Shown here: piece by piece, positions 1-64,000 of the stretch
Layout of the letters: each line of letters starts with the position of its first letter
How positions within the stretch are numbered: the first letter of the stretch is position 1
Assembly: GCF_024753565.1 (NCBI RefSeq)
Contig: NZ_JANTPT010000003.1
Coordinates: forward strand, 124,001 to 188,000
Source of the DNA: Mechercharimyces sp. CAU 1602
Lineage (GTDB): Bacteria > Bacillota > Bacilli > Thermoactinomycetales > JANTPT01
Direction: 5' to 3'
Length of the DNA: 64,000 nt
The notes under the pieces: model-generated
Told to the model about the DNA's origin: nothing
The model's database searches: none
The model's input: only the letters and a program-made list of their open reading frames with translations
Translations under genes and position numbers: made by a program

Positions 1-200
1 CATCTGTGTTCCGTCGCATACACGGTCATACCACTCATCGCGGAAAAGTACCAGAGCGCGCAGGAGGAAAGTTGAAAGTAAGGCGGCAGATGGAACAGTT
101 GAAGCGAGAAATGGAAGAGGCGGTACGCGGTGAAGCTTTTGAAAAAGCTGCACAGATCAGGGATCAGATACGGACATTACAACAGCAACTAGATGAGTAG
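1..200 (+). CDS. mcsA: McsA, C-terminal part (5' end outside window)
   Basis: Partial gene: the reading frame is open from the left edge and ends at a stop at 198-200. The visible C-terminus carries the HGHTTHRGKVP-type segment and then a UVR-like coiled motif (QLKREMEEAVRGEAFEKAAQIRDQI). Both are typical of McsA, the zinc-binding activator of the McsB protein arginine kinase. The zinc fingers would lie upstream of the window. mcsB follows after 14 bp and clpC after that, the standard stress-operon order, so ctsR probably lies just upstream. Confidence 0.9.
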   Translation, partial: SVFRRIHGHTTHRGKVPERAGGKLKVRRQMEQLKREMEEAVRGEAFEKAAQIRDQIRTLQQQLDE

Positions 201-214
201 AAGGAGGGAGTAGT

Positions 215-1285
215 ATGTCTTTTCAACGGTTTGTCGATGAAGCAGTAAGCGAATGGATGCGTGGAAAAGGGCCAAAATCCGATATCGTGATCTCCAGTCG
301 CGTTCGAATTGCCCGTAACTTGCAAGATTATCCATTCCCTCTACTCGCAACTGGAGAACAAGCAGAAGAGGTACTCTCTCATATAGAGCAGACGATTAAG
401 GAAGCGGAAGAGGATGCTCCTTTTGATCATCCGGAAGTGATTCGCATGGAACAACTAAGCGAGTTGGAGAAGAGGGTACTGGTTGAGAAACACCTTATCA
501 GTCCTCACCTTGCGGAGGAGTCCTCACATGGTGGCGTTGTGTTGAGCGGGGATGAGTCGGTAAGCATGATGGTGAATGAAGAAGATCACTTACGTATTCA
601 GTGCTTATTCCCAGGTTTTCAATTGGATCAAGCGTGGGAAATAGCTGATCGAATTGATAACTGGTTCGAAAAACGGGTTACGTACGCTTTTCATGAGAAG
701 AGTGGATATTTGACGAGTTGTCCGACGAATGTGGGCACAGGTGTCCGTATTTCGGTGATGCTGCACTTACCAGCTCTAGCGTTAACGCAACAACTTCCTC
801 GGTTATTGCAAGCAGCAAATCAGGTGGGGCTAGCGGTAAGGGGAATATATGGAGAGGGTAGCGAGGCGTTAGGAAATTTATATCAAGTATCTAACCAGGT
901 TACTCTAGGGCATACCGAAGCAGAGATTATCGAGAAGCTACAAGGGGTCGTCAATCAGATGATCGAGCAGGAGCAACGGGCGCGCAAACGTTTGTTAGAA
1001 GCTCGCGCAATCCAGCTAGAGGATCGTGTCTATCGTTCCTATGGTTTGTTGCAGCATGCTAGAGTGATGGATTCGAAAGAGGCGATGCAGCGCTTATCTG
1101 ATATACGCCTTGGTATCGATCTCGGTTTAATCTCTCATTTGCAGGGAACAATAATGAATGAACTGATGGTAATGACGCAGCCAGGTTTTTTGCAACAACA
1201 CGCTGGGGAAGCACTCGATCCAGAGGAACGAGATGTGCGTCGCGCGATGATTATACGTGAACGTTTATCTATTGCGCAGGCGTAG
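215..1285 (+). CDS. mcsB: Protein-arginine kinase McsB
   Basis: A 356-residue protein of the phosphagen-kinase fold, the usual McsB length. It carries the N-terminal SSRVRIARNL motif and a catalytic segment with CPTNVGTG around residue 170. In Bacilli McsB phosphorylates arginines on CtsR and on damaged proteins, marking the latter for ClpCP. The ATG at 215 is preceded by a strong ribosome site (aaggagggag, 201-210). It lies between mcsA and clpC, consistent with one heat-shock operon. Confidence 0.97.
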   Translation: MSFQRFVDEAVSEWMRGKGPKSDIVISSRVRIARNLQDYPFPLLATGEQAEEVLSHIEQTIKEAEEDAPFDHPEVIRMEQLSELEKRVLVEKHLISPHLAEESSHGGVVLSGDESVSMMVNEEDHLRIQCLFPGFQLDQAWEIADRIDNWFEKRVTYAFHEKSGYLTSCPTNVGTGVRISVMLHLPALALTQQLPRLLQAANQVGLAVRGIYGEGSEALGNLYQVSNQVTLGHTEAEIIEKLQGVVNQMIEQEQRARKRLLEARAIQLEDRVYRSYGLLQHARVMDSKEAMQRLSDIRLGIDLGLISHLQGTIMNELMVMTQPGFLQQHAGEALDPEERDVRRAMIIRERLSIAQA

Positions 1286-1343
1286 CGCGTGATCTTAAAG
1301 TGACAAAAGTAGTAGACAAATATAAATAGTGAGGTGTTACTCC

Positions 1344-3794
1344 ATGATGTTTGGTCGGTTTACCGAACGTGCACAAAAAGTATTGGCACTTGCACAAGAA
1401 GAAGCGGCGCGTCTGGGACATAGTAATATTGGCACCGAGCATATTCTATTAGGTTTAGTTCGTGAGGGAGAAGGAATTGCTGCAAAAGCGATTGTTAACT
1501 TAGGACTAGGCTTGGAGAAGATCCAGAATGAAGTGGAATCGCTCATCGGTCGAGGACAAGGTGAAACAAGTAGTATTGCGTATACTCCACGTGCGAAAAA
1601 AGTGATTGAATTGTCGATGGATGAAGCGCGTAAGTTGGGGCATACGTATGTCGGTACCGAGCATCTTCTGTTGGGATTAATACGAGAAGGTGAAGGGGTA
1701 GCTGCACGCGTATTGAACAACTTGGGTGTAAGTTTAAATAAGGCACGTCAACAAGTATTGCAGCTCTTAGGCAACAGCGAAGCGATGACAAGCAATCATC
1801 AAGCGGGGGCAAGTGCGAATACGCCAACATTGGATAGCTTGGCTCGAGATTTGACAGTTGTAGCAAAAGAGGGCAACTTGGATCCTGTAATCGGTCGCAG
1901 TAAAGAGATTGAGCGCGTGGTTCAAGTTCTCTCACGGCGGACAAAAAACAATCCGGTTCTCATCGGTGAGCCTGGGGTAGGGAAGACGGCGATCGCTGAA
2001 GGATTGGCGCAACGGATTGTGGATGGAGAGATACCTGAGACACTGCGTGGAAAGCGTGTGATGACTCTTGATATGGGTACGGTTGTAGCAGGAACCAAGT
2101 ACCGGGGTGAGTTTGAGGATCGTCTAAAAAAAGTGATGGATGAGATCCGGCAAGCTGGCAATATCATTCTCTTTATCGATGAATTGCATACGTTGATCGG
2201 AGCAGGTGGTGCAGAAGGGGCCATTGATGCCTCTAACATCTTAAAACCCGCACTGGCACGTGGAGAACTGCAGTGTGTGGGGGCAACAACATTAGATGAA
2301 TATCGTAAGCATATTGAAAAAGATGCGGCATTGGAGCGTCGCTTCCAACCGATTACGGTGGATGAACCTACACCGGATGAAGCCATTCAGATATTAGAAG
2401 GGTTACGCGATCGCTATGAGGCGCATCATCGTGTAAAGATTACCGATGAAGCGATTAAGCAAGCAGTTAAGTTATCAGATCGCTATATTACGGATCGCTT
2501 TTTACCTGATAAGGCGATCGACCTTGTCGATGAAGCGGGGTCACGGGTGCGCTTGCGCTCGTTTACCGTACCTCCAGATCTGAAAGCACTGGAACAACGC
2601 TTAGAGGGCGTGAAGAAGGAAAAAGATGCGGCGGTTCAAAGTCAAGAATTTGAGAAAGCGGCGTCCTTGCGTGATAACGAGCAGAAGTTGCGTGAAGAGC
2701 TGGAAACGACGCATAATCAGTGGAAAGAAGATCAAGGGAAGACGGATTCCGAGGTAACAGCTGAAGACATTGGTGAAGTTGTAGCCAGTTGGACTGGAAT
2801 TCCGGTCCGCAAGCTGGCAGAAGAAGAGTCGGAGCGTCTGCTCAAATTGGAGGAAGTATTGCATAATCGCGTGATCGGACAAGAGGAAGCGGTAAAAACC
2901 GTCTCCCGTGCTGTGCGCCGTGCACGTGCAGGTTTAAAAGATCCGAAGCGTCCGATAGGTTCCTTTATTTTCTTAGGTCCGACAGGTGTAGGGAAAACCG
3001 AGCTGGCTCGTGCGTTAGCTCATTCCCTCTTCGGTGATGATGATGCGATGATCCGTATCGACATGTCAGAGTACATGGAAAAGCATGCCACTAGTCGTCT
3101 AGTGGGAGCTCCTCCAGGATATGTAGGGTATGAAGAAGGTGGACAGTTAACAGAGAAAGTGCGGCGCAAACCGTATTCTGTGGTGCTGCTAGATGAAGTG
3201 GAAAAAGCGCATCCGGAAGTGTTTAATATCTTATTGCAAGTATTGGAAGATGGACGACTAACAGATGGTAAAGGGCGTATGGTGGATTTCCGCAATACGG
3301 TGATTATCATGACTTCCAACGTGGGTGCAAGCATGATTAAGAACAATAAAAAACTAGGCTTTACCACCAGTCAAAATAATGATTATGAGGATATGAAAAC
3401 ACGGGTGATGGAGGAGCTGAAGAAAAGCTTCCGTCCGGAATTCCTCAACCGTATTGACGATGTGATTGTATTCCATTCATTGAAGGAGTCTCATCTGCAG
3501 GAGATTGTTTCGCTCATGTCAGAAGAGTTGCGTAAGCGCCTGTTGGAGCAGGATATTGACTTCATATTAACCGACGAGGCGAAACGACACTTGGCTAAGG
3601 TTGGTTTTGATCCAACGTACGGAGCACGTCCGTTACGGCGAGCCATTCAGAAGAATATCGAAGACAATCTATCTGAAGAGCTTTTGCGCGGTAATATAAA
3701 ACATGGTGATACCGTACGTATCACGCTCCAGGATAAAGAGTTAGTGGTAGAGCCGGTTAGCAAAGAAGAAAAAGAGAGTCAAACAACGAAGTAA
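1344..3794 (+). CDS. clpC: ATP-dependent unfoldase ClpC
   Basis: A class I HSP100 unfoldase that feeds substrates to ClpP. Order of parts: N-terminal double Clp repeat (GTEHILLGL and GTEHLLLGL), first AAA module with GEPGVGKT, a middle domain with a UVR-like stretch ([19 protein letters not shown]), and second AAA module with GPTGVGKT. About 816 residues, as in Bacillus. I place the start at the ATG at 1344 (MMFGRF) rather than a GTG at 1329, because the GTG lies inside the ribosome site gtgaggtg. A terminator follows directly. Confidence 0.97.
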
Positions 3795-3801
3795 AGAGAG
3801 G

Positions 3802-3830
3802 AAAAAGCCTCCCAGATGGGGGGCTTTTTT
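3802..3830 (+). terminator. Intrinsic terminator after clpC
   Basis: An inverted repeat (AAAAGCCTCCC / GGGGGGCTTTT, loop agat) runs into a T tract 8 bp after the clpC stop. It ends the mcsA-mcsB-clpC operon, so the radA-disA genes that Bacillus places next are separated here both physically and transcriptionally. Confidence 0.85.
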
Positions 3831-3833
3831 GAC

Positions 3834-3862
3834 TTGACATACTTAATTTTTACATAGATTAT
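3834..3862 (+). promoter_or_regulatory. Candidate SigA promoter for the TPR regulator
   Basis: TTGACA (3834-3839) is followed after 17 bp by GATTAT (3857-3862). It lies immediately after the clpC terminator and about 150 bp upstream of the XRE-TPR gene. Confidence 0.5.
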
Positions 3863-4012
3863 TTATATATTAGTGGCAATGATTGCTGAAAGGGTTCCAA
3901 AATTAGTGATTTATTTATCGTAGTGAATGATTTCATCAATATATGAAAATACTCATAGATTAAAACTATATACATTTTTATAAGAGTAGCTATAATGAAA
4001 GGAGATCAACAT

Positions 4013-5311
4013 ATGGACAAGCAGGAGAGGGATCGTATAGGAAAGATTTTGCGATCCATACGTAATGAAAAAGGGGATAAGATTGATGCTTATGTAGATG
4101 AAGGGTTGTCGCGAGCAACCATTCATCGCATCGAAACAGGCGATGGTAATGTGGGTGGAAGCGCAGAAGGTTATATTGATAAAGTGAGGATATTGGCGCA
4201 AAAGATGGGAAAGACGATGGAGGATATCATGGAAAGAAAAGATACCTCTCAGTTGCTCTTTCGTATGTATGTGGTAGAACAGCTAATTGAGGGACGGCGT
4301 GTGGAGGAAGCATTTACGGCTCTACATGAGATGAAGGTGTCTCCCCAGACTGGATTAAAAGCATACTATCACTATCTCTTTGCCAAGGGGTACTATTACC
4401 TCCGTCAGTTTGATCATGCGCTACGCATCGGACAACAGGTGATCAGTGAATGTAGATCGGGATATTGTCCTGCATTTTATAATATGGAATCCTTAGTCCG
4501 CAGTATGATGGCTAAAATCCATATCGAGCATGGAAAATATCGTGAGGCTTTAGATGAGATTGAAGAGGCATTAGACTGCTTTTTACAAGATGGGGAACGG
4601 GCAAGTATTTTAGCGAGTTTAAAAGCAGATAAAGCGTATGTGTTAACACGTTTAGGAGAGTATGAGCGAGCCGACCGCATTATTGATACCCTTTTTCAAA
4701 AGATGCAGGAGATTGTGATCCCTGATGTGAAATTTGCTGTCTATGAATTAGCAGCGCGCTCTGCTTTACGCAAACAATTTTATCAACGTGCTAGTGAGAT
4801 TGGTCAAGTTGGTGTCAATCTGATTCTATACCATAAACAGAAGCGTCCTTACCTTACATTGGGGCGGGTGTTGTTAGAAACGTATATGGACACGCCTGTG
4901 GAAGATTTACAGATGGCGAAGATCTTGTGTGAAACGCTCTTAGTTTTTGTGGAGGATTTAGAGGATGGTAGTGACAAAAATCAGTTAAAAGCAGAGTTTC
5001 AATCGGTGCTAGCTCGAGTCTGGTATAAGCAGGATCAGATCGAGGAAGCAAGAGTATTATATGAAAGCTCAGTCGCTCTCCATACAGAGCAAGTAGAGGC
5101 TTGGATTGGATTAGGGGATTGTTACAGACGCCTTCTTCATCCTGATGATGCAATTGAGGCTTATCAACAGGGATTGTCACTCTCACAATCGAGATATCCT
5201 GATCGGTTAAAAGAGATTTATGTGGGATTAGCTCACTGTTATAGTGCTCAAGGCGATTCTATGCAAGAGCTCATGTGGTTACGAAAAGCAGGGGGATTAA
5301 CAGATGGTTAA
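4013..5311 (+). CDS. XRE-type HTH regulator with TPR domain
   Basis: A 432-residue protein. Residues about 6-70 resemble a lambda-repressor-like HTH (GLSRATIHRIETGDG). The rest is helical tetratricopeptide-like repeats (for example EEARVLYESSVALHTEQVEAW). This architecture is that of RRNPP-like or Rap/PlcR-like regulators, whose TPR part often senses peptides or partner proteins. The start is the ATG at 4013, six codons inside the longest ORF, because the site aaaggagat (3998-4006) is correctly spaced only for it. No pheromone-sized ORF with a ribosome site is visible directly downstream. Its target is unknown; the biosynthetic cluster 2 kb away is one candidate. Confidence 0.7.
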   Translation: MDKQERDRIGKILRSIRNEKGDKIDAYVDEGLSRATIHRIETGDGNVGGSAEGYIDKVRILAQKMGKTMEDIMERKDTSQLLFRMYVVEQLIEGRRVEEAFTALHEMKVSPQTGLKAYYHYLFAKGYYYLRQFDHALRIGQQVISECRSGYCPAFYNMESLVRSMMAKIHIEHGKYREALDEIEEALDCFLQDGERASILASLKADKAYVLTRLGEYERADRIIDTLFQKMQEIVIPDVKFAVYELAARSALRKQFYQRASEIGQVGVNLILYHKQKRPYLTLGRVLLETYMDTPVEDLQMAKILCETLLVFVEDLEDGSDKNQLKAEFQSVLARVWYKQDQIEEARVLYESSVALHTEQVEAWIGLGDCYRRLLHPDDAIEAYQQGLSLSQSRYPDRLKEIYVGLAHCYSAQGDSMQELMWLRKAGGLTDG

Positions 5312-5335
5312 ATGGTTTTAGTAGAGATAAATTAA

Positions 5336-5371
5336 AAACAGGAGCTACCAGTAAAGAAGCAGCTCCTGTTT
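5336..5371. terminator. Bidirectional terminator between convergent genes
   Basis: An 11-bp stem (AAACAGGAGCT / AGCTCCTGTTT) lies between the plus-strand TPR regulator and the minus-strand hydrolase. Read on the minus strand it is followed by TTTTTAAT, so it fits best as the hydrolase terminator. Confidence 0.7.
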
Positions 5372-5399
5372 GGAAGACATGAAGATAGTGAAATAAAAA

Positions 5400-6383
5400 T
5401 TAAGAGTGCGGGGTTGCTGTTTGCTGAGAAGATGCCGTGTTCATCATCAGATTTAACTCTTGCACTACCAGCTCCAATCCTTTGCGAGCCTGTTTGGAGC
5501 TACTGCTCATATGAACAAAGCTATGTACCATTTGGTCAAAGTTTAGGTAGCGTACAGGCACACCTGCCTGTTTCAACTTCTCTGCATAAGCAGCTCCTTC
5601 ATCGCGCAGAGGGTCTAATTGCGCAGTGATAATGAGTGCTTGTGGTAAAGAGGAAGCATCCTCTACGAGCAAAGGGGATGCGCTCACTTCTAATCCCTGC
5701 TCTTCTCTTTCTAGATAGTGCTGCCAAAACCACTGCATCTTCTCCTTTGTTAAGTTATATGCGTATCCTGCATTGTAGGAGTCGGTCTCAAAGTTGCAGT
5801 GAAGGACGGGACAGATTAAAAGTTGTCCGTGTAAGAGATATTTTCCTTCAGCGCGTAGTTTAATACTGGCTGCAGTTGCTAGGTTGCCGCCAGAACTTTC
5901 TCCTGATATGATGACTCTTTGCGGATCACCACCATAGGAAGCGATGTGATCAAATACCCATGTGGTAGCGGTGAGTGCATCTTGTAGTGGAATCGGATAT
6001 TTCGATTCCGGTGCGAGGCGATAATCAACAGAGACAACAATGGCCTGGCATGTTTTGGCGACGTAACGACAAAAGGCGTCGTCTTTGTCCAAGTCACCAA
6101 ATAACCATCCTCCCCCATGGAAATAGATTAATACGGGTAGGGAAGATGAAGAAGATGTGGATTCAGGTGTATAGATGCGGATCGGTAAAGAGTATCCATC
6201 ACTGTCGATCAAGCGATCCTCCACTCGTCCGATCTGTATTTTCTCGGCATGGAAGTAAGGTAGTCCTTTTTTATAATAATATCTGCACTGCTCAGGGGTT
6301 AACTCTGCCATAGTAGGGTGATTAAGCTTTTTCATTTCGATTCCTACAGTGTGTAAAAGTTGTCCAATCTCTTTATCAACCAT
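5400..6383 (-). CDS. Alpha/beta hydrolase, hormone-sensitive-lipase family
   Basis: A 327-residue soluble esterase-type protein. It has the HSL-family oxyanion motif HGGGW (about 89-93), a nucleophile elbow GESSGG (Ser163), an acidic residue in LDPLRDEG (Asp257) and the triad His in MVHSFVH (His287). The chosen start is the internal ATG at 6383, preceded by aagagg; the longer ORF begins at 6401. No signal peptide is visible. A Fur-box-like site lies 19 bp upstream of this start, which suggests iron-responsive expression. The substrate cannot be read from the sequence; ester hydrolysis of a siderophore or an acylated product is speculation. Confidence 0.8.
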   Translation of the reverse strand: MVDKEIGQLLHTVGIEMKKLNHPTMAELTPEQCRYYYKKGLPYFHAEKIQIGRVEDRLIDSDGYSLPIRIYTPESTSSSSSLPVLIYFHGGGWLFGDLDKDDAFCRYVAKTCQAIVVSVDYRLAPESKYPIPLQDALTATTWVFDHIASYGGDPQRVIISGESSGGNLATAASIKLRAEGKYLLHGQLLICPVLHCNFETDSYNAGYAYNLTKEKMQWFWQHYLEREEQGLEVSASPLLVEDASSLPQALIITAQLDPLRDEGAAYAEKLKQAGVPVRYLNFDQMVHSFVHMSSSSKQARKGLELVVQELNLMMNTASSQQTATPHS

Positions 6384-6401
6384 TATTATTCCTCTTTTCA
6401 T

Positions 6402-6416
6402 TGAGAATCATTATCA
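6402..6416. promoter_or_regulatory. Fur-box-like operator upstream of the hydrolase
   Basis: TGAGAATCATTATCA matches the 7-1-7 Fur consensus TGATAATNATTATCA with one mismatch. It is just upstream of the minus-strand hydrolase start. Assignment rests on sequence match alone; other Fur-family regulators (PerR, Zur) use related boxes. Confidence 0.6.
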
Positions 6417-6537
6417 ATAATAATAGCTCAATGAATGGCAAAAAGCTACCCTTAAGGTAGAAAGTTTTATCGTGTACTCATTGATAGAGTTTGTATGTCT
6501 TCTCGTAGTTATCCACTGCTTTAAAGCTTTGTTTAGC

Positions 6538-6879
6538 TTACGATGTAGGTGTAGAAGGCTTAAACATCGGGTAGAGTACATACCCTACATTGCGTTGGGA
6601 GATGATTGTTGGGTGTGGATACACTGTGATTAATTTCTTGCGCAAACGGCTGATATATACATATAACGTACTGTCACCGACGTGAGGAGAACCCCAAGCG
6701 AAGGTGATGAGCTCTTCGGCTGGAACAATCTTACCGAGATTAAGAGCGAGTAAGTAGAGGATTCGAAATTCCGTTCGGGAGAAAGTTAGTTGTGACTTAC
6801 CTTGGGTAAGAACTTCCTGATGAGTGTCGAGTACATAGCCACTACCTAATTGAATGGGATCTTTAGAATGAATCATCAT
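6538..6879 (-). CDS. Stand-alone OmpR/PhoB-type winged-helix regulator
   Basis: A 113-residue protein made almost only of a Trans_reg_C winged helix: LTFSRTEFRILYLLALNLGKIV, then the recognition-helix region DSTLYVYISRLRKKL and the wing QRNVGYVL. There is no receiver domain, so it cannot be a classical two-component response regulator. It is divergent from the biosynthetic cluster across a roughly 520-bp gap and is the obvious candidate for a cluster-specific regulator. ATG codons at 6877-6879 and 6874-6876 are both possible; the upstream minus-strand sequence contains aaaaggag. Confidence 0.7.
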   Translation of the reverse strand: MMIHSKDPIQLGSGYVLDTHQEVLTQGKSQLTFSRTEFRILYLLALNLGKIVPAEELITFAWGSPHVGDSTLYVYISRLRKKLITVYPHPTIISQRNVGYVLYPMFKPSTPTS

Positions 6880-7140
6880 GGGATAGTCAACTCCTTTTCG
6901 ATGGGTGATATGTTGTTATGAAGTGACGGTGTTTTCAGAAATAAATATTGTGTAAGGAACCACACCCCTGTCTGAATAAGGATAATAAAACTTTAATAGT
7001 AAAAAAAGTAAAATGACACTTATATCAGGAGACAGACGTACTCCCTATGTAATATATTATAGCTAGGGCGTGTAAAATCCTTTTTATTTTTTAAAAAGAG
7101 AAAAATAGGTAGGAAGGGAAGAAGGAAGGGTCTATTGGGA

Positions 7141-7308
7141 ATGAAGGAATTATTGTCAGATATATATTTAATATTGGAAATAGAGCCCAGTTTGGAGCTG
7201 CGCTTGTTTTTTGTATTTACTGTTCATGTTTTATTATTATTATTGAAGTATTACAATCTGCCTCAGATAAATAGAACCATAATTTTGATATACATAAATA
7301 AAGTGTAA
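7141..7308 (+). CDS. Candidate small hydrophobic protein (55 aa)
   Basis: An ORF of 55 codons starting with ATG at 7141. A purine-rich ribosome site (gaaggaaggg, 7121-7130) lies about 10 bp upstream. The N-terminus is acidic (MKELLSDIYLILEIEPSLE). A single predicted membrane segment follows, roughly LRLFFVFTVHVLLLLLKYY, and then a short tail ending INKV. It ends about 100 bp before the repeat-peptide start on the same strand. No family is recognised. It could be a small membrane partner or immunity peptide, or a chance ORF in AT-rich DNA. Confidence 0.35.
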   Translation: MKELLSDIYLILEIEPSLELRLFFVFTVHVLLLLLKYYNLPQINRTIILIYINKV

Positions 7309-7357
7309 GTACGGCGATAGAGGAAGGAGTAGACGGAGGGGCGTATTAATTAAAAAG

Positions 7358-7383
7358 ACGGTATATTCAAAATATTATACCGT
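7358..7383. promoter_or_regulatory. Inverted repeat, candidate operator or 5'-UTR hairpin
   Basis: ACGGTATA (7358-7365) and its exact complement TATACCGT (7376-7383) flank a 10-bp AT-rich spacer. The element ends 7 bp before the ribosome site of the repeat-peptide gene. It could bind the divergent winged-helix regulator, which often recognises repeats, or act in the mRNA. No second copy was noticed nearby. Confidence 0.45.
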
Positions 7384-7406
7384 ATACAACGGAAGGAGGG
7401 ATGATG

Positions 7407-7658
7407 ATGGAAGTCAAAGCAACTCCTATCAGTGCTGAGGAATTACAAAGTTATATGGTGTCAGAAAGTAGTAAGACGGATGTACGGCACGCTGAAGAAC
7501 GTGCGATCGACTTACGCGCTATTGATCTACGTGCCATTGATCTACGTGCGATAGATTTACGTGCGATCGACTTACGTGCGATCGACTTACGTGCGATCGA
7601 CTTACGTGCGATCGACTTACGTGCCATCGACCTGAGGGCGATTGATATCCGGGCATAA
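7407..7658 (+). CDS. Putative precursor peptide with ten RAIDL/RAIDI repeats
   Basis: An 83-residue product from the third ATG of an ATG-ATG-ATG run. That ATG (7407) is 7 bp from ggaggg, whereas the first at 7401 would abut the ribosome site. The first 31 or so residues (MEVKATPISAEELQ...HAEE) are leader-like and acidic. The rest is nine copies of RAIDL, one RAIDI and a final RA. Several repeats use different synonymous codons yet encode the same residues, which suggests selection on the peptide. It is the first gene of the co-directional cluster. Two readings are possible: a ribosomal-peptide precursor with a multi-copy core, or a short pentapeptide-repeat beta-helix (IDLRA register). The context of an M16 pair and a MATE exporter favours the first. 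No Cys, Ser, Thr or Lys occurs in the repeats, so lanthionine or azoline chemistry is excluded there. Confidence 0.6.
   Translation: MEVKATPISAEELQSYMVSESSKTDVRHAEERAIDLRAIDLRAIDLRAIDLRAIDLRAIDLRAIDLRAIDLRAIDLRAIDIRA
7500..7655 (+). repeat. 15-bp tandem coding repeat (10 full units plus 6 bp)
   Basis: Units read CGT GCG ATC GAC TTA with synonymous variants (CGC GCT ATT GAT CTA, CGT GCC ATT GAT CTA, and others). Units 5-8 are identical to each other and to unit 1, suggesting recent expansion. Units 2-4 and 9 differ only silently; unit 10 has Ile for Leu. Slippage or recombination could easily change copy number. Confidence 0.95.
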
Positions 7659-7678
7659 CAAGGGTGCGGAGGGGCTGT

Positions 7679-7694
7679 GGGGAGCATGCTCCTC
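7679..7694 (+). other. Small hairpin between precursor gene and next gene
   Basis: A perfect 12-bp palindrome (GGAGCATGCTCC, 7681-7692) sits in the 75-bp gap after the repeat-peptide gene. It lacks a clean T tract. It might stabilise the precursor mRNA end or allow partial termination, an arrangement common after ribosomal-peptide precursor genes. Confidence 0.3.
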
Positions 7695-7733
7695 CTATTC
7701 CTTTAACAATTCTAATGTGAGAGGGGGAGGGAA

Positions 7734-8669
7734 GTGGTTCACCTTGAACAGGTAGAGGCGTATGTACCAGAAGCGCGCGTCCCGATTGAACAATTAGGAG
7801 AGAGATTGGAGTTAAATCGCTATCAAATAAAACTCTTCCAGCGAATTCACGGATTACATGAGATATGTATGGATGAGGAGCAGTCACTCGTTTCGTTGTT
7901 AATTAAGCCATTGGCAAGAATTTTGATGTACGCTCCGAATGTGGTTGAGCACGTTCGCTATCTTGTTTATTGCCATACGATTAAGACAGTAACACCCTAC
8001 CCGATTAATGTATTGGAAGAGGTGAAGGAGGAGTTTGGTTTACAACATGCGCTCTCTTTTTCGCTCACACAGCAAAACTGTTCTTCTGGACTGGTAGCCA
8101 TGGAATTGGCAGATGATTTACTCCGTGGCGATGGCGATCCAGAGGCACGAGTACTTATTTTGTTGGGTGAAAAAGCTTCCCATCCGACGTTACAGCTGAT
8201 TCCCAATACGACCATAATGGGCGAAGCGGCTGCAGCATTAGTGGTGCGAGCCGGGGTGGGAAAAGATGAAGTGGTGGCGATACACCGTACGATTAGTGGG
8301 CAGTACGCTGCAGGTATCAATATCTCAGCAGAGAGCCTACGCCAGTTTGAACAGTCCTATGTTCCTACATTAGTAAAAACTATTCAGCTTACGCTAGATA
8401 AAGCAAATCTGTCTTTACAAGAGATAGAGTGGATATTACCTCATAATGTAAATCTATCTTCATGGACACAAGTGGCACGAGCGCTCTCATTTCCAGTAGA
8501 GAAAATTTACTTGGATAACGTATCGAAGTTAGGCCACTGCTTTTGCGCTGATTCGTTTATCAATTATCAAGATGTGGTGAAGCAAGGAATGATGCGGCGG
8601 GGTTCATATTATTTGTTGGTGACGGTAGGGTTGGGAGCCGTGTTTACGGTGGCGGTCATGCGTCATTAG
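7734..8669 (+). CDS. KASIII-like condensing enzyme, intact active site
   Basis: A 311-residue thiolase-fold protein of the FabH/KASIII type. The nucleophile is Cys116 in QQNCSSGL, the catalytic His is His237 in ILPHNVN (FabH has PHQAN), and the third position is His268 in KLGHCFCADS, where FabH has Asn. It therefore has a Cys-His-His set instead of the usual Cys-His-Asn. Starts at GTG 7734 with gggggaggga just upstream. Possible roles are chain initiation or extension on the cluster ACP, or acyl transfer as in CerJ/DpsC-type relatives. It precedes the ATP-grasp gene by 12 bp in the same operon. Confidence 0.75.
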   Translation: MVHLEQVEAYVPEARVPIEQLGERLELNRYQIKLFQRIHGLHEICMDEEQSLVSLLIKPLARILMYAPNVVEHVRYLVYCHTIKTVTPYPINVLEEVKEEFGLQHALSFSLTQQNCSSGLVAMELADDLLRGDGDPEARVLILLGEKASHPTLQLIPNTTIMGEAAAALVVRAGVGKDEVVAIHRTISGQYAAGINISAESLRQFEQSYVPTLVKTIQLTLDKANLSLQEIEWILPHNVNLSSWTQVARALSFPVEKIYLDNVSKLGHCFCADSFINYQDVVKQGMMRRGSYYLLVTVGLGAVFTVAVMRH

Positions 8670-8681
8670 GGGGGATAAGTC

Positions 8682-10052
8682 ATGCACGTACAAACATCAA
8701 CGTTCTGGTCGAAATGGAAAGAAGGAGTCGTTGGAGACGAGCAGGCAACTCTGATTTTGCTCGGTAACTTTGAGGTAGAGGAGTATTGGGCACAAGATCG
8801 TCTGAAATTACCAAGTGTGAGTGGGAAAGGGGGGCGTCGGATTGTTCATCGGATGGAGGAACTGGGCGTTTTTCTCGCCTCTACGGAAGACGTTGTGGTA
8901 ATGAAGGCAGGGATGGATGTTACTTATCAGCAATATATGCAAGAAATTAAACATCCACTACCTAACATGATCTCCTTATCCCGCAATATCCCTCACTTGT
9001 CGATTACAGAAAACTTATTGCAATGCGAGCAGACCATCGCCCAGTTAAAGATGTTGCGACAGGAGCATTCTGCGCTCTATCTTCTTCCTTTTGGTGTTTC
9101 CGGTCATGAGGAGGAGCTAGCACAGTTAACAGGAATTCCACTTGCAGTTCCCTCTCAAGCTATTTTCGAGCGAGTAAATAGTAAAATTTATTCGCGTAAG
9201 ATTAATGAGGAGTTAGGGATCAGACAAGTTCCGGGGGTTTGTTGTGAAGGAATAGCCGAATTACAGTCTGGATTTGCTCGTATGAGAGCATCTTTGACGG
9301 CAGGAAAAAAGATAGTGCTCAAAGATGCCCACGGTGTTTCCGGTAAAGGGATCACCGTAATTGAGTCGGAGAAACGTTTTCAACAGCTGCTTAAGATGTT
9401 GACTCGAAGTTGTACAGGGAAGAAGGAACAGGTGGCATTTGTCTTAGAGGAATGGGTGGAGAAGAGATGCGATCTTAACGTACAAGCTGTAATTACTCGT
9501 ACAGGAGAGGTGCTACTGCATGCCATAAAAGAAGCGGTAACTCGGGGAGGTGTGCATCAAGGACATTACTTTCCGGCTCGGTTGACGCCAACACAGCGAA
9601 CGCAGCTATATGAGGTAGTACAGAAGCTAGGACATGCCTTGTACGCAGATGGCTACTTTGGGATGATGGGGGTTGATGCGATGGTGGGTGTAGATGATTC
9701 CTTGTGGCCCAATGTAGAAATCAATGCTCGTCTAAATTTATCTACTTATCAGTCTCTTTTGGAAGAGCGCTATGTGGCAGCGGGACAGGTTATGTGGGCA
9801 AAGCATTACCCTGTTCAGTTGGTAAGGCCCCTCCCTTTTCGTGATTTACGAGATCGTCTAGACGATCTGCTTTTGACGAAACGAGGCGAATGCGGTCTTT
9901 TTATTCATAATCATGCAACGATGAATGCTGCTTATCAAGAAGATGGGAAACCATTTCCCGGTCGCTTGTATGCTCTTCTGATCGCTGATGAAGATGAACA
10001 ATTGTATGCATTAAACGATGAGGTGGAACAACGGTTGCAATCACTGATCTAG
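8682..10052 (+). CDS. ATP-grasp ligase, BtrJ / PGM1-like
   Basis: A 456-residue protein with a pre-ATP-grasp part and an ATP-grasp fold. A nucleotide-binding Lys and glycine loop are visible (KIVLKDAHGVSGKG, Lys214). The metal-binding segment is VDAMVGVDDSLWPNVEIN (Asp332, Glu346, Asn348). The following decarboxylase and ACP genes reproduce the butirosin BtrJ-BtrK-BtrI set. There BtrJ loads L-glutamate through its gamma-carboxyl onto the ACP pantetheine. By analogy this enzyme likely loads an amino acid onto the ACP; which amino acid is not visible. A peptide-ligase role, as in PGM1, is an alternative. SD at gggggat before the ATG. Confidence 0.7.
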   Translation: MHVQTSTFWSKWKEGVVGDEQATLILLGNFEVEEYWAQDRLKLPSVSGKGGRRIVHRMEELGVFLASTEDVVVMKAGMDVTYQQYMQEIKHPLPNMISLSRNIPHLSITENLLQCEQTIAQLKMLRQEHSALYLLPFGVSGHEEELAQLTGIPLAVPSQAIFERVNSKIYSRKINEELGIRQVPGVCCEGIAELQSGFARMRASLTAGKKIVLKDAHGVSGKGITVIESEKRFQQLLKMLTRSCTGKKEQVAFVLEEWVEKRCDLNVQAVITRTGEVLLHAIKEAVTRGGVHQGHYFPARLTPTQRTQLYEVVQKLGHALYADGYFGMMGVDAMVGVDDSLWPNVEINARLNLSTYQSLLEERYVAAGQVMWAKHYPVQLVRPLPFRDLRDRLDDLLLTKRGECGLFIHNHATMNAAYQEDGKPFPGRLYALLIADEDEQLYALNDEVEQRLQSLI

Positions 10053-10067
10053 AAGGAGGAAAAGACG

Positions 10068-11360
10068 ATGGATGGGCAATATCGAGTGCAGGGAAAGTCG
10101 CTTTCTGCGTTAGCAGACGAGTATGACACTCCTTTGTATGTATATGATGGCCATGTGATGGTAAATACATTTCGCTCGTTACAAGAATGTTTGAGTAATG
10201 AGTTTGAGTTTTTCTACTCACTTAAAGCTAACCCTAATCTATCAGTATATGCACTCCTACAGCAGTTGGGTGCACGAGCTGAAGTGTCGTCATTAACAGA
10301 GTTAGAGATAGCGATCCGTGCGGGTACACCTGCAGAAAATATCATTTTTTTAGGACCAGGTAAAAGTATGACTGAGCTGATAGCCTGTATCGACTATGGC
10401 ATTTATGCCATTGTGTGTGAGTCATTTGGTGAACTGGAGCAGATTGAGAGGCTGGCACAACAGAGGGGGCGCATCGTTGATGTGGCTTTGCGTATCAACC
10501 CGGCCTTTACAGTTAAAGGCTCCCGGTTGACGATGGGGGGGAAACCGCGTCAATTTGGCATCGACGAAGAACAAGTACTGGAGCAACTGCCATTGGTGCG
10601 TTCGTATCGACATATCCGAATGCTAGGGGTACACGTCTATATGGGTACTCGGATTTTAGAAGCAGATGTCATTGCTCAAAACACTGAGAAGATCTTTGCT
10701 CTGACCCGCCGAGTTGAGCAGAGATTAGGATATACACTGGATATGGTCGATATTGGAGGAGGATTAGGTGTTCCTTATTTTGACCAGGAGCAGGAGCTGG
10801 ATGTAGTAAGCTTAGCTAATAAGCTTAATCCACTGGTTGAATCGTTTCGGGGAGACCATCCGCATACGCGTATCATTATGGAATTGGGGCGTTATTTGGT
10901 AGGGATGAGCGGGATATTGGTGACTCGTGTTCGCTACAAAAAGGATTCCTTTGGGGAGACGTTTCTAATTGTGGATGGTGGAACGCATTGTCATATGGCG
11001 GCGGTGGGTATAGGGTCTTTCGTGAAACGCAATTTTCCAATCCGACATGTAGAGAAGTATCAATGTGACCCCACGCATTCGTATCACATCACAGGACCAC
11101 TTTGTACACCAAACGATCAGATCGGCAAGGCAGTAATGTTACCAGAAGTAGAGGTGGGGGATTTACTGGGTCTTTTTCATTCGGGTGCATATGGACCGAC
11201 CGCTTCTCCAGTCTTATTTTTAAGTCATGGATTTCCAGCAGAAGTGATGGTGTATAAAGGAGAAGCGTTTTTGATTCGAGAACGGGATACGACAGCTGAC
11301 ATGTTGCGCAAACAACGTTTACTAGACGGTATGAAAGTAGAAGCGAATACACGCCGATGA
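10068..11360 (+). CDS. PLP-dependent decarboxylase, BtrK / DAP-decarboxylase-like
   Basis: A 430-residue fold-type III (alanine racemase fold) PLP enzyme. The Schiff-base Lys is in FYSLKANPN (Lys53), a glycine-rich phosphate loop is DIGGGLG (229-234), followed by ELGRYL, and the partner-subunit cysteine is in GPLCTPND (Cys346). BtrK in butirosin synthesis decarboxylates a gamma-glutamyl-thioester on the ACP to give 4-aminobutyryl-ACP. The gene lies between the BtrJ-like ligase (15 bp) and the ACP (21 bp), so an ACP-tethered substrate is likely. It could instead act on a free diamino acid such as DAP, ornithine or arginine. Confidence 0.75.
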   Translation: MDGQYRVQGKSLSALADEYDTPLYVYDGHVMVNTFRSLQECLSNEFEFFYSLKANPNLSVYALLQQLGARAEVSSLTELEIAIRAGTPAENIIFLGPGKSMTELIACIDYGIYAIVCESFGELEQIERLAQQRGRIVDVALRINPAFTVKGSRLTMGGKPRQFGIDEEQVLEQLPLVRSYRHIRMLGVHVYMGTRILEADVIAQNTEKIFALTRRVEQRLGYTLDMVDIGGGLGVPYFDQEQELDVVSLANKLNPLVESFRGDHPHTRIIMELGRYLVGMSGILVTRVRYKKDSFGETFLIVDGGTHCHMAAVGIGSFVKRNFPIRHVEKYQCDPTHSYHITGPLCTPNDQIGKAVMLPEVEVGDLLGLFHSGAYGPTASPVLFLSHGFPAEVMVYKGEAFLIRERDTTADMLRKQRLLDGMKVEANTRR

Positions 11361-11381
11361 GGCAGAGAAAGGGTGGTTAAT

Positions 11382-11657
11382 ATGAAAAGAGAGCAAGTGG
11401 TTGTGGCGATTAAGCGCTCCTTAAAAGAAGTGCTAAATATGAAAGAAGTGGATCATATCACAGAGAAGACCTCTCTTTTTGATGATTTGGCGCTGGATTC
11501 CACGTCGGTGTTGGAATTATTGATGGTGTTAGAAGATGAAGTGGAAGGCTTGTATGTGGATCCAGAGACGTTAGAACCGCACCATTTTGAAACAGTGGGG
11601 TCGTTGGCGACGTATATTGAATCGCATCTTAAAGATGTGACAGAGCATGTTGGCTAA
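11382..11657 (+). CDS. Acyl carrier protein
   Basis: About 91 residues, the size of a free ACP. The phosphopantetheine site is LALDSTSVLEL (Ser40), with helix II and III patterns after it. The ATG at 11382 is preferred over a GTG at 11373 because aaagggtgg precedes it at a suitable distance. It probably holds the amino-acyl unit made by the two upstream enzymes, then serves the KAS-like and dehydrogenase-like proteins. Its 3' end overlaps the next gene by 11 bp. Confidence 0.85.
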   Translation: MKREQVVVAIKRSLKEVLNMKEVDHITEKTSLFDDLALDSTSVLELLMVLEDEVEGLYVDPETLEPHHFETVGSLATYIESHLKDVTEHVG

Positions 11658-12501
11658 TCTCTATGTGGAGCATCTGGATTATCATTGTTTTACTCAGCAG
11701 CGTCCCTATCTATTTGATGAGCTCGTGCATCGCTTTCAGCAGGAGTTGTTGCAGCCGCATGGTCTGCATGTAGATACGGCCTTGCTGGAACGGAGCTCAC
11801 ACCACTCTTTTTTAGAGATGAGTAAGTCTTTATTAGATCCATTGGCTGTACAAGGAAAGTTAGAGGGTGTAGATTTGGTGGTATTGGCATACTGCACTCC
11901 AGATGTGAATGTAACGGATTCTGTTGTTTGCCACTTGATTCATCAATATCAGTTGGAAGGGGCTAATGGCTTTGCTATCTCTGATATGGGGATGGCGGCT
12001 AGTTGGACGGCATTACAAGTGATTGCGGATCGCTTTTACACTGGTTCTAGTCAAAAGGCAATTTTGATCGCCTTAGACCAAACCACATTTCCTAATCGCA
12101 TAGCTCATGTTCATGATCGGCAACTACGGGATGCAGGTTCGATTCTGCTTATGAGCCGAACAGCTAGTGAGGAAGAGAGTTGGAGCTTAGTAGACAGGAT
12201 GTATCGATACTCTCCTCAGGGAATAGAGGGAAGGGTGAACGATACAGTTGCTAGTTGGAGTTTGGAATATTCACTCAAAGAAGAGCGGGCGGTTATCGTT
12301 GCCCATCGCTCGTTGGAACCGTGTCTGTATTGGGTAGATCAGCCTGTTGTTTATTATGATGCGGATACGCACCTGGTAACGGCTCCCTTTATCACATGGC
12401 ACCAGCAATTAAAGGGAGCGCCCGAGTACGTGTGGTGGATGCATTACGATGATGTTCATCCTTTCTATTACAGTGCTCTCTTTCGTTCCCATCAGGTATA
12501 A
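11647..12501 (+). CDS. Degenerate KASIII-like protein (no active-site Cys)
   Basis: A 284-residue protein with thiolase-fold features such as VDLVVLAYCTPD and DRQLRDAGSILLMSR. At the nucleophile position it reads ISDMGMAASW, so no cysteine is present, and the C-terminal PHN and GH motifs are missing. It is shorter than its relatives at 7734 and 12520. A plausible role is a non-catalytic partner of the intact KASIII-like enzyme encoded next, like a chain-length factor. Translationally coupled to the ACP gene by overlap. Function inferred from context only. Confidence 0.55.
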   Translation: MLANLYVEHLDYHCFTQQRPYLFDELVHRFQQELLQPHGLHVDTALLERSSHHSFLEMSKSLLDPLAVQGKLEGVDLVVLAYCTPDVNVTDSVVCHLIHQYQLEGANGFAISDMGMAASWTALQVIADRFYTGSSQKAILIALDQTTFPNRIAHVHDRQLRDAGSILLMSRTASEEESWSLVDRMYRYSPQGIEGRVNDTVASWSLEYSLKEERAVIVAHRSLEPCLYWVDQPVVYYDADTHLVTAPFITWHQQLKGAPEYVWWMHYDDVHPFYYSALFRSHQV

Positions 12502-12519
12502 AGGAGGGGAGGGCGATAG

Positions 12520-13479
12520 ATGAACGGTACATTTGGTATTAAGGGAATAGGAACCTATATCCCTGCTACTTTTCAGACAGTAGAAGAGGTCTTGGCAGGA
12601 GTAGGAGCAGGAGTGGGCGAACGGCGTTTGTTGGAACGGATTCACCAACTGCGCCAAATTCCTATGGTGAAGTCAGGGCAGCGTTTGGAAGAAACTATCA
12701 CCTATGCGCTCGAAGATCTAAAGACAAAAGTGGAAAGCTGTTCGATCGATGTGGCTCTCTATGCTCATTCTCAGTTTACACATGTACCCTTCCGCTACGA
12801 TCTTCTGTATAAAGTACTTGAGGTGCAGGGATGGGAACATGTCCCCTGTTATGGTGTGGATCAGCTAAATTGTGCTTCTTTTTTTGCTGCATTGCAATTG
12901 GCGCATTCCATCTTTGCTCGGGATGAATTGGTAGAGAATGTGCTTTTAATATCCGCTGATCAGAGTAATTTTTTGTCTTATGGACGCTATATTTCTCGAG
13001 CTACGATTATGGGTGATTCGGCTACTGCTCTGCTGCTTACACGTACAGGTTTTCGCCATCGCTATCTTTTTACATCTGTGCATTCAGATCCACGTTTTCA
13101 TCGTGGCTTCTATGATTCTGAGGAGAATCGGAAAGCATTTAACCACGACTATCTTTCCAATATTATGGAGGGAATGGAGCATACATTGCGGGAAGTTGGG
13201 ATGGGGCTGGAAGAGGTGGATTTCATTTTGCCGCACAACGTAAATCACACCACATGGCGACGCTTTAGCGAGCGTAGCGGCATGAAAGCAGATAAAGTGA
13301 TGACCGCATGGATTTCGCAGTTGGGTCACACTTATACTACGGATGCCCAGCTCATTTTAGCACAACTGTTAGCAAAGTCTGTGTTTCAAGCGGGAAATCG
13401 GTACATGATGGTGGGAGTTGGATTGGGTTGCTTTGTGGGTACCGCTATCTTTGAAGTGATAGAGGAAGGAGTAGGCTGA
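12520..13479 (+). CDS. KASIII-like condensing enzyme, second intact copy
   Basis: A 319-residue paralogue of the protein at 7734. Active-site residues: Cys118 in DQLNCASFF, His239 in ILPHNVNHTTW, and His270 in SQLGHTYTTDAQ, again Cys-His-His rather than FabH-type Cys-His-Asn. The glycine-rich C-terminus (MMVGVGLGCFVGTAIFEV) is typical of the fold. Strong site aaggagggga before ATG 12520. Its stop overlaps the next start (TGATG). With the degenerate protein just upstream it may form a heterodimer. Confidence 0.75.
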   Translation: MNGTFGIKGIGTYIPATFQTVEEVLAGVGAGVGERRLLERIHQLRQIPMVKSGQRLEETITYALEDLKTKVESCSIDVALYAHSQFTHVPFRYDLLYKVLEVQGWEHVPCYGVDQLNCASFFAALQLAHSIFARDELVENVLLISADQSNFLSYGRYISRATIMGDSATALLLTRTGFRHRYLFTSVHSDPRFHRGFYDSEENRKAFNHDYLSNIMEGMEHTLREVGMGLEEVDFILPHNVNHTTWRRFSERSGMKADKVMTAWISQLGHTYTTDAQLILAQLLAKSVFQAGNRYMMVGVGLGCFVGTAIFEVIEEGVG

Positions 13480-14129
13480 TGGAAACAACATTAAGGCGCA
13501 CAAATCAATCAGAAATCATGCGGATGTGGCGATATTTGCAAAAAGAACCTTGGGGTGGGATTTTGCGTGTGTGGGAAGAAGAAAGGATGGAGACAGTGTA
13601 TGCTCCCCACGGTTTTACGTTGCTGAGTCGAGGGAGGGGGGAGAAAAAACGGGTGTTTTCTTACTTAGACAGGGTGCCTGATCAGTGGTTGGAAAGAGAT
13701 CATGTCGAAGTGTATAGGGTACAAAGAGGTGTGTCGGAGTATACGCCGGAGGGGCAAGAGGAAGGTGCATGGCAACAGAGGTGGGAAGAGCGTGTTTTTC
13801 ATCTGCGCTTTGCGCTGGCGCTGATGGTATTGGAGCAGTGTAAACAACACTTAGAAAAGCGGCGCGCTCAGGGGATACCTACGTTGCAACATCAGATGGT
13901 GAAAAGTTTGATTTCTGATTTTTTGATCTTGTTGGAATGTGTGTACAGTAGAGATTCTACTTCTTCCGATTTGGAACAAAGGCGTTTGCGTCACTTTGAT
14001 CATACAAGATTGGATCAACAAGTATGCTCGTTATTAAAACTGATGGGTGGACATGGATATATAAGTTCCGGCTGTAGTCGCTGGGGCCATGCGCTCAGCG
14101 TGATTCATAACGTATGGGTAGTGAGGTGA
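13479..14129 (+). CDS. Acyl-CoA-dehydrogenase-like stub (C-terminal domain)
   Basis: A 216-residue protein. Its last third resembles the C-terminal helical domain of acyl-CoA dehydrogenases (LLKLMGGHGYISSGCSRWG, cf. the GG-GY motif). The N-terminal and beta-barrel FAD-binding domains are absent and the first 100 residues are not recognised. A full dehydrogenase follows 5 bp downstream, so this may be a structural or regulatory partner, as in heteromeric ACADs. The family link is weak and rests on that motif plus context. Confidence 0.45.
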   Translation: METTLRRTNQSEIMRMWRYLQKEPWGGILRVWEEERMETVYAPHGFTLLSRGRGEKKRVFSYLDRVPDQWLERDHVEVYRVQRGVSEYTPEGQEEGAWQQRWEERVFHLRFALALMVLEQCKQHLEKRRAQGIPTLQHQMVKSLISDFLILLECVYSRDSTSSDLEQRRLRHFDHTRLDQQVCSLLKLMGGHGYISSGCSRWGHALSVIHNVWVVR

Positions 14130-14134
14130 AAGGG

Positions 14135-15298
14135 ATGGTATCGACAGCTGCTTGGAAGGAATACGAGGAGCAATTAACCGTTATCTCTCAACGCTTCCGT
14201 CAAATCGGGATGGAGTTGGAAAGGGAGCCGGAGATGATCGCTACAGTGGTGGAAGAAGAGCCGCTTCGGATCTATCGCAAACAGATGCTTCCTCCTGACT
14301 ACAACGATGAACCAGTAAAAACGGCAGATGGAACCTTGTTTTATGGACTTACCTGTCAGGAGCGGGTGCGCTCTTTTGAAAAATTGGCATATGGTGATTT
14401 TGGCGTTACTCTCGCTTGTCCAGGCCCGTCTTTGTCAGGGATGGTGATTCAGGACTTAGCAGATGAAGAGCAACAGGATCGTTACTATACACGCTTAGTG
14501 GAGAAGCCGACTTGGACTTTTTTCGCTTTGACTGAGCCAGGTTATGGTTCTGATCCGATGGGGATGGAAACTCGGTTGACGAAGGAACAAGTAGGAGACG
14601 GATATCGCCTACATGGGGAGAAAATGTTTATTGGTAATGGTGCGAGAGCAGATGTGGGCGTTGTGTTCGCCCGCAAAACATCAGGTCCTCTCGGGATCGA
14701 GGTGGTACTGGTAGAAACAAATCACCTAGAGGGATTTAAAGCAGATTCATTGGAGACATGGGGGGTGCGCGCAGCAGGTCTTAGCCGTTTAACTTTTACT
14801 CATTGTCACATCGCTGAGGAGCAAGTGGTCGGTCGTCATTTACGCCCGATGAAGCGAGGAATGATGGGGGCTGTTACCACCTTTAACAAGATGCGTCCTA
14901 GCATTGCAGCTGCAGCATTAGGGATTGCGCAAGCTGCGTATGACTATGTATATGAACAGCGCCGTCAGTGGTTGGAAGCGGAGAAAACTACACTACAAAA
15001 CTTGGAGTTAGAGCTTATATCTGTACGGCAACTAATTCGGCGAGCGGCAGAGGAAGTGGATGCGAACCCTCGTAATGGCCATTATGCCTCGGTGGCGAAA
15101 GTACAGGCATCTTCATTGGCAGAAAGGATGACAGATTCAGCGCTTATGTTGATGGGAGCTGGTTCGATCTACGAGCACCCTTGTTTATACAAATGGTATC
15201 GTGATGCACGTGCATGTGAGTTTATGGAGGGGACGTCGCATATACAAAAACAGACTGTGTTTCAGGCCTTTATGAGTGGGAAGATGCAACATGTATAG
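14135..15298 (+). CDS. Acyl-CoA/acyl-ACP dehydrogenase family enzyme
   Basis: A full-length flavoprotein of about 387 residues. It has the FAD-contact motif FALTEPGYGSDP, the central-domain segment GEKMFIGNGARAD, and the base-containing segment EFMEGTSHIQK near the C-terminus, where Glu is the ACAD catalytic base. The start at ATG 14135 fits the upstream gtgaggtg better than the ATG at 14114. In this operon the likely substrate is an acyl chain on the cluster ACP, giving alpha,beta-unsaturation; no dedicated ketoreductase or dehydratase is encoded nearby. The 3' end overlaps the next gene. Confidence 0.8.
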   Translation: MVSTAAWKEYEEQLTVISQRFRQIGMELEREPEMIATVVEEEPLRIYRKQMLPPDYNDEPVKTADGTLFYGLTCQERVRSFEKLAYGDFGVTLACPGPSLSGMVIQDLADEEQQDRYYTRLVEKPTWTFFALTEPGYGSDPMGMETRLTKEQVGDGYRLHGEKMFIGNGARADVGVVFARKTSGPLGIEVVLVETNHLEGFKADSLETWGVRAAGLSRLTFTHCHIAEEQVVGRHLRPMKRGMMGAVTTFNKMRPSIAAAALGIAQAAYDYVYEQRRQWLEAEKTTLQNLELELISVRQLIRRAAEEVDANPRNGHYASVAKVQASSLAERMTDSALMLMGAGSIYEHPCLYKWYRDARACEFMEGTSHIQKQTVFQAFMSGKMQHV

Positions 15299-16232
15299 GG
15301 AGCAGAAACAAAACCGCATAAGCATTGATGCATTAGCACTTACACGTGTGAAAGCAGACAGATATCAGCATGATACGGTTCCGCCTGATGATTTCTATGA
15401 AATGCAGTTGCACTACGATGCGGAGTGTTATTATCACCAGCGTTCATGGCATCAATTGCCGACGCAGTCGATCAGAGTGGAAGGAAGAAGGGTCTCACAT
15501 GAAGAAGTTTCACTGTGTACACTCTCCTCTTTAGAGGGGATACTGCCACCGGGGAGAATGACGTCTGCACAAGTGTTGTTAGTAGCGCATTCGTTTTATA
15601 CTCGCCTCTCTGCGAATCCCATGCTGGCACGGCTTTTAGAATACTGGAAAAAAAGACCGCGCATCGCACTCGGTTTGTCGCATTTAGGAGAGGTAGCCTC
15701 AACGGAAGGGGTACGTGTCGCGGATTGGACGCTAGCTGAAGGTGAAACAGGAGTTCTACTTCTCAGTGAGCAACAGTTTTTCCTCCCACACCGATTCGCG
15801 CCCCCTCCAGCGCTTCCGCTTGGAGATGCAACGGTCGCGCTCTCTCTATCAAAGGACGGGGAAACGATAATTTTAGAGCAGCATAAGCGTGGGGTGATGC
15901 AGAACAAACGAATTTTACCCGCATGGGAAGATTGGATACAGCAGGTGAAGCGGATCGTGGAGGCAGAGCGAGATGAGGTTGATTGGGTTGTTATTCAGCA
16001 GGCTTTTTCTACACAGGTAGTAGAAGATGAGAAGCTGTTTGTACGTCAGCATCAGATTGATCATAACTTACAATGCACGGATGTTTGGATCACGTTAGCA
16101 GAAGGGTTAACGCAGAATGTGATTAGGGTTGGTGATCGCGTGTTACTCCTTTCCTTTGATCGGCTTCATACCTATTCAATGATACAGCTGTTGGTGCAAG
16201 CGCGTCCACGGATGAGTGATGCGTGGATATAA
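15291..16232 (+). CDS. Highly degenerate KAS-like protein
   Basis: About 313 residues, similar in size and region order to the KASIII-like proteins of the cluster. The nucleophile region reads IALGLSHLGEVAST without Cys, and the His-Asn motif is replaced by VVIQQAFS. It retains a thiolase-fold style (VLLVAHSFYTR, ETGVLLLS). It is probably non-catalytic; a partner for one of the two intact KAS-like enzymes is likely. The ATG at 15291 (overlapping the dehydrogenase stop) is preferred; 15276 is the alternative. The family call is tentative. Confidence 0.4.
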   Translation: MYREQKQNRISIDALALTRVKADRYQHDTVPPDDFYEMQLHYDAECYYHQRSWHQLPTQSIRVEGRRVSHEEVSLCTLSSLEGILPPGRMTSAQVLLVAHSFYTRLSANPMLARLLEYWKKRPRIALGLSHLGEVASTEGVRVADWTLAEGETGVLLLSEQQFFLPHRFAPPPALPLGDATVALSLSKDGETIILEQHKRGVMQNKRILPAWEDWIQQVKRIVEAERDEVDWVVIQQAFSTQVVEDEKLFVRQHQIDHNLQCTDVWITLAEGLTQNVIRVGDRVLLLSFDRLHTYSMIQLLVQARPRMSDAWI

Positions 16233-16250
16233 CGAGAGAGAGAAGAGAGG

Positions 16251-17639
16251 ATGGAGTCGATGGGAAGACTGGATTATGTGCATGGCAATATAACAAAACT
16301 TTTATATCTTACATTTATTCCAATGTTGATTGCTTCCATCGTCAACGTAGTTATGGTAGTTTCACAAGCGGTTTTTATTGGACAAGTGGGGGGAGAGGCA
16401 GTAAATATACGCGGCTTCTATTTGCCGATCTCTTTCTTTATGACAGCATTGCTAGAAGCGATGCAGTTGTCGACACAAGTGGTGCTGGCAAAGCGAAAAG
16501 GGGCGGGTCAACAAAAACAGATCGCTCAAAGCTTTTACCGCTTCCTGTTTTTTGGCTTATTGCTTATGGGAATGTTTGGAGTGCTAATCATCGTAACACT
16601 GCCGTTACTAACAACCTTTTTCGGTGTTGATGCAGCATATGCAGGACTTTTTCAACGCTTCGTCAGTGGGATGGTTGTGGTGGAACTGATTGTAGTGATG
16701 AATATTGTGATCGCAGCTAGCCTACGTGCACTCGGAAAAGTGAACATCGCCTCGTTTATTGCAGTTATGGGTTCCGTACTCAATATTGCGCTGATGTATT
16801 ATTTTATTCTTGTACGTGGCATGGGATTGCAAGGGATTGTGCTGGCGTTTCTCATTACTAGTAGTCTTCAGTTTATCGCTAGCTATAGCTATATAGTATG
16901 GCTAAAAGAGATTCCGATCGGATTTCCGCGAGGGATACGAGGAAAAGATGAGATGGTGACAGCGATTTTACGTGGGGTTGGCGTGCCTGTTTTCCTATCG
17001 TATTGCTCTATCACCTTGGGGTTATTGTTATTTAACCTGATCATGGAGTCGTTTGGTGATGTAGCCGTAGGTGGTTATGGTGCGGCGTATAGCATCCAAA
17101 CCCTTGTGATTATACCAGGCATTTTATTGGGATCGGCAATGGGCATTGTGATGAATCAAAACTTAGGATCAGGGAAGTTGGAGCGAGTGTTTGCTGTTTA
17201 TAAAAAAGGGATCTTGCAGGCATTCTATTTCTACCTCCCGCTGTCCCTCTTCGTCTTCCTACTGCGGGAACCACTTGCTTCTGTCTTCTTTCGCGCTGCT
17301 GATCGGGAGGTTTTTTTACCATATGCTGTGGGCTATTTGGCGATTGTGGCTCCTACTTATCTCTTTATGGGTCCAATGTTGACGACGTTGATCACATTGG
17401 AACAGATGGGGAAAGGAATGAAAGCACTCGGGATGAATCTTACTTATTTTCTTCTCATCGCGCTCCTCGGTTGGGCGGTAACAACCTGGACGAATGATGT
17501 GAGCTCATTCTATTGGACGGTCGCCTTTTGTAACCTAATCGGCATATCCGGCTTGTATTATGGATATCGTCTCATGCATGCGGAGTTTAGTGTTTCTCGT
17601 CAGGAAGGTGAAGAGAAAGAAATGGTGTCAGGGGCATGA
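16251..17639 (+). CDS. MATE-family efflux transporter
   Basis: A 462-residue integral membrane protein with about twelve hydrophobic segments in two homologous halves. Typical MATE features include the N-terminal LTFIPMLIASIVNVVMVV segment and VAVGGYGAAYSIQ in the second half. It likely exports the cluster product by cation antiport. The start may be ATG 16251 or ATG 16260; the purine-rich stretch at 16235-16250 serves either. It sits within the operon. Confidence 0.9.
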   Translation: MESMGRLDYVHGNITKLLYLTFIPMLIASIVNVVMVVSQAVFIGQVGGEAVNIRGFYLPISFFMTALLEAMQLSTQVVLAKRKGAGQQKQIAQSFYRFLFFGLLLMGMFGVLIIVTLPLLTTFFGVDAAYAGLFQRFVSGMVVVELIVVMNIVIAASLRALGKVNIASFIAVMGSVLNIALMYYFILVRGMGLQGIVLAFLITSSLQFIASYSYIVWLKEIPIGFPRGIRGKDEMVTAILRGVGVPVFLSYCSITLGLLLFNLIMESFGDVAVGGYGAAYSIQTLVIIPGILLGSAMGIVMNQNLGSGKLERVFAVYKKGILQAFYFYLPLSLFVFLLREPLASVFFRAADREVFLPYAVGYLAIVAPTYLFMGPMLTTLITLEQMGKGMKALGMNLTYFLLIALLGWAVTTWTNDVSSFYWTVAFCNLIGISGLYYGYRLMHAEFSVSRQEGEEKEMVSGA

Positions 17640-17659
17640 GTGGCGGAGGAGGAACACGG

Positions 17660-18769
17660 ATGAAACCCGTTTATGTTTGGCAAGAAGTAGAAGGTGGGTA
17701 TGTGGGTGCCGATGAAGCGGTCACCCACTTTTATAAATTAGATGATGATCCGAGTTTACAAAGGCGCTCGCCGCCGAGGCTTTGTCATGTTAAAGCTCCT
17801 ATGCATCCGTGCTTTCGGTTTGCACCGATGGTGGGGCATCCGCGAGCGCAGGTTGTGATTCTTGATATTCCGTATGCAAAAGGGTCATGTGCGGAGGGAT
17901 CAACCGTAGCACAATTTGGCGAGCTGTTACGTGTACAGACTGGGCAGAAGCCCGTATGGGCACGACTTGATGAGAAGTTTGCTTCAGGGATAAGAGACTT
18001 AGATGATGGTGGATCTCTTTTTTCTGGCCTTCTGTTTGAGGATTGGGGTACGCTTCAACTGGGCCAACCAGAAGAGCCGATGTCTACACTGGCTGAAGTG
18101 GTGCAGAAGGTGCTGGAAGAGCAGCAGATCTTGTTTTCGTTAGGCGGAGATCATTCGCTCACGTATCATGTGATTCAACAAGAGTTGGCGTATATCGAAG
18201 AGCCGCTTATCGTGATTGATTTCGATGCCCATCATGACTGCGGCACAACGCCTCTGTTAGCAGACGAAGTGAATCATGCTAACTTTATCCGTCATTTGTT
18301 GGCAGATGAGCGAATCGCGGCGATTGTACAATTGGGCGTGCGTGGAGTTCGATCGTGGGGGCAGTGGTGTGAACATCCTAAACTGAGGCAAATCTCTGCT
18401 AAAAAGATGAAGCCGGAAACGATTGAATCGGTGTTGTATGAATTGATGGGGAAGCACCCTCGTGCGGTTCATTACGTTACCTTTGATATGGATTGTTTGG
18501 ACCCGAGTCAGTTTCCCTTAGTGGATTATCCAGTTGCTAATGGCCCTACTTGGGAGCAAGTGCGACTATGTTTACAATCTGTCTTTCAGATGAGAGCCCC
18601 TTTGCTGGGGGTAGATATGGTAGAGGGACAAGGGGTTCTTATCGAAGGGAAAGTTCCGATAGCGTATGAGATGGCAGTGCAAGTGTTCGCTCATCTCTTG
18701 GACGGGATCAAGAGAAGATATTCTGTATTGAAGCAGTATGAAGGAAAAAGAGAGGAGCGGAGAGGGTGA
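17660..18769 (+). CDS. Arginase/agmatinase-fold ureohydrolase
   Basis: About 369 residues, longer at the N-terminus than free arginases. The binuclear manganese motifs are all present: GGDHSLTYH (His165), DFDAHHDCG (Asp189, His191, Asp193) and TFDMDCLDP (Asp276, Asp278), plus NHANFIRHL where agmatinases have a substrate-loop His. Known members hydrolyse guanidino groups to amines and urea. Here the substrate may be arginine in the RAIDL repeats, a guanidino-acyl intermediate (as in amino-marginolactone pathways), or free arginine/agmatine. The start at 17660 follows ggaggagg. The stop overlaps the next start (GTGA). Confidence 0.8.
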   Translation: MKPVYVWQEVEGGYVGADEAVTHFYKLDDDPSLQRRSPPRLCHVKAPMHPCFRFAPMVGHPRAQVVILDIPYAKGSCAEGSTVAQFGELLRVQTGQKPVWARLDEKFASGIRDLDDGGSLFSGLLFEDWGTLQLGQPEEPMSTLAEVVQKVLEEQQILFSLGGDHSLTYHVIQQELAYIEEPLIVIDFDAHHDCGTTPLLADEVNHANFIRHLLADERIAAIVQLGVRGVRSWGQWCEHPKLRQISAKKMKPETIESVLYELMGKHPRAVHYVTFDMDCLDPSQFPLVDYPVANGPTWEQVRLCLQSVFQMRAPLLGVDMVEGQGVLIEGKVPIAYEMAVQVFAHLLDGIKRRYSVLKQYEGKREERRG

Positions 18770-19743
18770 AACTACAAAATCTATTTGAAGCAGAACAAGA
18801 GAAAGTTCACGCTGAGATTGCGCGACAGCTGCGGGAGAACGGGGGAATTACGCTCGGTTACTTCTTCGCTTTGATGAATATCACTAAGGAGTTATTACCG
18901 CTACAACAGCGCTTCTGTCCAGAGAAGGTATGGGTGGATTATCTGGCTTTTGCTCAAATGCTGGATCGTATTCGAGAACAACCAGCACTGTTTGGTGGAT
19001 GGGATGAGGTTGTGGGTGCGGAACATCGCCAACAAATCTTGCAGGAGGGGGGAGCTTTTCTCACCTGGCATACGGGGTTCGTTCGACATCATCTTGAAGC
19101 GATTGCAATAGGACGTGCCATGTTGGCCGAGTGGGAGTTACCCTTTTATCAGGTGGTTGATCGTGAGCAGTTTAATCATGAACAGAAGTGGGAGATGTGG
19201 GAGCGCTTAAGAGATATTCGGAATATTCAGTTGATAAATGCAGAAGACCAATTAATCGGACTAAAGCTGTTTCAACATTTACGTCGAGGGGGAGCGTTTT
19301 GTTTGAAATTAGATGGGCAAAAGGGAGTAAATGCTGATCAGCATACGCTGCGAACGAAGTGGCTCACCTCCATAATTGAAACACGAAGTGGGGTGTTTCG
19401 CATTTTGGCACGGGCCCAGAAGAAAGTTTCGCTGGTGGTGATGTCGATGACAGAGGACTTCCATTCCCGAATCGTATTCCACCCACCTCAACAGCTGGCT
19501 GGACAAATTGAGAAGGCGTGTGATGATTCATTTGCAGTTGTACGAGAAGAACTACTCCGCTATCCGTGGCAGTGGCGATTTTGGGATCGCCATCATGAGC
19601 AAGTGGTGGCGTGGCAAGATGTAAGTGTTGGAAATGAAAACATGGACACCAAGCGAATCAAGTGGGTAACGCAACAAGTTGGAAAAGAGGGTCTTGGTTT
19701 AGATGTGGAGACGGGACAAGTATATCAGCTGTCACCAAAGTAA
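18766..19743 (+). CDS. LpxL/HtrB-like acyltransferase
   Basis: A 325-residue protein whose middle part resembles LpxL-type acyltransferases: AFLTWHTGFVRHHLE (around His102), then LRRGGAFCLKLDGQKG (LpxL has GG...DQ at this place), and a C-terminal YPWQWRFW. In LpxL the catalytic motif is HX4(D/E). Here the acidic place after His102 reads Arg107, so the chemistry may differ. These enzymes move acyl groups from ACP or CoA to amines or hydroxyls. In this cluster it could acylate the peptide or an amine released by the ureohydrolase (inference). GTG start overlapping the previous stop. Confidence 0.5.
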   Translation: MKLQNLFEAEQEKVHAEIARQLRENGGITLGYFFALMNITKELLPLQQRFCPEKVWVDYLAFAQMLDRIREQPALFGGWDEVVGAEHRQQILQEGGAFLTWHTGFVRHHLEAIAIGRAMLAEWELPFYQVVDREQFNHEQKWEMWERLRDIRNIQLINAEDQLIGLKLFQHLRRGGAFCLKLDGQKGVNADQHTLRTKWLTSIIETRSGVFRILARAQKKVSLVVMSMTEDFHSRIVFHPPQQLAGQIEKACDDSFAVVREELLRYPWQWRFWDRHHEQVVAWQDVSVGNENMDTKRIKWVTQQVGKEGLGLDVETGQVYQLSPK

Positions 19744-19760
19744 GGGCAGGGGGAGGAAAG

Positions 19761-20996
19761 ATGAAGGTGAGGGAAGATGTTTCGTGTGAAGCTGCGGTTA
19801 CTCATCTACAGACTATCCCTTTTTTAAAGGCGGATTATGTAACGTTGACGATTGCTAATGAGATAGGAATAGAGGAGACAAGGTTTGCTCTCTTATCATC
19901 TCTCTTAGTGTCTACCGAGGTGAAGGCAGAACTATATCAGATGTGTGGAGCGGAGCTGACGGGAAGGGTTTTGCGGAAAGGGAGAACACAACTGTTACAG
20001 CTACAGGTTACTTCTCCGAATGAAGCATACCTTTGGTTTGAGCGATCTCTATTGAAAAAAGCATTGCATCTCTTAACTGTACGGGTGTGGAAGGATGAAG
20101 CGTGGAAAAAGGATGAGTTTTTTCGACGGCAGGTACATATTCATGCCAGCCGCATTCAGATGGAGCAAAGTGACGAAGAACAAAGGAGAATAAGGCAGTG
20201 CATGGCTACAGTTGTGGGAGAAGAACATTCTTTAGCGCGCTGGGGAAAAATAGAAGAATTACTTTCCTTAACGATAGATGAGATGAATCAGGTATTAGAT
20301 GAGGTGTATCGCTATGCTCCTTATCATTTACATGTATTAGGTGCGGAAGTAGAGAAGATAGAGCAGTGGTTACATGAGCATAAATTAGATCAGGAAGGCA
20401 CAGTTAGAAAGAAGGGAAGGTCGTTTGCGCGCAGTCTCCCTTCTGGAGAAGCTGTTCCTATCTACCGTGGGAACTGTCAGGTGGATACGGTTCCGATTAC
20501 GGCAGCAATATGGACGGGTATTCGCTTTGCAGACGCTGACTATTTCCCGTTGTTGGTGGTGATGAATCGATTACGCACTCAATTACGTATACGTTTGCGT
20601 GAACAGAAGGGATTTCTTTATGCACTCTCATGCGAAGCAGATCCTCTTCTAGAAATAGGTTGGATCCACATGCGAGTGAAAGCGGGAGAAGTGGAAGAAG
20701 CGATCGATGAGAGTAAGCAGGTGTTGATGGAGATGAAGAAGGGGAAGTGGTCTCGTTCTTTATGGTATGAGTCTATACAGTCGATTCAGCATTATATTCG
20801 TTATGGAATGGACGTTCCCCAGGTATGTGCTGAGGTTAGTTTACACGGGTGGTTGAGTGGAAGTATTCCGAGCGATGAGAGCGCAAGGAAGAGATTGGAG
20901 ATAATGACGATAGGGGATTGTACACGTGTGGCCACACGTCTTCAGCTGGCGGCAATTCAGGTTGGAATGACAAAGGAGGGGAAAGGAGATGGTTAA
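19761..20996 (+). CDS. M16-family peptidase-like, non-catalytic subunit
   Basis: About 411 residues, the length of a two-domain M16B subunit. The N-terminal region lacks the HXXEH zinc motif. The second half keeps M16 style (VDTVPITAAIWTGIRFADADYFPLLVVMNRL; then QLRIRLREQKGFLYALSC). Two-subunit M16 proteases usually pair one zinc-bearing and one non-zinc chain, and the active chain follows with an 8-bp overlap. The ATG at 19761 follows gggggaggaaag; the longer ORF runs back into the acyltransferase gene. It probably serves processing of the repeat peptide, as AlbE/AlbF-type pairs do in subtilosin clusters. Confidence 0.65.
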   Translation: MKVREDVSCEAAVTHLQTIPFLKADYVTLTIANEIGIEETRFALLSSLLVSTEVKAELYQMCGAELTGRVLRKGRTQLLQLQVTSPNEAYLWFERSLLKKALHLLTVRVWKDEAWKKDEFFRRQVHIHASRIQMEQSDEEQRRIRQCMATVVGEEHSLARWGKIEELLSLTIDEMNQVLDEVYRYAPYHLHVLGAEVEKIEQWLHEHKLDQEGTVRKKGRSFARSLPSGEAVPIYRGNCQVDTVPITAAIWTGIRFADADYFPLLVVMNRLRTQLRIRLREQKGFLYALSCEADPLLEIGWIHMRVKAGEVEEAIDESKQVLMEMKKGKWSRSLWYESIQSIQHYIRYGMDVPQVCAEVSLHGWLSGSIPSDESARKRLEIMTIGDCTRVATRLQLAAIQVGMTKEGKGDG

Positions 20997-22269
20997 ACCC
21001 GCTTTTACTTCTCATCCTGCGATCGAAAGCTTCCGCACAGCGATGGGAATGGAAGTATTGGTTGTTCCGTTGACAGGGTGTATGCGCACGTATGCTACCT
21101 TAGCTATTGGGATGGGGGCGATGGAGCAGTATGTTTCTAGAAAAGGCGATGGTCGACTCCGTCTCCCCTTCGGTACAGCTCACTTTTTAGAGCATCTTGT
21201 TTATCATCAATTTTTATCTAATATTGGGATGGAGGGGGATACACATGCAGTGACATCGCACTGGCTAACTTGCTATCAGGTAGCGACAACGAGGGAATGG
21301 CAGCAAGCGATCGTCCCATTGTTGGCGATTGCGGAGGAAGAGCAGCTTACTGTAACGGAGTTTATTATGCGGCGAGAACGACGTGTCATCTCACATGAAA
21401 TCGAGATGTATCAGGAGCAAGGTAACGTAGTAGTGGATCAATTGTTAAAGCGTGCCCTCTTTCCATCTGGACATCCGTTAACGGTAGATATTGCGGGTAC
21501 GACCCGGAGTGTCGCTGATGTATCAGCTCCACTGTTGCAACAATGTTTTGACATTTTTTATCGAGCCGAGCGGATGAAGTTGGTTCTGGTTGGGAATGTG
21601 ACATCAGATGAGGTACATGCTCGATTGGGTGACTTTGAAAGCATTCCCGCTGAGGATAGTAGGAGAGAGGAAGTTATTCCGACTGAGAAGAGATGGGAGT
21701 TTTATTCATCAGGTAAGGGCGGAGTGGTGGTTGAAAGCAGGCCCGTCCCACTGCCCTTCCTTAAGGTGGGGTTTATGGAGCAAGGTGTTCCGTTGGCAGG
21801 GGAGCTCTTATTACGCTACTTGTCGATAGCGGAAGTGGCGTTGGAAGCACTTTGGGGGAAAGAATCAGAATTTTATCAGTCTCTATTTGAACAGGGTGTG
21901 ATTGGTGATCACTTTAATTGGGAGAGTAAAGCTATACGGGGATGTGCTTATTCTTCCTTAGGAGGGGTGACGGCTAACCCTCAGATGGTCGTTGACCAAA
22001 TCAAGGAGAGACTGGTGGAAGTAAGTCATCTGGGGCTGGCGGAAGAGAGGATTGAGCGGGCGAAGGAGAGGCGTGCAGGCAAGCACCTTCTTGCCGCTGA
22101 TGATTTACGTCACTATAGTATAACGCTGGCACACGGTATGATGCAACAGATGATGGAATGGAAGCGTCTTGCTATACTGAAGAGTGTGACTATATCAGAT
22201 GTAGAAGCATGGATTCAATCTCACTGTAAAATAGAAGGACTGCGTGTAGCGGTCGTGGAAAAGGGGTAA
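20989..22269 (+). CDS. M16-family zinc protease, catalytic subunit
   Basis: A 426-residue M16B peptidase. The inverted zinc motif is HFLEH (His65, Glu68, His69) and the distal metal-ligand Glu is in RRVISHEIE (about Glu137). No signal peptide is visible, so it likely works in the cytoplasm. It is translationally coupled to the non-catalytic partner. It is the last gene of the cluster and likely removes the leader or cuts the repeats. No strong terminator is seen before radA, only a weak hairpin (GGGAGA/TCTCCC around 22279-22300). Confidence 0.85.
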   Translation: MVKPAFTSHPAIESFRTAMGMEVLVVPLTGCMRTYATLAIGMGAMEQYVSRKGDGRLRLPFGTAHFLEHLVYHQFLSNIGMEGDTHAVTSHWLTCYQVATTREWQQAIVPLLAIAEEEQLTVTEFIMRRERRVISHEIEMYQEQGNVVVDQLLKRALFPSGHPLTVDIAGTTRSVADVSAPLLQQCFDIFYRAERMKLVLVGNVTSDEVHARLGDFESIPAEDSRREEVIPTEKRWEFYSSGKGGVVVESRPVPLPFLKVGFMEQGVPLAGELLLRYLSIAEVALEALWGKESEFYQSLFEQGVIGDHFNWESKAIRGCAYSSLGGVTANPQMVVDQIKERLVEVSHLGLAEERIERAKERRAGKHLLAADDLRHYSITLAHGMMQQMMEWKRLAILKSVTISDVEAWIQSHCKIEGLRVAVVEKG

Positions 22270-22452
22270 GAGTATAGGGAGATGGTATGGCTCTCCCCAA
22301 GCGCATAAGGTCGATAAATGTATATGAGAGAATTAAGGTTGTGAGCGGGCGAGCGAACCCTTCTTTATTGGTAGATAGGGTGAGTTTGTTCGTTTTGTTT
22401 TCTTTTAAGCAGGCTGTGATGTTAGGGGCGCCTAGGGGTTTTTGTTCCAATC

Positions 22453-22461
22453 TGATATAAT
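22453..22461 (+). promoter_or_regulatory. Extended -10 promoter upstream of radA
   Basis: TGATATAAT (TG at 22453-22454, TATAAT 22456-22461) lies 38 bp before the radA start. No good -35 element is seen 17 bp upstream, so an extended -10 promoter is likely. It would give radA-disA its own transcription here, where clpC is no longer adjacent. Confidence 0.5.
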
Positions 22462-22498
22462 GGAAAGAAGAGTACAACCAGAAAAAGGAGCTACAGGT

Positions 22499-23869
22499 GT
22501 GGCGAAAACGAAGACCAAGTTTGCCTGCCAAGAATGTGGATATGAATCTGCCAAGTGGATGGGACGCTGTCCAGGATGTGATTCGTGGAACACGTTGGTA
22601 GAAGAGCAAGCGGTGATGGGGCGTGTGGGGAGAACACAGAGGAGTACGCCTTTTCAGGCAGCGCAAGCGATCCCGATCACCACAGTGGGTCGTTCTAAAG
22701 AGGAACGCTCCGATATGGGAATTGCTGAATTAAACCGAGTATTAGGCGGTGGACTGGTGCCGGGATCGCTCATATTGGTAGGGGGAGATCCAGGTATTGG
22801 GAAATCGACGCTGTTATTGCAAGCATCTCATCGCTTAGCAGAGAAGGGGACGTCCGTCTTATATGTATCAGGTGAAGAGTCGACAGAACAAACACGACTG
22901 CGGGCGGATCGGCTACAGGCGCTAGATGCGAATTTATGGGTGGCGGCGGAAACGGATCTCGATCGAATTGAAGGGATGGTAAATGAGCAAAAGCCCGGCT
23001 TGGTGGTGATCGACTCCATTCAGACGATTTATCAAGCGGATGTTACCTCTGCTCCTGGCAGTGTGGCCCAAGTGCGTGAGTGTACGGGACGACTGATGCG
23101 AATCGCCAAGGAGCGTGGCATCGCCATTATCATTGTTGGACATGTGACAAAAGCGGGAGCGATTGCAGGACCTCGTTTGTTGGAACACATGGTGGACTGT
23201 GTTCTTTATTTTGAAGGAGAGCGTCATCAGACGTACCGTGTGCTGCGAGCGGTAAAAAACCGCTTTGGTTCGACCAATGAGATCGGACTTTTTGAAATGC
23301 GAAACCAAGGCTTGGTGGAAGTAGCCAATCCTTCAGAGATGTTCCTGTCACAGCGACCACATGGAGTGGCAGGCTCAGCAGTTTCTGCAAGCATGGAAGG
23401 TACTCGGCCTGTTTTGGTTGAACTGCAAGCGTTGGTGGCACCTACCAGCTTTCCCTCACCCAAACGCATGGCCTCGGGGGTAGATCATCAGCGTTTGGCG
23501 ATGATTCTAGCAGTTCTAGAGAAACGTCTGGAGATGTTTTTGCAAAATCAAGATACGTACGTCAATATCGTCGGTGGAATGAGGCTGGATGAACCTGCGA
23601 TTGATCTAGCGGTAGCTATCAGCATTGCTTCTAGCTTTCGTAATCGTCCTACCGGTGCCAAAGATCTCTTTGTAGGTGAGGTTGGTTTAACGGGTGAAGT
23701 GCGTAGTGTATCTCGGATGGAACAGCGCATGGCGGAAGCGAAGCAGATGGGTTTTACGAGGGCGATTATACCAGCGAAAGACCAACGCGGCTGGGATCCC
23801 CCTAGCGGGATGAAGATTATTGGTGTGCATACAGTTGAAGAGGCATTGGATGTGGGATTAGGAGGGTGA
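22499..23869 (+). CDS. radA: DNA repair protein RadA (Sms)
   Basis: 456 residues, standard length. N-terminal four-Cys zinc finger (CQECG...CPGC), RecA-like ATPase with Walker [11 protein letters not shown], the RadA-specific KNRFG motif ([12 protein letters not shown]), and a Lon-like C-terminal domain. It processes recombination branches. The start is GTG at 22499 after aaaaaggag; the longer ORF from 22442 covers the promoter. disA follows after 4 bp, as in Bacillus. Confidence 0.97.
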
Positions 23870-23873
23870 CAGG

Positions 23874-24962
23874 GTGAAAGAAGATGCGGCTGCAGAACGT
23901 CGAAATACGTTTGTTAGTGAGATTTTACGGCTAGTAGCACCAGGAACCCCGTTTCGTGAAGGATTGGATAATGTTCTGGGTGCAAAAACAGGAGCATTGA
24001 TCGTGATGGGGTATGATGAGTGTGTAAGTGAGTTAGTTGATGGTGGCTTTCATATCGATTCTCCCTTTACACCTGCACACCTATATGAATTGGCGAAGAT
24101 GGATGGTGCCATTATTTTGAGCAATGATGGTCGCCGAATTTTGTATGCTAATGCGCAGTTGGTTCCTAGCTCCACCATTCCTTCGACAGAGACAGGGATT
24201 CGTCATCGCACCGCTCAGCGAACAGCGAGGCAGACAGGTAAACTGGTCATATCCATTTCACAAAGGCGAAGCATCATTACATTGTACCAAGGTCATTTTC
24301 GATATGCCCTCAAAGATATTGGGGTTATTTTGACGAAGGCAAACCAAGCAATTCAAACCCTGGATAAATATAAATCTGTGTTGGATCAATCTACTACCAA
24401 TTTGAGTGCCCTCGAATTTGAAGAGTTGGTTACCCTAAATGAAGTAGCGATGGTGATGCAACGAGTGGAGATGGTACTGCGCATTAAAGGGGAGATTGAA
24501 AGCTATATCCATGAATTGGGGACGGAAGGACGCCTAATCAAAATGCAGTTGGATGAATTGGTTGATAAGGTAGAAGAAGAGACTGTATCGCTGATCAAAG
24601 ATTACTCTTTCCAATCTGCAACACCGGCACCTCGAGAAGTGTTACATCGACTTAAGCAGCTTTCGCAAGATGAATTGCTTGATCACGGACACATAGTAAA
24701 GGCATTAGGATTTCCCTTTGGTACTAATATTCCAGAAGAGACAGTATCACCGCGAGGGTATCGTATTCTGCATAAAATACCACGTCTACCTCAGTCGATT
24801 ATTCAAAACTTGATCGGACGCTTTGAATCCCTGCCTCGCATTATGATGGCGACGATCGAAGAGCTGGATGAAGTGGAGGGAATTGGGGAAGTAAGAGCAC
24901 GTACGATTAAAGAAGGTTTGAAGCGGATTCAGGAGCAAGTATTCATTGACAGACATATCTAA
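23874..24962 (+). CDS. disA: Diadenylate cyclase DisA
   Basis: 362 residues. The N-terminal DAC domain has the DGA (KMDGAIIL) and RHRTA motifs for c-di-AMP synthesis. A helical linker and a C-terminal HhH DNA-binding domain ([18 protein letters not shown]) follow. DisA scans DNA and stops c-di-AMP synthesis at branched structures. GTG start, 4 bp after radA, so one operon. Confidence 0.97.
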
Positions 24963-25128
24963 ATAGCCTAGAATATAAACATTGATTAGATGGCTGTAAT
25001 TATATGTGTAAGTGAATATTTAGGTACGGGAATTTATTAATCTTGTGCTGGATATAGAGTGAAATCATGGCAAGGGCAGATCCTGTTTGGATACGCCCTA
25101 CTTTGTTTATATTAGGAGGCTTTCTTAC

Positions 25129-25839
25129 ATGATGGCGCGCGCATTGCCAAGCATCCTAACCGTTGGGAATCTTTTTTTAGGGATTATGGCGATGATTCTA
25201 GCCTTCCACGGAGAATGGCGTTATGGAGCCATAATGGTTATTATTGGGATGTTTTTGGATGGGTTAGATGGACGAGTAGCGAGGTTGTTAAATACGCAGA
25301 GTGAATTTGGAAAAGAGTTGGACTCATTATCGGATATTGTTTCTTTTGGAGTAGCTCCTGCGATTATTATGTATATTGCTGCCTTTCAGGATGTAGGTGT
25401 AATGGGATGGATATTGACAGCAGTGTTCCCTATTTGCGGAGCGCTTCGCTTGGCTCGTTTTAATGTTCACCCTGGGATCCCAGGTTATTTTATCGGGTTG
25501 CCGATTACCGCTGCAGGCGGAGTGTTGGCAACGATGGCACTGTATAAAGATACAGTGAGTCATCCTGCAGTATTAATAATGGGACTATTGTTTTTATCCT
25601 TTTTGATGATCAGTAATGTGAAATATCCTAACTTTAAACGATTAGGTATTCCTAAAAAAACATACTGGGTAGCTCCGTTAATCATCTTGTTTTTTGCTGC
25701 ATTAGCAGCTCGGTATCCTGAAATATTACCGAAATTATTATTTATACCGCTGGCACTCTATGCGATTTATGGGATTCGTCACTCGATGAAACGGAGAAGA
25801 CGGGCTAAAAAAAAGAGAATAGAAGAAGTAAAACCATAA
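25129..25839 (+). CDS. pssA: CDP-diacylglycerol-serine O-phosphatidyltransferase
   Basis: A membrane protein of 236 residues. It has the CDP-alcohol phosphatidyltransferase signature DGLDGRVARLLNTQSEFGKE followed by LDSLSD. Several hydrophobic segments and a basic C-terminus (RRRRAKKKR) fit PssA. It makes phosphatidylserine for phosphatidylethanolamine. The ATG at 25129 follows aggagg; a TTG at 25087 is too far upstream. It is not at this locus in Bacillus subtilis. A terminator follows. Confidence 0.88.
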   Translation: MMARALPSILTVGNLFLGIMAMILAFHGEWRYGAIMVIIGMFLDGLDGRVARLLNTQSEFGKELDSLSDIVSFGVAPAIIMYIAAFQDVGVMGWILTAVFPICGALRLARFNVHPGIPGYFIGLPITAAGGVLATMALYKDTVSHPAVLIMGLLFLSFLMISNVKYPNFKRLGIPKKTYWVAPLIILFFAALAARYPEILPKLLFIPLALYAIYGIRHSMKRRRRAKKKRIEEVKP

Positions 25840-25860
25840 AGTAAGGCTAGATGTAACGGA

Positions 25861-25896
25861 AAAAATCCTGGACGGGTGCTGTCCGGGATTTTTTTA
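25861..25896 (+). terminator. Intrinsic terminator after pssA
   Basis: Stem AAAAATCCTGGAC / GTCCGGGATTTTT with loop gggtgct and a T tract, 21 bp after the pssA stop. Confidence 0.9.
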
Positions 25897-25978
25897 TGAG
25901 AACATTTTTTTATAAATATCGTTTATAAGGGTAGGCGGCATTCATTTTCACTCCATAAGTAGGGGATTGCAGTGTAGG

Positions 25979-26392
25979 TTAGCGAAAGTGGAACGACCCG
26001 AGTGTATTTAGACATTCTTGCTCGCTGGCGATGACTTCACTGAGTGGAATCTTAAACAGATTGCACATGGCTGCTAAATAAAATAAGTTCTTACCCATTT
26101 CTGATTTAACAATATCGCGGCAATTACTGCACAGTTGCCCTGATAGGTGAGAGGTAAATCCCTCTTTACACTCTTCGATCGTGGTCGCGTCATCAAAAGG
26201 CTGACGATCTGCATGGATTTTAATACATCCACAGTCAGTAACTGCTTTCATGATAGCTCGATTGGTGCGAGCGTTAGACTCTTGAAATTTGGAAACCACG
26301 TCGAGGAGACTGCGGTGGCGGAGTAACAGATCGGATACTTGAAGTTGGAATTGATCGATTGCCTGTTCCGTCTGGGTTTGTTTCTCTTCCAT
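25979..26392 (-). CDS. Conserved Cys-rich small protein, DUF1573-annotated type
   Basis: 137 residues, soluble. An N-terminal helical part (DLLLRHRSLLDVVSKFQESNARTNRAIMKAV) is followed by a Cys cluster: CGC, EEC, CSNC, MC, EC. I recall similar Bacillota proteins carrying a DUF1573 label; no function is known to me. The Cys pairs could bind a metal. It has its own near-consensus promoter, divergent from carD. Start at 26392 after aaggacgg. Confidence 0.65.
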   Translation of the reverse strand: MEEKQTQTEQAIDQFQLQVSDLLLRHRSLLDVVSKFQESNARTNRAIMKAVTDCGCIKIHADRQPFDDATTIEECKEGFTSHLSGQLCSNCRDIVKSEMGKNLFYLAAMCNLFKIPLSEVIASEQECLNTLGSFHFR

Positions 26393-26435
26393 TCCGACCG
26401 TCCTTTCTTATGGACAGAAAATTCTCTTTAATTTT

Positions 26436-26464
26436 ATTATAGCGGTCAGGCTGTTAGGTGTCAA
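26436..26464 (-). promoter_or_regulatory. Consensus SigA promoter of the Cys-rich gene
   Basis: Read on the minus strand: TTGACA (26464-26459), a 17-bp spacer, then TATAAT (26441-26436). A perfect match to both boxes. Confidence 0.85.
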
Positions 26465-26490
26465 ATTTTCACATGTAACGAAAAAAAGTG

Positions 26491-26520
26491 TTGACGCTTC
26501 CTGGAATCATATGCTACGAT
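26491..26520 (+). promoter_or_regulatory. Upstream promoter candidate for carD
   Basis: TTGACG (26491-26496), an 18-bp spacer, and TACGAT (26515-26520). It is the first of two tandem promoter-like elements before carD. Confidence 0.45.
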
Positions 26521-26534
26521 TATTTGTTTGAAAG

Positions 26535-26563
26535 TTGACACCTCCTTTTGCTTGTGATAAACT
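26535..26563 (+). promoter_or_regulatory. Proximal SigA promoter of carD
   Basis: TTGACA (26535-26540), a 17-bp spacer, and TAAACT (26558-26563), 37 bp before the carD start codon. Confidence 0.7.
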
Positions 26564-26599
26564 GGAAATGAGTTAATGCCCCTAATGGAGGTGGGTTTC

Positions 26600-27103
26600 T
26601 TGTTTAATGTCGGTGATCGTGTCGTATATCCCATGCATGGTGCAGGTGTCATTGAGTCAATCGAGGAGAAAGAAATCTTAGGTGAACGAAAGAAGTATTA
26701 TGTAATGCGTCTTCCTGTAGGTGAGATGAAAGTGATGATTCCGATGGCGAATGTGGAGAGTATTGGATTGCGAGAGGTCGTAGACGAAGAAACCGTTGGG
26801 GAAATTTTTGAACGGTTGAAACACCAGGAAAGTGATATTACCACTAATTGGAATCGCCGTTATCGTGCTAATTTAGATAAGATGAAAAGCGGGGATCTTT
26901 ATGACTTGGCTGAAGTGGTTCGTGGTTTAATGCTGCGTGACCGTGAGAAAGGCCTCTCCACAGGAGAGAGGAAAATGCTGGAGAATGCCCGGCAAATTTT
27001 AATCAGTGAATTAGTTTTGGCCAAGCAGATTGAAGAAGACGAAGCTTTTCATTTATTGGATGAGTCGTTTTCAACCAAAGTGGAGCCAACGGGCAAGGAA
27101 TAG
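26600..27103 (+). CDS. carD: CarD family transcription regulator
   Basis: About 167 residues. The N-terminal RNAP-interaction (Tudor-like) domain begins FNVGDRVVYPMHGAGVIESIEEKEI. The helical C-terminal domain carries RYRANLDKMKSGDLYDLAEVVRGL. CarD binds the RNA polymerase beta subunit and stabilises promoter opening. The start is TTG at 26600 after tggaggtggg; the longer ORF from 26576 spans that site. Confidence 0.92.
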   Translation: MFNVGDRVVYPMHGAGVIESIEEKEILGERKKYYVMRLPVGEMKVMIPMANVESIGLREVVDEETVGEIFERLKHQESDITTNWNRRYRANLDKMKSGDLYDLAEVVRGLMLRDREKGLSTGERKMLENARQILISELVLAKQIEEDEAFHLLDESFSTKVEPTGKE

Positions 27104-27194
27104 GGAAAACAGTCAATTAGTAAAAAATATATAAATATGGTTTTTTCTATAGAGAGATTGTCTATAATGGTGGTAAGAGGAGGTGAGGCCCCCA

Positions 27195-28295
27195 ATGTTA
27201 AAGCGGTTTGTTCAGCTCACGTTTTTGTTAGTCGGCGCTATGCTCGGCTATACATTGGGTCCATTAATGTTTCAGCTGCTACAAAATTCCCCACTTCACC
27301 TCGGCGATGTTCCTGCACCTGAATATGTTGGCGTTGTGATCGGGGCGATCCTCTTGTACCTGCTAACGTTACGATTGTCCGATTACGTGGTAAAGTGGAT
27401 TCGCTGGAGTGAAGAGCGACTCGTAAAAATACCGGCTACAGATATATTATTTGGTGCTTTTGGATTAATTTTCGGTCTTATTGTAGCTTCGCTGCTAGAG
27501 TCGACACTAACGCGAATCCCGATCCCTGGTTTTGATGTGGTTCTTCCTCTGTTAATATCAGGAATTTTAGGTTACCTCGGTTTTCGCGTCGGTTATAGTA
27601 AACGCGATGAATTGCTATCGATCTTCACGATCGGAAGGCAAGGAAAAGATCGATCCAAAAAGGACAAAGAAGCACGTGGACGAGAGGTTGAGCCCAAGAT
27701 TTTGGACACTAGTGTCATTATTGACGGGCGGATCGCTGATATATGTCGCACCGGATTTTTAGAAGGTACTCTGGTGATTCCAGCGTTTGTACTAGAGGAG
27801 TTACAACATATTGCCGATTCCTCTGATGTCTTGAAGCGGAATCGAGGTCGACGTGGGTTGGATATCTTGAATAAGATCCAGAAGGAATTAGATACAAAAG
27901 TATTGATTTATGAAGGAGATTTTGAAGAGATATCCGAAGTGGACAGCAAGTTGGTAAAACTGGCAAAAGTGTTGACGGGCAAAGTAGTTACCAATGATTT
28001 TAACCTGAACAAGGTGTGTGAACTACAGGGAGTGAAAGTGCTCAATATTAACGACCTTGCTAATGCGGTGAAGCCAGTCGTACTTCCAGGGGAAGAAATC
28101 CGTGTGCAGGTGATCAAAGATGGGAAAGAACATGGGCAAGGTGTGGCTTATTTGGATGATGGCACGATGATCGTGATTGAAGGCGGACGTGACTACATCG
28201 GAGAAGATATAGATGTATTGGTTACCAGTGTGCTACAGACGTCTGCTGGTCGAATGATTTTCGCTAAGCCCAAGTTGTTGGAGCGTGCACTCTAG
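27195..28295 (+). CDS. yacL: PIN/TRAM domain membrane protein YacL
   Basis: About 366 residues. Four N-terminal membrane segments (within residues 1-130) precede a PIN nuclease-like domain ([15 protein letters not shown], then [11 protein letters not shown]) and a C-terminal TRAM segment ([25 protein letters not shown]...). It is the usual neighbour of ispD. The true start is ATG 27195 after aggaggtg. Its target RNA is unknown. Confidence 0.9.
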
Positions 28296-28488
28296 CTGAT
28301 TGAGTCAGATCAGTTATCGCTTCTTTTATGTAGAAATGGACAGGGCTTACTTGCGAGCCGACTCTGTTCAACAGTATAATACCGATAGGATTTAAAAATG
28401 TGAGTGCAAAGTACGTTTTGCTCTAGTACGCCCGTGTTGGGAGATCCTCCTGCCGGGCGTCATTCTTGTGTAGAAAGGGTTGGCGATC

Positions 28489-29175
28489 GTGAGTGTAGGG
28501 GTGATTATTCCTGCGGCGGGGATGGGTAAGCGCATGGGGACTGCTGAGAAAAAGCAATTTCTTCACTTTCAGAACAAGCCAGTCTTTATTCATACTTTGC
28601 AGGTATTTGAGGAGCAGCAGCAAGTAGAGGAGATTGTGGTCGTGGCGCATGAAGCGGATGTGGCGCGCAAGCAAGAGTATGTCTCTTGCTATGAAGTGAA
28701 AAAGGTAAAATGTGTCGTTGCTGGTGGTAAAGAGCGACAGGATAGTGTATATCTCGGTTTACAGCAGATAGCAGCAGAGTGGGTTTTGGTACATGATGCA
28801 GTGCGTCCATTTGTAAAGGCAAAGCAGATAGAGGCCTTGCTGGCAGAGGTTGTTCAATATGAAGCAGCCATCTTGGCAGTGCCGATGAAAGAGACGGTGA
28901 AACGGGTAGATAAGGCGGGGATGGTTGTGGAAACACCTGATCGACAATCGTTGTGGTCGGTACAAACTCCACAAGCCTTTCGGCGTGATTTACTTGTTAG
29001 CGCGCATGAGCGGGTTCGGGGTGAAGAGTTGCTCGTCACCGATGATGCGATGTTGGTTGAAGCTTTAGGAGTGGATGTAAGGGTTGTGCATGGGGATTAT
29101 ACAAATATAAAATTAACAACACCAGATGATCTCGCTGTTGCCACAGCGATCTGGGAGGGGCGAAAAAAATCATGA
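28489..29175 (+). CDS. ispD: 2-C-methyl-D-erythritol 4-phosphate cytidylyltransferase
   Basis: About 228 residues. The nucleotidyl-transferase N-terminus is [14 protein letters not shown]; further on are [21 protein letters not shown] and KLTTPDDL. It converts MEP and CTP to CDP-ME in the non-mevalonate isoprenoid pathway. The GTG at 28489 is the better start, since gaaaggg directly abuts the TTG at 28480. It overlaps ispF by 4 bp. Confidence 0.96.
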
Positions 29176-29657
29176 TACGTATAGGACAAGGATTTGATGT
29201 GCATAAATTCGCTGAAAATCGTCCACTGATTATCGGAGGCATTACGATAGATTATCCGCTCGGTCTCTTGGGACACTCGGATGCGGATGTGTTGTTGCAC
29301 GCAATTACGGATGCGATTCTGGGAGCATTGGGAGAAGGAGATATCGGGAAACATTTTCCTGATACAGATTCTCGCTTCAAAGATGCCGACAGTGCAGAGC
29401 TTTTAGCTCAGGTGTGGAAGATGGTGAGGGAGCGGGGCTATGCCTTGAGTAATATAGATGCGACCATTATCGCACAAGCCCCGAAGATGGCGCCCTACAT
29501 CGAAAAAATGAATGAGCGGATCGCTCAGTTGTTACGGGTGGAAAAGAACGCTGTTAATGTTAAGGCAACCACGACAGAAAAGCTTGGGTTTACAGGTAGA
29601 GGAGAAGGAATTGCGGCGATGGCCGTTGTCTGTCTCATGTATAAAGGGCAAGAATGA
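29172..29657 (+). CDS. ispF: 2-C-methyl-D-erythritol 2,4-cyclodiphosphate synthase
   Basis: 161 residues, full length. It has the metal site GFDVHKF and [20 protein letters not shown], with the trimer motif [19 protein letters not shown] at the C-terminus. It makes MEcPP from CDP-ME 2-phosphate, next step but one after IspD. ATGA overlap with ispD gives coupling. Confidence 0.97.
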
Positions 29658-29682
29658 GTGAAAACGAAAGGGGAGAACTCTA

Positions 29683-31146
29683 GTGGCAACAAGAGTACGA
29701 ACACGGTATGCTCCAAGTCCGACAGGTCATTTACATATTGGAGGCGCTCGTACCGCATTGTTTAGTTATTTGTGGGCTCGTAAATTTGGCGGGGATTTTG
29801 TCGTACGGATTGAGGATACCGACTCTGAGCGAAATATGGAACAGGCGGCGGAAAAGCAGATGGCCGCTCTAGCGTGGTTAGGGATTGAATGGGACGAATC
29901 GGTAGATCGTGAAGGGGATTATGGGCCTTATCGCTCAATGGAGCGGGTAGATATCTACAAGAGGTATGTGAATCAGCTTGTAGAGCAAGGGGATGCGTAT
30001 GCATGCTATTGTACGTCTGCCGAATTGGAACAAGATCGTGAACGGCAATTAGCAGCCGGAATCGCCCCCAAGTACAGCAAACGCTGCCGCCACTTGACAG
30101 TAGAAGAGACCAAGAAGCTTGAAGCCGAAGGGCGGACAGCGTCGATTCGCTTCCGTGTTCCCGAAGGGGAGTCAATTGTAGTAGATGATTTAGTGCGTGG
30201 TCAAGTGAGCTTCGAATCAGATGGAATTGGTGATTTTATTCTGGTGCGTCCAGATGGTCGACCCACTTATAACTTTGCGGTTACAGTAGATGATGCATTG
30301 ATGAAGATTTCGCATGTGGTACGGGGGGAAGAACACCTTTCCAACACACCACGTCAAATAATGATTTATCGTGCGTTAGGGTGGGAAACGCCACGGTTCG
30401 CTCATGCTGCTCTCATTTTAAATCCCGACGGAAAGAAGATGAGTAAGCGTGATGAAGCTATTGTTCAGTTTATTGACCAGTACCGAGATCTAGGTTACTT
30501 ACCAGAAGCGCTAATCAATTTCATCTCCCTGTTGGGTTGGTCTCCCGAAGGAGAGGATGAGCTCTTTAGTAAAGAAGAGTTGATCGAACGCTTTTCCCTC
30601 GAGCGGGTTTCCAAAGCACCCGCTGTGTTTGATACGGGAAAGCTTAACTATATGAACAACTATTATATTAAACAATCTCCACTCGAACGAATTGTTGCGC
30701 TGGCTCTTCCTTTCTTAGAAGAGAAGGGAAAGATTTCGTTACCCCTTCCTGCAGAACGACAAGAGTGGGTTACCCGCGTAGTGGCACTTTATCAAGAGCA
30801 ACTGGATTATGTTGCACAAATTCCGGCATTAACAGAGATGTTTTTCCGCGCAAAGGCAATTTACTCCGCAGAAGCACAAGAAGTGTTAGCAGAGGAGCAA
30901 GTGCCTGAGGTTTTGCGTACGCTGAAGGAACAGATTGAAGGTTTACATGAAGCACTTACAGCAGATAACGTAAAAGTACTTTTGAAGCAGGTACAAAAGG
31001 AGACTGGACATAAAGGGAAAAAGTTGTTTATGCCTGTTCGTGCTGCTGTTACAGGTGAGGTTCATGGGCCAGACTTAAAAGAGACGATGTCCCTACTGGG
31101 GAAAGAGTGTGTGTTGGAACGATTGCAGCATTGCCTTGACAATTAG
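29683..31146 (+). CDS. gltX: Glutamyl-tRNA synthetase
   Basis: 487 residues. Class I signature [22 protein letters not shown] loop, and GluRS-specific VRIEDTD. GTG start at 29683. In Bacilli this enzyme usually also charges tRNA-Gln with Glu for later amidation; that is family knowledge. It precedes the cysteine T-box and cysE as in Bacillus. Confidence 0.97.
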
Positions 31147-31184
31147 GCATAATCCATAGGAAAATCGTGTTATCAAGCGACGAT

Positions 31185-31426
31185 CGGGAAAGTACGTAGC
31201 GAAGCGGATATACCAGAGAGAGGCACCGTCGGCTGGAAGTGCCTGTATTCCTACGCTTATCGGAAATGCCCCCGTGAGCCTGTTGCCCGAACGCGGAAAT
31301 TCCCGTCAGTAGGCGTAACCAGTACCCACTGTTACCGGGGATAAAGAGGAGCCTATCTTTAGGTTCAAGCAGAGTGGAACCGCGGATCACCGTCTCTGCA
31401 GCACAGGTGTGCTGCGGAGACTTTTT
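31185..31426 (+). promoter_or_regulatory. T-box riboswitch (cysteine) ahead of cysE-cysS
   Basis: The leader has the T-box landmarks in order: AGTA (31191), AGAGAG (31215-31220), GGCTG distal-loop segment (31231), a specifier-loop segment cggaaatgccc with a candidate TGC codon at 31267-31269, and the T-box sequence GAGTGGAACCGCGG (31372-31385). A strong terminator stem follows (31392-31404 with 31409-31421) plus TTTTT. The TGC reading matches the downstream cysteine genes. Uncharged tRNA-Cys would favour read-through. Confidence 0.88.
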
Positions 31427-31474
31427 GTTTTTCGCTTATATATTACTTTTTTGCCAGGGAAAGGAGGAGCCTAT

Positions 31475-32158
31475 ATGTTAAAGAGTATTCGACGTTCCAT
31501 TACCCTTTTGCGCTCCGATATTGAAGCGGTCTTCGACCGTGATCCAGCAGCGCGCAATACGTTTGAAGTAATTTTAACCTCATCTGGTCTGCATGCGATC
31601 TGGGGGCATCGGATCGCTCACTTCTTCTATCGCAAGAAGTTGCGACTGTTGGCCCGAGTGCTGTCCCAGTTTATGCGCTTTTTGACGGGGATTGAGATCC
31701 ACCCAGGAGCTAAGATTGGCAAAGGATTTTTTATCGATCACGGCATGGGCGTTGTCATTGGTGAAACGTGTGAAATCGGTGACTATGTCACTGTTTTTCA
31801 AGGTGTAACCCTTGGAGGAACGGGGAAAGAACGAGGAAAGCGCCATCCCACCGTGAAAGATCACGCAATGATTGCTTCGGGAGCAAAAGTATTGGGTTCG
31901 ATGACGATTGGGGAGAATGCGAAGATTGGGGCAGGCTCAGTGGTGCTAAAAGAAGTACCACCTAACTCGACAGTGGTGGGTGTCCCAGGGAGGGTTGTGA
32001 TTAAGGATGGGATACGTGTCCCTGATTTAGAACATGGAGATCTCTCTGATCCGATCGAGGACACCTGTAATACATTGCGTGAGGAGATTGAGCATTTAAA
32101 AAGCGATATGGTTCGTTTACGGCAAGAGCTGGAAAGAGAACGGAGGAATAGAAAATGA
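31475..32158 (+). CDS. cysE: Serine O-acetyltransferase
   Basis: About 227 residues. Left-handed beta-helix hexapeptides ([38 protein letters not shown]) follow an N-terminal helical part. It makes O-acetylserine for cysteine synthesis. The start is ATG 31475 after aaaggagg; the longer ORF from 31409 runs into the T-box terminator. Overlaps cysS by 4 bp. Confidence 0.95.
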
Positions 32159-33552
32159 CGATCAAGTTATACAATACGATGACAAGGAAAAAAGAGACTT
32201 TTCAACCCTTAGAACCGGGTCATGTCAAGATGTATGTATGCGGTCCGACGGTATATAACTATATTCATATCGGCAATGCGCGCGCGTTCACTTTCTTCGA
32301 TCTGGTGCGACGTTATTTACAATACAAAGGTTATAAAGTTACGTATGTGCAAAACTTCACTGATGTAGATGATCGTCTCATCGAATCGGCTCAGACGGAG
32401 AACACAAGTGTGTTGGCGATCGCAGAGCGTTATATTGAGGCGTACTTTGCAGATATGGATGCATTGGGTGTGACACGTGCTGATATTCATCCTCGAGCGA
32501 CAGAGGAGATTGAAGACATGATTGAGGCGATCAGTGTGTTGATAGATAAGGGTTATGCCTATGAGCGAGATGGAGACGTATATTATCGGGCTTTACGCAA
32601 GCCTGATTATGGTAAATTATCTCATCAATCGATGGATGATCTTCGCGCGGGCGCACGAATTGAAGTAAACGATCGGAAGGAGACCCCGCTAGATTTTGCT
32701 TTGTGGAAAAAGGCGAAGGCAGGCGAAATCTCGTGGGCAAGTCCATGGGGAGAAGGACGTCCTGGCTGGCATATTGAGTGCTCGGCGATGGCGCGTCGGT
32801 ATCTTGGGGATTCAATTGATATCCATGCTGGCGGGTTAGATTTGTGCTTCCCCCACCATGAAAACGAGATCGCTCAAAGTGAAGCATGGACAGAGCAACC
32901 ATTTGCTCAGTATTGGATGCACAACGGATATATCAACATGGGTAGTGAAAAGATGTCAAAGTCTCTGGGCAATGTGAGAACGGTTCACCATTTACGTCAA
33001 CAGTATGATCCCAGAGTGTTACGTTATTTCTTACTCTCATCGCACTATCGCAATCCGATTTCGTATTCGGAAGAGGCGCTCGAGCAGATGAAGCAGAGTT
33101 TAGAGCGCATAGATACGGCTTTCATCAACGTACGTCATCGCAAACAGACTGCCATTGCTGGAGAAGCGAGTGCTACTGTACGCGATGCGATGCTCGCATT
33201 AAAAGAGCAATTTGAAGTAGCGATGGATGATGATTTTAACGCGACCAATGCGCTCACTGTATTGTTTGAGGCAGCGCGGTTGGCTAATGAGTTGGTAGCT
33301 CAAAAAGTGGTTACTCAAGGGACGTTAGTAGAGGTTGAACAATTTTTCACCGTGTACGGTGGAGATTTATTAGGCTTGATTAAGGTAGAAGAAGAGCAGT
33401 TGGATCAATGGGTAGAAACGAAGATTGCTCAGCGGCAGGAAGCACGTCAAAGCCGAGATTTTGCACGGGCTGATGCCTTGCGGGACGAATTGAAAGAGGC
33501 AGGTATTATATTGGAAGATACACCTCAGGGTGTACGCTGGAAACGGAGTTAA
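32155..33552 (+). CDS. cysS: Cysteinyl-tRNA synthetase
   Basis: 465 residues. Class I motifs [17 protein letters not shown] (with a zinc-ligand Cys) and EKMSKSLGN; zinc site residues C and HHENE in the [14 protein letters not shown] segment. Coupled to cysE by ATGA overlap, so both are under the T-box. Confidence 0.97.
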
Positions 33553-33559
33553 AAGAACT

Positions 33560-33988
33560 ATGGAAATGAATCTAGGAAAAACCTCTCCTTTTCTTTCAAA
33601 AGCAACGAAGGAGCTTTCTCCTCTGTTGCTCGCTTATATGGGAGACGCAGTTTATGAAGTGTATGTGCGCTATCACTTGCTTGCACTGGGAATTGTGCGT
33701 CCGCAACTGATACAAAAAGAGGCAGTGCAATACGTGGCTGCGACGGCACAGGCGCGTGGTTTGCGTCTGTTAGAACCTATGTTGACGGAGAAAGAGTTGG
33801 ATGTGGTAAGACGTGGCCGCAATGCGAAACCTGGTCATACGCCCAAAAATACCAAAGTATCGGAGTATCGGCTCAGCACAGGCTTGGAAGCGTTAATCGG
33901 ATATTGGTATCTCAACGAGGAAAAAGAACGACTTGATGAGATGATGCACACGCTATTACAACTGATGAAAGAGGGAGAAACATCATGA
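33560..33988 (+). CDS. mrnC: Mini-ribonuclease 3
   Basis: About 142 residues of RNase III catalytic fold without a dsRNA-binding domain. The catalytic helix reads LLAYMGDAVYEVYVRYHL. It trims 23S rRNA ends. ATG at 33560 or 33566; the ribosome site is weak. The gene ends overlapping rlmB. Confidence 0.93.
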   Translation: MEMNLGKTSPFLSKATKELSPLLLAYMGDAVYEVYVRYHLLALGIVRPQLIQKEAVQYVAATAQARGLRLLEPMLTEKELDVVRRGRNAKPGHTPKNTKVSEYRLSTGLEALIGYWYLNEEKERLDEMMHTLLQLMKEGETS

Positions 33989-34731
33989 GAGATAATCTGG
34001 TTATAGGTCGTAAACCTGTGCATGAAGCACTCCGGGCTGAGCGCAAGCTAGAACGTCTTTGGTTAGCGGAAGGGACGGCAAAAGGAAAGTTGGATGATAT
34101 TCTCACCTTAGCCCGACAAAATGGTGTTATGTGGCAGATGGTGCCACGCAAACGACTAGATCAACTTGCAGAAGGGGAAAATCATCAAGGCATTATTGCT
34201 GAGGCGAGTCAGTTTGTTTATGCCGAGATGGAGGAAATATTTGCTCGTGCGGCCAAGCGCGATGAAGAACCATTTTTTTTAATCTTAGACGGAATTGAAG
34301 ATCCTCATAACTTAGGTTCTATGATACGGACAGCAGATGCAGCTGGAGTTCATGGTGTGATTATCCCTAAACGGAGGGCGGCGCATGTGACCGCAGTGGT
34401 AGCCAAAACATCTGCAGGGGCTGTGGAGCACGTTCCGGTGGTACGGGTGACCAACTTAAATCGGACGGCGGACGAGCTTAAAGAGCGGGGAGTATGGCTG
34501 ATTGCCAGTGACGCCCAGGCGCCACAGCGCCTCGAAGATATCGATTATCGGATGCCAGTTGCGATGGTAATTGGAAATGAAGGACGGGGTATTAGCCGTC
34601 TCTTGAAAGAGAAATGTGATCAAACGGTTCGCCTTACGATGAAAGGTAAGGTATCTTCACTCAACGCTTCGGTCGCTGGTGCGCTACTTATGTACGAGGT
34701 ATTGCGTAGTCGTGAGCACGGGCGTGGGTGA
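33985..34731 (+). CDS. rlmB: 23S rRNA 2'-O-methyltransferase RlmB-type
   Basis: 248 residues, SPOUT/TrmH family. An N-terminal substrate-binding domain is followed by DGIEDPHNLGSMIRTADAAG (motif 1), MVIGNEGRGIS (motif 2) and VSSLNASVAGALL (motif 3, with SAM-knot Asn). It likely methylates 23S G2251. Overlaps mrnC and rae1 by 4 bp. Confidence 0.92.
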   Translation: MRDNLVIGRKPVHEALRAERKLERLWLAEGTAKGKLDDILTLARQNGVMWQMVPRKRLDQLAEGENHQGIIAEASQFVYAEMEEIFARAAKRDEEPFFLILDGIEDPHNLGSMIRTADAAGVHGVIIPKRRAAHVTAVVAKTSAGAVEHVPVVRVTNLNRTADELKERGVWLIASDAQAPQRLEDIDYRMPVAMVIGNEGRGISRLLKEKCDQTVRLTMKGKVSSLNASVAGALLMYEVLRSREHGRG

Positions 34732-35246
34732 ATCTCATGGAAGAATGGCTGATTGTAGACGGCTATAATGTGATCGGTGCCGGCAGGCCGGGTTTCTCCC
34801 ATCTAGCGATGGATGAGGCCCGCCAGCGTTTGATCGAGGATTTATCTGAATATCAAGCCGTATCCGGTCGACGTGTAATTGTTGTATTTGATGCCCATCA
34901 AGTGGAAGGGGCAGAAAATAAAAGTTATGAACACCAAGTAACGATTTATTATACTAAGCAACATGAGACAGCGGATGAGTGGATCGAAAGGTGGGTGCGC
35001 AAACAACGCGGGCAGGAAAAGGAAATATATGTCGCTACATCTGATTATCTGGAACAGCGAATGATTCTTGGGCATGGAGCTTATCGTATCTCAGCACGGG
35101 AATTGATGGGTATATTAGCAGATAGCAGGAAAAGAATAAGCGAACGGATCGTGAAAAAGAAGGAAAGAACAAACAAACGGGCCTTGAGTGATCACTTAAA
35201 CGAAGATATTCTTCGAACTTTTGAGAATTGGCGCAGAAAAAAATAG
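34728..35246 (+). CDS. rae1: Ribosome-associated endoribonuclease Rae1 (YacP), NYN domain
   Basis: 172 residues. NYN/PIN fold with WLIVDGYNVIGA at the N-terminus, VVFDAHQVEG and YVATSDYLEQRMI acidic positions, and a basic C-terminal tail. In Bacillus it cleaves mRNA in the ribosomal A site. Start GTG 34728 (overlap GTGA) or ATG 34737. Confidence 0.9.
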   Translation: MNLMEEWLIVDGYNVIGAGRPGFSHLAMDEARQRLIEDLSEYQAVSGRRVIVVFDAHQVEGAENKSYEHQVTIYYTKQHETADEWIERWVRKQRGQEKEIYVATSDYLEQRMILGHGAYRISARELMGILADSRKRISERIVKKKERTNKRALSDHLNEDILRTFENWRRKK

Positions 35247-35254
35247 GCGGAAAT

Positions 35255-35284
35255 TTGACGGTTTTGTTGCAACTCGGATATAAT
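35255..35284 (+). promoter_or_regulatory. SigA promoter of sigH
   Basis: TTGACG (35255-35260), an 18-bp spacer, and TATAAT (35279-35284), 46 bp before the sigH start. Confidence 0.75.
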
Positions 35285-35330
35285 GGGTTATAACTTGGGC
35301 TTCCAGTATACGTTTGTGGGGGGGATAAGG

Positions 35331-36005
35331 GTGAGCGTAAGCGTTCAAGTAAGCCGAGTAGTACACGAAGTCGAGGTTGAATATTCTGCCTATAAAGAGA
35401 TGGCGGATGAAATGTTAGTTGCGGGCGTACGTTCAGGGGATAGCGGAGCACTGGAATTTTTAATCCATAAGTATCGTAATTTTGTACGTGCAAAAGCCCG
35501 CTCCTATTTTCTTATAGGGGCAGATCACGAAGATATCATTCAAGAAGGAATGATTGGGTTATATAAGGCTATTCGTGATTACCGTGACGAAAAATTAACA
35601 TCATTCAAAGCTTTTGCTGAGTTGTGTATAACTAGGCAAATCATTACAGCGATTAAAACAGCTACACGACAAAAACATATCCCGCTTAATTCATATGTAT
35701 CATTGGACAAGCCCATATATGATGAAGATTCTGATCGAACATTGATGGATGTCTTAACAGGGGGTCGTATATCTGATCCTGAAATTATCTATATCCATCA
35801 AGAAGAGTTTGCTGATATCGAAGATAAAATGACCCAAATTTTAAGTGAATTGGAAAGACAAGTTCTCATGTTGTACCTCGATGGCAGATCTTATCAAGAG
35901 ATTGCAGTAGATTTGAAACGGCACGTGAAGTCGATCGACAACGCTTTGCAAAGGGTGAAACGAAAGGTAGAGCGCTTTTTGGAAGGTCGCGGCGTCACAC
36001 CGTAA
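35331..36005 (+). CDS. sigH: RNA polymerase sigma factor SigH
   Basis: About 224 residues. Sigma-70 regions 2 (DHEDIIQEGMIGLYKAIRDY) and 4 (LDGRSYQEIAVDLKRHVKSIDNALQRVKRKV) are visible. In Bacilli SigH drives early sporulation and competence genes. GTG 35331 follows ggggggataagg. Confidence 0.93.
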   Translation: MSVSVQVSRVVHEVEVEYSAYKEMADEMLVAGVRSGDSGALEFLIHKYRNFVRAKARSYFLIGADHEDIIQEGMIGLYKAIRDYRDEKLTSFKAFAELCITRQIITAIKTATRQKHIPLNSYVSLDKPIYDEDSDRTLMDVLTGGRISDPEIIYIHQEEFADIEDKMTQILSELERQVLMLYLDGRSYQEIAVDLKRHVKSIDNALQRVKRKVERFLEGRGVTP

Positions 36006-36379
36006 GCATCTACATGTTGGAAAAGATGTACGATGAGACGACTCTACAAAACATTTATTTTTGGCATAAAATACTTTTTCGACAAACTATTTTTGCAATC
36101 CTCCTTCCGACTAAGATATTTTAATATTTTTTATGGTATAACAAGGAAATCGTGGTGGATCCATTTGCTATGATGGTGGACAAGCGCTGGATCCCTCATG
36201 ATTGCTTAAGATGATAGTAGGTATAGGCATGATAGTAGGTATAGGCACTCTACCTCGCCTGTTAGAGTTGGCACGATAGTCTAGAGGGTACCAAGATCCG
36301 ATAGAAATAAGCGAGGTTTAGTTCGTTGTATCATTCGTCAATAATAGGATAACGCGTGGCAGAAGCAAAGCCTCTTTCA
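36006..36379. other. Gap between sigH and rpmG
   Basis: No supported gene. It contains two GGATCC-centred segments (near 36155 and 36189) and a tandem duplication (separate entry). A 36-codon ORF at 36014 has no ribosome site. A promoter for rpmG lies at its right end. Confidence 0.6.
36211..36246. repeat. 18-bp perfect tandem duplication
   Basis: ATGATAGTAGGTATAGGC occurs twice back to back (36211-36228, 36229-36246) in the gap upstream of rpmG. No function recognised. Confidence 0.9.
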
Positions 36380-36408
36380 TTGACACTACATCCTCATTAT
36401 GATAAAGT
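36380..36408 (+). promoter_or_regulatory. SigA promoter of rpmG-secE-nusG
   Basis: TTGACA (36380-36385), a 17-bp spacer, and TAAAGT (36403-36408), 48 bp before rpmG. Confidence 0.75.
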
Positions 36409-36455
36409 GATTTGGGTATTTTGTATATAAGCGATGACCCAAAGGAGGTGTTCGC

Positions 36456-36605
36456 ATGCGGGTGATTGTTACGATGGCTTGTACGGAATGTAAAGAGCGT
36501 AACTATACGACGGAAAAGAATAAGCGGAAGCATCCAGATCGGATGGAGTTTAAAAAGCACTGCTCCCGTTGCAATGGGCACACGGTACACCGTGAAACAA
36601 AATAA
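36456..36605 (+). CDS. rpmG: 50S ribosomal protein bL33
   Basis: A 49-residue protein beginning [19 protein letters not shown]. Zinc-ribbon Cys pairs CTEC and CSRC mark the zinc-binding L33 type. Ribosome site aaaggaggtg before ATG 36456. It precedes secE as in Bacillus. Confidence 0.95.
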
Positions 36606-36639
36606 TTTAAGCCGGTAGAGGCTTTTGGGGGTGACGCAC

Positions 36640-36864
36640 ATGGGCTTTCTCGGCCGTCTAGGAACGGGCATCCGGAAGAGTTTCTCCGGCACGGCCAGTT
36701 TTTTTAATGGTAGCGTAGCAGAACTAAAAAAGGTTCGTTGGCCTTCCCGTAAGGAGTTAACGAGTTATACCATTGTTGTGATCGTCACGGTCCTCTTTCT
36801 TACATTATTTTTTGCTGTCATCGACCTTGGAATTACGCAATTGACCAAGCTGGTGACAGGTTGA
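36640..36864 (+). CDS. secE: Preprotein translocase subunit SecE
   Basis: A 74-residue single-span membrane protein. The conserved cytoplasmic part is VAELKKVRWPSRKEL; the membrane segment is about YTIVVIVTVLFLTLFFAVI. Start ATG 36640 after gggggtgac rather than TTG 36625. Confidence 0.93.
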   Translation: MGFLGRLGTGIRKSFSGTASFFNGSVAELKKVRWPSRKELTSYTIVVIVTVLFLTLFFAVIDLGITQLTKLVTG

Positions 36865-36910
36865 TCAAATCTGTCATAAGGGGGGACAGGGCTAACGTCG
36901 CCCTGAGTTC

Positions 36911-37444
36911 ATGGAGAAGAATTGGTATGTAGTTCACACATATTCGGGCTACGAGAACAAAGTGAAGACCAACCTGGAAAAACGGGTTTACTCAATGGAG
37001 ATGGAAGATAAAATCTTTCGTGTCTTGGTGCCGATGGAAGAGGAAATAGAGCACAAGGATGGGAAGAAAAAGTCCGTGATGAAGAAAACGTTTCCAGGTT
37101 ATGTTCTGGTAGAGATGGTCATGACGGACGACTCATGGTATGTCGTACGGAATACACCGGGTGTGACAGGTTTTGTTGGTTCTTCTGGAGCTGGCTCGAA
37201 ACCGACTCCCCTTATGCCGTATGAAGCGGAAACCATCTTGCGTCAAATGGGACTAACAGAAGCGTTGACCAAGGTTGATTTTGCGGTAAACGAAAGTGTG
37301 AAGGTAAAAGAGGGGCCGTTTGCAAACTTTGTAGGCAAGGTTGAGGAAGTGGATTTAGATCGGCAGAAGTTAAAAGTGCTTGTCGATATGTTCGGGCGCG
37401 AAACACCTGTTGAGCTAGATTTTGAGCAAGCGGAAAAATTATGA
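36911..37444 (+). CDS. nusG: Transcription antitermination/termination factor NusG
   Basis: 177 residues. The NGN domain begins NWYVVHTYSGYENKV; TPGVTGFVG follows, and the C-terminal KOW motif is VKVKEGPFANFVGKVEEVD. It couples RNAP to pausing or translation. The ribosome site is weak. Confidence 0.97.
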   Translation: MEKNWYVVHTYSGYENKVKTNLEKRVYSMEMEDKIFRVLVPMEEEIEHKDGKKKSVMKKTFPGYVLVEMVMTDDSWYVVRNTPGVTGFVGSSGAGSKPTPLMPYEAETILRQMGLTEALTKVDFAVNESVKVKEGPFANFVGKVEEVDLDRQKLKVLVDMFGRETPVELDFEQAEKL

Positions 37445-37558
37445 TGATCCCTATCCCTTTCTTTTATGAAAGGTTTATGATAGAGTAGGTCTTGTTTTTG
37501 TTTTTAAGTGGGAGGGTGTAACCCGAGAGAACCACATTTTTGAAGGAGGTTGGTCGGC

Positions 37559-37984
37559 GTGGCCAAGAAAGTAATGAAAGTCGTAAAATTGCAGATCCCT
37601 GCCGGTAAAGCCAACCCAGCACCGCCTGTAGGTCCGGCGCTTGGGCAAGCTGGGGTCAACATCATGGGCTTTTGTAAGGAGTTTAACGCCCGCACGTCTG
37701 ATCAAGCCGGAATGATTATTCCGGTGGAAATCACGGTATATGAAGATCGTTCGTTTGACTTCATCACCAAGACTCCACCAGCAGCGACCCTGTTGTTGAA
37801 AGCGGCTGGTATTGAGTCTGGTTCTGGTGAACCAAACCGAAATAAAGTAGCAACCGTTAAGCGTGACAAAGTGCGTGAAATTGCAGAAACGAAAATGCCA
37901 GACCTCAATGCTGGTGATGTGGAAGCTGCGATGAGAATGATCGAAGGTACCGCGCGTAGCATGGGGATCGTTATCGAAGATTAA
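37559..37984 (+). CDS. rplK: 50S ribosomal protein uL11
   Basis: 141 residues. The N-terminal [27 protein letters not shown] motif is near-invariant. GTG start at 37559, 8 bp after aaggaggt. First gene of the rplK-rplA pair; part of the GTPase-associated centre. Confidence 0.97.
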
Positions 37985-38071
37985 TGGAACGTCGCTTTCT
38001 CATGCCGCCACGGGCAGAGATAAGCGCGTGGGAGGAAAAATCCGTTATGACCACGAAGGGAGTGTAGGAAC

Positions 38072-38770
38072 GTGGCAAGAAAAGGGAAAAAGTATCAAGA
38101 AGTGATGAAGAAGATCGACCGGGAAAAAGCATATGAACCAGCTGAAGCATTGGCGTTGGTGAAAGAGGTTGCTCCCGCTAAGTTTGATGAAACCGTAGAG
38201 GCAGCTATTCGTCTAGGCATTGATGTAAAGCGTGCTGACCAACAAGTTCGCGGTGCGGTAGTCCTACCACACGGAACAGGGAAAACGAAGCGTGTCTTGG
38301 TATTTGCTAAAGGCGAAAAAGCGAAAGAAGCCGAAGCGGCTGGCGCTGATTTTGTTGGTGATGAAGATATGATCAACAAAGTAGCCCAAGGTTGGTTTGA
38401 CTTTGATGTTGTTGTAGCTACCCCGGATATGATGGGTCAAGTAGGTAAATTGGGTCGTACCTTGGGGCCAAAAGGCTTAATGCCGAACCCAAAAACCGGC
38501 ACTGTTACCTTCGAAGTAGAAAAAGCAGTAAGCGACATCAAAGCGGGTAAAATCGAGTACCGTGCGGATAAAGCAGGAAACATTCATTGTCCAATCGGGA
38601 GAGTCTCTTTTAGTAACGAACAGCTGGAAGAAAACTTGAAAACGTTGGTTGATGCGCTCTTGAAAGCGAAGCCAGCGGCTGCCAAGGGTAAGTATATGCG
38701 TAATCTCGCTGTTTCCTCGACCATGGGTCCTGGAGTAACAGTTAACTCGAGTAGTTACTCTGCTCGTTAA
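38072..38770 (+). CDS. rplA: 50S ribosomal protein uL1
   Basis: 232 residues. [17 protein letters not shown] and the C-terminal [11 protein letters not shown] are L1 signatures. GTG start. Forms the mobile L1 stalk; in bacteria it also represses its own operon. Confidence 0.97.
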
Positions 38771-38779
38771 TGCTTGACA

Positions 38780-38936
38780 TCATCGGCTTAATGTGAGTAT
38801 GATTAAAGCGCTGATTACAATCGGATATAAACTGCTACCGCAGACAGTAGGGGCGCTCGGCGCTTAATGACCTACCGAGGTGGAGGATAAAGTGAGAAAT
38901 CTTTTCCCGGCCTTCGTCTGTCTGCGAAGGCTTTTT
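38780..38936 (+). promoter_or_regulatory. Ribosomal protein L10 leader with attenuator
   Basis: The gap between rplA and rplJ has the position and layout of the Bacillota L10(L12) leader. Its end is a clear terminator hairpin (GCCTTCG 38910-38916 / CGAAGGC 38925-38931, then TTTTT). Binding of L10(L12)4 to the leader is known to control rplJL transcription in Bacillus; that it applies here is inferred. Confidence 0.65.
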
Positions 38937-38975
38937 CTACGTCTGATTGAAGGTACTGTCGAGGAGGTGGAACCT

Positions 38976-39476
38976 GTGTCTGCAAAAATCGAAATGAAGA
39001 AAAAGGTAGTTGAAGAGATCGTTGCTCTGTTACAAGCTAGCCAAGCGACAATTCTTACTGATTATCGTGGCCTTAATGTATCGGAGTCGAACGAACTGCG
39101 TAAGCAGTTGCGTGAAGCGGGTGTCGAGTATAAAGTGTTGAAAAACACGATGACTCGTTTTGCTACGAAAGAGTTGGAGTATACCGACTTGGACGAGCAC
39201 CTGAACGGTCCAACAGCGATCGCCTTTAGTAATGACGATGTGATTGCTCCTGCGAAGATCATTTATGAGTTTGCTAAGAAGCATGATGCGTTGAAAATTA
39301 AAGGTGGCGTTGTTGAAGGTCGCGTCGTTAGTGCGGAAGCGATCAACGAATTGGCAAAAATGCCATCACGCGAAGGCTTGTTGTCGATGCTGCTTAGCGT
39401 CTTGCAAGCTCCGATGCGTAATGCAGCCTTGGCTGTCAAAGCTGTGGCTGATAAGAACGAAGCGGAATCTGCTTAA
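38976..39476 (+). CDS. rplJ: 50S ribosomal protein uL10
   Basis: 166 residues. [32 protein letters not shown] is typical. The start is GTG 38976 after gaggaggtgg; the longer ORF from 38880 overlaps the leader terminator. It anchors L7/L12 dimers on the stalk. Confidence 0.95.
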
Positions 39477-39528
39477 TTGGCAGTTTCTAACCTAAACTAA
39501 TATGGAAAATCGATAAGGAGGTTTACTC

Positions 39529-39894
39529 ATGTCCCATCAAGAGATCATTGAAGCGATCAAAGGCATGACCGTACTAGAATTAAACGACCTAGTAAAAGCA
39601 ATCGAAGAAGAATTTGGTGTAACCGCAGCAGCTCCAGTAGCAGTAGCAGCAGGTGGCGCCGATGCAGGTGCAGCAGTAGAGCAAACTGAATTCGATGTTG
39701 TTCTTGCAGATGCTGGTTCCTCAAAAATTAAAGTAATTAAAGTGGTACGTGGTATCACCGGTCTTGGCTTGAAAGAAGCTAAAGCTATGGTAGACGGTGC
39801 TCCAAGCCCAGTTAAAGAAGCTGTTTCCAAAGAAGAAGCAGAAGATATCAAATCCCAGCTCGAAGAAGTTGGCGCAAAAGTGGAAGTGAAGTAG
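39529..39894 (+). CDS. rplL: 50S ribosomal protein bL12 (L7/L12)
   Basis: 121 residues. N-terminal dimer domain, Ala-rich hinge ([18 protein letters not shown]), and C-terminal factor-binding domain ([20 protein letters not shown]). Strong ribosome site aaggaggt. Confidence 0.97.
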
Positions 39895-39911
39895 TCCGCT
39901 AGCTAGCTGCT

Positions 39912-39946
39912 CGGACCCGTCGCTTAAGTGCTGGCGGGTCCGTTTT
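39912..39946 (+). terminator. Terminator after rplL
   Basis: CGGACCCG (39912-39919) pairs with CGGGTCCG (39935-39942), followed by TTTT. Some read-through to the methyltransferase gene is likely. Confidence 0.7.
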
Positions 39947-39965
39947 CATTAAGGAGGTTCTGTCT

Positions 39966-40568
39966 GTGAGCGATCACTATTTTTCAGCCAATCCGGATTC
40001 AAAAGCGGAGCTACGCAGTATTGAAGTTAGTCTGAAAGGGCATTCCTTCTGTTTTTATACGAGTACGGGTGTCTTTTCAAAGCAAGGTCTGGACTATGGG
40101 AGTCGGCTTTTGATGGAATCAGTTTTACTGCCATTACAAGGAGCAGTACTAGATTTGGGATGTGGATATGGGCCGGTTGGGATTGCATGTGCTACGATGG
40201 CGCCGCAATGCTTTATCACCATGGTTGATATCAACGAGCGTGCAGTAGAATTGGCGAAGCAAAACGCTGAACGAAATGGTGTGGCAAAGCGTGTGCAGGT
40301 GATGCAAAGCGATGGTTGTTCCGCAGTGGAAGGGCAACAATTCGCCGCTATCTTGACTAATCCGCCGATCCGGACAGGCAAAGAAGTGATCTACAATTTG
40401 TTCCGGCAAGCGCGAGACCACCTAACGCCTGAGGGCATATTGTGGATTGTGATTCGCAAACAACAAGGAGCAGTATCTGCAATAGCGGAATTAGAACGAT
40501 TAGGACTTGAAGTACAGGTGGAGACACGTAAAAAAGGATACTGGATTCTGAGCGCAAAAAAGTATTGA
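39966..40568 (+). CDS. Class I SAM methyltransferase, RsmC-like (YbxB)
   Basis: 200 residues. SAM motif VLDLGCGYGPVGIACA, and the catalytic NPP motif ILTNPPIRTGKE seen in RsmC/RlmG-type guanine N2-methyltransferases. Bacillus has ybxB at this place between rplL and rpoB. The target rRNA is inferred. GTG start after aaggaggt. Confidence 0.85.
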   Translation: MSDHYFSANPDSKAELRSIEVSLKGHSFCFYTSTGVFSKQGLDYGSRLLMESVLLPLQGAVLDLGCGYGPVGIACATMAPQCFITMVDINERAVELAKQNAERNGVAKRVQVMQSDGCSAVEGQQFAAILTNPPIRTGKEVIYNLFRQARDHLTPEGILWIVIRKQQGAVSAIAELERLGLEVQVETRKKGYWILSAKKY

Positions 40569-40593
40569 CAGCGGAAAACTCTTATGCTAATCT
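40565..40593 (+). promoter_or_regulatory. SigA promoter candidate of rpoBC
   Basis: TTGACA (40565-40570), a 17-bp spacer, and TAATCT (40588-40593). It overlaps the 3' end of the methyltransferase gene and leaves a leader of over 200 nt before rpoB. Confidence 0.6.
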
Positions 40594-40619
40594 TAGACAA
40601 TGCCAAAGTGTCGGTACCC

Positions 40620-40656
40620 ATCGGGACACGATCATTCGTGTGATCCCGATATTTTT
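40620..40656 (+). terminator. First terminator-like hairpin in rpoB leader
   Basis: ATCGGGA and TCCCGAT arms with an inner CACGA/TCGTG pairing, followed by ATTTTT. It may terminate the methyltransferase transcript or attenuate rpoB. Confidence 0.6.
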
Positions 40657-40732
40657 CCATGGCAATTTAGGAAAAGTTGAATGAACAACCAAACTTTGGG
40701 TTATACTAGCTCAATAGGTTGTTTATTGTAGA

Positions 40733-40767
40733 AAAATGAGGGTATCCATCGCTCATTTTCTTTTTTT
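40733..40767 (+). terminator. Second terminator/attenuator in rpoB leader
   Basis: AAAATGAG (40733-40740) pairs with CTCATTTT (40752-40759), then TCTTTTTTT. It lies 50 bp before the rpoB start, so it would have to be read through for rpoBC expression. It covers the 5' part of the long alternative rpoB ORF. Confidence 0.65.
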
Positions 40768-40816
40768 GCAGGGAACTGATTGCTCGGAATCGACTGGGTA
40801 CGAGGGGGGAGCTTGT

Positions 40817-43800
40817 TTGGTAGGTAAACTGGTCCAGTATGGTCGGCGCCAGCGGAGAAGCTATTCAAGAATTGATGAAGTATTAGATTTGCCGAATTTA
40901 ATTGAGATTCAGCAGAGATCTTATGAATGGTTCCTCGATAAGGGCTTAAGAGAAATGTTTCAGGACATTTCCCCGATCGAAGATTTTACCGGTAACTTGA
41001 TTCTGGAGTTTATCGATTATAGTTTAGGTGAGCCTAAGTATTCGGTCGAAGAATCGAAAGAACGGGATGTCACATATTCTGCACCTCTACGCGTTAAGGT
41101 GCGCCTAATCAACAAAGAAACAGGCGAAGTGAAAGAACAGGAAGTATTTATGGGAGACTTCCCATTGATGACGGAGACAGGCACTTTTGTAATTAATGGG
41201 GCGGAACGAGTGATTGTAAGCCAATTGGTGCGCTCGCCTAGCGTCTATTACAATGCCAAAGTTGATAAAAACGGGAAAACTGCGTATACCGCAACGGTAA
41301 TTCCGAACCGTGGAGCCTGGCTCGAGTATGAAACCGACGCTAAGGATATTATCTACGTGCGTATTGATCGTACACGGAAAATACCGGTGACGGTTCTTTT
41401 ACGTGCCTTGGGTTTTAGCTCTGATGCAGAGATTCTCGATCTCTTGGGCGAAGACGAATACCTGCGCAATACCTTGGATAAGGACAACACAGGAAATACG
41501 GAAAAAGCCTTGATCGAGATTTACGAACGCTTGCGTCCGGGTGAACCGCCAACAGCGGATAATGCGCGTTCACTTTTATACTCACGTTTCTTTGATCCTA
41601 AGCGTTATGATCTAGCAAATGTGGGTCGTTATAAGATGAATAAGAAGTTACACATCAAAAATCGTTTGTTTAACCAAACGTTAGCGGAATCTATTATTGA
41701 TCCGGCAACGGGCGAAATTATCGCTGAAGCGGGACAAGTGTTGGATCGTCGTCTACTAGATAAACTGTTACCACAGCTAGAAGAGGATAACGGTTATGGT
41801 TGGGAAGAGAAAACGATTCGTGGTGGAGTAACAGAGGACGAAGGTGTTCACCTTCAGTCCGTGAAGATTGTATCTCCACAACAAGAAGGGTTAGCGATCA
41901 AGGTGCTTTCCAATGGTGGCGTCAGCTCTTCTATCAAAAACATTACCGCTACGGATATTATTGCTTCCATCAATTATTTTATCAATTTGTTACATGGAGT
42001 AGGGAGCACAGATGATATCGATCACCTGGGTAACCGTCGCCTCCGGTCTGTAGGAGAGCTCCTACAAAATCAATTCCGGATCGGGTTGTCGCGTATGGAA
42101 CGGGTGGTACGTGAGCGTATGTCGATTCAAGATGCCAATGCGATAACACCACAGGCCTTGATTAATATTCGCCCTGTCATTGCTTCTATCAAAGAGTTCT
42201 TTGGTAGCAGTCAGTTGTCGCAGTTTATGGATCAAACCAACCCGCTGGCTGAACTTACGCATAAGCGTCGTCTATCAGCGCTAGGTCCGGGTGGACTGAC
42301 ACGTGAACGAGCGGGCTTTGAAGTTCGAGACGTTCACCATTCCCACTATGGACGGATGTGTCCGATTGAAACACCTGAAGGTCCTAACATCGGTCTGATC
42401 AACTCCCTTTCCTCCTACGCACGTATCAATGAGTTTGGCTTCATTGAAACGCCGTATCGGAAAGTAGATCCGGATACGCATAAGGTAACGGAAGAGATCG
42501 TTTATCTGACTGCGGATGAGGAGGATAACTATTATATTGCTCAAGCAAATGAGCCGTTATCCGAGGATGGGGAATTTATTAATGATCAGGTAATCTCTCG
42601 TTATAAAGAGGAAAACTTACCTATCGTGCGTGAAGAAGTTGACTTCATGGACGTATCGCCAAAACAAGTTGTATCCGTTGCAACTGCATGTATTCCATTC
42701 TTGGAAAATGATGACTCCAACCGTGCGTTGATGGGTTCTAACATGCAGAGACAAGCGGTGCCGTTGCTTACACCTCGGTCACCATTTATCGGCACGGGGA
42801 TGGAGCATGTATCCGCTAAGGACTCAGGTGTATGTGTGTTGGCCAAACGCCCTGGTTTAGTGGAGCGTGTGGTAGCAGATGAGATCTTGATCCGTCACGA
42901 AGAGGAAATTGATGGTCAACTGGTTCAAGGTGATCTCGATCGTTATCGCTTGCAGAAGTTTATTCGTTCCAATCAAGGAACGTGCGTCAACCAGCGACCG
43001 ATGGTGCGTGCTGGTGAGCGTGTGCAAAAGGGCGAAATTATCGCAGACGGGCCTTCCACAGAATTAGGTGAGATGGCATTAGGACAAAACGTCCTCGTCG
43101 CCTTTATGACCTGGGAAGGATATAACTACGAGGATGCGATCCTGCTAAGCGAAAAGCTAGTAAAAGAAGATGTTTATACATCGATCCATATTGAAGAGTA
43201 TGAGAGTGAGGCACGTGATACGAAACTAGGCCCAGAAGAGATTACGCGTGATATTCCTAATGTGGGTGAAGATGCGCTGAAAAACTTGGATGAGCGAGGC
43301 ATTATTCGTGTCGGTGCTGAAATCAAGTCTGGGGATATCCTGGTAGGTAAAGTAACGCCGAAAGGCGTGACCGAATTGACAGCAGAAGAACGTCTTTTGC
43401 ATGCCATCTTTGGTGAGAAGGCGCGTGAAGTACGGGATACTTCCCTGCGTGTACCTCATGGAACCGACGGGATTGTTGTTGATGTGAAGGTATTTACTAG
43501 AGAAAACGGTGATGAATTACCTCCGGGTGTCAACCAACTGGTTCGTTGTTACATTGCACAGAAACGTAAGATCTCTGAAGGGGATAAGATGGCAGGTCGT
43601 CACGGGAACAAAGGTGTTATTGCACGCGTGTTGCCGGAAGAAGATATGCCGTTTCTACCTGATGGCACACCTGTACAGGTTGTGCTTAACCCACTGGGTG
43701 TTCCTTCGCGGATGAACATCGGACAAGTGCTGGAAGTCCACTTGGGAATGGCAGCCAAACAGCTGGGCATTCATGTGGCAACACCAGTATTTGATGGAGC

Positions 43801-44347
43801 GACAGAAGAAGATGTGTTTGCGACATTAACGGAAGCAGGTCTTTCGGAAGACGGTAAAACCTATTTGTTCGATGGGCGTACCGGAGAGCAATTTGAGAAC
43901 CGAGTAACTGTAGGTGTCATGTATATGATTAAGCTGGCACATATGGTAGATGACAAGATTCATGCTCGTTCTACAGGTCCATACTCATTGGTTACGCAAC
44001 AACCGTTGGGTGGTAAGGCGCAGTTCGGTGGACAGCGCTTTGGTGAGATGGAGGTATGGGCGCTAAAAGCATATGGAGCGGCCTATACGCTGCAAGAGAT
44101 CTTGACGGTTAAGTCGGATGACGTAATCGGTCGAGTGAAAACGTACGAAGCGATTGTAAAAGGTGAAAACGTACCTGAACCGGGTGTACCTGAGTCGTTC
44201 AAGGTATTGATCAAAGAACTGCAAAGCTTAGGCATGGATGTGAAGATCTTGTCTGAAGATGAGCAGGAGATCGAGATGAAAGAACTGGATGATGACGATG
44301 AGTCCGGAAACCAAAAGGGTGGTGCCGATTATGAGGAGAATCTCTAA
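40817..44347 (+). CDS. rpoB: RNA polymerase beta subunit
   Basis: About 1176 residues. Starts [18 protein letters not shown], equivalent to Bacillus RpoB. The rifampicin-binding region ([18 protein letters not shown], then [13 protein letters not shown]) is wild type. The TTG at 40817 is preferred because gggggga precedes it and upstream codons overlap an attenuator; the longest ORF begins at 40736. rpoC follows. Confidence 0.97.
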
Positions 44348-44409
44348 TTTGTGCGGAAGTCTCCGTCGGTCCTCTATTGGCAGGTTGATCCGTAAGGGAG
44401 GGGTGCCCT

Positions 44410-47400
44410 GTGCTGGACGTCAATAACTTTGAGTTTATGAAGATTGGGCTGGCTTCCCCGAACAAGATTCGCTCTTGGTCTCGGGGAGAAGTAAAGAAGC
44501 CAGAAACCATCAACTATCGAACGTTGAAGCCTGAGAAAGAGGGCTTATTCTGCGAGAAGATTTTCGGTCCAACGAAGGACTGGGAGTGTCATTGCGGAAA
44601 ATATAAGCGTGTCCGCTATAAGGGCGTTGTCTGTGATCGTTGTGGCGTGGAAGTTACGCGTGCTAAGGTGCGGCGTGAACGGATGGGTCATATCGAACTG
44701 GCGGCTCCGGTATCTCATATCTGGTACTTTAAAGGGATTCCGAGCCGTATGGGATTAATGCTGGACATGTCTCCTCGATCATTGGAGGAAGTGATTTATT
44801 TTGCTTCCTATGTGGTGATTGACCCAGGTGAAACACCGTTGGAGAAGAAACAGTTGCTTTCAGAAAAAGAATATCGCAGCCATCGTGAAAAATATGGTTC
44901 TGCCTTTGTAGCTATGATGGGTGCGGAAGCGATAAAACGTTTACTAGCGGAAATCGACTTGGAGCGCGAAGTGGAAATGCTGCGTGAAGATTTGATGACT
45001 GCACAAGGACAACGTCGTAACCGTGCAATCAAACGGCTTGAAGTGGTAGAAGCATTCCGTAATTCCGGCAATGAGCCGGATTGGATGATTCTCGATGTGC
45101 TGCCGGTCATTCCTCCCGAATTGCGTCCGATGGTTCAGTTGGATGGTGGTCGTTTTGCTACCTCCGATTTGAACGATCTGTATCGGCGAGTGATTAACCG
45201 TAACAATCGTCTGAAGCGCTTGTTAGATTTAGGTGCTCCTGATATTATTGTGCAAAATGAGAAACGGATGTTGCAAGAAGCTGTGGATGCCTTGATTGAT
45301 AACGGTCGTCGTGGTCGTCCCGTTACTGGACCAGGTAACCGTCCACTCAAATCCCTTTCTCATATGTTGAAAGGGAAACAAGGGCGTTTTCGGCAGAACT
45401 TGCTCGGTAAACGGGTGGATTACTCCGGTCGTTCTGTAATCGTGGTAGGTCCAAACTTAAAAATGTATCAGTGCGGACTGCCAAAAGAGATGGCGCTAGA
45501 ACTATTTAAACCATTTGTGATGCGGGAGCTAGTGAAAAAAGACCTTGCACACAACATTAAGAGTGCGAAGCGCAAAGTAGAGCGTGTGCATCCTGAAGTG
45601 TGGGATGTGCTGGAAGAAGTGATTAAGGAGCATCCTGTATTGCTTAACCGTGCGCCTACGCTTCACAGATTAGGGATTCAAGCGTTTGAGCCTATCCTCG
45701 TTGAGGGTCGTGCGATTAAGCTGCATCCACTCGTCTGTACCGCTTACAACGCTGACTTTGATGGTGACCAGATGGCGGTTCACGTTCCACTTTCGGCTGA
45801 GGCACAAGCTGAAGCACGATTGCTGATGCTTGCAGCACAAAATATCTTGAATCCGAAAGACGGGAAGCCTGTTGTTACACCATCGCAAGATATGGTCTTG
45901 GGTTGTTACTACCTCACCTTTGAGAAAGAGAACGACAAGGGTGAAGGCTTTATCTTTGCGTCACCGAGCGAGGCGATCAGTGCGTATCAACAAGGATTAG
46001 TCACCTTACATGCACGCATTGCTATTCCTGTGAAGTCTCTTGATAAAACGTGCTTTACAGAAGAGCAACAAGAGTCTTTCTTGTTAACAACGACAGGGAA
46101 GCTGATCTTTAATGAAATCTTCCCGCGTGAGTTCCCATATATTAACGAACCGACGAAAGCCAACTTGACAGACGGTCCTTCGGCACCTTACTTTGTGAGT
46201 GAAAAGGGAGTTAATCTGCGTGAGAAAGTAGTGCAACGCCCACTCATCGAAGCAGTGAAGAAAAAGTACCTCGGTACTGTCGTCGCGGAATGTTTCCGTC
46301 GCTATGGCACAACCAAAACATCGGTTATTATGGATGCGATCAAGCAACTTGGTTTTACTTATTCGACCAAAGCGGGTCTTACGATGTCTGTTTCTGATGT
46401 TATCGTGCCAGAGGAGAAGCCAGGGCTGCTCCGCAAAGCGGAAGACGATGTGGAACGTGTCTTGAAGCAATACCGTCGTGGTTTGATTACGGATGACGAA
46501 CGTTATGATCGCGTCATCTCCATCTGGAGTCAGGTGAAAGACGATATTACTGAGATCTTGATGGACAAAATGGGTCGTAATAACCCAATCTATATGATGG
46601 CCAATTCCGGAGCACGTGGTAATGTTTCGCAGATTACTCAGCTTGCAGGGATGCGGGGGCTGATGGCGAGTCCATCCGGCAAGATTATGGAACTGCCGAT
46701 TAAGGCAAACTTCCGTGAAGGCTTATCTGTATTGGAATACTTCATCTCTACGCACGGAGCGCGGAAAGGGTTGGCGGATACGGCACTTCGTACGGCGGAC
46801 TCTGGTTACCTCACCCGCCGCTTGGTCGACGTAGCACAAGATGTAGTTGTCCGTACAGATGATTGTGGAACGGATCGCGGAGAAATGGTGCGTCGTATTT
46901 CGGACGGTAATGAAGTGATCGAGGAATTATACGATCGCATCGTGGGACGTTATGCGTTTGCTACCACTCGCCATCCAGAAACGCAGGAAATCATTGTAGG
47001 GCCAAATGAGCTCATCGATGAAGATACGGCACAAGCCATCATCGATGCAGGCATTGAAGAAGTGGTAATTCGTTCTGTTCTCTCTTGCCGTACTCATCAT
47101 GGAGTATGTATTAAGTGCTACGGTCGCAACTTGGCGCTCGGTACTCCGGTTGAAGTGGGTGAAGCGGTAGGTATTATTGCAGCCCAATCGATCGGGGAGC
47201 CAGGAACGCAGTTGACGATGCGTACTTTCCATACCGGTGGTGTGGCAGGAGACGATATTACACAAGGTTTGCCGCGTATTCAGGAATTGTTTGAAGCGCG
47301 TAATCCGAAAGGGCAAGCTCCTGTCAGTGAAATTCCGGGTGTCGTCGAAGAGATCCGCGAAGTAAAAGATCGTCGTGAGATTGAGGTAAAAGGCGAAGTG

Positions 47401-48027
47401 GAGACGCGTACCTATGTGGTACCATTTGGCTCTCGCCTACGGGTGAACGAAGGCGATCATGTAGAAGCTGGGGATGAGCTGACAGATGGTTCGATTGATC
47501 CAAAAGAGTTATTGCGTGTGAAAGGCGTTCATGGCGTGCAAGGGTATATCTTGCAAGAGGTACAGAAAGTGTACCGCTTACAAGGGGTGGAAATTAACGA
47601 TAAGCACGTCGAAGTTATGATTCGTCAAATGATGCGCAAAGTCCGGATTACTGACGCAGGAGATACAGATCTCTTGCCAGGTCAAATTATGGATCTCTAT
47701 GAATTTGAAATGGCAAACCGTGCAGTATTTGCTGTGGGTGGAGAGCCTGCTATTGCTCGTCCTGTACTTCTGGGTATTACGAAAGCATCGCTGGAAACAG
47801 AATCCTTCTTGTCGGCAGCATCGTTCCAGGAAACAACTCGGGTCTTGACTGATGCGGCGATTAAAGGTAAAGTAGATCCGTTGCTAGGGTTGAAAGAGAA
47901 CGTGATTATCGGGAAGTTGATCCCAGCAGGAACAGGGATGCAGCGTTACCGGAGTGTCTCGCTCAATGTGGAAGGTGAGCTGGAGACGGAGGAAGTTTCA
48001 GAGTTAGAGACGGTTAGCGTAGAGTAG
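44410..48027 (+). CDS. rpoC: RNA polymerase beta' subunit
   Basis: 1205 residues. N-terminal zinc site [20 protein letters not shown], catalytic [12 protein letters not shown], and second zinc site including [15 protein letters not shown] start at 44410, 62 bp after rpoB. Confidence 0.98.
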
Positions 48028-48098
48028 ATCGTTTCAACCTTTGAGAAGAAGGGGAGAATGGGGCTCGATTCTTTCCCCCATTCTTCCTGCTCTTCCTA

Positions 48099-48128
48099 TT
48101 GACAATCACCTATGCAAGGTGTTAATAT
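48099..48128 (+). promoter_or_regulatory. SigA promoter for the str operon
   Basis: TTGACA (48099-48104) and TTAATA/TAATAT (48122-48128) with a 17-18-bp spacer. It follows a GC hairpin (GGAGAATGGGG / CCCCATTCTTCC) after rpoC. Confidence 0.7.
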
Positions 48129-48171
48129 GGCTTCGTGTGCTTGGGATGTGCCACTTTGGAGGGCGAGTGCG

Positions 48172-48435
48172 ATGTCTTATGATAAAGTGAAACAAGCAAA
48201 GAGTTGTTTGATTGGAACCAAGCAGACGAAGAAAGCCATCGAACAAGGGAAAGCACTAGAGGTGATCGTAGCCCGGGATGCGGAACCTCATATAACGCAA
48301 GGTATCGTTCAGATGTGCGAAGATCATAAGGTTCAACTACAATTCGTAGATTCGATGAAAAAGTTAGGGAAAGCATGTGGAATCGAGGTGGGGGCGGCGA
48401 CGGTTGCCATCCTTTCGATATCAGATAGCGTGTAA
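48172..48435 (+). CDS. rplGB: L7Ae-family K-turn-binding ribosomal protein (YbxF-like)
   Basis: 87 residues. The L7Ae fold pattern is [33 protein letters not shown] and the C-terminal [19 protein letters not shown]. Bacillus YbxF binds RNA K-turns. The start is ATG 48172 after ggagggcgag; the longer ORF from 48112 overlaps the promoter. Confidence 0.92.
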
Positions 48436-48524
48436 ATGAAATGAACGGGTTTCGTTTCGCCTGCTTTTTTAAAAAACGCCTGGATCTGTGGACTTAAATT
48501 TCGTAAAAAGGGAGGTGCAACAAG

Positions 48525-48938
48525 ATGCCTACAATTAACCAGTTGGTACGTAAAGGTCGTAAAAGCAAAACGAGTAAATCGGACGCACCTGCTTTGCAGT
48601 ATGGCTATAACAGCTTCCGCAAAGAGTTTACCAATCAAAGTTCGCCACAAAAACGGGGGGTCTGCACCCGTGTAGGGACGATGACGCCGAAGAAGCCTAA
48701 CTCCGCGTTGCGGAAATACGCTCGTGTGCGCTTGAGCAATGGGATCGAAGTGACTGCCTACATTCCAGGGATTGGTCACAACCTGCAAGAGCACTCCGTG
48801 GTATTGGTACGTGGCGGTCGTGTAAAAGACTTGCCTGGTGTACGCTATCACATCGTTCGTGGTGCATTGGATACATCCGGTGTGAAGGATCGTATGCAAG
48901 CTCGCTCCAAGTATGGTGCGAAACGCCCTAAAAAATAA
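48525..48938 (+). CDS. rpsL: 30S ribosomal protein uS12
   Basis: 137 residues. [26 protein letters not shown] carries the wild-type Lys at the streptomycin-resistance site. Decoding-centre protein. Ribosome site gggaggtgc before ATG 48525. Confidence 0.98.
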
Positions 48939-48984
48939 CATGATAATATAAATTACAATAGATTACAGTAAAGGGGGGGGAATC

Positions 48985-49455
48985 ATGCCTCGTAAAGGTC
49001 CAGTAGATCGCCGGGAAGTATTGCCAGATCCGATGTATAACAGCAAGTTGGTTACCCGTTTGATCAACCGTCTGATGTTGGATGGGAGAAAAGGTAAGGC
49101 CCAGCGGATTTTATATGATGCATTTGATTTGATTCGTGCTCGTTCTGGGAAAGATCCTATGGAAGTATTTGAACAAGCATTGAAAAACATTATGCCAGTC
49201 TTGGAAGTAAAAGCACGCCGTGTAGGTGGTGCAAACTACCAAGTACCAGTAGAAGTAAAGCCGGAGCGTCGTACCAGTTTGGGACTGCGTTGGTTGGTAA
49301 GCTATGCACGTCTTCGTGGTGAAAAAACCATGCAAGAACGTCTAGCTGGAGAAATCCTAGATGCTGCCAACAGCGCGGGTTCAGCTGTGAAGAAAAAAGA
49401 AGACGTTCACCGTATGGCAGAAGCAAACCGAGCATTTGCACATTATCGTTGGTAG
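48985..49455 (+). CDS. rpsG: 30S ribosomal protein uS7
   Basis: 156 residues. [20 protein letters not shown] and [18 protein letters not shown] are S7 signatures. It nucleates the 30S head. ggggggg-rich site before ATG. Confidence 0.97.
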
Positions 49456-49495
49456 AAACGAACTCTTTGTGTAAATAGCGAAAGGAGTATGTTCG

Positions 49496-51568
49496 ATGGC
49501 ACGTGAGTTCTCCTTGAAAGATACACGCAATATCGGGATCATGGCGCACATCGACGCAGGAAAGACAACAACGACTGAGCGTGTGTTGTTCTATACTGGT
49601 CGCGTTCACAAAATTGGTGAGGTACATGAAGGTGCCGCAACGATGGACTGGATGGAGCAAGAACAAGAGCGGGGGATCACCATTACATCCGCCGCTACCA
49701 CGGCTCAGTGGAAAGACCACCGGGTTAACATCATTGATACCCCAGGTCACGTTGACTTTACTGTTGAGGTGGAGCGTTCCCTTCGTGTATTGGATGGAGC
49801 GGTTGGGGTTTTCTGCGCTAAAGGTGGCGTAGAACCTCAGTCTGAAACTGTATGGCGTCAAGCTGACAAGTACGAAGTCCCACGTATCGCTTATGTAAAT
49901 AAGATGGATATTATCGGTGCGGATTTCTTGGGTGCAGTGAGTCAGATGAAAGAGCAATTGGGTGCAAATGCAGTACCAATTCAATTGCCGATCGGTAAAG
50001 AAGATGAGTTTGAAGGTATTATTGATCTCATCGAAAACTGTGCTTATTTTTATGAAGATGATTTGGGAACCCGCGCTGAGAAGCGTGAAATTCCTGCAGA
50101 ATATCAAGAACTAGCTGAAGAGTATCGTACCATCCTCATCGAAGCAGTGGCTGAATTGCAAGAAGAGTTGATGGAGAAATACTTAGAAGGCGAAGAGTTA
50201 ACAGTAGAAGAAATGAAATCGGCTTTACGTAAGGGCGTATGTAACGTTGAAATCATTCCTGTACTCTGTGGTTCTTCTTATAAAAACAAGGGTGTACAGC
50301 TCCTATTGGATGCGGTTGTAGAATATATGCCGTCTCCGCTCGATGTTCGGGCAATCCAAGGGGAACTGCCAGATGGTACGGAAGAAAAACGGGAATCGGA
50401 TGATAACCAACCGTTTGCTGCTTTGGCTTTCAAAATCATGACTGACCCTTATGTTGGGAAATTAACCTTCTTCCGTGTGTACTCAGGTACCTTGGATTCC
50501 GGTTCGTACGTATTAAACTCCACCAAAGATAAGCGTGAGCGTGTGGGTCGTATCCTACAGATGCACGCTAATTCGCGGGAGGAGATCAAAACCGTATACG
50601 CTGGGGATATCGCTGCCGCAGTAGGGTTGAAAGATACTGGAACTGGAGACACCTTGTGCGAAGAGAAAAGCCCAATTATCTTGGAGTCGATGATCTTCCC
50701 AGATCCGGTTATTGAAATCGCGATCGAGCCGAAGACAAAGAGTGACCAAGATAAAATGTCGATGGCGCTCGCTAAGTTGGCAGAAGAAGATCCAACCTTC
50801 AAAACGATGACGAACGAAGAGACCGGACAGACGATCATTAAAGGGATGGGTGAACTCCACCTTGATATCATTGTTGACCGGTTGAGACGTGAGTTTAAAG
50901 TTGATGCCAACGTTGGTAAACCTCAGGTTGCGTACAGAGAAACTTTCCGCTCCGCAGCTAAAGTGGAAGGAAAATTTGTTCGTCAGTCTGGTGGACGTGG
51001 ACAATATGGTCACGTTTGGGTAGAATTTGAACCGAATACCGACGAAGGCGGCGGTTTTGAATTTGTCAACAAAATCGTGGGTGGTGTTGTTCCACGCGAA
51101 TACATCCCAGCAGTACAAAATGGGATCGAAGAATCCATGCAAAACGGTGTTCTTGCCGGTTATCCATTGGTTGATATCCGTGCGAGATTGGTTGATGGTT
51201 CTTACCATGATGTTGACTCCTCGGAGATGGCGTTTAAGATTGCCGGTTCGATGGCGCTTAAAGCAGCTAAATCCAAGTGTAACCCGGTTCTTTTAGAGCC
51301 TGTGATGAAAGTTGAAGTTACAGTTCCAGAAGAATTCATGGGTGACATCATGGGTGATGTAAACTCCCGTCGTGGACGTGTTGAGGGAATGACCACTCGT
51401 GCTGGTGCACAAGTGATCAATGCGATGGTTCCGCTGGCTGAAATGTTCGGTTATGCGACCACTCTACGCTCACGTACGCAAGGACGTGGAAACTACTCCA
51501 TGCAGTTTGATCACTATGAAGAAGTACCGAAGAGTATTGCTGAAGAGATCATTGCCAACGGCTCTTGA
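49496..51568 (+). CDS. fusA: Elongation factor G
   Basis: 690 residues. G1 motif [33 protein letters not shown]; domain [12 protein letters not shown] and C-terminal domain V. Catalyses translocation. Site aaaggag before ATG 49496. Confidence 0.98.
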
Positions 51569-51638
51569 TTTTGTTAGCTCTTACCCTTTACTATAAAGAG
51601 CATAATCTATTTTTATCTACTAAAGGAGGATTTTAATC

Positions 51639-52832
51639 ATGGCAAGAGAAAAGTTTGAGCGTTCTAAGCCCCACGTAAACGTGGGAACCATCGGTCACGT
51701 TGACCACGGTAAAACCACTTTGACTGCAGCTATCACCACTGTATTGGCAGTACGTAGCGGTAGCGGTACTGCGCAAGCATTTGATCAAATCGATAACGCT
51801 CCTGAAGAAAGAGAGCGTGGGATTACGATCGCAACCTCGCACGTAGAATACGAAACTGAAAACCGTCACTATGCTCACGTTGACTGCCCAGGTCACGCTG
51901 ACTACGTGAAAAACATGATCACCGGTGCGGCACAAATGGACGGTTCCATCTTGGTTGTATCCGCAGCTGATGGTCCAATGCCACAAACCCGTGAGCACAT
52001 CTTGCTCTCTAACCAAGTAGGCGTTGAACATATCGTTGTCTTCTTGAACAAAGTAGATATGGTTGACGATGAAGAGTTGTTGGAACTCGTTGAAATGGAA
52101 GTTCGTGAACTTCTTTCCGAGTACAACTTCCCTGGTGACGATGTACCTGTAGTTGCAGGTTCCGCACTACGCGCTTTGGAAGATCCAGAAGGCGAGTATG
52201 GCGATAAAATTCTCGAATTGATGGCGGCTGTGGACGAGTTCGTTCCAACCCCAGAACGTGATAATGCAAAGCCTTTCTTGATGCCTGTTGAGGACGTATT
52301 CACCATTACGGGTCGTGGTACCGTTGCTACCGGTCGTGTAGAGCGTGGAACCATCACCGTAGGTGACGAAATCGAAATCGTAGGTATGGCTGAAGAAACC
52401 AAAAAAACCACCGTTACTGGTGTAGAGATGTTCCGTAAGCTTCTTGATTCCGCTGAAGCTGGCGATAACATTGGTGCGCTTCTGCGTGGTGTTGACCGTG
52501 AACAAATCCAGCGTGGTCAAGTATTGGCCAAGCCAGGTTCGGTAAACCCACACACCAAGTTTGAAGCACAAGTATACGTACTTGGCAAGGATGAAGGTGG
52601 ACGTCACACCCCGTTCTTTAACGGTTACCGTCCACAGTTCTACTTCCGTACCACGGACGTAACAGGTGTTATCCACTTGCCAGAAGGTACCGAAATGGTA
52701 ATGCCTGGTGACAACATCGAAATGACCGTTGAATTGATCGCGCCAATCGCGATTGAAGACGGTACTCGCTTCGCGATTCGCGAAGGTGGCCGCACCGTAG
52801 GTGCTGGTGCCGTAACCAAAATCACCGAGTAA
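51639..52832 (+). CDS. tuf: Elongation factor Tu
   Basis: 397 residues. [35 protein letters not shown]. Delivers aminoacyl-tRNA. Followed by a strong terminator rather than rpsJ, so the usual str-to-S10 continuity is broken. Confidence 0.98.
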
Positions 52833-52844
52833 TTCTTATGTGAT

Positions 52845-52887
52845 CAACCCCTCACAAGTTATCCAACTTGTGAGGGGTTGTTTTTTT
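52845..52887 (+). terminator. Strong terminator after tuf
   Basis: A perfect 16-bp stem (CAACCCCTCACAAGTT / AACTTGTGAGGGGTTG) with loop ATCC, then TTTTTTT. Confidence 0.95.
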
Positions 52888-52941
52888 GTTTATGAAAAGA
52901 AGTAGATAGAGTCAAAGCGGAGTTCGTTGTTGCAATAGAAA

Positions 52942-52965
52942 AAGGGAGCGAACCTTCGCTCCCTT
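52942..52965 (-). terminator. Terminator of ABC transporter pair 1
   Basis: An 11-bp stem AAGGGAGCGAA / TTCGCTCCCTT. On the minus strand it runs into TTTTTCTAT just after the permease stop. Confidence 0.85.
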
Positions 52966-52973
52966 GGTAGTAC

Positions 52974-53951
52974 TTAAGCTGCGATATCACGTTTGTTAAA
53001 GACAATCCAAGAGACGGCAATAAAAATGATCCAATGGATAGCGAGGATAGCGAGTGAAAATGATAATGTTTGCCCGTCGAAGTAAGGTGGTGAATTGGAT
53101 AGATATATACTTAAATCGGTATTGGCTAGGAAGTAATACTTTACAAAGTTTATATCTTGGATAGAGGCGATGACGATGACAGGTTGACTGGCAAACATTA
53201 GGAAGATAGATGTACCAATAGCGACAGCACTGCTACGGAAAATACTCGAAATGGCAAATGCGAACGTTACAATGATGAGTAGAGAAATCGTAGCTAATCC
53301 ATATTCTCCAAGCACACTTGCGATCATACTCTTCTCAATCACTTTGCCATCTTGATATAACAGTTTTGCTGAATCTACTTGATCAAAGCCAAAGAGGAGG
53401 GCCCCAAAGAGAAAAGAGCTAATAAAAGTGAGTAAGAGAAGGCTAAGCGCAAACAGAAATGATGAGATGTATTTAGAGAGTAAAATCTTGCTACGAGAAG
53501 CTGAACGAATCAGAAGGAGCTTGATGGTGCCCCAAGAAAACTCTCCAGCGATACTGATGGAAGAGACGATAACCGTAAACAAGATGATAAGTGTAACGAG
53601 GCCGACAGACTGATTCATAAAGCCCCAGAATGTAGACTCTGTCGGTGGAAGATCATGGTCGAGTCGATATTGATTGAGAGCAATCTGTTCTTCCCATTGC
53701 TCCATAACATCGGCAGGTAGGTCTTCAGAGTTATTTAGGCTCTGTTGTAAATGGTTGTTCTCTTCTTTAAGTGACTCTTGCCATTCATTGTTTACCTTAA
53801 TATCGCCAAAGACGGAACCGGTCGCTTGATGCTTGCTAAGCATAGCATGTGCGAGAGAAGCGAGAAGAATAAGGCCAATCATGACCAACGTTCCGATGCG
53901 ACGGTATGTTTTCATGTTTTCATTTTGAATAAGCCGGATTAAATTAGCCAA
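52974..53951 (-). CDS. ABC-2 type permease, pair 1
   Basis: 325 residues. One N-terminal membrane segment after NENMKTYRRIG, a roughly 75-residue external loop (QESLKEENNHLQQSLNN), then about five more membrane segments. The loop-adjacent SIAGEFSWGTIKLLLIRSASRSKILLSKY segment is typical of bacitracin/lantibiotic-type ABC-2 permeases. It overlaps its ATPase by 8 bp. It has a close paralogue at 61748. Substrate unknown. Confidence 0.85.
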   Translation of the reverse strand: MANLIRLIQNENMKTYRRIGTLVMIGLILLASLAHAMLSKHQATGSVFGDIKVNNEWQESLKEENNHLQQSLNNSEDLPADVMEQWEEQIALNQYRLDHDLPPTESTFWGFMNQSVGLVTLIILFTVIVSSISIAGEFSWGTIKLLLIRSASRSKILLSKYISSFLFALSLLLLTFISSFLFGALLFGFDQVDSAKLLYQDGKVIEKSMIASVLGEYGLATISLLIIVTFAFAISSIFRSSAVAIGTSIFLMFASQPVIVIASIQDINFVKYYFLANTDLSIYLSNSPPYFDGQTLSFSLAILAIHWIIFIAVSWIVFNKRDIAA

Positions 53952-54870
53952 TGTTCGTCCCTCCTGTCACTTCTAAAAATTTATCTTCAAGTGTAAGTGT
54001 TGTTGGTTGGATGCTGTAGATCGCAATTTGATGGCTGACAAGGAGGTGAACAAGCTCAGGAATTTGCTCGCGTTGAAGAGCAAGCTGCAAGCCATCGTCT
54101 GTAAGAACGGGCTTTTGGTCTGGAAGATAAGTAGCGAGTAATCGCTTTGCCTCTGCGATCGGCTCTACTTCTAACATGATTTTTTGTTCTGTTTCAGCGG
54201 AGACAAATTCTCTAATCTCCTTAATATCAACCAACTTTCCTTCCTGAATGATACCGATACGGTCACACATCATCTCCATCTCGGAGAGGAGGTGACTAGA
54301 GACGATGATCGCAATATTTTCTTCCTTGGTTAGTTTGCGCAAGTATTGACGAATCTCGCGAATTCCAGCGGGATCTAAGCCGTTGGTAGGCTCGTCCAGA
54401 ATCAGTACCGAAGGAGAATGTAAAAGTGCTTGTGCTAGACCTAGACGTTGTCTCATCCCTAACGAGTAGGTTTTTACTTTTTCGTGGATACGTTTTTCCA
54501 ATCCAACGAGACGTATCACGTGATTGATTCGCCGTCGGTTGACCCCGCTACACATACGCCAATAATGAACGAGATTTTGATGCCCCGTTAGAAAGGGATA
54601 CAGTTCTGGGTTTTCAACAATGGCTCCCACTTGGGAAATCGCTTTTGCAAAGTCTTGTTTCAAATTGATACCATTAATGATCACTTTCCCACTGGTCATC
54701 CCCATCAGACCAACAATCATGCGTATGGTTGTCGTTTTCCCCGCCCCATTGGGACCAAGAAAACCAAACACCTCACCCGGATATATATCCATACTAAGAT
54801 CGTGAATAATGGTCTTTTTCCCGATTTTCTTGGTTAAATGTTGTAACTGTAAGACCGGTTGCTTCTGCAT
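53944..54870 (-). CDS. ABC transporter ATPase, pair 1
   Basis: About 308 residues. Walker A FGFLGPNGAGKTTTIRM, signature YSLGMRQRLGLAQAL, Walker B LILDEPTNGLDP, H-loop SSHLLSEME. BcrA-like family with a C-terminal extension. Start ATG 54870 after aaaggagg, not the longest ORF (54900). It pairs with the permease downstream. Likely exports or resists peptides, lipids or antibiotics. Confidence 0.9.
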   Translation of the reverse strand: MQKQPVLQLQHLTKKIGKKTIIHDLSMDIYPGEVFGFLGPNGAGKTTTIRMIVGLMGMTSGKVIINGINLKQDFAKAISQVGAIVENPELYPFLTGHQNLVHYWRMCSGVNRRRINHVIRLVGLEKRIHEKVKTYSLGMRQRLGLAQALLHSPSVLILDEPTNGLDPAGIREIRQYLRKLTKEENIAIIVSSHLLSEMEMMCDRIGIIQEGKLVDIKEIREFVSAETEQKIMLEVEPIAEAKRLLATYLPDQKPVLTDDGLQLALQREQIPELVHLLVSHQIAIYSIQPTTLTLEDKFLEVTGGTNIG

Positions 54871-55037
54871 CGATGTAGCCTCCTTTGGTAAGATCATCAC
54901 ATCTGTATTTAGAAACTATAAATAATAGAAAAAATATAATGATTACGGTTCATGCTGCTTCCTAAAAAGATGGCGGGCTTTATTTATTAAGGACAGCTAG
55001 CAAAAAAATGTTTATCTATTTCTATTGATATAAGAAT

Positions 55038-55066
55038 ATCATAATCACAGCGATCGTAAAAATCAA
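55038..55066 (-). promoter_or_regulatory. Promoter candidate for ABC pair 1
   Basis: On the minus strand: TTGATT (55066-55061), a 17-bp spacer, and TATGAT (55043-55038), giving a leader of about 170 nt. Confidence 0.5.
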
Positions 55067-55098
55067 CAAATATTTACACAAGATCTTCCTTTTATATA

Positions 55099-55143
55099 TA
55101 AATACCCTACTCCGTTGGGGATAGTAACGAAGTAGGGTATTTA
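55099..55143 (-). terminator. Terminator of subtilase 1
   Basis: An imperfect stem TAAATACCCTACT...AGTAGGGTATTTA about 90 bp after the minus-strand stop. Ends in an AT-rich tail. Confidence 0.7.
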
Positions 55144-55231
55144 CTCTTTCTAGCAGTTGTTAGCTAGTAATGGGGATCTACTTATAGTAAATCCATGTTA
55201 AATAGGGATAGAGTGCGAACTTTAGATGGAA

Positions 55232-56509
55232 TTAACGGTTAAGCCACTCGTAAAACCAGTCATACCAGCTCATATTGTCATCATCTTGCGTAGTTTCTTC
55301 TTCTTCACCATTGCCATTATCGCCACCGTTGTCAGAACCGATCGCTTTTGCTGCATTCACGCGACCATAGGTCCACTTATCACCGGTACCATCGATTTGA
55401 TCCGCAGAACTTTGGATAGAATCGCGAATCTCATCAGCTGCCATTCCTTGTGAAGAGAGAAGTGCTGCTACACCAGCTACGTGTGGGGAAGCCATAGAGG
55501 TTCCACTGTATTTCACGTACTCTCCGTTTAATTCGGTCGAGATGATGTCTACTCCAGGAGCTGCTACATCTACCCAGTCACCATAGTTGGAGAAATCAGC
55601 GATGGTGTCATTAGCATCGACAGCTGCAACTGACAGTGCACCTTCATAATAGGCTGGGTAAGACGGAGAAGATGTGGATTCGTTACCGGCAGCGGCTACA
55701 ACAAGCACACCTTTGCTGACTGCATATTCAACTGCATCTTCGATTACTTGGGAAGATTGAGGACCACCCAGACTTAGGTTAATCACTTGTGCACCATTAT
55801 CGGCAGCGTAGGTAATTCCATTAGCAACGGATTCATTTGTACCCGAACCGTTTGCATCTAGTACGCGTACAGGCATGATTTGCACTTCAGGTGCTACGCC
55901 AGCTACTCCAATACCGTTATTGGTTGCAGCTCCAATTGTACCTGCAACGTGGGTGCCATGACCTTGCTCGTCGGAAGCATCGTTATCATCGTCTACGAAG
56001 TCATATCCTTCGATTACTTTTCCACTAAGGTCAGGATGATCACTTTGTACACCAGTATCGATGACAGCGACAACTGTATCGCTACTGCCCTTGGTTGTAT
56101 CCCATACTTCTGGAACACTCATATTTTGCGGGCCGTATTGATCAGATTCGTACATAGGGTCATCTGGAGTCCAGGATGCTTTGTACTCGATAATTGGCTC
56201 TGCATACTCAACATTTTCCATGTCACTGTACTCAGCGATTGCTTCTTCAACGGACTGACCTTCTACTTCGACAACATCAAAGTCAAGGCTTTCATTCTGC
56301 TCCAACACGTTAGATTTCTCTGCACGGTGGATCGATTTTCTTACTTTTTCTGAAGTTTTATCGCTAAACTTGACTACAATCTCATCGGAGGACTTTGTTT
56401 CCGCCGAGGCAGTGTCCAATCCTACCGCGGGAAGATTGTTAGATAGTGGGAGTGTTACAGCTAGTCCCACAGCGGCAAATATTGAGAAAGCTTGCTTTGT
56501 ACCTTTCAT
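55232..56509 (-). CDS. Secreted subtilisin-like protease, thermitase-like (1)
   Basis: 425 residues. Signal peptide 1-36 (likely cut after ASA), an I9-type propeptide to about residue 111, then an S8 catalytic domain beginning SWTPDDPMY, close in style to thermitase of Thermoactinomyces. The triad is Asp151 (VIDTGV), His184 (GHGTHVAG) and Ser338 (GTSMASPHVAG); oxyanion Asn276 (AAAGNES). The C-terminus has an acidic Gly/Asn/Glu linker and a short aromatic tail (MSWYDWFYEWLNR). Site ggag before ATG 56509. It has a tandem paralogue at 57327. Confidence 0.93.
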   Translation of the reverse strand: MKGTKQAFSIFAAVGLAVTLPLSNNLPAVGLDTASAETKSSDEIVVKFSDKTSEKVRKSIHRAEKSNVLEQNESLDFDVVEVEGQSVEEAIAEYSDMENVEYAEPIIEYKASWTPDDPMYESDQYGPQNMSVPEVWDTTKGSSDTVVAVIDTGVQSDHPDLSGKVIEGYDFVDDDNDASDEQGHGTHVAGTIGAATNNGIGVAGVAPEVQIMPVRVLDANGSGTNESVANGITYAADNGAQVINLSLGGPQSSQVIEDAVEYAVSKGVLVVAAAGNESTSSPSYPAYYEGALSVAAVDANDTIADFSNYGDWVDVAAPGVDIISTELNGEYVKYSGTSMASPHVAGVAALLSSQGMAADEIRDSIQSSADQIDGTGDKWTYGRVNAAKAIGSDNGGDNGNGEEEETTQDDDNMSWYDWFYEWLNR

Positions 56510-57253
56510 CGAAAAACTCCTTTTTTAAAATATTGCATCAAAGATGCGATTTTCCCTATGCTTTGCTACTTGATAAGTATAAAAGCAAGGCAAGAATGAG
56601 CGTGTGATGATAAGTATGAGATTCAATAGATTGATAGGAACCTATCCTGAAATGTCTTTTTTTCCTTGCAGCTCATCTTTTCACTATGATAAAGCATTCA
56701 TTTTGATTTGTAAATATGAATCAATCAATTTTTTTAATTTAAGCGTAATAATTTTTGCTGGTGCAAGTATTTAGTATAATTTGGTTTATTTAATACCTTA
56801 TATAGGGAAAATAGAAATATATAGCATAATAGAATGGGAGAATTCATCTCTTACCCTACTATGATGAGAAAAGGTGTAGTCACATCTTGTTATATCTGTA
56901 TTATGAGGTCGGTGCTGTGTGAAATAATATGCAGTCCAGCTCACCACTGCTTTGTGAAGTGTACAAATTCAAGTCTTTAATATAACAAAAATAGCAACAA
57001 AAATATTAGTTGATAAGAGATGGGTGTGAGTGTTGGGATGAGTCTTGCATATTCTTTGCTATCACAGTAGGTGTTGCAAGTTTTCATCTGCATACACCTA
57101 GAGAGTTTTTATAACTCTTCTGGGATAATAAATCGAGATGTTTATATATATTAGTGAAATATGAAGTTAGTGTGTAATACCCGTTTAAACAAAGAATAAA
57201 CACAAAATTCACCTTTCAATATGAGTGTAGACCCTCGATACTGCTCTCAACCT
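56510..57253. other. Long AT-rich gap between the two subtilases
   Basis: Over 740 bp. It must contain the promoter of subtilase 1 (minus strand), but I could not identify a convincing one. No ORF with a ribosome site or RNA gene was recognised. Confidence 0.5.
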
Positions 57254-57297
57254 TAAATAGCCCGCCACGATCTCATGAGATCGTGGCGGGCTATTTA
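57254..57297. terminator. Perfect 44-bp palindrome, bidirectional terminator
   Basis: 22-bp arms with no loop (core GCCCGCCACGATCTCATGAG and its exact complement), flanked by AT. It lies 30 bp after the minus-strand stop of subtilase 2. Confidence 0.8.
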
Positions 57298-57326
57298 TTT
57301 GTATGAAAGGACGAGAATACGATTGT

Positions 57327-59165
57327 TTACTCGTAGTAAGCCACTTTATCAATGGAATAACCGTATCCACTGACGGAGAAATCGGTGACGAGGTTGGCGG
57401 TAATCGTATCACCATCAACGTAAACCCAAAAATCTTCTTTTTTACCGTCAAAGGTGTGCTTTATCTCTCCGTCGGCATTTTTGATGTAGACGAAATCGTA
57501 GGTTGCTTCTGTATCAATCTTGGTGAAGTGCAACCCTACTTTGGATGCACCTGCCTTTGTATAGGTATCACTTTTGTTGTAGTTATTGCTGTAGGGGTGA
57601 GGGCTATCATAGGATTTATCCAGTTCTGTGCGCTTAGGATCTTCTTCTCCGTCATCTTCCCCTGTGTAGGATAGTTTTAGAGAATAGGTGTCGAAAGCAT
57701 CCATCGCACCATTATAGCCAGAGACTTTAACATAGTAAGTTCCAGCACCACTAGCGCTGTATGAGAGTTCTTCACTCGTGGTTCTACCATTCTCAGATTT
57801 TGCAATGAGACTTCCCCGGGAGTTGTAGAGATAGAGGTCATAGTCAGCTGGAAGGCTTGTTAAGGAAGCGGAGATATTACCACCGCGATCACTTTTAAAC
57901 GTGAACCAATCCGTATCAACGTTGCTACTGATTAGACTGGAATAGCTTTTACCCGAAGAGACCTGTTTTGCTTCCTGACGGGAGTCATTTGGTTCATAAG
58001 CATCTCCACCTAATGCTTTTAGGGCATTTACTTTACCGTGGATCCATAGATTACCTGTGTTTGGGATGTGGTCGGCGGTGCTTTCTAGTGCCGCTCGAAT
58101 TTCTGTATGAGACATCCCCTGTGATGCGAGCAGTGCGGCAACTCCTGCTACATGGGGAGCAGCCATTGAAGTACCGCTTTTCTCCCCATACCCGCCTCCG
58201 ATGGTGGTGGAGAGGATATCGACCCCAGGAGCGGCGACATCGACCCAATCTCCGTAATTGGAGAAATTAGCGATGCGATCATTTTCATCCAAAGCGGCAA
58301 CGGCAATTGAGCGATCGTATGTTCCTGGATAGTTTGGTTTATTCGTTGATTTATTCCCGGCAGAGGCTACAATAACTACACCTTTACTCCAGGCATAGTT
58401 GACGGCGTCTTCGATTAGTTGAGACGGTTCGGGATCTCCGAGGCTCATATTGATCACATCTGCTCCGTTATTAACGGCATAAAGAATCCCGTTTGCTACT
58501 TGTTCATTGGTACCGTATCCTTCATCGTTCAAAACACGGACTGGCATAATTTTTACATTTGGAGCAACGCCGGCTACACCGATCCGGTTATTGGTACTTG
58601 CGGCAACCGTACCCGCAACGTGGGTACCATGACCGTGCACATCACTTGCATCGGGATCATTATCTATATAATCGTACCCTTGGATCACTTGTCCTTGTAG
58701 ATCAGGGTGATTGGCTTCGACACCGCTGTCGATGACAGCTACAATAACACCGCTGTTTCCGCGGGTGATTTCCCACGCAGCTGGAAGTTGCATGTTTTGC
58801 GGCCCGTATTGTCCTGAGCGATAGTAAGGATCATCTGGTGTCCAGTCGGCAGAATACGTGATGATTGGTTCTGCATATTCTACTTGTGCCATTTTTTCAT
58901 AGTCTTTAATCGCTTCTGCTACACTCTCCCCTTCCACTTCGACAACGTCAAAGTCGAGTGTGTTGTTTTGTGAGAGAATATTAGCTGTTTCGGACTTATG
59001 GAGGCTTTTCTTACTCATACTAGAAGTGTCATCTTTGAATTTTACAATAATTTCCGCACTGCTATTTTTCTCAGTGGCTTCTACTGCTGAGGGCTGTGAA
59101 AAGGGAAGTGTGAAGGCTAATCCCAATGTGGTGAGTAAAGCGATCGTCGATTTTGATTTGTTCAT
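57327..59165 (-). CDS. Secreted subtilisin-like protease with PPC and C-terminal domain (2)
   Basis: 612 residues. Signal peptide (about 1-30), I9-type propeptide, S8 domain beginning DWTPDDPYY with triad Asp146, His179, Ser333 and Asn271. A pre-peptidase C-terminal (PPC) domain follows (about 388-480; YEPNDSRQEAKQVSSG, DYDLYLYNSRG, GTYYVKVSGYNG). The last 115 residues form a CUB-like module (HPYSNNYNKSDTYTKAGASKVGLHFTKIDTEATYDFVYI). The catalytic part is a paralogue of the protein at 55232; the extra domains may bind substrate or cell wall. Confidence 0.92.
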   Translation of the reverse strand: MNKSKSTIALLTTLGLAFTLPFSQPSAVEATEKNSSAEIIVKFKDDTSSMSKKSLHKSETANILSQNNTLDFDVVEVEGESVAEAIKDYEKMAQVEYAEPIITYSADWTPDDPYYRSGQYGPQNMQLPAAWEITRGNSGVIVAVIDSGVEANHPDLQGQVIQGYDYIDNDPDASDVHGHGTHVAGTVAASTNNRIGVAGVAPNVKIMPVRVLNDEGYGTNEQVANGILYAVNNGADVINMSLGDPEPSQLIEDAVNYAWSKGVVIVASAGNKSTNKPNYPGTYDRSIAVAALDENDRIANFSNYGDWVDVAAPGVDILSTTIGGGYGEKSGTSMAAPHVAGVAALLASQGMSHTEIRAALESTADHIPNTGNLWIHGKVNALKALGGDAYEPNDSRQEAKQVSSGKSYSSLISSNVDTDWFTFKSDRGGNISASLTSLPADYDLYLYNSRGSLIAKSENGRTTSEELSYSASGAGTYYVKVSGYNGAMDAFDTYSLKLSYTGEDDGEEDPKRTELDKSYDSPHPYSNNYNKSDTYTKAGASKVGLHFTKIDTEATYDFVYIKNADGEIKHTFDGKKEDFWVYVDGDTITANLVTDFSVSGYGYSIDKVAYYE

Positions 59166-59820
59166 GTCTTTCTCCTTTTTATTTTAAATTTGCTGTGAGA
59201 AGAGTCGCTATATTCTATCTTCGGCGTGCAGTTATGTAACGTACCTCAGAGGAAGATGAGAATAAGTACAAAGTATAGTTGGATATGGAGGTTTGCAGGT
59301 GCCAACCTATCGGAATAGAATTTAGTATAGCGATACTCTAATCAAAAGACTTATTTACTATAATAAATTAAGAAAATTAATAAGTAAATATAAAATAGAT
59401 AATTTTTTAGAAAAAAGTAGAAGTTTGTGGTTATCAGTGCAAAAACCAGGAAGGAAAATTCATCAAATAATATCAGCCGATGTAGAGTAATCATGCGAGA
59501 TCCTTTACCTATATGTAGTTAAACTTAAAAATTTAATAACCTGGAACTTTATTCTCTATTTTGATACTTAATCCTTATATATTACTCATAAAAATGGAAA
59601 TAATAAAATTTATTATATACAGTGGGTTGGTTTATATTCTGTGTCGGTGTTGACAACTGACGTAGTGTCATTTAATATTCTAATTAACGACGAGTCGTTT
59701 ATAAAAGAAGATCGATGATGCTGAGGAGTAGTAAAGGTGGCTCACTCTCCAATGGACTAAAAGTTTTCGAATGCGCTGTCCGATTTTTATTATATTTACA
59801 CTTACAAAAGGAGTAGGTTG
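59166..59820. other. AT-rich divergent gap, subtilase 2 / SDR
   Basis: About 650 bp with start regions of both divergent genes. Inverted AT-rich segments are seen around 59340-59400. No RNA gene or ORF supported. Confidence 0.5.
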
Positions 59821-60606
59821 ATGATGAAGAGCAATAAAACAGCCCTCATTACAGGAGCATCAAGTGGTATTGGATATGAATTAGCTCGTATTCACGCTGC
59901 GCATGGTGGTGATTTGGTCATTGTGGCTAGGCGTGAAGATAAACTGAAGGCACTTAAGAAAGATTTAGAAAAGCAATATGGTGTTAACGTATTGCTAATC
60001 AAAAAAGATCTAACTTTACCTAACGCACCCACAGAAATATACGAAGAGGTGAAACAGGCAGGTGTCGAAGTAAATTATTTGATTAACAATGCAGGTTTTG
60101 GGGGTCACGGCAAATTTCATGAGCGCTCGTGGGAAGAAGATCTATCCATGATCAATCTGAATGTGGTGGCTTTAACAGCACTTACAAGGCTGTTTTTACC
60201 CGATTTTGTAAAGCGCAATGAAGGTAAAATCTTAAATATTTCATCCACAGCCAGTTTGATGGCAGGTCCAATGCAGGCTATTTACTTTGCAAGCAAGGCT
60301 TTTGTAACCTCGTTTAGCAATGCGATCGCAGAAGAACTGAATGATACTAAAATTACGGTTACAGCACTTTTACCTGGTGCAACGGAATCTGAGTTTGAAA
60401 ACACCGCCGGTTTAAATAATACGGCATTGTTTAAGAAACCAATAAGTGCAAGCATAGTGGCGAAGGATGGATACGAAGGAATGATAGAAGGCAAGCTTAA
60501 TGTAATCTCCGGTCTTAATTTGTTGCAGCGTATACAAATTGCCACTATGCCGTTCTTTCCAAAGAGGTTTCAACTAAGAGCAGTCCGTCGCATACAAGAA
60601 AAATAG
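59821..60606 (+). CDS. Short-chain dehydrogenase/reductase
   Basis: 261 residues, classical SDR. Cofactor motif TGASSGIG, the Arg in IVARRED suggesting NADP preference, INNAGFG, and active-site SSTAS...Y155FASK159. The C-terminus has a hydrophobic/basic stretch (IATMPFFPKRFQLRAVRRI). Resembles the YqjQ/DltE group; substrate unknown. Start ATG 59821 after aaaggag. Confidence 0.85.
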   Translation: MMKSNKTALITGASSGIGYELARIHAAHGGDLVIVARREDKLKALKKDLEKQYGVNVLLIKKDLTLPNAPTEIYEEVKQAGVEVNYLINNAGFGGHGKFHERSWEEDLSMINLNVVALTALTRLFLPDFVKRNEGKILNISSTASLMAGPMQAIYFASKAFVTSFSNAIAEELNDTKITVTALLPGATESEFENTAGLNNTALFKKPISASIVAKDGYEGMIEGKLNVISGLNLLQRIQIATMPFFPKRFQLRAVRRIQEK

Positions 60607-60922
60607 ATTTACGATAAGTCTGATTGAAACATGATTAGCTAAAGAATCTGAAAAGCCCGCGAGCTACTACTTGCGGGTCAAACTTATCTAATGATCCTGT
60701 GTTGGACCGTTGGATAGAAGACACATTTCCTGGAGGAAGGATATGTGTTATTTTTATTATGTAACAACACTTGAGTAAGTTTGCTTATATAGTTGATTGA
60801 TAATAATAGGTATAGAAATTTAACCCACCTGATTGAAAACACCCATTTTAAAAAGAGGGTTTTAATCCCATTCTCTATGATAAATGTCATTGCATCACCT
60901 TAAGCGACAAGGAGTGATAGAA
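60607..60922. other. Gap between SDR and TetR genes
   Basis: About 316 bp. An inverted repeat CCCGC/GCGGG (60657-60678) may end the SDR transcript. A minus-strand 68-codon ORF (60684-60890) has an acceptable ribosome site but AT-driven composition and is not called. Confidence 0.5.
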
Positions 60923-61567
60923 ATGGGGTTTTCGCGAGCTCGAACAAGCGAGCAGAAACAAAAAAGAATAGAAGAAGTAATGGAAGCTACCGCCCGATTA
61001 TATGATACAGTTCCATATGAAGAGATTACTTTCGCTGCTATTGCCAAAGAGACAGGGTTCTCTAGATCCAATCTGTATATTTATTTTACAAGTAAAGAAG
61101 AAATTCTGCTGGAAATCTTATTGAGTGATCTATACTCATGGTATGAGAATGTAGAGGCTTCCTTTCATGTGAGAAGGTCGTATGCTGTTGAGGAGATCAT
61201 GGAGGTATGGACGGATGCGCTGGTCCGAAATCAACGCTTGTTAAGTTTGCTTTCGATTTTATTTACTGTATTAGAAAAAAACGTATCAATCGAAGCGCTT
61301 GCCAAGTTTAAAAGAGGTATGCTAGCCGTTCAACAACGGTGTTATCTATTGTTACAAGGGCTTTTTCCTGCTGCTACTGAGCAAGAACTTCAACAATTCT
61401 TGGTAAGTTCGTTTGCGCTGGCACAAGGATTATATCCCATGACATGTTTAACAGAGTATCAAATAAAAGCGCTTGCTAATTGTAATATGGAGTATGTTCC
61501 ACCTAACTTCCGTGATTCATTCTTACAAGCCGGTATTCAATTGGCACACGGATTATTAAACAAATAA
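60923..61567 (+). CDS. TetR family transcription regulator
   Basis: About 214 residues. The N-terminal HTH reads YEEITFAAIAKETGFSRSNLYIYFTSKEEILLEIL, a TetR signature. The C-terminal ligand domain is all helical. Start ATG 60923 after aaggagtga, not 60884. It may control the SDR or the minus-strand ABC genes. Confidence 0.88.
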   Translation: MGFSRARTSEQKQKRIEEVMEATARLYDTVPYEEITFAAIAKETGFSRSNLYIYFTSKEEILLEILLSDLYSWYENVEASFHVRRSYAVEEIMEVWTDALVRNQRLLSLLSILFTVLEKNVSIEALAKFKRGMLAVQQRCYLLLQGLFPAATEQELQQFLVSSFALAQGLYPMTCLTEYQIKALANCNMEYVPPNFRDSFLQAGIQLAHGLLNK

Positions 61568-61615
61568 CTATCTCTATACGATATATACAAATAAACTAAT
61601 GATTACTTTTATGTA

Positions 61616-61652
61616 GATAAAGCCTCCCTTTCACTAAGAGGGGGGCTTTATC
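61616..61652. terminator. Hairpin after tetR
   Basis: A 13-bp stem (GATAAAGCCTCCC / GGGGGGCTTTATC, one G-U pair), loop of 11 nt; no long T tract. Confidence 0.65.
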
Positions 61653-61716
61653 CTATCAACACCTCAGACGTGGGGAAAGAGCTCTTCGGTCTCCTTAAGT
61701 AAGGTGATATTTTAAG

Positions 61717-61739
61717 AAGGAGCCCATGAAGAGCTCCTT
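61717..61739 (-). terminator. Weak terminator of ABC pair 2
   Basis: 7-bp arms AAGGAGC / GCTCCTT; on the minus strand it is followed by CTTAAAATATC. Lies just after the permease stop. Confidence 0.4.
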
Positions 61740-61747
61740 GGTGTAGT

Positions 61748-62713
61748 CTAATTGGTAACATCTCGCCTCTGGAAGACAGTCCAGGAAACGAGGAGGAAGA
61801 GGAGGAGGTGGATCGAAAGAATGGTGACAGAGAAAGGGAGGGTCATGTCTTCAAAGAAGGGACTATGGGTGGCATACATATCTAGTCGTAAATTGGTGAG
61901 AAAAGAGTACTTTACCCATTCGATATTCATTCCGAGAAGAATTCCTGTTATCGTAGAGCTTGATAAATATAGGGCGATAGAGACGCCTGTTGCCATAGAA
62001 CTACTACGAAATAAGGTGGATATCATAAAAGCGAATGAGACCATCATCACCATTTCAACAATGGAGTATCCATAGTTGGTCAACGCTTTTAAGAACATGC
62101 TCTTTTCGATTACTTCTCCTTCTACGATGGTAAGAGCTATGGAGGGGGAGCTCCATCCGAAGAAAATGCCGCCGAAAATGAGGGAAGAAACAAAGAGCAA
62201 AGTGAGTAGAGTGAGCGCATAGTAAAGTGAGGAGAGATATTTAGCAAGCAGGATTTTCCTCCTCTTGATTGGACGCAGCAGAAGAAGTTTAATGGTGCCC
62301 CACGAAAATTCTCCCGCAACACTAGTAGAAACAGCGAATATTGCGAAGAGAGTGACGAGAACGATGATATTGCGCGATTCATCGAGGTATGACCACATAT
62401 CTACACTGATAGGTAGGTTATGGGCAAGACGATATTCATTAGTAGCAATACGGTTCTCTAAATTTTGTTTATAACGATAGTTTTGATTGGGGTCAGCTAT
62501 CACTTTTGCATATTCATTGTTTTGTGATTGTAGCTCTTCCTTCCACTGCGGATTTTGCGGAATCTCTCCAAATGCGCTGTCTGCATGGAGCTGTTTATTG
62601 GCAATCGTATACCCGAGGGAGGCGAGAAGAAGCAAAGCGATCATAATATAGGTTCCGATACGGTTAAAAGTCTTCATATTTTCATTTTGTATCAAGCGTA
62701 AGAGTTTAACCAA
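61748..62713 (-). CDS. ABC-2 type permease, pair 2
   Basis: 321 residues, paralogue of the permease at 52974. It shares the N-terminal LIQNENMKTFNRIGTYIMIALLLLASLGY segment, a large loop, SVAGEFSWGTIKLLLLRPIKRRKILLAKY and a C-terminal RRDV. About six membrane segments. It overlaps its ATPase by 8 bp. Confidence 0.87.
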   Translation of the reverse strand: MVKLLRLIQNENMKTFNRIGTYIMIALLLLASLGYTIANKQLHADSAFGEIPQNPQWKEELQSQNNEYAKVIADPNQNYRYKQNLENRIATNEYRLAHNLPISVDMWSYLDESRNIIVLVTLFAIFAVSTSVAGEFSWGTIKLLLLRPIKRRKILLAKYLSSLYYALTLLTLLFVSSLIFGGIFFGWSSPSIALTIVEGEVIEKSMFLKALTNYGYSIVEMVMMVSFAFMISTLFRSSSMATGVSIALYLSSSTITGILLGMNIEWVKYSFLTNLRLDMYATHSPFFEDMTLPFSVTILSIHLLLFLLVSWTVFQRRDVTN

Positions 62714-63629
62714 TCTGTTTTCCTCCTGTTATCTCTAAGAATGTGTCTTCGAGTGTGCGTTGCCCCATCTGTATATCCAATATTTGAAATCCTTCTACTG
62801 TGAGGGTTTGCAGCAGAGAAGGAATGTGTTCGCGCTCGAGCAAAAGGGTGAGTTGGTCTCCACTGATGGCAGTCTTATACTCAGGGAACGTATGTGAGAT
62901 ATAGGCGTATACGTTTGAGGGTGCATCTACTTGAAGGATAAGAGTGGTAAGTTGTTGTTCCTTCCACTGTGCTACTTCCTTAATATCAATTAGTTTGCCT
63001 GCTTGCAAAATACCGATGCGGTCGCACATCATCTCCATCTCGCTTAGCAGATGACTAGAGACGAGGATCGCCATCTGTTCTTCGTGAGCAATCGAACGTA
63101 AGTATTGGCGAATTTCACGGATGCCGGCAGGGTCGAGTCCGTTTGTTGGCTCGTCTAAGATGAGAAGGGAGGGAGAGTGAAGTAAGGCTTGTGCTAATCC
63201 CAGCCGTTGTCGCATCCCGAGAGAGTAAGTTTTCACTTTATCATGGATGCGTTTTTCCAATCCGACAAGGCGGACGACTTCGTCGATGCGCTCCTTTTTT
63301 ACTCCATTACACATACGCCAAAAATGAAGTAGGTTTTTGTATCCAGTTAGAAAGGGATACAGTTCAGGATTTTCTACAATTCCCCCCACATGGGAGAGTG
63401 CGCTCTCAAAATCTTGTTTGAGATCAGATCCTTGGATGATGACTTGGCCTGCACTCATCGAGATGAGACCGACGATCATTCGAATCGTTGTTGTTTTTCC
63501 TGCCCCATTGGGACCGAGGAAGCCAAACACTTCCCCGGGGTAAACGCTTAAGTTGAGATCATGAATAATCGGTTTTCTGCCAATCACTTTGCGCAGTTTT
63601 TTTACTTCAAGAACAGGTTGAGTCTTCAT
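62706..63629 (-). CDS. ABC transporter ATPase, pair 2
   Basis: About 307 residues, close paralogue of the ATPase at 53944 (long identical runs around Walker A and the signature). GPNGAGKTTTIRM, YSLGMRQRLGLAQALL, LDEPTNGLDP. Start ATG 63629 after ggaggtcac; longest ORF begins at 63674. It overlaps the preceding ATPase gene by 4 bp. Confidence 0.92.
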   Translation of the reverse strand: MKTQPVLEVKKLRKVIGRKPIIHDLNLSVYPGEVFGFLGPNGAGKTTTIRMIVGLISMSAGQVIIQGSDLKQDFESALSHVGGIVENPELYPFLTGYKNLLHFWRMCNGVKKERIDEVVRLVGLEKRIHDKVKTYSLGMRQRLGLAQALLHSPSLLILDEPTNGLDPAGIREIRQYLRSIAHEEQMAILVSSHLLSEMEMMCDRIGILQAGKLIDIKEVAQWKEQQLTTLILQVDAPSNVYAYISHTFPEYKTAISGDQLTLLLEREHIPSLLQTLTVEGFQILDIQMGQRTLEDTFLEITGGKQIG

Positions 63630-64000
63630 GATGTGACCTCCGTTGGGTGAGTAGTATAAGTGTGATGCATCCACTGGGTAATACTCATATTGGCTTGGGA
63701 GCGAATTTGGTCTGCTTCTTCCAACTTGAGAACTTCACCCGCACGAATTGCGAGTACCATATCTAAAATGGGCTCCACTTCTTGCACCTCATGTGTGGCT
63801 AATAAAACAGTCTGTTCTTCCAGATTGACGAAGGAGAGCAGTCCATGAATGATGGACTGTCGCACCATTGGGTCGAGTCCAGAAAGAGGCTCATCCATCA
63901 AGATATAGGGGGCATTGCGGGCAAGGGTGAGCATGAGCTTGACACGTCCTTGAGTTCCTTTAGAGAGGCTACTTACCTTCCGTGTCATAGGAATTTGAAG
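63626..64000 (-). CDS. ABC transporter ATPase, C-terminal part (runs off window)
   Basis: A partial gene open to the right edge. It has the signature LSKGTQGRVKLMLTLARN, Walker B ILMDEPLSGLDP and H-loop ATHEVQE. The Walker A part lies beyond base 64000. It is a different, YtrB-like type from the two other ATPases and is coupled (ATGA) to pair 2. A GntR-type regulator upstream would fit but is not visible. Confidence 0.85.
   Translation of the reverse strand, partial: LQIPMTRKVSSLSKGTQGRVKLMLTLARNAPYILMDEPLSGLDPMVRQSIIHGLLSFVNLEEQTVLLATHEVQEVEPILDMVLAIRAGEVLKLEEADQIRSQANMSITQWMHHTYTTHPTEVTS

Follow-up and report, generated by a model that had tools for sequence, protein, structure and literature searches.

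A repeat-peptide gene cluster of Mechercharimyces sp. CAU 1602 as a probable new RiPP family with predicted side-chain acylation

The window, the whole 64,000-nucleotide stretch of Mechercharimyces sp. CAU 1602 DNA analyzed here, carries at positions 7407-22269 a gene cluster that probably represents a new RiPP family. Specifically, the arginines of a repeat peptide would be converted to ornithine, or lysine encoded directly in their place, and the resulting side-chain amines would be acylated by an LpxL-like enzyme with an acyl arm made by the cluster itself. The cluster consists of 15 co-directional genes, nearly all of which overlap or sit within 80 bases of their neighbors, and is headed by the gene for an 83-residue repeat peptide. 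After this precursor come KAS-A, an ATP-grasp ligase, a PLP decarboxylase, an ACP, KAS-B, KAS-C, and a small ACAD-like protein, followed by a full-length ACAD, KAS-D, a MATE exporter, an arginase-fold enzyme, an LpxL-like acyltransferase, and two M16 proteins (Table 1). A first-pass annotation of this DNA had counted 14 genes; apart from that number and the description of the KAS-like and ACAD-like proteins, its gene list was right. The cluster it proposed is real, as 23 genomes keep the gene order together with the repeat ORF, which excludes chance.

Table 1. Features of the cluster and of its divergent neighbor, in positions of the window
Feature	Position	Strand	Evidence or remarks
Lone OmpR/PhoB-type DNA-binding domain, likely regulator	6538..6879	-	Divergent; PF00486 5.6e-16
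Precursor peptide, 83 aa	7407..7658	+	Leader MEVKATPISAEELQ...; core of 10 RAID(L/I) units ending RA
KAS-A, KAS III-like, Cys116/His237/His268	7734..8669	+	PF08541 2.6e-15
ATP-grasp ligase, proposed amino acid (probably Glu) loading onto ACP, BtrJ-like role	8682..10052	+	
PLP decarboxylase, BtrK type	10068..11360	+	BtrK best solved relative
Acyl carrier protein, conserved Asp42-Ser43	11373..11657	+	PF00550 1.2e-6
KAS-B, degenerate KAS III-like partner without catalytic Cys	11647..12501	+	Profile-profile match to KAS-C
KAS-C, KAS III-like, Cys118/His239/His270	12520..13479	+	PF08541 2.1e-12
Small ACAD-like fragment, possible partner of full-length ACAD	13479..14129	+	Profile matches
Acyl-CoA/ACP dehydrogenase (ACAD), catalytic Glu372 (MEGT)	14114..15298	+	PF00441 3.2e-21; MCAD 4.3e-34
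KAS-D, degenerate KAS III-like partner without catalytic Cys	15276..16232	+	Profile-profile match to KAS-C
MATE exporter	16251..17639	+	PF01554 1.5e-34
Arginase-fold enzyme, proposed peptide Arg to Orn	17636..18769	+	PF00491 4.4e-35
LpxL/HtrB-like acyltransferase, proposed Orn/Lys side-chain acylation	18766..19743	+	Weak family match; in both cluster types
M16 subunit without HXXEH, YfmF-like	19761..20996	+	NCBIfam YfmF 4.4e-22
M16 catalytic subunit, YfmH-like, HFLEH (65-69) and Glu137	20989..22269	+	NCBIfam YfmH 1.8e-56

The precursor of the window reads MEVKATPISAEELQSYMVSESSKTDVRHAEE, then ten RAID(L/I) units, then RA, its core holding 11 Arg at five-residue spacing. The starting ATG was chosen to match the M-x-x-KATPI start of the relatives. 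Codons of the repeat units include CGT GCG ATC GAC TTA, CGC GCT ATT GAT CTA, CGT GCC ATT GAT CTA, and AGG GCG ATT GAT ATC; the synonymous differences between units indicate that the protein repeat is conserved, not a DNA repeat alone. The repeat ORF lies directly upstream of KAS-A in 23 of 23 full clusters, and the homologous precursors at this place in the 22 other clusters support the original proposal that it encodes the precursor peptide of a ribosomal pathway. Absence, frameshifting, or unlinking of the ORF in relatives, named beforehand as evidence against that proposal, was looked for and not found.

Comparison of the 23 clusters of this type, hereafter the large type, revealed which parts of the precursor are constant. 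In each, a few residues precede KATPI, and the tandem repeat that follows keeps Arg-Ala or Lys-Ala every five residues. Spacing departs from this in G433, where the step is six residues throughout, and in G428 and G431, which have single irregular steps. The number of [R/K]A units ranges from 5 to 28 per precursor and differs between close relatives; the end is always RA or KA. The other repeat residues vary between genomes (IDL, VSA, VEA, AAA, TAA, DVAT), yielding units such as VSARA, VEARA, TAAKA, and DVATRA. Thus, the RAIDL repeat first described is present in the window, but it is only the local form of a repeat with the general pattern x(3-4)-[R/K]-A. Large-type cores contain no Cys, and the short leader matched no Pfam or NCBIfam leader model. 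All 23 loci combine the features that define a RiPP locus: a short precursor gene, a conserved leader (KATPI), a variable core, and linked modifying enzymes.

The 22 other genomes with the same gene order are Polycladospora coralii and 21 members of one genus in another family; the window's genome is the sole member of its own family in the searched genome set. Among 42 genomes of the window's order, a search with the acyltransferase found one other carrier, P. coralii (G029). Its locus, L006, differs in gene content and order only by the lack of the arginase, and a 48.5% identical counterpart of the OmpR/PhoB-type protein occupies the equivalent place. The acyltransferase was found in 15 of 399 genomes of a class-wide sample and in 21 of 75 in a genus-wide search. 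In that genus, each of the 21 positive genomes has the complete cluster, arginase included, with split genes in G405, G455, and G431. These 21 genomes are 4.6-7.6 Mb in size. A scan of genome contigs with KAS-C returned Polycladospora only, and plasmid, phage, and viral collections yielded no relatives of the acyltransferase.

The arginase-fold protein matched PF00491 only and contains the motifs GGDHS, DAHHD, and FDxDxLxP; its metal ligands (H173, D197, H199, D201, D284, and D286) are invariant, six of six. Its presence follows the repeat residue. The cores of all 22 arginase-bearing large-type clusters have Arg and no Lys, whereas the arginase-free cluster of G029 has a core with 28 Lys and without any Arg; the L006 precursor reads ...ATAAKAADAKATAAKAADAKA, with Lys at the Arg positions of the window. 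The G029 genome has ordinary arginase-family proteins elsewhere only and none of the cluster type, its best family match being 3e-15 versus 1e-155 to 1e-177 for cluster members.

The same rule was repeated in a small cluster type, which lacks the acyl cassette and combines a small precursor and the acyltransferase with an MFS exporter and an M50-like membrane protease bearing HExxH. Six of these loci have an arginase and cores ending in Arg-Cys motifs (ASGRCASGRC, GDVVRCGDVVRCGDVIRC, KITVIRC, VIRCVIRC); in the two without it, G369 and G353, the core contains Lys (FKCTCTVSKK, SCKITKK, and others). When the small ORFs (99-198) of five arginase-type loci, two of which are near-identical, were ranked by a leader profile built from large-type precursors only, the predicted small-type precursor came first in all five. 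The leaders of the two Lys-type loci did not match this profile (ranks 12-45), which indicates that those loci are more distant and which we count against our best reading. The acyltransferase tree weighs in both directions: it calls for at least two separate changes to the Lys/no-arginase state, which supports that reading, but the Arg/Lys rule is thereby based on two independent switches, which we count against it. The joint presence or absence of peptide Arg and the arginase gene strongly indicates a link between them. Conversion of the repeat arginines to ornithine, as the first-pass annotation had suggested, is well supported as the predicted role of the enzyme. Arginine in the repeats is not essential, as one relative uses Lys without an arginase.

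The acyl cassette also occurs without a peptide. At L114 (G287), the genes from KAS-A through MATE are present without arginase, acyltransferase, M16, or repeat precursor; genes downstream include one GNAT and a phosphopantetheinyl transferase. The large type holds peptide, arginase, acyltransferase, and acyl cassette. Because the arginase occurs in the small type, where there is no cassette, and is absent from L114, where there is one, it follows the Arg-containing peptide and the acyltransferase and not the acyl chemistry. An arginase serving the acyl pathway was rejected on this gene distribution.

Within the acyltransferase family, three of nine members matched PF03279 (best, 6.6e-7), and the window protein alone did not. 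Searches of the PDB with the family profile gave chance matches only, and an AlphaFold model based on two sequences had a mean pLDDT of 40.5 and was left out of fold searches. His102 is invariant. The acidic residue of HX4(D/E) is replaced: the window protein and its aligned relatives have HX4R (Arg107), apart from the Lys-type small clusters, both of which carry a one-residue insertion there. The loss of this acidic residue was counted against the best reading. The protein may work like an LpxL enzyme. As no other modifying enzyme is found in every locus that has a precursor, and as Lys and Orn share a side-chain amine, it likely acylates the Orn/Lys amines. This is the best role for it and agrees with the earlier suggestion that the ornithines are acylated.

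Three of the acyl-making genes form a module of the BtrI/J/K kind, in which a BtrK-type decarboxylase lies beside an ATP-grasp ligase and an ACP. The decarboxylase matched BtrK, the L-glutamyl-[BtrI ACP] decarboxylase, with an E value of 1.1e-91, versus 4e-53 for the best diaminopimelate decarboxylase; the ligase matched PF02222 (3e-11) and PreAtp-grasp (7.7e-8). By analogy with butirosin biosynthesis, Glu would be loaded and decarboxylated to 4-aminobutyryl-ACP. The decarboxylation of an ACP-bound amino acid had been anticipated in the first reading, and the decarboxylase and ACP would indeed start the acyl pathway.

The four proteins initially called KAS-like fall into two kinds: KAS-A and KAS-C retain an active site, but KAS-B and KAS-D are degenerate and have lost the Cys. 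KS partners in type II systems lose the catalytic Cys. In KAS-A, His268 occupies the usual place of Asn, and Cys116/His237/His268 are kept in at least 20 of 21 clusters. KAS-B and KAS-D had no match in the PDB; in profile-profile comparisons, they matched KAS-C at 93% (E 3.4e-7) and 87% (E 4.5e-6), respectively. Similarly, one of the two ACAD-like proteins is complete and the other is a weakly related fragment. The family profile of the fragment matched the ACAD C-terminal domain (E 3.2e-5), six of eight family members matched PF00441 weakly, and profile comparison with the cluster's own ACAD gave no match. The KAS triads, ACP serine, ACAD Glu, and M16 motif are conserved. Glutamate is the probable starting material of the acyl arm, which the BtrJ/K/I-type enzymes would assemble together with the KAS III-like pairs. 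No reductase is present in the cluster, which counts against the best reading and means that the structure of the acyl chain cannot be read from the genes; the structures given below are predictions.

The MATE protein is kept in L114, where there is no repeat peptide, and thus belongs to the acyl-making block; it is at most a possible exporter of the peptide. The M16 genes encode one subunit with HXXEH...E and a partner without it, the arrangement of a heteromeric M16 protease. The first of them most likely starts near 19761, at the ATG after the acyltransferase stop.

Based on these data, we propose the following pathway. The precursor would be recognized via its KATPI-type leader, and the arginase would convert the Arg of each repeat to Orn, the arginase-free relative encoding Lys directly. 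The ATP-grasp enzyme would load glutamate on the ACP, and the BtrK-type enzyme would decarboxylate the glutamyl-ACP to an amine-bearing, 4-aminobutyryl, acyl-ACP. The two KAS III-like enzymes and their degenerate partners would extend or cyclize this chain, and the ACAD pair would oxidize it. The LpxL-like acyltransferase would then place the acyl group on the Orn/Lys side-chain amines, and the M16 heterodimer would cut off the leader or trim units before the product leaves the cell. The comparison of loci supports the identity of the precursor, the conservation of leader and repeat, and the coupling of Arg to arginase; we infer the acyl transfer, its donor, the chain structure, the step order, processing, and export. 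The product could tentatively be pictured as a comb-like lipopeptide of encoded length, in which the LpxL-like acyltransferase has put an amine-bearing, Glu-derived polyketide arm on Orn/Lys at every fifth residue. There is a fair chance that it is a class of its own.

Other readings of the locus differ in what is acylated and in what the arginase acts on. The cluster may specify an Orn/Lys-rich RiPP that is acylated elsewhere (N-terminus, Cys, or Asp) or with an ordinary fatty acid, the KAS cassette making a separate, MATE-exported small molecule. Cassette and MATE stand alone in L114, the acyltransferase of the small type lacks a cassette, so that common acyl donors would be usable, and small-type cores have Cys beside Arg. 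We nevertheless consider this unlikely: large-type cores lack Cys, Lys/Orn offers the only nitrogen nucleophile that all of these cores share, and in 23 genomes the peptide genes are intermingled with those of the cassette and conserved along with them. Alternatively, the arginase could act on a small molecule, such as a guanidino starter on the ACP, with the peptide acylated elsewhere or a mere carrier. Its nearest solved relatives, agmatinases and guanidinobutyrases, act on small molecules, a point that we count against our best reading, and the cluster makes an amino-acyl chain. However, the arginase tracks the precursor Arg rather than the cassette: it is present in small clusters despite their lack of a cassette, and absent from G029 and L114, which have one. 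This makes the second reading quite improbable.

The repeat ORF might also be a structural pentapeptide-repeat protein or a simple expansion of a DNA repeat, unrelated to the pathway. Indeed, it weakly matched pentapeptide-repeat and decapeptide-repeat models. No match reached its curated cut-off, the pentapeptide-repeat models scoring 13-29 bits where their cut-offs are at least 125, and nothing but the leader and the [R/K]A spacing is kept in the relatives, whose other residues differ; identity as a pentapeptide-repeat protein was rejected on these grounds. The synonymous variation among repeats and the linkage in 23 of 23 clusters further contradict this idea, to which we give hardly any credence.

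No description of this cluster was found in the open-access full-text literature searched. Its nearest described counterparts in logic are the selidamides (kamptornamide, phaeornamide, and nostolysamides), ribosomal products in which a peptide arginase converts Arg to Orn, or Lys is used, and the side-chain amine is acylated (PMC9505594, PMC13060382), as predicted here. Selidamides depend on GNAT acyltransferases, NHLP or Nif11 leaders, and fatty acids of primary metabolism; they are modified at single or few sites and often contain lanthionine rings. The cluster has no GNAT, NHLP/Nif11 leader, or lanthionine synthetase, and instead combines an LpxL-like transferase, a short KATPI leader, 5-28 repeated sites, and dedicated acyl genes. 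Peptide arginases of the OspR family, which convert Arg to Orn in a precursor, belong to PF12640 (PMC12703449), unlike the PF00491 enzyme of the window. KgrD of the enteropeptins is, like the window enzyme, a PF00491 protein, and it too converts Arg to Orn in a precursor, the reaction proposed for the window enzyme. KgrD requires a thiomorpholine next to Arg (PMC12703449); unlike that thiomorpholine-forming system, the 15 cluster genes include no radical SAM gene.

The acyl-making genes have parallels of their own. As in butirosin btrI/btrJ/btrK, an ACP, an ATP-grasp ligase, and a PLP decarboxylase occur together, but there are no btrH-, btrG-, btrO-, or btrV-like genes to be seen in the cluster, which continues with four KAS-like and two ACAD-like proteins and would use a peptide as the acceptor. 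Lipolanthines, goadvionins, and lipoavitides likewise join a RiPP to an acyl chain from dedicated PKS/FAS genes; there, GNATs attach the chain to the N-terminus of class III lanthipeptides (PMC13060382), whereas here the repeat side chains are the likely sites. Cispentacin AmcB/F/G/H share a small ACP, a single loaded acid, and a KS with a degenerate partner, and the KAS pairs with a Cys-less member are comparable to AmcF-AmcG (PMC10698177). AmcH differs in that it is an adenylating enzyme that loads 2-oxoglutarate, in contrast to the ATP-grasp ligase, BtrK-type decarboxylase, and KAS III-like proteins of the cluster. Finally, the heteromeric M16 pairs PttP1/PttP2 and AlbE/AlbF are RiPP leader peptidases (PMC10885120); the M16 pair of the cluster is similarly two-subunit but nearest in sequence to YfmF/YfmH.

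If this reading is correct, the cluster would establish a RiPP family whose peptide acyltransferase is not a member of the GNAT superfamily, add a PF00491 lineage of peptide arginases, and directly link ribosomal peptides to BtrI/J/K and type II KS-like chemistry. The naturally occurring pairs, Arg with arginase and Lys without it, offer a direct way to test what both enzymes do. The encoded number of repeats, from 5 to 28, would then set how many acyl groups a peptide bears.

The end of clpC lies on one side of the cluster and radA-disA on the other (see the table). Because clpC and radA-disA are usually adjacent in Bacillota, the cluster looks like an insertion into this housekeeping stretch. 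The lone OmpR/PhoB DNA-binding domain encoded divergently from the repeat precursor is kept in Polycladospora coralii (48.5% identical).

Features in and around the cluster and related loci
Feature	Locus	Position	Strand	Remark
clpC end	window	3300-5311		one side of cluster
OmpR/PhoB DNA-binding domain, no receiver	window	6538-6879	-	divergent from precursor
radA-disA	window	22442-24962		other side of cluster
HTH-TPR regulator and small secreted-looking ORF, cited sites	L024	3208-4796		21 relatives' genus
	L070	3143-3310		
	L071	3343-3522		
GNAT, two small unassigned proteins, AcpS-type transferase	L114	2742-4662		after peptide-free cassette

In the genus of the 21 relatives, an HTH-TPR regulator adjoins the cluster, and several clusters also carry a small secreted-looking ORF with the C-terminal end DLNDPVP or DLNSPxP. 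The two look like a peptide quorum-sensing pair. In three cluster copies, L072 (G405), L073 (G455) and L069 (G431), genes are split (for the acyltransferase, MATE, ATP-grasp, KAS-A or the decarboxylase), which points to pathway loss or assembly errors.

Locus L122, on Streptomyces decoyicus plasmid NZ_CP108348.1, encodes a KAS III-like protein, an ATP-grasp enzyme (42% identical), a PLP decarboxylase, an ACP and a further hypothetical protein, with gene order kept. With an NRPS adjoining these genes, the acyl cassette seems to serve other pathways as well. Loci L115 (G203), L116 (G096) and L117 (G230) each have an ATP-grasp gene, a BtrK-like gene and several genes of the KAS III-like type among other biosynthetic genes; here the loading module would be put to a further use.

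Follow-up and report, generated by a model that had tools for sequence, protein, structure and literature searches.

A candidate peptide arginase encoded with an arginine-repeat precursor peptide in Mechercharimyces sp. CAU 1602 and other Bacillota

Results

The gene at 17660-18769 (+) of the window, by which we mean the whole 64,000-nucleotide stretch that was analyzed, very probably encodes a peptide arginase that converts Arg residues of the peptide encoded at 7407-7658 (+) to ornithine. This assignment was made by comparing sequences, and the observations that carry it are gene content, co-occurrence, conservation of Arg in the peptide, and replacement of that Arg by Lys where the arginase is absent. 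The initial annotation had named the gene as a peptide arginase candidate, and the proposal gained support from Arg-bearing peptides in 29 of 29 arginase loci and from Lys in the peptide of an arginase-free cluster, G029.

The open reading frame at 17660-18769 is intact and encodes 369 aa. An alternative ATG lies upstream at 17636 and would give 377 aa, but the shorter form was preferred because homologues begin at the MKP position, after GGAGGAGG. The binuclear-metal motifs of an arginase-fold enzyme had been described as intact, and this was borne out. PF00491 matched at 4e-35 in the Pfam scan (121.9 bits against a gathering score of 22), and all metal ligands were present: H165 in GGDHS, D189, H191, and D193 in DAHHD, and D276 and D278, the third motif reading DMDCLDP. 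H206 and E322, which correspond to the usual proton-shuttle His and guanidinium-binding Glu, were invariant in 18 homologues. The protein did not reach the NCBIfam equivalog cut-off for agmatinase (84.3 vs 174.3), arginase (45.7 vs 227.6), or formimidoylglutamase (hutG; 50.5 vs 229), and we regard it as a probable new subfamily of PF00491. An AlphaFold2 model had a pLDDT of 87, and agmatinases aligned to it at Z 28-30. Because agmatinases are the closest solved structures, a small-molecule substrate stays compatible with the fold alone. The protein had also been said to carry a long N-terminal extension. Approximately 60 residues do precede the conserved catalytic core, but agmatinase structures align to the model from residue 4-8 onward, and the extension is therefore only partly special. 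An argument from missing alpha-amino-binding residues in the pocket was dropped, as the aligned plant arginases also seem to be without the usual DxD.

The peptide at 7407-7658 has 83 aa; after a leader, MEVKATPISAEELQ...EERA, come nine IDLRA units and one IDIRA unit, so that the core holds ten units with one Arg each and ends R-A-stop. Its leader and unit are conserved in 21 Paenibacillus clusters. The units are encoded by a 15-bp tandem repeat at 7499-7631 (+), with 8.9 copies and a score of 182, far above chance. Four codons (CGT, CGC, AGG, and CGG) encode the repeat Arg, and this variation of the codons while Arg is kept fits selection on the residue itself. The unit had been given as RAIDL with one Arg on offer; the single Arg holds, but IDLRA is the better way to write the unit because the peptide ends on R-A. 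Likewise, the arginase had been placed beside the peptide, which is correct in that both belong to one operon within the same all-plus-strand run, but loose in that the arginase gene lies about 10 kb downstream.

That run comprises 15 genes from 7407 to 22269 and is flanked by housekeeping genes of the mcsB/clpC type before it and the radA/disA type after it, as named from reading the translations. All of its genes are on the plus strand. The peptide gene is followed by genes for a KAS III-like protein with Cys-His and a GHxFxxD motif (7734-8669; PF08541, 3e-15), an ATP-grasp ligase (8682-10052; PF02222, 3e-11), a PLP decarboxylase (10068-11360) closest among solved structures to BtrK (1.1e-91, vs 4e-53 for diaminopimelate decarboxylase), and an acyl carrier protein, or ACP (11373-11657; PF00550, 1e-6). 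Next come a degenerate KAS III-like partner that lacks the active-site Cys (11647-12501; no match in the Pfam scan), a KAS III-like protein with Cys-His and a GHxxxxD motif (12520-13479; Pfam scan and motif comparison), a small partner that is probably a degenerate C-terminal part of an acyl-CoA dehydrogenase (13479-14129; no Pfam match, judged by eye), an acyl-CoA dehydrogenase (14114-15298; PF00441, 3e-21), a degenerate KAS III-like protein without Cys (15276-16232; PF08541 at 0.08 only), and a MATE exporter (16251-17639; PF01554, 1.5e-34). The arginase gene stands between the exporter gene and that of an LpxL/LpxM-fold acyltransferase (18766-19743). The last two genes encode an M16 peptidase-like partner of the YmfF type (19662-20996; NF047422, 4e-22), the start of which overlaps the acyltransferase end and is probably in truth downstream of the overlap, and an M16 peptidase of the YmfH type with an HFLEH zinc motif (20989-22269; NF047421, 2e-56).

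Two of the four KAS III-like genes encode Cys-His and the GHxFxxD-type third site and two lack the Cys, an arrangement conserved in the clusters compared; an active and an inactive member may function together, in the way that the two chains of a type II polyketide synthase do. The ATP-grasp, BtrK-like decarboxylase, and ACP genes are consecutive (8682-11657), which places the logic of the butirosin side chain inside a peptide cluster. Elsewhere in the window, the minus strand carries two closely placed genes for subtilisin-like proteases (55232-56509 and 57327-59165), with a similar ABC transporter pair on either side (52974-54900 and 61748-63674).

When 398 genomes of the class were searched with the arginase, 12 proved to have close relatives. 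Further searches brought the total to 29 arginase loci in 28 genomes, the window included (28 further loci, in Bacillota). Single-sequence arginase scans of viral and genome contigs gave no match, although an alignment-based scan did find relatives; searches of plasmids and a second scan of viral sequences also gave none. One distant match (G666, 109 bits) was set aside as an ordinary ureohydrolase without the acyltransferase or other reference genes. The full gene order was found in 22 of the 29 loci, namely the window and 21 Paenibacillus genomes (genus from matching records); among 75 Paenibacillus genomes, the arginase and the acyltransferase occurred in one and the same set of 21. The remaining seven loci are minimal operons with a short peptide, an M50 membrane protease, the arginase, the acyltransferase, and usually an MFS exporter; the ACP, decarboxylase, and synthases are absent from all seven. 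Some genes appear split or stop-bearing in the cluster copies of L138, L143, L145, and L146, from decay or poor assemblies.

In every arginase locus, a leader-bearing short peptide was encoded upstream of the maturation genes. These peptides (33 ORFs counted over the 29 loci, one record being present twice) are mostly tandem repeats, and in all 29 loci the peptide ends exactly R-A-stop (full type) or R-C-stop (minimal type). The leaders carry related motifs (KATPIT-LEQL, PISSEEL, PLTVEEL, VSLEEL, and PVDAKDL), and the units among relatives include IDLRA, VEARA, AAARA, VSARA, RADVAT, GDVVRC, ASGRC, and VIRC, across which Arg and the following Ala or Cys are the sole invariant residues. The spacing from Arg to Arg was 5 in 159 cases, 6 in 13, and 4 in 4. 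In an arginase-linked peptide type from Lysinibacillus there is no repeat and the core holds just one Arg. In L149 and L150, the M50, arginase, and acyltransferase genes are preceded by two and three near-identical copies, respectively, of a peptide of 33 aa with the end VIRCVIRC. The leader pattern with an R-[AC] end occurred in 29 of 30 family records and in 0 of 74 other ureohydrolase loci; both patterns were picked after the peptides had been viewed, and the control is accordingly a background measure rather than a blind test. The system has the features of a RiPP: the precursor is gene-encoded, its leader is conserved and its core variable, and genes for maturation, proteolysis, and export lie beside it.

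A search with the acyltransferase profile identified three more loci, G029, G368, and G352, all without the arginase. G029 is a full cluster in which the other genes and the leader are kept. Its MATE and acyltransferase genes are 14 bp apart, which leaves no room for the arginase, and an arginase homologue was not found in the G029 genome at 1e-18. The G029 peptide, MSMKATPIQTADLKKSLEETRAADAKATAAKASAAKA..., shares the KATPI leader; its core comprises 28 Lys-Ala units at a spacing of exactly 5, and Lys occupies the positions taken by Arg in all arginase clusters. The Arg at the boundary (ETR) is kept, so the change is confined to the core residue. G368 and G352 are minimal operons of a second, independent lineage. 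Their peptides (e.g. MKKLTAKELTSLAVVRKSVSCSCTISKK) keep the leader-end Arg and then have no Arg and at least one Lys each (5 of 6 ORFs read); their core is organized differently, and a clean Arg-to-Lys replacement at aligned positions was seen in one full-size cluster only, G029. At least 2 separate changes are required to account for the Lys state on the tree of the acyltransferase. GC bias was considered as the cause of the switch and rejected, as Arg-type loci go down to 33% GC and a Lys-type locus is at 50%. At L171 (7734-8357), an arginase-free M50/acyltransferase/MFS operon is preceded by short Lys/Cys peptides of at least four kinds that share one leader type. The presence of Lys without the arginase and of Arg with it is explained most simply if the position needs a primary amine and the arginase makes ornithine there. 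The Arg of the arginase-cluster peptides is thus best read as an ornithine in disguise.

The LpxL/LpxM-fold protein accompanied the peptide system in 32 of 32 loci (29 with the arginase and 3 without). PF03279 matched 10 of 17 homologues, at best at 1e-8, and the window copy itself was unmatched. A PDB sequence search with the acyltransferase profile gave no match, and it was the fold search alone that placed the protein (Foldseek: LpxM 5knk, 3.5e-10; PatA, 2e-9). Fold and profile agree with LpxL/LpxM membership, but the catalytic HX4D/E dyad of that family does not: His102 is kept and the acid is replaced by Arg107, giving HX4R. Arg107 was invariant in 14 sequences, two of which have a one-residue insertion. 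This replacement makes acylating activity uncertain. As the arginase's constant partner, however, the protein makes acylation of Orn or Lys the likely next step, and with the selidamides as a parallel we lean slightly toward acylation of that amine by the LpxL/LpxM-fold enzyme.

Discussion

We propose that the arginase hydrolyzes the guanidino group of Arg in each IDL/I-R-A unit to give ornithine and urea, with up to ten conversions per window peptide and a loss of 42 Da for each. The purpose would be to provide primary amines at regular spacing, and the LpxL/LpxM-fold enzyme would most likely acylate each freed amine. Where the cluster is full-size, its own ACP would provide the acyl group. 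An amino acid would be loaded there by the ATP-grasp enzyme, in a manner perhaps like that of BtrJ, and decarboxylated while ACP-bound by the BtrK-like enzyme; the chain would then be worked on by the KAS III-like proteins and the acyl-CoA dehydrogenase. Gene content makes this assembly of the chain, with BtrK-type decarboxylation, a tentative suggestion. The M16 pair may cut the peptide and the MATE protein may export the product. Taken together, these steps could describe a new RiPP class, an idea that we put forward with some reserve, in which each unit has an amine residue (Lys, or Orn made from Arg by a PF00491 arginase) and the LpxL-fold transferase loads an ACP-built, BtrK-type acyl chain on each, up to approximately 28 polyketide-like or amino-acyl chains.

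Other scenarios deserve consideration. The enzyme could instead remove the guanidino group from a small-molecule chain, either ACP-bound or released, as in amino-marginolactone synthesis, the Arg repeats then being unrelated. The initial annotation had offered such an ACP-derived chain as its alternative, and in its favor the full cluster does have KAS III-like genes along with those for an ACP, an ATP-grasp enzyme, and a BtrK-like decarboxylase. We consider it very unlikely, since in the seven minimal operons the arginase is paired with an Arg-ended peptide although genes for an ACP, a decarboxylase, and a synthase are all missing, and since it does not predict Lys in the peptide of the arginase-free full cluster. 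Equally poor odds attach to an arginase or agmatinase whose product, free ornithine or putrescine, would be a building block joined by the cluster to another molecule. The nearest profiles and folds are indeed those of agmatinases, but all agmatinase/arginase equivalog scores are far below cut-off (84 vs 174 bits), and the switch of the peptide residue with the presence of the arginase would be left unexplained. Still more improbable is a reading of the peptide as a small beta-helix protein of pentapeptide repeats, with the arginase as a neighbor unrelated to it. Weak sub-cut-off matches to pentapeptide repeats were obtained (NF052603, 8e-7; PF25296, 3e-4); the strict 5-residue period, however, holds for the window peptide taken by itself, whereas spacings of 4 and 6 occur besides 5 among relatives, and membership was rejected on the period. 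The relatives also lack the A(D/N)LXX pattern. A conserved leader and a peptide-arginase pairing that recurs in 29 loci also speak against a chance neighbor.

A variant of the favored explanation, compatible with its first step, is that the arginase makes peptide ornithine and that the amine is used otherwise than in LpxL-like acylation, for example in cross-linking or as a final cationic group. The replacement of HX4D/E by HX4R in the acyltransferase relatives favors such a use, as do landornamide-type products, which keep free ornithines. Against this, the acyltransferase-fold protein is the arginase's constant partner, the three arginase-free loci retain it together with Lys-bearing peptides, and fatty-acylated Orn is known from the selidamides. 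We therefore regard another use of the amine as possible but unlikely.

Peptide arginases are rare, and we found one described case with the PF00491 fold. The family reported here is a PF00491 subfamily whose likely substrate is encoded in the genome; the natural Arg/Lys swap is a built-in control, and the minimal operon is of a size suited to direct testing. If the proposal is true, it adds a repeat-based family of ornithine RiPPs, a new kind of candidate side-chain acyltransferase, and a way to make peptides in which many modified amines stand at regular intervals. The full-size cluster may further link fatty-acid-like synthesis with a ribosomal peptide. In the open-access literature searched we found no description of the peptide motifs or gene combination, and the repeat substrate, acyltransferase partner, minimal operon, and joint cluster also appear to be undescribed there.

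The described case is KgrD, an Mn arginase of family PF00491 from the enteropeptin RiPP cluster, which converts peptidyl Arg to Orn (PMC12703449), and the window arginase would therefore not be the first PF00491 peptide arginase. The two share the family, the RiPP setting, and, as proposed here, peptidyl Arg as substrate. KgrD, however, requires a thiomorpholine beside the Arg, made by another enzyme of the enteropeptin cluster, and no radical SAM thiomorpholine synthase or Fe-S methyltransferase was detected among the window cluster proteins scanned with Pfam. Gene content sets the systems apart further, as the window peptide is a tandem repeat and its partner an LpxL-like acyltransferase. 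Peptide arginases of the OspR type carry out the reaction proposed here, on several precursor Arg residues, and they do belong to another family, PF12640, as the initial annotation had stated. Their motifs are DXHXD, EEH(N/H)EAF, and LDIDLDYFSC, compared to GGDHS, FDAHHDCG, and FDxDxLDP in the window family, and they lack the shuttle His that the window arginase has. The OspR motifs are absent from the window arginase, for which the Pfam scan matched PF00491 alone and not PF12640.

The joint presence of the ACP, ATP-grasp, and BtrK-like decarboxylase genes resembles BtrI, BtrJ, and BtrK of butirosin. In the window no aminoglycoside genes were seen, and the cluster adds the KAS III-like pairs, the acyl-CoA dehydrogenase, and the repeat peptide. 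The selidamides, RiPPs with N-acylated Lys or Orn, are similar in that an amine side chain is acylated and in that Orn is made by an arginase in some members. In contrast to the selidamides, the transferase proposed here has the LpxL/LpxM fold, and the modifiable residue occurs up to 28 times per peptide.
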